This document shows, piece after piece, positions 1 through 14,393 of a DNA stretch of 14,393 bases (positions are counted from its first letter, which is position 1; each line of letters begins with the position of its first letter). This DNA is from an uncultured Leucobacter sp. (GTDB lineage: Bacteria; Actinomycetota; Actinomycetes; Actinomycetales; Microbacteriaceae), in the NCBI GenBank assembly GCA_937872275.1, contig CALMSE010000315.1, positions 1-14,393 on the forward strand. Reading direction: 5' to 3'. Below the pieces are notes generated by a model. The model was not told the origin of the DNA. It was given only the letters and a program-made list of their open reading frames with translations, and made no database searches. The translations under genes and the position numbers were made by a program.

Positions 1-822
1 GTGGCGCCGGGCGGCCTCGCCGCTCGCGACCAGGAGCGCGCTCGCGCCGTCGTTGAGCGAGGAGGCGTTGCCCGCGGTCACGACCGAACCGCCGGCGACG
101 ACGGGCCGCAGGCCCGCGAGCACCTCGAGGGTGGTGTCGGGGCGGGGGCCCTCGTCGACGGAGACCAGGTTCTGCCGGCCCCGGCCGAGATCCACCGTCA
201 CCGGCACGATCTCCCGCTCGAAGCGCCCGGCCTCGATCGCGGCCGCCGCTCGGCGGTGGCTCTCGACGGCGAAGGCGTCGGCGTCTTCGCGCGAGACGCC
301 GTCGACGCGCGCGACCTCCTCCGCGGTCTCGGGCATCGAGAAGGTCGCCTTCTCGCGTTTCAGAAACTCGGGGTTCGTGAAGCGCCAGCCGATGGAGGTG
401 TCGAACTGGGCGCCGGGCTTCGCCCAGGGCCGCGACGGCTTCTCCTGCACCCACGGCGCACGCGTCATCGACTCGACGCCGCCCGCGATCATGAGGTCGG
501 CGTCGCCGGCGCGGATCGCCTGCGAGGCGTTCGAGACGGCCGTCATGCCCGAGGCGCAGAGCCGGTTCACGGTGTAGCCCGGCACGGTGTCGGGCAGGCC
601 GGCGAGCAGCACGGCCATGCGGGCCACGTTGCGGTTGTCCTCGCCCGCCTGGTTCGCGCTGCCGAGGATCACCTCGTCGATGGCGTCGTGCGGCACGCCG
701 GTGCGACGGGCGATCTCCCGGACCACGAGGGCGGCGAGGTCGTCGGGCCGCACGTTCGCGAGGGCGCCGCCGTAGCGGCCGACGGGCGTGCGCACTCCGT
801 CGACGAGATAGGCCTCGGGCAT
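1..822 (-). CDS. pcaF: 3-oxoadipyl-CoA / acetyl-CoA C-acyltransferase (PcaF-type thiolase), 3' end outside window
   Basis: Thiolase that would cleave a 3-oxoacyl-CoA with CoA; in the PcaF subgroup 3-oxoadipyl-CoA gives succinyl-CoA and acetyl-CoA. The first 274 residues are visible and the frame is open at the left edge; the family is about 400 residues, so the C-terminal third with the catalytic His and second Cys lies outside. Seen: N-terminal RTPVGRYGGAL, the block NQAGEDNRNVARM followed by LLAGLP, the nucleophile Cys89 in NRLCASGM, and the GGVESMTRAPW loop. The RYGGAL and NQAGEDNRNVARM blocks are what I associate with PcaF/PaaJ rather than generic FadA thiolases. The ATG is preceded by AGAGAGGT about 8 bases upstream. 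It lies 260 bp downstream of the acyl-CoA dehydrogenase on the same strand and has its own promoter and palindrome, so it probably forms a separate transcript. Thiolase identity is sure; the 3-oxoadipyl substrate is inferred. Confidence 0.9.
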   Translation of the reverse strand, partial: MPEAYLVDGVRTPVGRYGGALANVRPDDLAALVVREIARRTGVPHDAIDEVILGSANQAGEDNRNVARMAVLLAGLPDTVPGYTVNRLCASGMTAVSNASQAIRAGDADLMIAGGVESMTRAPWVQEKPSRPWAKPGAQFDTSIGWRFTNPEFLKREKATFSMPETAEEVARVDGVSREDADAFAVESHRRAAAAIEAGRFEREIVPVTVDLGRGRQNLVSVDEGPRPDTTLEVLAGLRPVVAGGSVVTAGNASSLNDGASALLVASGEAARRH

Positions 823-832
823 CGGTATCGAC

Positions 833-855
833 CTCTCTGTCTGTGTCTGTCTGTT
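833..855. repeat. short CTGT/ACAG-rich tandem repeat in the thiolase leader
   Basis: The plus strand carries an imperfect run of CTGT units interrupted by one GT; on the coding (minus) strand it is a run of ACAG units ending directly at the AGAGAGGT ribosome binding site. It is seen directly. Length variation here would change leader length but not coding frame. No function is known to me; it may simply keep the leader unstructured. Confidence 0.5.
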
Positions 856-935
856 CGCGCCGGTGGCGGTTCGCCCCCCGGCGGCGGGTCTTCCTGCTCG
901 GATGCGGGCGCCTAGACCCGCGCGCGGGCGCGCGA

Positions 936-959
936 ATTAGTAACCGTACGGTCAGTTAT
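936..959. promoter_or_regulatory. TetR-type operator candidate upstream of the thiolase gene
   Basis: A perfect 10-bp palindrome, ACCGTACGGT (943-952), sits inside a 24-bp imperfect dyad with 9 of 12 positions paired. Actinobacterial TetR-family repressors of acyl-CoA and catabolic genes often bind palindromes with ACCG...CGGT cores. On the minus strand it begins about 8 bases downstream of the proposed -10 box, so it would cover the transcription start, a normal place for a repressor site. No TetR gene lies in the window, so the binding protein is unknown. Confidence 0.55.
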
Positions 960-967
960 GCTCTCTC

Positions 968-997
968 AGGATAGACGCACCGGGTGCCGCCTGCCAA
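968..997 (-). promoter_or_regulatory. sigma70-like promoter for the thiolase gene
   Basis: Read on the minus strand, TTGGCA (997-992) and TATCCT (973-968) are separated by 18 bases. The proposed start falls about 7 bases further on, at the edge of the TetR-type palindrome, roughly 140 bases before the thiolase ATG. The -35 box is itself inside a dyad, CTGCCA-AC-TGGCAG (991-1004). This is a prediction from hexamer match and position only. Confidence 0.4.
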
Positions 998-1082
998 CTG
1001 GCAGTGCCCGCGCTCCCCGGAATCCGCATCGCGTGGCGAAGCGACCTTCGTCGCGATTCCCGTCGTCGTCCAGCCGCGCCGC

Positions 1083-2282
1083 TCAGGAGAACGCGGCGAT
1101 GCCGGTGATCTCACGGCCGATGATCAGCGACTGGATGAAGTCCGTGCCCTCGTAGGTGTGCACGACCTCCATGTCGGTGAGGTGCCGCGCGACGTGGTTC
1201 TCGAGCAGCAGCCCGTTCCCTCCGAGCAGATCCCGCGCATCGCGGCAGAGCGCCCGCGAGCGCTGCCCGGTGAACATCTTCGCGAGCGAGGCCTGCTCGT
1301 TCGAGAGCCGACCCTCGTCCTGCAGGGCCGCCGTGCGGAAGCAGAGCAGTTGCATGGCCGTGAGATCCGCGAGCATGTTCGCCAGTTTGTTCTGCACGAG
1401 CTGCGTGGCGGCGATCGGGCGACCGAACTGCACGCGCCGCTGCACGTACTCGGCGGCGATCTCGTAGGCGGCGACCGCGTGGCCGAGCGCCTCCCAGGCG
1501 ACGGTGCTGCGGGTGCGGTTGAGCACCGCGGAGACGTCGCGGAAGGAGGTCGACTCCGCGAGCCGGTTCTCCGCCGGCACGCGCACGCCCGCCAGTCGGA
1601 TGTGGGCCTGCTGGATGGCGCGCTTCGCGATCTTCCCGGTGATGGCCTCGGCCTCGTACCCTTCGGGGTACTCGCCGTCGGCGCTCTTCTCCACGACGAA
1701 GGCCTTCACCTTCCCGTCATCGGTGTCGCGGGCCCAGACGATCACGAGGTCGGCCACATGGCCGAGCCCGATCCACCGCTTCTCCCCGTCGAGCACGTAG
1801 GCGTCGCCCTCGCGCCGCGCCGAAGTCTCGAGGGCGACGGAGTCCGAGCCGTGCTCCGGCTCCGTCAGTGCGAATGCGCCGAGCGCCTCGAGCCTCGCCA
1901 TCCGGGGCAGCCAGCGCTGCTTCTGCTCCTCGCTGCCGAGCAGCGCGATGCTCCCCATCGCGAGCCCCGACTGCACGGCGTTCAGCGTGTTCAGGCTGCC
2001 ATCGCCGCGCGAGAGCTCCATCGCGACGAGCCCGGTCTGCAGCCGAGTGAGTCCGGGGCAGCCGTAGCCCTCGATGGCGGTGCCGACGATGCCGAGCTCG
2101 CGCAGCGAGGGGAGCAGATGGTAGGGGAAATCGGCCCGCTCCCAGTAGTCGTTGATGATGGGGGTGACCTCGGCGTCGACGAAGCCGCGGATCCGGGTGA
2201 TCAGGGCCCTGTCGGCCTCGCCCAGGAAGTCGGAGACCCGGTAGAAGTCGGAGTCGACGGGGTGCAGGGAGAGCTCGCTCAC
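1083..2282 (-). CDS. acyl-CoA dehydrogenase, glutaryl-CoA dehydrogenase-like (probable dicarboxylyl-CoA dehydrogenase)
   Basis: FAD-dependent alpha,beta-dehydrogenation of an acyl-CoA, 399 residues, normal length for the family. The GTG start at 2282 overlaps the stop of the upstream CoA-transferase in GTGA, and GAAAGG lies about 9 bases before it, so the two are translationally coupled; the longer open frame upstream is not used. Seen: the flavin/substrate loop FALTEPEHGSD (about 128-138), GEKRWIG (about 157-163), QFGRPIAATQ in the C-terminal helical domain, LLGGNG, and HTYEGTDFIQ with catalytic Glu378 where human glutaryl-CoA dehydrogenase has Glu370. Overall it resembles that enzyme more than straight-chain dehydrogenases. 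The Arg and Ser that in the human enzyme (Arg94, Ser98) lie near the gamma-carboxylate are Asn98 and Ala102 here, so glutaryl-CoA is not assured. Neighbours suggest adipyl-CoA or another dicarboxylyl-CoA. Family sure; substrate inferred. Confidence 0.92.
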   Translation of the reverse strand: MSELSLHPVDSDFYRVSDFLGEADRALITRIRGFVDAEVTPIINDYWERADFPYHLLPSLRELGIVGTAIEGYGCPGLTRLQTGLVAMELSRGDGSLNTLNAVQSGLAMGSIALLGSEEQKQRWLPRMARLEALGAFALTEPEHGSDSVALETSARREGDAYVLDGEKRWIGLGHVADLVIVWARDTDDGKVKAFVVEKSADGEYPEGYEAEAITGKIAKRAIQQAHIRLAGVRVPAENRLAESTSFRDVSAVLNRTRSTVAWEALGHAVAAYEIAAEYVQRRVQFGRPIAATQLVQNKLANMLADLTAMQLLCFRTAALQDEGRLSNEQASLAKMFTGQRSRALCRDARDLLGGNGLLLENHVARHLTDMEVVHTYEGTDFIQSLIIGREITGIAAFS

Positions 2283-3529
2283 TGTGCGGAACCTTTCGGG
2301 GTGAGGGCGGAGTGGGATGCGGACGGCACGGTCGTCGCCCCGGCGTGCTCGGGGCCGGTGTCGAGAGAACGCAGCCAGGCGCGGATCGCCTCGCCGTCCT
2401 GGTCGAGAAAGGGGGGCGCGGCGGCGTAGCAGGCCGGGGTCTCCGAGAATCGGATCGGGTTTCTGATCGTCGGGAGCGCCCGTTCGCCCTCGCCCACGGT
2501 GACGACGGGGTCGAGCCCGATCCGCCTCGCGAAGTCGATGCCGCCGGCGACGGTCAGGATCGGTGCGCAGGGCACTCCCGCCGCGCTGAACTCGCGGAAC
2601 CACTCGTCTGCGCTGCGGGTCGTGAGCCGCTCGACGAGCAGGGGGCGCAGCGCATCGCGGTTCACGCTGCGCGCCGCGTTCGACGAGAATCGCGTATCGG
2701 CGAGCAGGCGGTCGAGGCCGGCCGCTCCGCAGAAGGCGCGGAACTGCGCGTCATTCCCCACGGCGAGGATCAGGGTCCCCTCTGCGGTCGGGAAGGGAGC
2801 ATAGGGGTAGATGCTCGGATGGTCGTTGCCGAGGCGCACGGGTGACTGCCCGGTCAGCAGGTACCCGCCCGTCTGGTTGACGAGCCCGGAGAGCGCGGAG
2901 GCCATGAGGTTCAGCTCGATCCGCTGCCCCTGTCCGGTGCGCAGGCGATGGTAGAGCGCCGTGACGATGGCGATGCCGGTGTGCAGACCGGTGATCACGT
3001 CGAAGATCGCCACGCCGGACCGGAAGCCCTCCGTGCTCGGCGATCCGGTGAGGTCCATCAGGCCTGACAACGCCTGCACGAGGAGGTCGTACCCGGGCAG
3101 GGCCGCAGTCTCGGCGGTGCCGAAGCCGGTGATCGACGCGTAGATCACCTCGGGGTTGTCTGCGATCACCGAGCCGTAGTCGAGGCCGAACCGTCGGAGC
3201 CCACCGGGCTTGAAATTCTCGACCACCACGTCGGCCCGCGCGGCGAGGCGGTGGGCGAGCCGCAGATCTTCCGGGTCGCTGAAATCGAGTACCACTGACT
3301 GCTTATTGCGGTTCACGGAGAGGAAGTAGGCGGATTCCCCGTGGTACTCGGGCGGGGTCCAGGAGCGGGTCTCGTCGCCCAGCGGGCTCTCGACCTTGAT
3401 CACGGTGGCGCCGAGGTCGGCGAGGAGCATCGTGCAGTACGGCGCGGCGAGCACCCGGCCGAAATCCGCGATGAGCAGGCCCGCGAAGGGGCCTTGCCCG
3501 GCGGCATCGGAGTCGAGATGGGGAAACAT
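2279..3529 (-). CDS. family III (CaiB/BaiF) CoA-transferase, probable dicarboxylate activation
   Basis: Transfers CoA from a donor thioester such as succinyl-CoA to a carboxylic acid; here probably to the dicarboxylate made by the neighbouring oxidation genes. 416 residues, normal for the family. The ATG at 3529 has GAGGAG just upstream, and the protein then begins the usual family N-terminus (FAGLLIADFGRVLAAPYCTMLLADLG). Other marks: NRNKQSVVLDF (about 73-83), VVENFKPGG (about 102-110), and PGYDLLVQALSGLM with Asp148 at the position of the catalytic aspartate that forms the acyl-anhydride intermediate in formyl-CoA transferase. The last 25 or so residues are a low-complexity tail. The stop overlaps the start of the acyl-CoA dehydrogenase gene. 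A family III CoA-transferase beside a glutaryl-CoA dehydrogenase homologue and a LysR gene recalls bacterial glutarate catabolism (GcdG/GcdH/GcdR). The true acyl acceptor cannot be read from sequence. Confidence 0.9.
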   Translation of the reverse strand: MFPHLDSDAAGQGPFAGLLIADFGRVLAAPYCTMLLADLGATVIKVESPLGDETRSWTPPEYHGESAYFLSVNRNKQSVVLDFSDPEDLRLAHRLAARADVVVENFKPGGLRRFGLDYGSVIADNPEVIYASITGFGTAETAALPGYDLLVQALSGLMDLTGSPSTEGFRSGVAIFDVITGLHTGIAIVTALYHRLRTGQGQRIELNLMASALSGLVNQTGGYLLTGQSPVRLGNDHPSIYPYAPFPTAEGTLILAVGNDAQFRAFCGAAGLDRLLADTRFSSNAARSVNRDALRPLLVERLTTRSADEWFREFSAAGVPCAPILTVAGGIDFARRIGLDPVVTVGEGERALPTIRNPIRFSETPACYAAAPPFLDQDGEAIRAWLRSLDTGPEHAGATTVPSASHSALTPKGSAQ

Positions 3530-3548
3530 GGAGCTCCTCGGTAGGCGA

Positions 3549-3568
3549 CGGCGCTCGGAGGAGCGCCG
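3549..3568. promoter_or_regulatory. perfect 8-bp inverted repeat in the CoA-transferase leader
   Basis: CGGCGCTC and GAGCGCCG flank a 4-base GGAG loop about 20 bases upstream of the CoA-transferase start codon. In the mRNA it would form a stable hairpin just before the ribosome binding site; in DNA it could be an operator. Seen directly; function unknown. The rest of the 214-bp divergent region (3530-3743) holds the LysR-side repeats. Confidence 0.4.
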
Positions 3569-3699
3569 CTTGCGCCCCACCAGACTTGCAGGGCGGCTCG
3601 GGCGAGTCCAATACCGAAAGCCCGTCGGATTGATACCCGTGCTGCCCCCAGGGGAGCAGGGGAATGCGATCGGCAGGGCGGCACCCATCTTCACCGCGA

Positions 3700-3740
3700 G
3701 ATAATCCGGTGCTGATAATTCTTCGATATGCAATAATCCG
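3700..3740. promoter_or_regulatory. divergent promoter/operator region between lysR-type gene and CoA-transferase
   Basis: A locally AT-rich stretch just before the LysR start. ATAATCCG occurs twice (3701-3708 and 3733-3740), 32 bp apart, about three helical turns, with a third ATAAT at 3715-3719. GATAAT (3714-3719) and AATAAT (3732-3737) are plausible -10 boxes for the LysR gene. LysR-type regulators usually bind such divergent regions and control both their own gene and the opposite operon. I found no clean T-N11-A dyad that I would call with confidence. Confidence 0.45.
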
Positions 3741-3743
3741 CGC

Positions 3744-4670
3744 ATGGACATCCAGCAACTGCGCGCCTTCCTCGCGGTCGCCGAGGAACTGCACTTCGGC
3801 CGCGCCGCGGAGCGCCTGCACCTGGCGCAGCCCCCCGTCAGCCGAAGCGTGCAGCAGCTGGAACGAGAACTCGGTGCCCGGCTCTTCGAGCGCAGCACCC
3901 GGAAGGTGACGCTCACCTCGGTCGGCGAGACGCTCGTCGAGCCTGCGCGGGAGGCGATCGAGGCCTTCGAACGCGTGCGGTGGGTCGCGCAAGCGGCGGG
4001 AACCGGGGAGATCGGCCACGTTCGCCTCGCCTACGCCGGCGCGTCCTCCAACGTGATGGTGGGCCGGCTCGCACGGGCGGTGAAGCAGGGACACCCGGGC
4101 ATTCAGCTCGAACTGCTGAGCCAGCACTTCGCCCAGCCGGCGATCCAGTCGCTGAGCAAGGGCGACATCGATATCGCCCTCGGCAGGTGGGATCATATTC
4201 CCAACGGCGTCTGCACGCGGGTGGTCGCGGTCGAGGAGCTCGTGGTCGCCGTACCCGAGACCCACCGCCTGGCGGATCGACAGAGCGTCTCCATCGTCGA
4301 GTTCGCCGGGGAACCCTTCGTCTCCCTTCCGCCGCAGACCGGCACGCTGCTGCTCGAACGGTTGCACCTGATGACGCGCGAGCGAGGATTCAACGTCGAA
4401 GTGGTGCAGTACGCTCCCGACTCGTGGACGGTCATGTCGCTCGTCTCCGCCGAGGTCGGCTGTTCGCTGACGCTCTCCTCGGTGATCGCCAGCATCGCCG
4501 ACCCCCACCTGAGATTCTTGCGCTTGTCAGACGCGGCCCCGCCGGTCGAACTGAGGATGGCGTGGCGGGGCGACAGCGACGACCGCGCCCTGCACGCTGT
4601 GCTCCGCATCTCGGAGACGGTGCTGCCGACTCCGGCGAATGATGCGGTTTCGTCAACAATCCGGGGCTGA
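3744..4670 (+). CDS. LysR-family transcriptional regulator
   Basis: DNA-binding regulator of 308 residues, typical of the family. Residues 1-60 form the winged helix-turn-helix (LRAFLAVAEELHFGRAAERLHLAQ, then PPVSRSVQQLERELGARLFER), followed by the linker helix and a periplasmic-binding-protein-like effector domain from about residue 90 (GHVRLAYAGASSN) to the C-terminus. The ATG is fixed by the conserved N-terminus (MDIQQLRAFLAV); no convincing ribosome binding site precedes it, and a -10-like AATAAT only 7 bases upstream raises the possibility of a leaderless or very short-leader mRNA. It is divergent from the CoA-transferase/acyl-CoA dehydrogenase pair, which is its most likely target, and lies 73 bp upstream of the alcohol dehydrogenase gene on the same strand. 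The inducer is probably a pathway acid or CoA ester (inference). Confidence 0.93.
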   Translation: MDIQQLRAFLAVAEELHFGRAAERLHLAQPPVSRSVQQLERELGARLFERSTRKVTLTSVGETLVEPAREAIEAFERVRWVAQAAGTGEIGHVRLAYAGASSNVMVGRLARAVKQGHPGIQLELLSQHFAQPAIQSLSKGDIDIALGRWDHIPNGVCTRVVAVEELVVAVPETHRLADRQSVSIVEFAGEPFVSLPPQTGTLLLERLHLMTRERGFNVEVVQYAPDSWTVMSLVSAEVGCSLTLSSVIASIADPHLRFLRLSDAAPPVELRMAWRGDSDDRALHAVLRISETVLPTPANDAVSSTIRG

Positions 4671-4683
4671 TCCGGTATTGGAT

Positions 4684-4695
4684 CGGATCGATCCG
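4684..4695. promoter_or_regulatory. perfect 12-bp palindrome upstream of the alcohol dehydrogenase gene
   Basis: CGGATCGATCCG lies in the 73-bp gap between the LysR stop and the alcohol dehydrogenase start, embedded in other GATC-rich half-sites. Its position suits an operator, but GC-rich palindromes of this length can occur by chance. The only support is symmetry and location. Confidence 0.3.
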
Positions 4696-4743
4696 GGATG
4701 AGAGCGTTGGACGCGAACCCTGACCGAGGCCCGGAGGACGACC

Positions 4744-5841
4744 ATGCGAGCATTTGCGATCCTTGAAGACGCGGGCGAGGTGACGGAGATCGAGGTGCCG
4801 TGCCCCGTGCCGACCGGTACCGAGGTGGTGCTGCGGGTGGTGCGATCCGGCGTCTGCCACACCGATACCCACCTGCGCGACGGCTACTACGACCTCGGTG
4901 CGCGAGGGCGCATGCGGCTCACCGACCGGGGGGTCGTCTACCCGATCGTGCTCGGTCACGAGGTCGTCGGCGTGGTCGAGGCCGTCGGCCCCGGCGTCGC
5001 CGAGGTGCGACCGGGGGATCGTCGGCTCATCTACCCCTGGATCGGCGAGGGCGAATGCGAAGCCTGCCGGGCCGGCGAGGAGAATCTCTGCGTCGCCCCG
5101 AAGAACCTCGGCGTCGCGGAGCACGGGGGCTACGCAGAGTCCATCCGCGTACCCCACCCGCGATACCTCGTCGACATCGAGGGACTCGACGAGAGCTGGG
5201 CCGCGACCCTCGCCTGCTCCGGGCTGACCGCGTACGGTGCGGTGCGGAAGGCGCTGCCGCTCGCGCCCGACGACCCGATCGTGGTCATCGGCGCGGGCGG
5301 CGTCGGGCTGACCGCGATCGCGACGCTCCGCGCCCTCGGGCATCGGGCGATCGTCGCGGTCGACCTGCAGCAGCGCAATCTCGAGCTCGCCCGGGAACTG
5401 GGTGCGACCGAGCTGGTCTCCGCGGATCAGGCTGATCTCACCGGCGCGATCATCGACGGTGCGGGCGGCCCGGTCGCGGCGGTGATCGACTTCGTCAACA
5501 GCTCGGCGACCTCCCGTGCCGGCTTCGACCTGCTCCGCAAGGGCGGCAGCATGATTCAGGTCGGCCTCTTCGGCGGCGAGCTCGTCATTCCTACGGCGCT
5601 GCTCGCGCTGAAGACGCTCACCGTGCGGGGCAGCTTCGTCGGTACGCTCGCAGACCTTCGCGAGCTCGTGGAGCTCGCGAAGCAGGGCGGTTTGCCGCAC
5701 ATTCCGATCGTCGACGACGCCCTCACGGCGGAAGCGGTGCAGAGCTCGCTCGATCGTCTGGTCGTCGGGGGCGTGCCGGGGCGGATCGTGCTCCGTGGAC
5801 GCGAGGATGCGGGAACGGACGAACCCGGAGAGGGCGAATGA
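4744..5841 (+). CDS. chnD: zinc-dependent alcohol dehydrogenase, ChnD/CpnD-like (omega-hydroxy acid dehydrogenase)
   Basis: Medium-chain NAD(P)-dependent alcohol dehydrogenase, 365 residues, expected to oxidise 6-hydroxyhexanoate (or 5-hydroxyvalerate) to the semialdehyde. Seen: catalytic-zinc ligands Cys38 (GVCHTD), His72-Glu73 (GHE) and Cys158; coenzyme motif GAGGVG (183-188) with Asp207 ending the second beta strand, which favours NAD+. HLRDGYYDLG, LTDRGV and VPHPRYLVDIEGLD closely match my memory of Acinetobacter ChnD, the basis for the symbol. The structural-zinc lobe reads GEGECEACRAGEENLC: Cys105, Cys108 and Cys116 are present but the first ligand, normally Cys in WIGCG, is Glu102. The C-terminus has a short acidic tail beyond the usual end. 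Start chosen from GGAGG 7 bases upstream. Its stop overlaps the aldehyde dehydrogenase start in ATGA. Family sure; substrate from context and resemblance. Confidence 0.9.
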   Translation: MRAFAILEDAGEVTEIEVPCPVPTGTEVVLRVVRSGVCHTDTHLRDGYYDLGARGRMRLTDRGVVYPIVLGHEVVGVVEAVGPGVAEVRPGDRRLIYPWIGEGECEACRAGEENLCVAPKNLGVAEHGGYAESIRVPHPRYLVDIEGLDESWAATLACSGLTAYGAVRKALPLAPDDPIVVIGAGGVGLTAIATLRALGHRAIVAVDLQQRNLELARELGATELVSADQADLTGAIIDGAGGPVAAVIDFVNSSATSRAGFDLLRKGGSMIQVGLFGGELVIPTALLALKTLTVRGSFVGTLADLRELVELAKQGGLPHIPIVDDALTAEAVQSSLDRLVVGGVPGRIVLRGREDAGTDEPGEGE

Positions 5842-7256
5842 CGAACACGAACATGAAACTGAACGCCGGAGCGGACGCGTATCGCACGATCGACCCGATG
5901 ACGGGAGAGACCATTGCCGAGTTTCCGGTCATGGACGACGAGGCGCTGCGCGGGGTCATCACGCGATCCGACACCGCGTATCGATCGTTCCGGCATCTGC
6001 CGCTCGCCGAGCGCACCGAGATGCTGGCCCGCGCCGCCGAACTGCATCTCGAGCGCATCGGCGAGCTCGCGGCGCTGCTCACCATGGAGATGGGCAAACC
6101 GATCGCGCAGGCTCGGAGCGAGGTCGAGCTCGTGGCGTCGATCTACCGCTACTACGCCGAACGCGCCGCGGTCTTCCTCGCCGACGAGCCGCTCGACATC
6201 GCGGGCGAGGGCACCGCTCTCGTGAGCACCGAGCCGATCGGCCCGCTGCTCGGCGTCATGCCCTGGAATTTCCCGTACTACCAAGTCGCCCGCTTCGCGG
6301 CGCCGAACCTCGCGCTCGGCAACACGATCATCGTGAAGCACGCGAGGAACTGCCCGCAGTCGGCCCTCGCGATCGAGCGCCTGCTGCTCGACGCGGGGCT
6401 GCCGAGCGGGGCCTACATCAACGCGTTCGCGAGTGCGGGCCAGGTCGCGGAGATCATCGCCGATCCGCGGATCCGAGGTGTCTCGTTGACCGGCTCCGAG
6501 CGGGCGGGCTCTGCCGTGGCCGAGGTCGCGGGCCGGCACCTGAAGAAGGCGGTGCTCGAGCTCGGCGGATCCGACCCCTTCATCGTGCTCGCAGACGCCG
6601 ACCTCGACGCGGCGGTCGCCGCTGCGGTGCGCGGACGCGTTTCGAACGCGGGCCAGGCGTGCACCGCGTCGAAGCGGATGATCGTGGTCAACGCCGTGTA
6701 CGACGAGTTCTCGCGCAGATTCATCGAAGCGCTGACGGCGATCGTGCCGGGGGACCCGACCGACCCCGACACCGCCCTCGGCCCGCTCTCGTCGGCCTCG
6801 GCGGGGGAGGAGCTCGACGAGATCGTGCGGGAAGCCGTCGACAAGGGAGCGACGCTGCACCTCGCGGAGAGCGCCGGCCGATCAGGCGCCTTCTACCCTC
6901 CGGGAGTGCTGAGCGATGTGGTGCCCGGCATGCGGGCGTACCGCGAAGAGCTCTTCGGCCCGACTGCCGTGCTGCACCGCGTCGCGAACATCGATGAGGC
7001 GATCGAGCTCGCGAACGACTCGCCGTTCGGCCTCGGCAGCAGCGTGTTCACGCGCGATGAGCGGCTCGCGGACGAGATCGCACGGCGGCTCGAGGTCGGC
7101 ATGGTGTGGATCAACGGGTCGAGCCGCAGCGCCCCGGACCTCCCGTTCGGCGGGGTGAAGGCGTCGGGCGTCGGACGCGAGCTCGCGCGGTTCGGCATCG
7201 ACGAATTCGCGAACAAGAAGCTCATCCGGTCCCCACTGGCCTCGGCGGCCGGGTAG
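5838..7256 (+). CDS. chnE: NAD(P)-dependent aldehyde dehydrogenase, semialdehyde type (ChnE/CpnE-like)
   Basis: Oxidises an aldehyde to a carboxylic acid; here probably 6-oxohexanoate to adipate (or 5-oxovalerate to glutarate). 472 residues, within the range of the succinate-semialdehyde dehydrogenase-like branch. Seen: MPWNFP with Asn144, cofactor-region Lys167 (IIVKHARNCP), Rossmann loop SLTGSERAGSAVAE (about 216-229), general base Glu241 in LELGGSDP, and catalytic Cys275 in NAGQACTASKR; the C-terminal PFGGVKASGVGRE is also typical. The NAGQAC and KHA motifs match dicarboxylate-semialdehyde enzymes better than betaine-aldehyde types. The ATG overlaps the alcohol dehydrogenase stop by 4 bases and has GGAGAGGG upstream; a second Met at codon 6 has no such site. 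It is coupled to the preceding gene, as expected for two successive steps. Family and catalytic residues sure; exact substrate inferred from neighbours. Confidence 0.92.
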   Translation: MTNTNMKLNAGADAYRTIDPMTGETIAEFPVMDDEALRGVITRSDTAYRSFRHLPLAERTEMLARAAELHLERIGELAALLTMEMGKPIAQARSEVELVASIYRYYAERAAVFLADEPLDIAGEGTALVSTEPIGPLLGVMPWNFPYYQVARFAAPNLALGNTIIVKHARNCPQSALAIERLLLDAGLPSGAYINAFASAGQVAEIIADPRIRGVSLTGSERAGSAVAEVAGRHLKKAVLELGGSDPFIVLADADLDAAVAAAVRGRVSNAGQACTASKRMIVVNAVYDEFSRRFIEALTAIVPGDPTDPDTALGPLSSASAGEELDEIVREAVDKGATLHLAESAGRSGAFYPPGVLSDVVPGMRAYREELFGPTAVLHRVANIDEAIELANDSPFGLGSSVFTRDERLADEIARRLEVGMVWINGSSRSAPDLPFGGVKASGVGRELARFGIDEFANKKLIRSPLASAAG

Positions 7257-7381
7257 GGAGCCGGCCGGGCGAGAGACTGATCGGCTCAGGGCCGCAGGAG
7301 GTGCCGGAGGGCGCGACGGGAGACCGCCGCGCCCGGTTCGGCGTGCCCGGATCCATCCGTTCTGCAGGGCCGGTCAGTCGG

Positions 7382-7400
7382 GTGTTCCACTTCGGAACAC
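7382..7400. promoter_or_regulatory. perfect 7-bp inverted repeat upstream of the esterase-monooxygenase operon
   Basis: GTGTTCC-ACTTC-GGAACAC is a perfect dyad about 110 bp upstream of the esterase start; a related half-site GTGTTCT follows at 7411-7417. It is the clearest structure in the 254-bp gap 7257-7510. The distance is typical for an activator site. The nearby GAF/Fis-type regulator (10237-11955) is the natural candidate ligand, but nothing in the sequence proves the pairing. I see no strong sigma70 promoter in this gap. Confidence 0.5.
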
Positions 7401-7510
7401 TCGGCTTCGCGTGTTCTCGTGTGGTCTGGTGAGTGCGACCGCGACTCGCGCCGGTTCGGCGACGAGCGACGGCGGTACGAGTGAAGACGACGCGAACAAA
7501 GGAGTATCGG

Positions 7511-8419
7511 ATGTCAGACGCGACCCCGCAGGGCCTCATCGAGAGCAGGCTGCGCGACCTCTATCTGGATTGGTCGAACCTCATGGCCACCAAAGAGCTC
7601 GACATGCGGCTCTTCCGCAGCATCTTCGACGAGTGGCACCAGCCGACGGTCGAGCCGGAGGGCGTGAGCTACAAGGAGGAGACGGTCGGCGGCGTGCCCG
7701 GCATCTGGGCGTTCCCCGAGGGGGCCGACCGCTCGAAGGTGATGATCTACACGCACGGCGGCGGCTTCGCCGTCGGCTCGGCCTCGAGCCACCGCAAGCT
7801 GGCGGCGCACGTCGCGAAGGCCGTCGGCGCCACGGCGTTCGTGCTCGACTACCGACTGGCTCCGGAGCACCCGCACCCGGCGCAGGTGGAGGACGGCGTC
7901 GCGGTCTTCCACGCCCTGGTGGAGCGCGGAATCGCGCCCGAGAGCATCACCACGGTCGGCGACTCGGCCGGCGGCAACCTCGCCATCGGCATCGCCCTCG
8001 CGCTGCGCGACGAAGGCGCCCCCCTGCCCGGTGCCGTGGTCGTCTTCTCGCCCTGGCTCGATATGGAGAACGCGGGCGAGACGCTCGTCTCCAATGACGC
8101 GACCGACGCCCTCATCACCGTGCCCCTGCTGGAGGGTATGATCGCGGGTCGGCTCGGCGGCGGGACGAGCCCCGATGATCCCCTCGCGAACCCCCTCTAC
8201 GCCGATCTCACCGGCTTCCCGCGCCTCTACATCAATGCCGGAAGCCTCGAGTCGCTGCTCGACAACGCCACGCGCCTCCACGAGCGCGCGAGCGCAGCGG
8301 GCGTAGACGTGGTGCTCAACATCACCCCGGGTCAGCAGCATGTCTACCCGTTCCTGGCCGGCCGCGATCCCGCCGTCGACGCCGAACTGCGGGCCATCGG
8401 CGCCTGGCTCGGCGCCTGA
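7511..8419 (+). CDS. alpha/beta hydrolase, HSL-family esterase / lactone hydrolase (ChnC-like role)
   Basis: Esterase of 302 residues in the hormone-sensitive-lipase family, expected to open the lactone (or split the ester) made by the monooxygenase encoded next. Seen: oxyanion-hole motif HGGGFAVG starting at His82, nucleophile elbow GDSAGG with Ser152, YRLAPEHPHPA after the second strand, and His277 in QQHVYPF. At the usual catalytic aspartate position the chain reads SLESLLDNA, giving Glu247 rather than Asp; Asp251 is the second acidic residue of the motif. The ATG at 7511 has AAAGGAG 8 bases upstream; the open frame extends upstream but the extra residues are unlike the family. No signal peptide, so cytoplasmic. 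It is 45 bp from the monooxygenase and surely in the same operon, like lactonase/monooxygenase pairs in cyclic-ketone and acetone pathways. Substrate inferred. Confidence 0.9.
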   Translation: MSDATPQGLIESRLRDLYLDWSNLMATKELDMRLFRSIFDEWHQPTVEPEGVSYKEETVGGVPGIWAFPEGADRSKVMIYTHGGGFAVGSASSHRKLAAHVAKAVGATAFVLDYRLAPEHPHPAQVEDGVAVFHALVERGIAPESITTVGDSAGGNLAIGIALALRDEGAPLPGAVVVFSPWLDMENAGETLVSNDATDALITVPLLEGMIAGRLGGGTSPDDPLANPLYADLTGFPRLYINAGSLESLLDNATRLHERASAAGVDVVLNITPGQQHVYPFLAGRDPAVDAELRAIGAWLGA

Positions 8420-8464
8420 GCCATTCCCTCATTCCACCATCGAGAACCAGCAGGAGCTGCCGCT

Positions 8465-10084
8465 ATGACTTCATCATCCACCTCCCTCGACTTCGACGCC
8501 GTCGTGATCGGCGCCGGCTTCGGGGGCATCTACCAGGCGCACATGCTGCGCGACCGGCTCGGGCTGCGGGTGCGCGGCTTCGAGAAGGGCGACGGGTTCG
8601 GAGGGACCTGGTACTGGAACCGGTACCCGGGAGCCATGTCCGACACCGAGAGCCCCTACTACCGCTACTCCTTCGACGACGAGGTGCTGCAGGAGGCGGA
8701 GTGGACGAGGAAGTACCTCGACCAGCCCGACATCCTGCGCTATCTCGAGGGCGTCGTCGACCGCTACGACCTGCGCAAGGACTTCCGGCTCGGCACCGAG
8801 GTGACCTCGCTCGTCTTCGACGAGGAGGGCGAGTTCTGGCGCATCGGCACCTCGACCGGCGAGTCGGTCACCGCGCGCTACGTGGTGACCGCGCTCGGCC
8901 TGCTCGCCGCGACGAACATCCCCGACATCCCCGGCATCGACTCCTTCGCGGGGCGGCTGGTGCACACCGCAGAGTGGCCCGATGATCTCGACATCACGGG
9001 CAAGCGGGTCGGCGTGATCGGCACCGGGTCGACCGGCACCCAGTTCATCGTGGCCGCAGCCGAGCAGGCCGGCCGGCTCACCGTGTTCCAGCGCAACGCG
9101 CAGTACAGCGTGCCCTCGGGCAACGGCCCGGTCGGGCCGGGCGAGGTCGAGGAGGTCAAGGCGCGGTTCCCGGAGATCTGGCAGCAGGTTCGCGGGTCGG
9201 GGGTGGCCTTCGGCTTCGAGGAATCGGCCGTCGCGGCGACCGAGGTGAGCGAGGAGGAGCGCGAGCGGGTCTTCCAGGCGGCGTGGGAGCGCGGCAACGG
9301 CTTCTACTTCATGTTCGGCACCTTCAACGACATCGCCGTCAGCCCGGAGGCGAACGAGGCCGCCGCGGCATTCATCCGCCGCAAGATAGCGGAGACCGTG
9401 AAGGATCCCGAGACCGCGCGGCTGCTCACTCCCACGCTGCCGTACGCCAAGAGACCGCTCTGCAACCACAACTACTACGAGGTCTACAATCGCGAGAACG
9501 TCGAGCTCGTGTCGATACTGGAGAATCCGATCGTGGAGATCACGCCGAAGGGGGTGCGCACTGCGGACGGCGTGGAGCGGGAGCTCGACGTCATCGTGCT
9601 CGCCACCGGCTTCGACGCGGTCGACGGAAACTACCGTCGCATGGACCTGCGCGGGCGCGGCGGGGTCAGTGTCGACGAGCACTGGGCCGACGGCCCGTCG
9701 AGCTACCTCGGTGTCACCACGGCCGGGTTCCCGAACCTGTTCATGATCCTCGGCCCGAACGGCCCGTTCACGAACCTCGTACCGAGCATCGAGGTGCAGG
9801 TCGAGTTCATCACGGAGATGGTGGCCGAGGCCGAACGGCGGCAGGCCGTGATCGAGGCCTCGCGGCAGGCGGAGGAGGAGTGGACGGAGACCTGCAAGGC
9901 CATCGCTGACTTCACCCTCTTCCCGAAGACCGACTCGTGGATCTTCGGGGCGAACATCCCGGGGAAGAAGAACACGGTGATGTTCTACCTCGGGGGCCTC
10001 GGCAACTACCGGGGCATCCTCTCCGAGGTGCAGCAGGAGGGCTTCCGGGGCTTCGAGCTCAGCGGCGCGACGGTTCCGGCCTGA
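8465..10084 (+). CDS. chnB: Baeyer-Villiger monooxygenase, cyclohexanone monooxygenase-like
   Basis: Flavin- and NADPH-dependent type I Baeyer-Villiger monooxygenase, 539 residues (Acinetobacter CHMO is 543), inserting oxygen beside a ketone to give an ester or lactone. Seen: FAD Rossmann motif GAGFGG (16-21), GTWYWNRYPGA with Asp60 near the flavin, the class fingerprint FAGRLVHTAEWP (161-172), the NADPH Rossmann motif GTGSTG (186-191), Arg330 in YAKRPLC at the arginine that stabilises the peroxyflavin, ATGFDAVDGNY (380-390), GPNGPFTNL (430-438) and SWIFGANIPGKK (491-502) with Trp492. Many of these match CHMO from memory nearly residue for residue. The CHMO pocket positions Leu143, Phe432, Thr433, Leu435 and Ser438 are retained as Leu146, Phe435, Thr436, Leu438 and Ser441, favouring CHMO over cyclopentanone monooxygenase. 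Start supported by AGGAG 8 bases upstream. A strong hairpin follows the stop. Family sure; cyclohexanone as native substrate likely, not proved. Confidence 0.94.
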   Translation: MTSSSTSLDFDAVVIGAGFGGIYQAHMLRDRLGLRVRGFEKGDGFGGTWYWNRYPGAMSDTESPYYRYSFDDEVLQEAEWTRKYLDQPDILRYLEGVVDRYDLRKDFRLGTEVTSLVFDEEGEFWRIGTSTGESVTARYVVTALGLLAATNIPDIPGIDSFAGRLVHTAEWPDDLDITGKRVGVIGTGSTGTQFIVAAAEQAGRLTVFQRNAQYSVPSGNGPVGPGEVEEVKARFPEIWQQVRGSGVAFGFEESAVAATEVSEEERERVFQAAWERGNGFYFMFGTFNDIAVSPEANEAAAAFIRRKIAETVKDPETARLLTPTLPYAKRPLCNHNYYEVYNRENVELVSILENPIVEITPKGVRTADGVERELDVIVLATGFDAVDGNYRRMDLRGRGGVSVDEHWADGPSSYLGVTTAGFPNLFMILGPNGPFTNLVPSIEVQVEFITEMVAEAERRQAVIEASRQAEEEWTETCKAIADFTLFPKTDSWIFGANIPGKKNTVMFYLGGLGNYRGILSEVQQEGFRGFELSGATVPA

Positions 10085-10087
10085 GTC

Positions 10088-10127
10088 GGGCGGCGGGGGC
10101 GGGCGATGAACCCCGCCCCCGCCGCCC
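10088..10127. terminator. strong GC hairpin ending the esterase-monooxygenase operon
   Basis: A 16-bp perfect inverted repeat (10088-10103 with 10112-10127, all G and C) around an 8-base loop begins 3 bases after the monooxygenase stop. There is no U-tract after it, as is common for actinobacterial hairpin terminators. It separates the catabolic operon from the regulator gene. Confidence 0.7.
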
Positions 10128-10236
10128 CACTCATATTCGCGCGGCATCAATCGTCGGCCCAGCTCGTATTGGTGTCGGTCCGATCGCGGGCGATACTGAT
10201 TCGAGCGAGGACATCCCGCGGCGATACGAGGTACCG

Positions 10237-11955
10237 ATGAGCTCCGAATCCTATTCAGCGGCCGAGGTGCGGCGCGCCCGTGAGCGCTTGCTCGAGGCGG
10301 GGATCGTCTCGAGCAGGGCCGAGCGCATCCCTGCCGCGGTATCGCCCCTGATCGAGCGCAGCTGGCGCAGGTCGGTCTTCGAGGGGGTCGGGGGGACCGC
10401 GCCGGCCTCGGCGTCGCCGCGCTTCCTCGCCTCCGAGCCGAGCGTCGAGGCTCCGTTGAACCGGGCCGCCTCGGCCGTTCTGGAGCGCTGGGGTGATGCG
10501 CTCGCCGACATGAAGGCCGCGCTCTTCGTCAGCGACCGCTCCGGTCGCATCATCTCCCGGCGAGTGGGCGACGCCGCGCATGCGCGCAGCCTCGACCGGG
10601 CCGATGCCGCCGAGGGCTTCGACTTCTCGGAGTCCGCGCTGGGCACCAACGGCCTCGGCACGGTGCTCGAAGAGCGCTCCGCGGTGCTGGTTCGCGGCGC
10701 CGAGCACTTCGACGATTCGCTGCAGTCGCTCGCCTGCGCAGGGGCCCCGATCCGGGATCCGCTCTCCAAGCGGGTGATCGGGAGCGTCGCGCTCGCGGTG
10801 CCGGTCGATGCCTCGAACTCGATGATGATGACCGTTGCGAAACGGGCGGCCGACGACTTCCGCACGGTGATGCTCGAGGTGCTCCCCGACGAGCTCAGGC
10901 TGCTGCTGGCCCGCTTCGTGCGGGGGGAGGTCGACCGTCCGGCGATCGCCGTCGGTCGCGCCGGCGTCCTCGCGAACACCGGCGTGCTCCCTTGGCTGTC
11001 GGTGGAGCGGCAGATCTCGCTGTGGGACGAGCTGCAGGCCCACGAGTGGAGCCGGGGCGAGTGCTCCGTGCTCATCGCGGGTAGGCAGGGCTCGGCCCGG
11101 CGGATCCTCAACCACTCCGGCGAGGGCGTGTATCTGGTGGAGCTGGAGGAGGCCCCTCGCGGCGTGGCGGAGGCGCCCGGCGCCTCCGAACTGCTGCTGC
11201 GGCTGGACGCCGTGGCGCACGGCAGCGGCTGCCTGGCGCTCAGCGGCTCCGAGTGCGCCGGGGGTCGCGACCTCGGCCGCGAGTGGCTGCGGCACCGCAC
11301 GGGGGAGGAACCGCTCGTGTTCGAGGCGGGGGCCGATGGGCCGGCTGAGCTCCTCGCGCGGTCGCACCGGGCGCTCGCCTCCGGGTGCTCGGTCCTCGTG
11401 ACCGGGCTCGAGGCGCTCGGCGCCGAGCAGCACGAGCCGCTGAGCGCGCTGATCCGTTCCGTCCACCCGGCGGGCACGGCGAGGCTCGTGCTCTGCCTCT
11501 CCGAAGAGGTCGACTCCGGGCTGCGATGGCTCGTGGCGGAGGAGGTGCCGGTTTGGGGGATGCCGAGTCTCGGGGATGACCCGGATCGGGTGGTCCTGAT
11601 CGCTCAGCGCTTCGCGCGGGAGAACGGCGTGGTGCTCTCGCCGGCGCTCCTGCAGGCGCTCGCCAGATGGGACTGGCCGGGAGGGAAGGACGAACTCTGG
11701 GGGCTGCTCACGGCGGCGGCGGCGGCGCACCCTCGAAGTTTCCTCGACGTCGATGCGCTGCCCGACGAGATCCGATCGCGCGCGCGTCGGCTCTACGGCA
11801 TCGCGGCCTCGGAGTATCGGGCGATTCGCGCCGCGCTGCAGGAGGCGGGCGGCAACCGCTCACGGGCGGCTGAGTCGCTGGGCATCGGGCGCACGACGCT
11901 CTACCGGAAGCTGCGCGCCTACGGGCTGGACGGCGACTCGGCCCTGTCGGCGTGA
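10237..11955 (+). CDS. AcoR-type regulator: GAF domain, degenerate AAA+ region, Fis-type helix-turn-helix
   Basis: Transcriptional regulator of 572 residues with the AcoR/bacterial enhancer-binding architecture. Seen: N-terminal RSWRRS motif (41-46), a GAF-like sensor domain about 70-215 including ALFVSDRSGRIISR and SALGTNGLGT, a central region about 300-510, and a C-terminal Fis-type helix-turn-helix from about 526 (GGNRSRAAESLGIGRTTLYR, then KLRAYGL). The central region lines up with NtrC-type AAA+ domains at its end (WDWPGGKDELWGLL for the usual WPGNVREL) but lacks a Walker A GxxGxGK, a Walker B Asp-Glu and GAFTGA, so it should not bind or hydrolyse ATP normally nor act on sigma54. That fits actinobacteria, which generally lack sigma54. 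The ATG follows ACGAGGT; an in-frame extension upstream is a shadow over the monooxygenase gene. It probably senses a ketone or alcohol and activates the neighbouring operons, perhaps through 7382-7400 (inference). Confidence 0.88.
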   Translation: MSSESYSAAEVRRARERLLEAGIVSSRAERIPAAVSPLIERSWRRSVFEGVGGTAPASASPRFLASEPSVEAPLNRAASAVLERWGDALADMKAALFVSDRSGRIISRRVGDAAHARSLDRADAAEGFDFSESALGTNGLGTVLEERSAVLVRGAEHFDDSLQSLACAGAPIRDPLSKRVIGSVALAVPVDASNSMMMTVAKRAADDFRTVMLEVLPDELRLLLARFVRGEVDRPAIAVGRAGVLANTGVLPWLSVERQISLWDELQAHEWSRGECSVLIAGRQGSARRILNHSGEGVYLVELEEAPRGVAEAPGASELLLRLDAVAHGSGCLALSGSECAGGRDLGREWLRHRTGEEPLVFEAGADGPAELLARSHRALASGCSVLVTGLEALGAEQHEPLSALIRSVHPAGTARLVLCLSEEVDSGLRWLVAEEVPVWGMPSLGDDPDRVVLIAQRFARENGVVLSPALLQALARWDWPGGKDELWGLLTAAAAAHPRSFLDVDALPDEIRSRARRLYGIAASEYRAIRAALQEAGGNRSRAAESLGIGRTTLYRKLRAYGLDGDSALSA

Positions 11956-12224
11956 AGAGAGCGCCGCTCCGAATAGCGGAATCCGAACAATTGCGCAATG
12001 GGTGCGGGGTGGCCCTGGATTCTGTGATTTAATGACTGAATGTCCGGTAAGTAATAGCGCTTGCGATGACTTGCTCCTCGGTTTCCTATGCGGCGACCGA
12101 ACGTTCGCCCGGCCCGGAACGGCCTCCGAGCGGCCCTCAGGGGCAGCAGTTCGCCGTGAGTCCCTCCCCCCCCCCAACCCCGTGTGCGCCGAGCCGGCCG
12201 GAGTGCACGAACAACGGAGTTCAC
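11956..12224. promoter_or_regulatory. transporter leader region with palindromes and a 10-C tract
   Basis: This 269-bp stretch has no gene. It holds a 10-bp palindrome ATTGCGCAAT (11990-11999), a comparatively AT-rich segment around 12020-12055 likely to contain the promoter, a second 10-bp palindrome CGAACGTTCG (12098-12107), and a homopolymer of ten C residues (12166-12175) about 50 bp before the transporter ATG. A short weak hairpin (CCGCT/AGCGG, 11964-11979) follows the regulator stop. I cannot assign -35 and -10 boxes with confidence. Confidence 0.4.
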
Positions 12225-13571
12225 ATGGCTGATACGGCAATCGATCCCATCGCGCTGCGGCGCGAACAGCGACGCGTGCTCGCGGGCACGGTCGTCGGCA
12301 CCACCATCGAGTGGTACGACTTCTTCATCTACGCGCAGGCTGCGGGCGTGGTGCTCGCGACGCTCTTCTTCGCGCCGGCGGGCGAGACCGTGGCGCAGAT
12401 CGTGGCGTGGGCCTCGCTCGGCATCTCGTTCCTCTTCCGGCCGCTCGGCGCCGTGGTCGCCGGGCATCTCGGCGACCGCATCGGGCGCAAGCGGATGCTC
12501 GTGTTCACCCTGATCATGATGGGTATCTCGACCGCGCTCATCGGCGTGCTGCCGACCTACGCGGCGATCGGCATCGCCGCGCCGATCCTCCTCATCCTGC
12601 TGCGCATCCTGCAGGGCTTCTCGGCCGGCGGCGAGTGGGGAGGCGCCGCGCTGATGTCGGTCGAGCACGCGCCCGCGGGCAAGCGCGGCTTCTTCGGCGC
12701 CTACCCGCAGATCGGCGTACCGGCGGGCATGATCCTCGCCACGGCGACCATGTGGATCCTCACCTCGGTGCTCACCCCGGAGCAGTTCGAGGAGTGGGGC
12801 TGGCGGGTCCCGTTCCTCTTCTCGATCGTGCTGATCCTCGTGGGCTACCTGATCCGCCGCGCCGTCGAGGAGTCGCCGGTGTTCAAGGAGCTGCAGGAGC
12901 GCAAGGGCGAGTCCGCGGCGCCGTTGAAGACGCTCTTCAAGAGGAACACCAAGGAGGTGGTGCTGGCGGCGCTCATCTTCATCGCCAACAACGCCGCCGG
13001 CTATCTGCTGATCGCCTTCTTCTCGGCCTACGCCACTCGGCCCGTCGAGGCGGGCGGTCTCGGCCTCGAGCGCCCGCCCGTGCTGCTCGCCACCTCGCTC
13101 GCCGCCATCGGCTGGCTCGTCTTCACGCTCTACGGCGGCATCGTCTCGGACAGGATCGGGCGCAAGAAGACCTTCCAGATCGGCTACGCGCTGCTCGGCA
13201 TCTGGGCCATCCCCATGTGGTTCCTGATCGACTCGGGCAACCTCTTCCTGTACTTCCTCGCCCTGTTCCTGCTCACGGTGGGCCTCGGCCTGTCGTACGG
13301 CCCGCAGGCGGCGCTGTACGCCGAGATGTTCCCGGCCGACATCCGCTACTCGGGCGTGTCGATCGGCTACGCGATCGGCGCGATCCTGGGCGGGGCCTTC
13401 GCCCCGATGATCGCCGAGCTGGTCTTCGGCGCCACGGGGCAGTCGTGGACGATCGGCCTCTACATCCTCGGCGTCACGATCATCTCGTTCGTCGCGGTCT
13501 CCCTCGTGAAGGAGCGGAGGGATCAGCCGCTGAACACCACGACCGTCGAGATCCACGGGTCGGCGAGGTAG
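12225..13571 (+). CDS. MFS transporter, metabolite:H+ symporter (MHS) family
   Basis: Inner-membrane proton-coupled uptake carrier of 448 residues with about 12 predicted membrane spans. Seen: GTTIEWYDFFIYAQA at the end of a short cytoplasmic N-terminus, which is a hallmark of the MHS branch (ShiA, ProP, KgtP, citrate carriers); loop 2-3 motif GHLGDRIGRKRM; RILQGFSAGGEWGGA in span 4; a central loop rich in charged residues (VFKELQERKGES); and the repeated SDRIGRKK motif between spans 8 and 9. The start at 12225 has CGGAG 7 bases upstream and gives the normal N-terminus; the frame stays open upstream without family resemblance. It follows the regulator gene on the same strand but has its own 269-bp leader. 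MHS carriers mostly take organic acids, so a dicarboxylate or hydroxy acid of the neighbouring pathway is a reasonable but unproved cargo. A large hairpin follows the stop. Confidence 0.92.
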   Translation: MADTAIDPIALRREQRRVLAGTVVGTTIEWYDFFIYAQAAGVVLATLFFAPAGETVAQIVAWASLGISFLFRPLGAVVAGHLGDRIGRKRMLVFTLIMMGISTALIGVLPTYAAIGIAAPILLILLRILQGFSAGGEWGGAALMSVEHAPAGKRGFFGAYPQIGVPAGMILATATMWILTSVLTPEQFEEWGWRVPFLFSIVLILVGYLIRRAVEESPVFKELQERKGESAAPLKTLFKRNTKEVVLAALIFIANNAAGYLLIAFFSAYATRPVEAGGLGLERPPVLLATSLAAIGWLVFTLYGGIVSDRIGRKKTFQIGYALLGIWAIPMWFLIDSGNLFLYFLALFLLTVGLGLSYGPQAALYAEMFPADIRYSGVSIGYAIGAILGGAFAPMIAELVFGATGQSWTIGLYILGVTIISFVAVSLVKERRDQPLNTTTVEIHGSAR

Positions 13572-13577
13572 CGTCCC

Positions 13578-13624
13578 GCGGAGCGATCCGGCATCCCCGC
13601 GTCGGGGGCGCCGGATCGCTCCGC
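13578..13624. terminator. large hairpin between convergent genes, bidirectional terminator
   Basis: A 15-bp perfect inverted repeat (13578-13592 with 13610-13624) encloses an inner 5-bp stem CCCCG-CGT-CGGGG (13595-13607). It starts 6 bases after the transporter stop and ends 12 bases before the stop of the opposite acyltransferase gene, so it can end transcription from both sides. There is no T-tract on the plus strand. Confidence 0.8.
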
Positions 13625-13636
13625 TTCCGAGACCGC

Positions 13637-14393
13637 CTACAGCCGCGGGTAGGCGAGCATCGGGTTCTCGATCTTGTCGACGACGCTGCGCAGGAAGCCG
13701 GAGGCGTAGCCGCCGTCGCACACCCTGTGGTCGAACACCATCGACACCTGCGCGATGCGGCGCACGACGATCTCGCCGTCGACCACCCAGGGCCGTTCGA
13801 TGATGCGGCCCATGCCGAGCATCGCGACGTCCGGGTGGTTGATGATCGGAGCCGAGCCGTCGACGCCGAAGCCGCCGTAGTTGTTCAGGGTGAAGGTGGA
13901 TCCCGCGAGCCGCTGGGGGGCGAGACGTCCCGTGCGGGCCTCGGCCCCGAGCTCCCTGAGCGCCGCGTCGAGCTCGCCGAGCGAGAGCGCGTCGGCGCGG
14001 GGCAGCACCGGCACGGAGAGGCCGCGCTCGGAGTCCACCGCGAGGCCGAGGTTCACGCCGTCGAAGCGGATGATCTCCTCCCCGTCGTCGCTGAGCCGCG
14101 CGGCGAGCAGGGGGTACTCCTGCAGCGCCATCAGCGCATAGCGTGCGACGAGGGTCGTGACCGACGGCGGGCGCTCGCCCGGGGCGGCCATGAGCGGGCG
14201 CAGCCGCCACAGCTCGGTGAAGTCGACGTCGACCCAGACGGTCGCCTCGGGAATCTCGCTGCGGCTCTTCGAGAGCTTGGCCCCGACCGCGCGGCGCAGG
14301 GGCGAGAGCCGCTCGTGCTCCAGCACGGCGAGGCCGTGGGGCCCTGCGGGGCCGGTGTCGGTGAGGCGGCGCGGATCCGCCACGCCCGCCGCC
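13637..14393 (-). CDS. dihydrolipoyllysine acyltransferase (E2) of a 2-oxoacid dehydrogenase complex, 5' part outside window
   Basis: The visible 251 residues are the inter-domain linker and nearly all of the C-terminal catalytic domain; the frame is open at the right edge, so the lipoyl and E1/E3-binding domains lie outside. The enzyme moves an acyl group from lipoyl-lysine to CoA. Seen: LSPLRRAVGAKLSKSRSEIP at the domain start, TFTLNNYGGFGVDGSAPIIN, HPDVAMLGMGRI, and the active-site motif DHRVCDGG (His codon at 13727-13729, Asp codon at 13715-13717) near the C-terminus. The FTLNNYGxFGVDGSAPIINHP pattern is what I associate with branched-chain 2-oxoacid dehydrogenase E2 (BkdC/BkdH-like) rather than pyruvate dehydrogenase E2, but that is resemblance only. 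A GTG codon at 14383 is not needed as start because the frame continues. It is convergent with the transporter, separated by a strong hairpin, and is probably unrelated to the ketone cluster. Confidence 0.9.
   Translation of the reverse strand, partial: AAGVADPRRLTDTGPAGPHGLAVLEHERLSPLRRAVGAKLSKSRSEIPEATVWVDVDFTELWRLRPLMAAPGERPPSVTTLVARYALMALQEYPLLAARLSDDGEEIIRFDGVNLGLAVDSERGLSVPVLPRADALSLGELDAALRELGAEARTGRLAPQRLAGSTFTLNNYGGFGVDGSAPIINHPDVAMLGMGRIIERPWVVDGEIVVRRIAQVSMVFDHRVCDGGYASGFLRSVVDKIENPMLAYPRL

Follow-up and report, generated by a model that had tools for sequence, protein, structure and literature searches.

A horizontally spread cyclic-ketone module, most likely for cyclohexanone, was probably inserted at approximately positions 985 to 12205 of the 14,393-bp stretch analysed here (the window), where it would feed phenylacetate (paa) β-oxidation; this reading is drawn from sequence comparison. 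The insertion site would lie between paaJ-hydratase-3-hydroxyacyl-CoA dehydrogenase (HADH)-paaZ and the MFS and E2 genes that normally border them. A Baeyer-Villiger monooxygenase (BVMO) would convert the ketone to caprolactone and an esterase would convert this to 6-hydroxyhexanoate. Alcohol and aldehyde dehydrogenases (ADH and ALDH) would then yield adipate, a CoA-transferase adipyl-CoA, and an acyl-CoA dehydrogenase (ACAD) 2,3-dehydroadipyl-CoA. Since the last of these is already an intermediate of phenylacetate breakdown, the neighbouring hydratase, HADH and PaaJ could finish its conversion to acetyl-CoA and succinyl-CoA. We infer that the module uses these paa enzymes.

The window is one whole contig of a Leucobacter metagenome-assembled genome (MAG; 346 contigs, 76.6% complete). 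The seven enzyme types named in a previous, sequence-only reading were all recovered as open ORFs with strong family matches and high third-position G+C, as expected for real genes in a G+C-rich genome. The substrate-specific NCBIfam models named for these enzymes fell below their curated cut-offs and were taken to give family placement and no substrate assignment. The LysR-type regulator, Fis-type regulator, MFS transporter and E2 acyltransferase were absent from that reading. The Fis-type regulator had no recognisable sigma-54 AAA+ core, and its AAA lid match was weak. Four-base-pair overlaps were observed between the ACAD start and the CoA-transferase stop, and between the ALDH start and the ADH stop. 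No Rfam family at gathering threshold and no tRNA was found in the window. Feature coordinates are listed in Table 1.

Table 1. Features of the window, with coordinates, strand and basis of assignment.
Feature	Position	Strand	Basis
PaaJ-type 3-oxoadipyl-CoA thiolase, first 274 residues, C-terminus past contig edge	1..822	-	family model, synteny
paaJ promoter-like element: TTGGCA 997-992, TATCCT 973-968, palindromic PaaR-like operator core ACCGTACGGT 943-952	943..997	-	compared with relatives by eye
Left insert junction	985..1057	.	DNA homology limits
Acyl-CoA dehydrogenase, GCDH/ACX4 branch, 399 aa, GTG start; proposed adipyl-CoA dehydrogenase	1083..2282	-	
Family III CoA-transferase, 416 aa; proposed succinyl-CoA:adipate CoA-transferase	2279..3529	-	
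LysR-type regulator, divergent from CoA-transferase	3744..4670	+	
Zinc alcohol dehydrogenase; proposed 6-hydroxyhexanoate dehydrogenase	4744..5841	+	
Semialdehyde-type aldehyde dehydrogenase; proposed 6-oxohexanoate dehydrogenase	5838..7256	+	
HSL-type esterase; proposed caprolactone hydrolase	7511..8419	+	
Cyclohexanone monooxygenase-type BVMO	8465..10084	+	
Fis-type regulator, DhaR/AcoR-like	10237..11955	+	
Right insert junction	11956..12205	.	DNA homology limits
MFS metabolite/H+ symporter, native to paa locus	12225..13571	+	
2-oxoacid dehydrogenase E2 acyltransferase, partial, native flank	13637..14392	-	

The BVMO showed 69% identity over 99% to the cyclohexanone monooxygenase (CHMO) of Thermocrispum (TmCHMO, P0046) and scored 851 bits against 5m0z. 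Its best named relatives at first suggested Microbacterium as host, an idea given up in favour of Leucobacter. Residues 161-172 (FAGRLVHTAEWP) match FxGxxxHxxxW(P/D), the fingerprint of type I BVMOs. The protein was assigned to the CHMO clade of type I on both the fingerprint and its full-length similarity; CHMO was its nearest solved relative in a comparison without a cyclopentanone monooxygenase reference. BVMO, esterase, ADH and semialdehyde dehydrogenase genes occur together, as in chn-type clusters, and with the CoA-transferase they support the earlier proposal of a route from cyclic ketone through dicarboxylate to CoA ester. The cyclohexanol dehydrogenase also predicted there is not part of the module: no SDR-type enzyme of this kind was present among the window's called ORFs, and so none in the insert, while several relatives, Microbacterium ginsengisoli among them, have one. 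From sequence, a cyclohexanone route is proposed for the module enzymes, with a C6 substrate favoured over C5 by paa synteny, the ACAD active site and the likeness to CHMO. Further support for C6 comes from a gene lying approximately 3 kb away from the cluster of M. ginsengisoli, whose product is a homologue of cyclohexylamine oxidase (886 bits to 4i58), and from genes annotated as 3-oxoadipyl-CoA thiolase in the Mameliella and Pseudomonas kurunegalensis clusters.

The ACAD has Ser, Asn and Thr where human and Thermus glutaryl-CoA dehydrogenases (GCDHs) have Glu87, Arg94 and Ser95 (1sir numbering), the carboxylate site. Equivalents of Tyr369 and of Glu370, the catalytic residue, are kept (HTYEGT versus NTYEGT). 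A strict glutaryl-CoA dehydrogenase is not supported; the carboxylate-binding arginine is replaced, and adipyl-CoA is the better guess at the substrate. The nearest solved relatives were plant ACX4 and GCDHs, adipyl-CoA use being shown for neither here. The best CoA-transferase model was succinate-glutarate CoA-transferase (331 of 750 bits, below cut-off), which names glutarate and not adipate.

The thiolase fragment best matched the 3-oxoadipyl-CoA thiolase model (362 of 605 bits) but fell under the cut-offs, so its name rests on synteny. Matches of at least 78% were found in 22 other genomes of the genus, and in the 10 of these that were fetched identity was 80-94%, the nearest giving 94%. 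In all 10 the thiolase is followed by a hydratase and HADH, and in nine also by PaaZ. The window's right-hand genes, transporter and E2, are customary neighbours of paaJ in the genus: the MFS transporter (80-84% identity) is present in eight of the 10 loci and adjoins paaJ in seven, and E2 is present in nine. By these comparisons the thiolase gene is of PaaJ type, native to the genus, and belongs to the paa locus and not to the ketone cluster. Its former placing in that cluster as a PcaF-like enzyme is not supported; of the CoA activation and β-oxidation steps attributed to the cluster, the CoA-transferase and ACAD stand within the insert.

As the window ends at a contig edge, sequence to the left of position 1 was approached through another contig of the same genome (C116) and through relatives. 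C116 encodes HADH, a hydratase truncated at the contig edge, and PaaZ, which scored 1012 bits against a cut-off of 563; the expected hydratase and HADH would be these, very probably lying beyond the left edge of the window. C116 had been considered as part of the ketone cluster and was reassigned to the paa locus, PaaZ lying beside its HADH. A contig of 20,268 bp is listed for both the window BVMO (P0001) and the C116 PaaZ (P0121). Subtraction (20,268-14,393-5,279) leaves a calculated gap of 596 bp, close to the 545-584 bp that separate the corresponding positions in seven relatives. C116 is inferred to join the window directly, which would complete the thiolase-hydratase-HADH-PaaZ order that is split here between two contigs.

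Approximately 11 kb, comprising the CoA-transferase, ACAD, LysR regulator, four oxidation genes and second regulator, is inserted between paaJ and the MFS/E2 genes. The CoA-transferase, ACAD, LysR, ADH, esterase, BVMO and second regulator had no match at E≤1e-12 in the 19.9-kb stretches of the 10 relatives. On the left, the DNA alignment with the paa locus of the nearest relative stops at 984, within the promoter region of paaJ, and that with the M. ginsengisoli cluster starts at 1058; on the right, the latter stops at 11933 and similarity to the paa loci is regained from 12206. Positions 992-997, the -35-like hexamer, lie beyond the aligned paa homology and were matched by eye only. Direct repeats of 8-10 bases shared by the two junction stretches were sought as a mobile-element signature, and none exceeded 9 bases. 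The insert has no hydratase/HADH pair and no thiolase of its own. Of 54 genomes of the genus, one showed this docked arrangement, the present MAG (77% complete).

In the window, paaJ appears to keep an intact promoter and PaaR-like operator. A similar promoter-like element precedes paaJ in nine of 10 relatives (by eye); the palindrome ACCGTACGGT follows the -10 in the window and in L141, with looser forms in eight more relatives, also by eye. The operator type was compared with that in an excerpt of PMC9493321. With this putative operator intact, paaJ could remain repressed without read-through or a common inducer, and the PaaR effector phenylacetyl-CoA would be missing on cyclohexanone. The CoA-transferase and ACAD genes lie upstream of paaJ on the same strand, no terminator-like site was found between this pair and paaJ, and their transcripts may run into it. 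The chances are about even that a hybrid operon results, in which ketone- or adipate-induced transcription from these genes through paaJ, hydratase and HADH by-passes PaaR repression, and that the module had earlier lost or left behind hydratase, HADH and thiolase genes of its own.

The two gene sets could instead be accidental neighbours, the ketone module using general fatty-acid β-oxidation and the paa operon serving phenylacetate only. This was judged unlikely, although the genome has three other HADH homologues (35%), paaJ retains a promoter-like element and operator of its own, and a single docked case is known. Engineered P. taiwanensis with psrA deleted and paaYX retained still grew weakly on adipate (excerpts of PMC12337976), which indicates that general β-oxidation can partly replace paa. 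A transposon study in β-proteobacteria links adipate growth to other β-oxidation genes, with paa unmentioned in the excerpted text (PMC12543098). Against this, opening the paa cluster gave stronger growth in the same P. taiwanensis strain, and mutations around paaX arose in all six evolved lines (excerpts of PMC12337976). The co-directional position of the CoA-transferase and ACAD genes upstream of paaJ, and the lack in the insert of the hydratase/HADH pair and thiolase carried by related clusters, likewise argue for use of paa.

A C5 route, in which cyclopentanone gives glutarate, the CoA-transferase and a true GCDH lead to crotonyl-CoA and the thiolase cleaves acetoacetyl-CoA, is improbable. 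It was attractive from the below-cut-off CoA-transferase name, and is consistent with the GCDH branch and retained Tyr369/Glu370 equivalents of the ACAD. The adjacent LysR gene also resembles gcdR-gcdH-gcdG, where a LysR-type regulator gene lies beside glutarate-type genes. This reading was down-weighted after comparison of the ACAD active site, which has Asn, Thr and Ser for Arg94, Ser95 and Glu87, and in view of paa synteny, the thiolase being that of a locus with C6 products. CHMO as the closest solved BVMO (cyclopentanone monooxygenase being outside the comparison) and the cyclohexylamine oxidase homologue accompanying the M. ginsengisoli cluster also oppose it. An assembly or binning chimera is very improbable: the MAG is fragmented and incomplete as given above, but native paa genes stand on both sides of the insert in native order and orientation, so that two false joins would be needed, and proteins of the window and C116 are both listed on contigs of 20,268 bp.

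Under the favoured reading of a module docked on paa, the locus would be a natural counterpart of a recent hand-built Pseudomonas adipate design (dcaAKIJP on paa) and an example of a catabolic module shrinking and attaching to a resident pathway at a shared intermediate. It offers a natural parts list from cyclohexanone, caprolactone or adipate to central metabolites, including an ACAD of unexpected type as candidate adipyl-CoA dehydrogenase, and raises the question of what benefit physical linkage brings when the lower pathway is already present elsewhere. CoA activation and β-oxidation genes beside CHMO genes are not unusual, with examples in Microbacterium, Microcella, Rhodococcus, Pseudomonas and Roseobacteraceae. 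Such compact clusters have precedents; docking on paa, in one case, appears to be new.

The clusters of M. ginsengisoli DSM 18659 (NZ_JYIY01000066.1) and Microcella alkalica (G412) hold the same genes as the window, mostly at 69-84% protein identity (for M. ginsengisoli, ACAD 83-84%, LysR 81%, esterase 78%), and share the CoA-transferase-ACAD/LysR-ADH divergence. The second regulator is less similar (45-53%, with 53% to that of M. ginsengisoli). Both have a hydratase/HADH pair of their own separating the ADH and ALDH genes, which in the window overlap by 4 bp. Unlike the insert, the M. ginsengisoli cluster also has its own thiolase, an SDR and the cyclohexylamine oxidase homologue. PaaZ was not found in M. 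ginsengisoli (only 28-31% ALDH matches), nor in Microcella alkalica at E≤1e-60. Strict complementarity, with an own hydratase/HADH pair only where paa is absent, was rejected: another genome (G613) has the full cluster and paa elsewhere, so these genes do not simply substitute for paa. In the plasmid clusters of Rhodococcus sp. DN22 (p1), P. kurunegalensis and Mameliella alba KU6B (pKUB77), a CHMO-type BVMO and esterase share one region with a CoA-transferase, ACAD and thiolase, as in the window, but their ACADs are not orthologous to the window's (28-32%); they have their own thiolase and hydratase/dehydrogenase-type genes and were not seen at paa.

Acinetobacter chnBCDE (cyclohexanol/cyclohexanone) and Comamonas cpn (C5) follow the order BVMO, lactone hydrolase or esterase, ADH, ALDH. 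The window keeps the reaction order of chn clusters, adds a CoA-transferase and ACAD, and has the lower steps of paa. Its CoA-transferase is CaiB-type, whereas the engineered Pseudomonas strains use dca enzymes, among which DcaIJ belongs to CoA-transferase family I, and carry no ketone oxidation genes. The Mameliella alba KU6B cluster was reported for cyclohexanone to adipate (excerpt of PMC7206491). In P. putida and P. taiwanensis engineered with dcaAKIJP on top of paa, in one construct at the paaYX locus, adipate enters via 2,3-didehydroadipyl-CoA (excerpts of PMC12337976), the same entry into paa as that proposed for the window.

Eleven genes were called in the window from open reading frames and codon-position G+C and were identified through matches in NCBIfam, Pfam and PDB. 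The window is one complete contig (G000:C315) of a metagenome-assembled genome of 2.57 Mb, 346 contigs and 76.6% completeness. All seven enzymes of the sequence-only reading were recovered, and the CoA-transferase and acyl-CoA dehydrogenase (ACAD) genes overlapped by 4 bp, as did the alcohol and aldehyde dehydrogenase genes, an arrangement like that of a tight operon. The Baeyer-Villiger monooxygenase (BVMO) was 69% identical to Thermocrispum municipale CHMO across 99% of its length and carries the type I BVMO fingerprint motif. Thiolase, CoA-transferase and aldehyde dehydrogenase scored under the cut-offs of substrate-specific NCBIfam models, and their substrates were therefore inferred from context.

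The thiolase had been assigned to the ketone cluster; its surroundings in relatives place it elsewhere. Matches (E<=1e-60) were present in 36 of 54 genus genomes, G000 counted, at 78-94% identity in 22 others; matches at 53-59% probably represent paralogues. Ten of these 22 relatives were fetched (thiolase identity 80-94%). In all ten, the thiolase was followed by the hydratase and 3-hydroxyacyl-CoA dehydrogenase (HADH) genes of the phenylacetate (paa) locus that G000 has on its contig C116, and in nine also by PaaZ. The MFS transporter was present in eight, adjoining the thiolase in seven and lying about 6 kb off in L149, and the E2 acyltransferase in nine; the L144 stretch was without PaaZ, MFS and E2, and L141 without MFS. 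CoA-transferase, ACAD, LysR, alcohol dehydrogenase, esterase, BVMO and the second regulator had no match in the ten stretches (E<=1e-12), and the aldehyde dehydrogenase had one, at 34%. Since relatives keep this synteny and the flanks without the module genes, the intervening block is an insertion into the paa locus. Downstream of the -10, the window has a predicted promoter element, which inspection by eye also showed in nine of the ten relatives; in sequence it resembles the ACCG/CGGT-type PaaR operators described in the available text of PMC9493321. The docked module was a single case among the 54 genus genomes (E<=1e-150).

Coordinates of features in the window and in related loci
Feature	Sequence	Position	Remark
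Inserted block, from synteny	window	~985-12205
DNA alignment, left	window vs nearest relative L141	up to 843; resuming over 933-984
DNA alignment, right	window vs several relatives	from 12206
-35-like hexamer	window	992-997	counterpart in L141 matched by eye only
Terminator-like site	window, minus strand	700-4800 (range searched)	none found
Second regulator	window	10237-11955	DhaR/AcoR-like with Fis HTH; no recognisable sigma-54 AAA+ core
Flavin amine oxidase	G000:C176 (L122)	20501-21829	54% to M. ginsengisoli cyclohexylamine oxidase homologue
Second ACAD remnant	M. ginsengisoli L010	7610-8548 (about L109:12375-13313)	two pieces, apparently broken
ACAD and PcaF-type thiolase	G143, another genus of the family (L110)	9228-11684	free-standing pair, each 68%

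The hydratase and HADH had been expected beyond the left edge. Both were found in the same genome beside PaaZ, on the 5,279-bp contig C116, where the right edge cuts the hydratase; a direct join to the window is inferred. The longest contigs listed for the window BVMO (P0001) and for the C116 PaaZ (P0121) were of equal length, 20,268 bp, which leaves 596 bp between window and C116. The same two points lay 545-584 bp apart in the seven relatives whose hydratase alignment began at residue 1.

The sequence-only reading had pointed to CoA activation next to the ketone oxidation genes. Twelve CHMO-type loci (BVMO 55-81%) were compared, comprising M. ginsengisoli, six loci that came from searching the family and the order, and five from plasmids, picked among 25 listed of 684 matching plasmid records. 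CoA-transferase and ACAD both lay within 12 kb of the BVMO in six, where two of the twelve (L124, L126) were sources of query proteins and the ACAD counted for M. ginsengisoli (L010) is a broken second copy, the intact one lying just past the locus edge. In a seventh, L126, the CoA-transferase lay just outside 12 kb. Against the pattern, L157, L162 and L163 were without both genes and L123 and L158 had the CoA-transferase only. CoA-transferase, ACAD and thiolase are annotated on plasmids of Rhodococcus DN22, P. kurunegalensis and Mameliella alba KU6B, and in the latter two the thiolase is named 3-oxoadipyl-CoA thiolase. The arrangement thus recurs, and docking at paa, not CoA activation, is the special feature. 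The available text of PMC7206491 describes the Mameliella plasmid cluster as converting cyclohexanone to adipate and makes no mention of adjacent beta-oxidation genes. Of 78 more distant BVMO loci (<=45%), usable flank reached 14 kb or more in 51; none of these 51 held CoA-transferase and ACAD together, and three held the esterase. A homologue of the second regulator accompanied the BVMO in seven of the twelve compared loci (L010, L124, L156, L158, L161, L162, L163).

The ACAD had been called glutaryl-CoA dehydrogenase-like. Aligned to human glutaryl-CoA dehydrogenase (GCDH; 1sir numbering), it has Ser, Asn and Thr for Glu87, Arg94 and Ser95 and retains Tyr369-Glu370; because of these replacements it does not qualify as a canonical GCDH. 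Thermus GCDH kept all compared residues, whereas plant ACX4 lacks the arginine. Plasmid-cluster ACADs are of a different type (28-32% identity to that of the window); in L124-L126, and in one of the two ACADs of L127, that column reads Arg-Ser, but with identity this low the positions are equivalent only tentatively. Adipyl-CoA as substrate rests on context.

BVMO matches were found in four of 398 family genomes (E<=1e-200) and three of 396 order genomes (E<=1e-190), G000 counted in each. The M. ginsengisoli DSM 18659 cluster has the same genes (BVMO 81%, esterase 78%, ACAD 83-84%, LysR 81%, aldehyde dehydrogenase 74%, CoA-transferase 73%, alcohol dehydrogenase 71%, second regulator 53%), accompanied by a thiolase (52% to that of the window), hydratase, HADH and SDR of its own. 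Microcella alkalica (G412) shares this gene order, with its own hydratase and HADH between alcohol and aldehyde dehydrogenase; the roughly 12 kb downstream of its ACAD gave no thiolase match. G613, which belongs to a different family of the order, carries a complete self-contained cluster. PaaZ was present in G613 and G398, and searches of M. ginsengisoli (best matches 28-31%) and G412 did not find it. The M. ginsengisoli ACAD remnant, beside the esterase, is of Rhodococcus DN22 type (64-67%), which hints at its replacement by the GCDH/ACX4-type enzyme in this lineage. The G143 pair had no BVMO match within 19.9 kb.

About 3 kb beyond the M. ginsengisoli cluster lies a cyclohexylamine oxidase homologue (886 bits to 4i58); this enzyme converts cyclohexylamine to cyclohexanone, according to the available text of PMC3608611. 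The amine oxidase of G000:C176, which has genes for an APC permease (60%) and for an SDR (35%) next to it, might supply the pathway with a cyclic ketone. Another contig, G000:C268 (L121), encodes a second BVMO, 44% identical to that of the window, together with zinc alcohol dehydrogenase, SDR and LysR genes.

In the proposed pathway, four inserted genes would convert cyclohexanone through caprolactone, 6-hydroxyhexanoate and 6-oxohexanoate to adipate, and two more would carry adipate through adipyl-CoA to 2,3-dehydroadipyl-CoA, from which hydratase, HADH and PaaJ of the resident paa locus would yield acetyl-CoA and succinyl-CoA. No title or abstract opening among the matches listed from the open-licence literature dealt with a cyclic-ketone cluster inserted at paa, and the terms adipate, cyclohexanone and Baeyer were absent from the available text of a 2026 paa-pathway survey (PMC13186573). 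Other routes are on record in the available portions of their sources: Ralstonia growth on adipate was tied to other beta-oxidation genes (PMC12543098), and entry of adipate into general beta-oxidation was suggested for Gulosibacter (PMC9477822). In the accessible part of PMC12337976, deletion of psrA with paaYX intact gave weak growth on adipate, so general beta-oxidation can partly replace paa. According to the same part, dcaAKIJP complements the phenylacetate pathway by way of 2,3-didehydroadipyl-CoA to give growth on adipate, evolution on adipate produced mutations around the PaaX repressor in six of six lines, and the paaYX locus was also used as a site for dcaAKIJP. The window resembles a naturally occurring version of this engineered paa route, extended by genes for ring opening.
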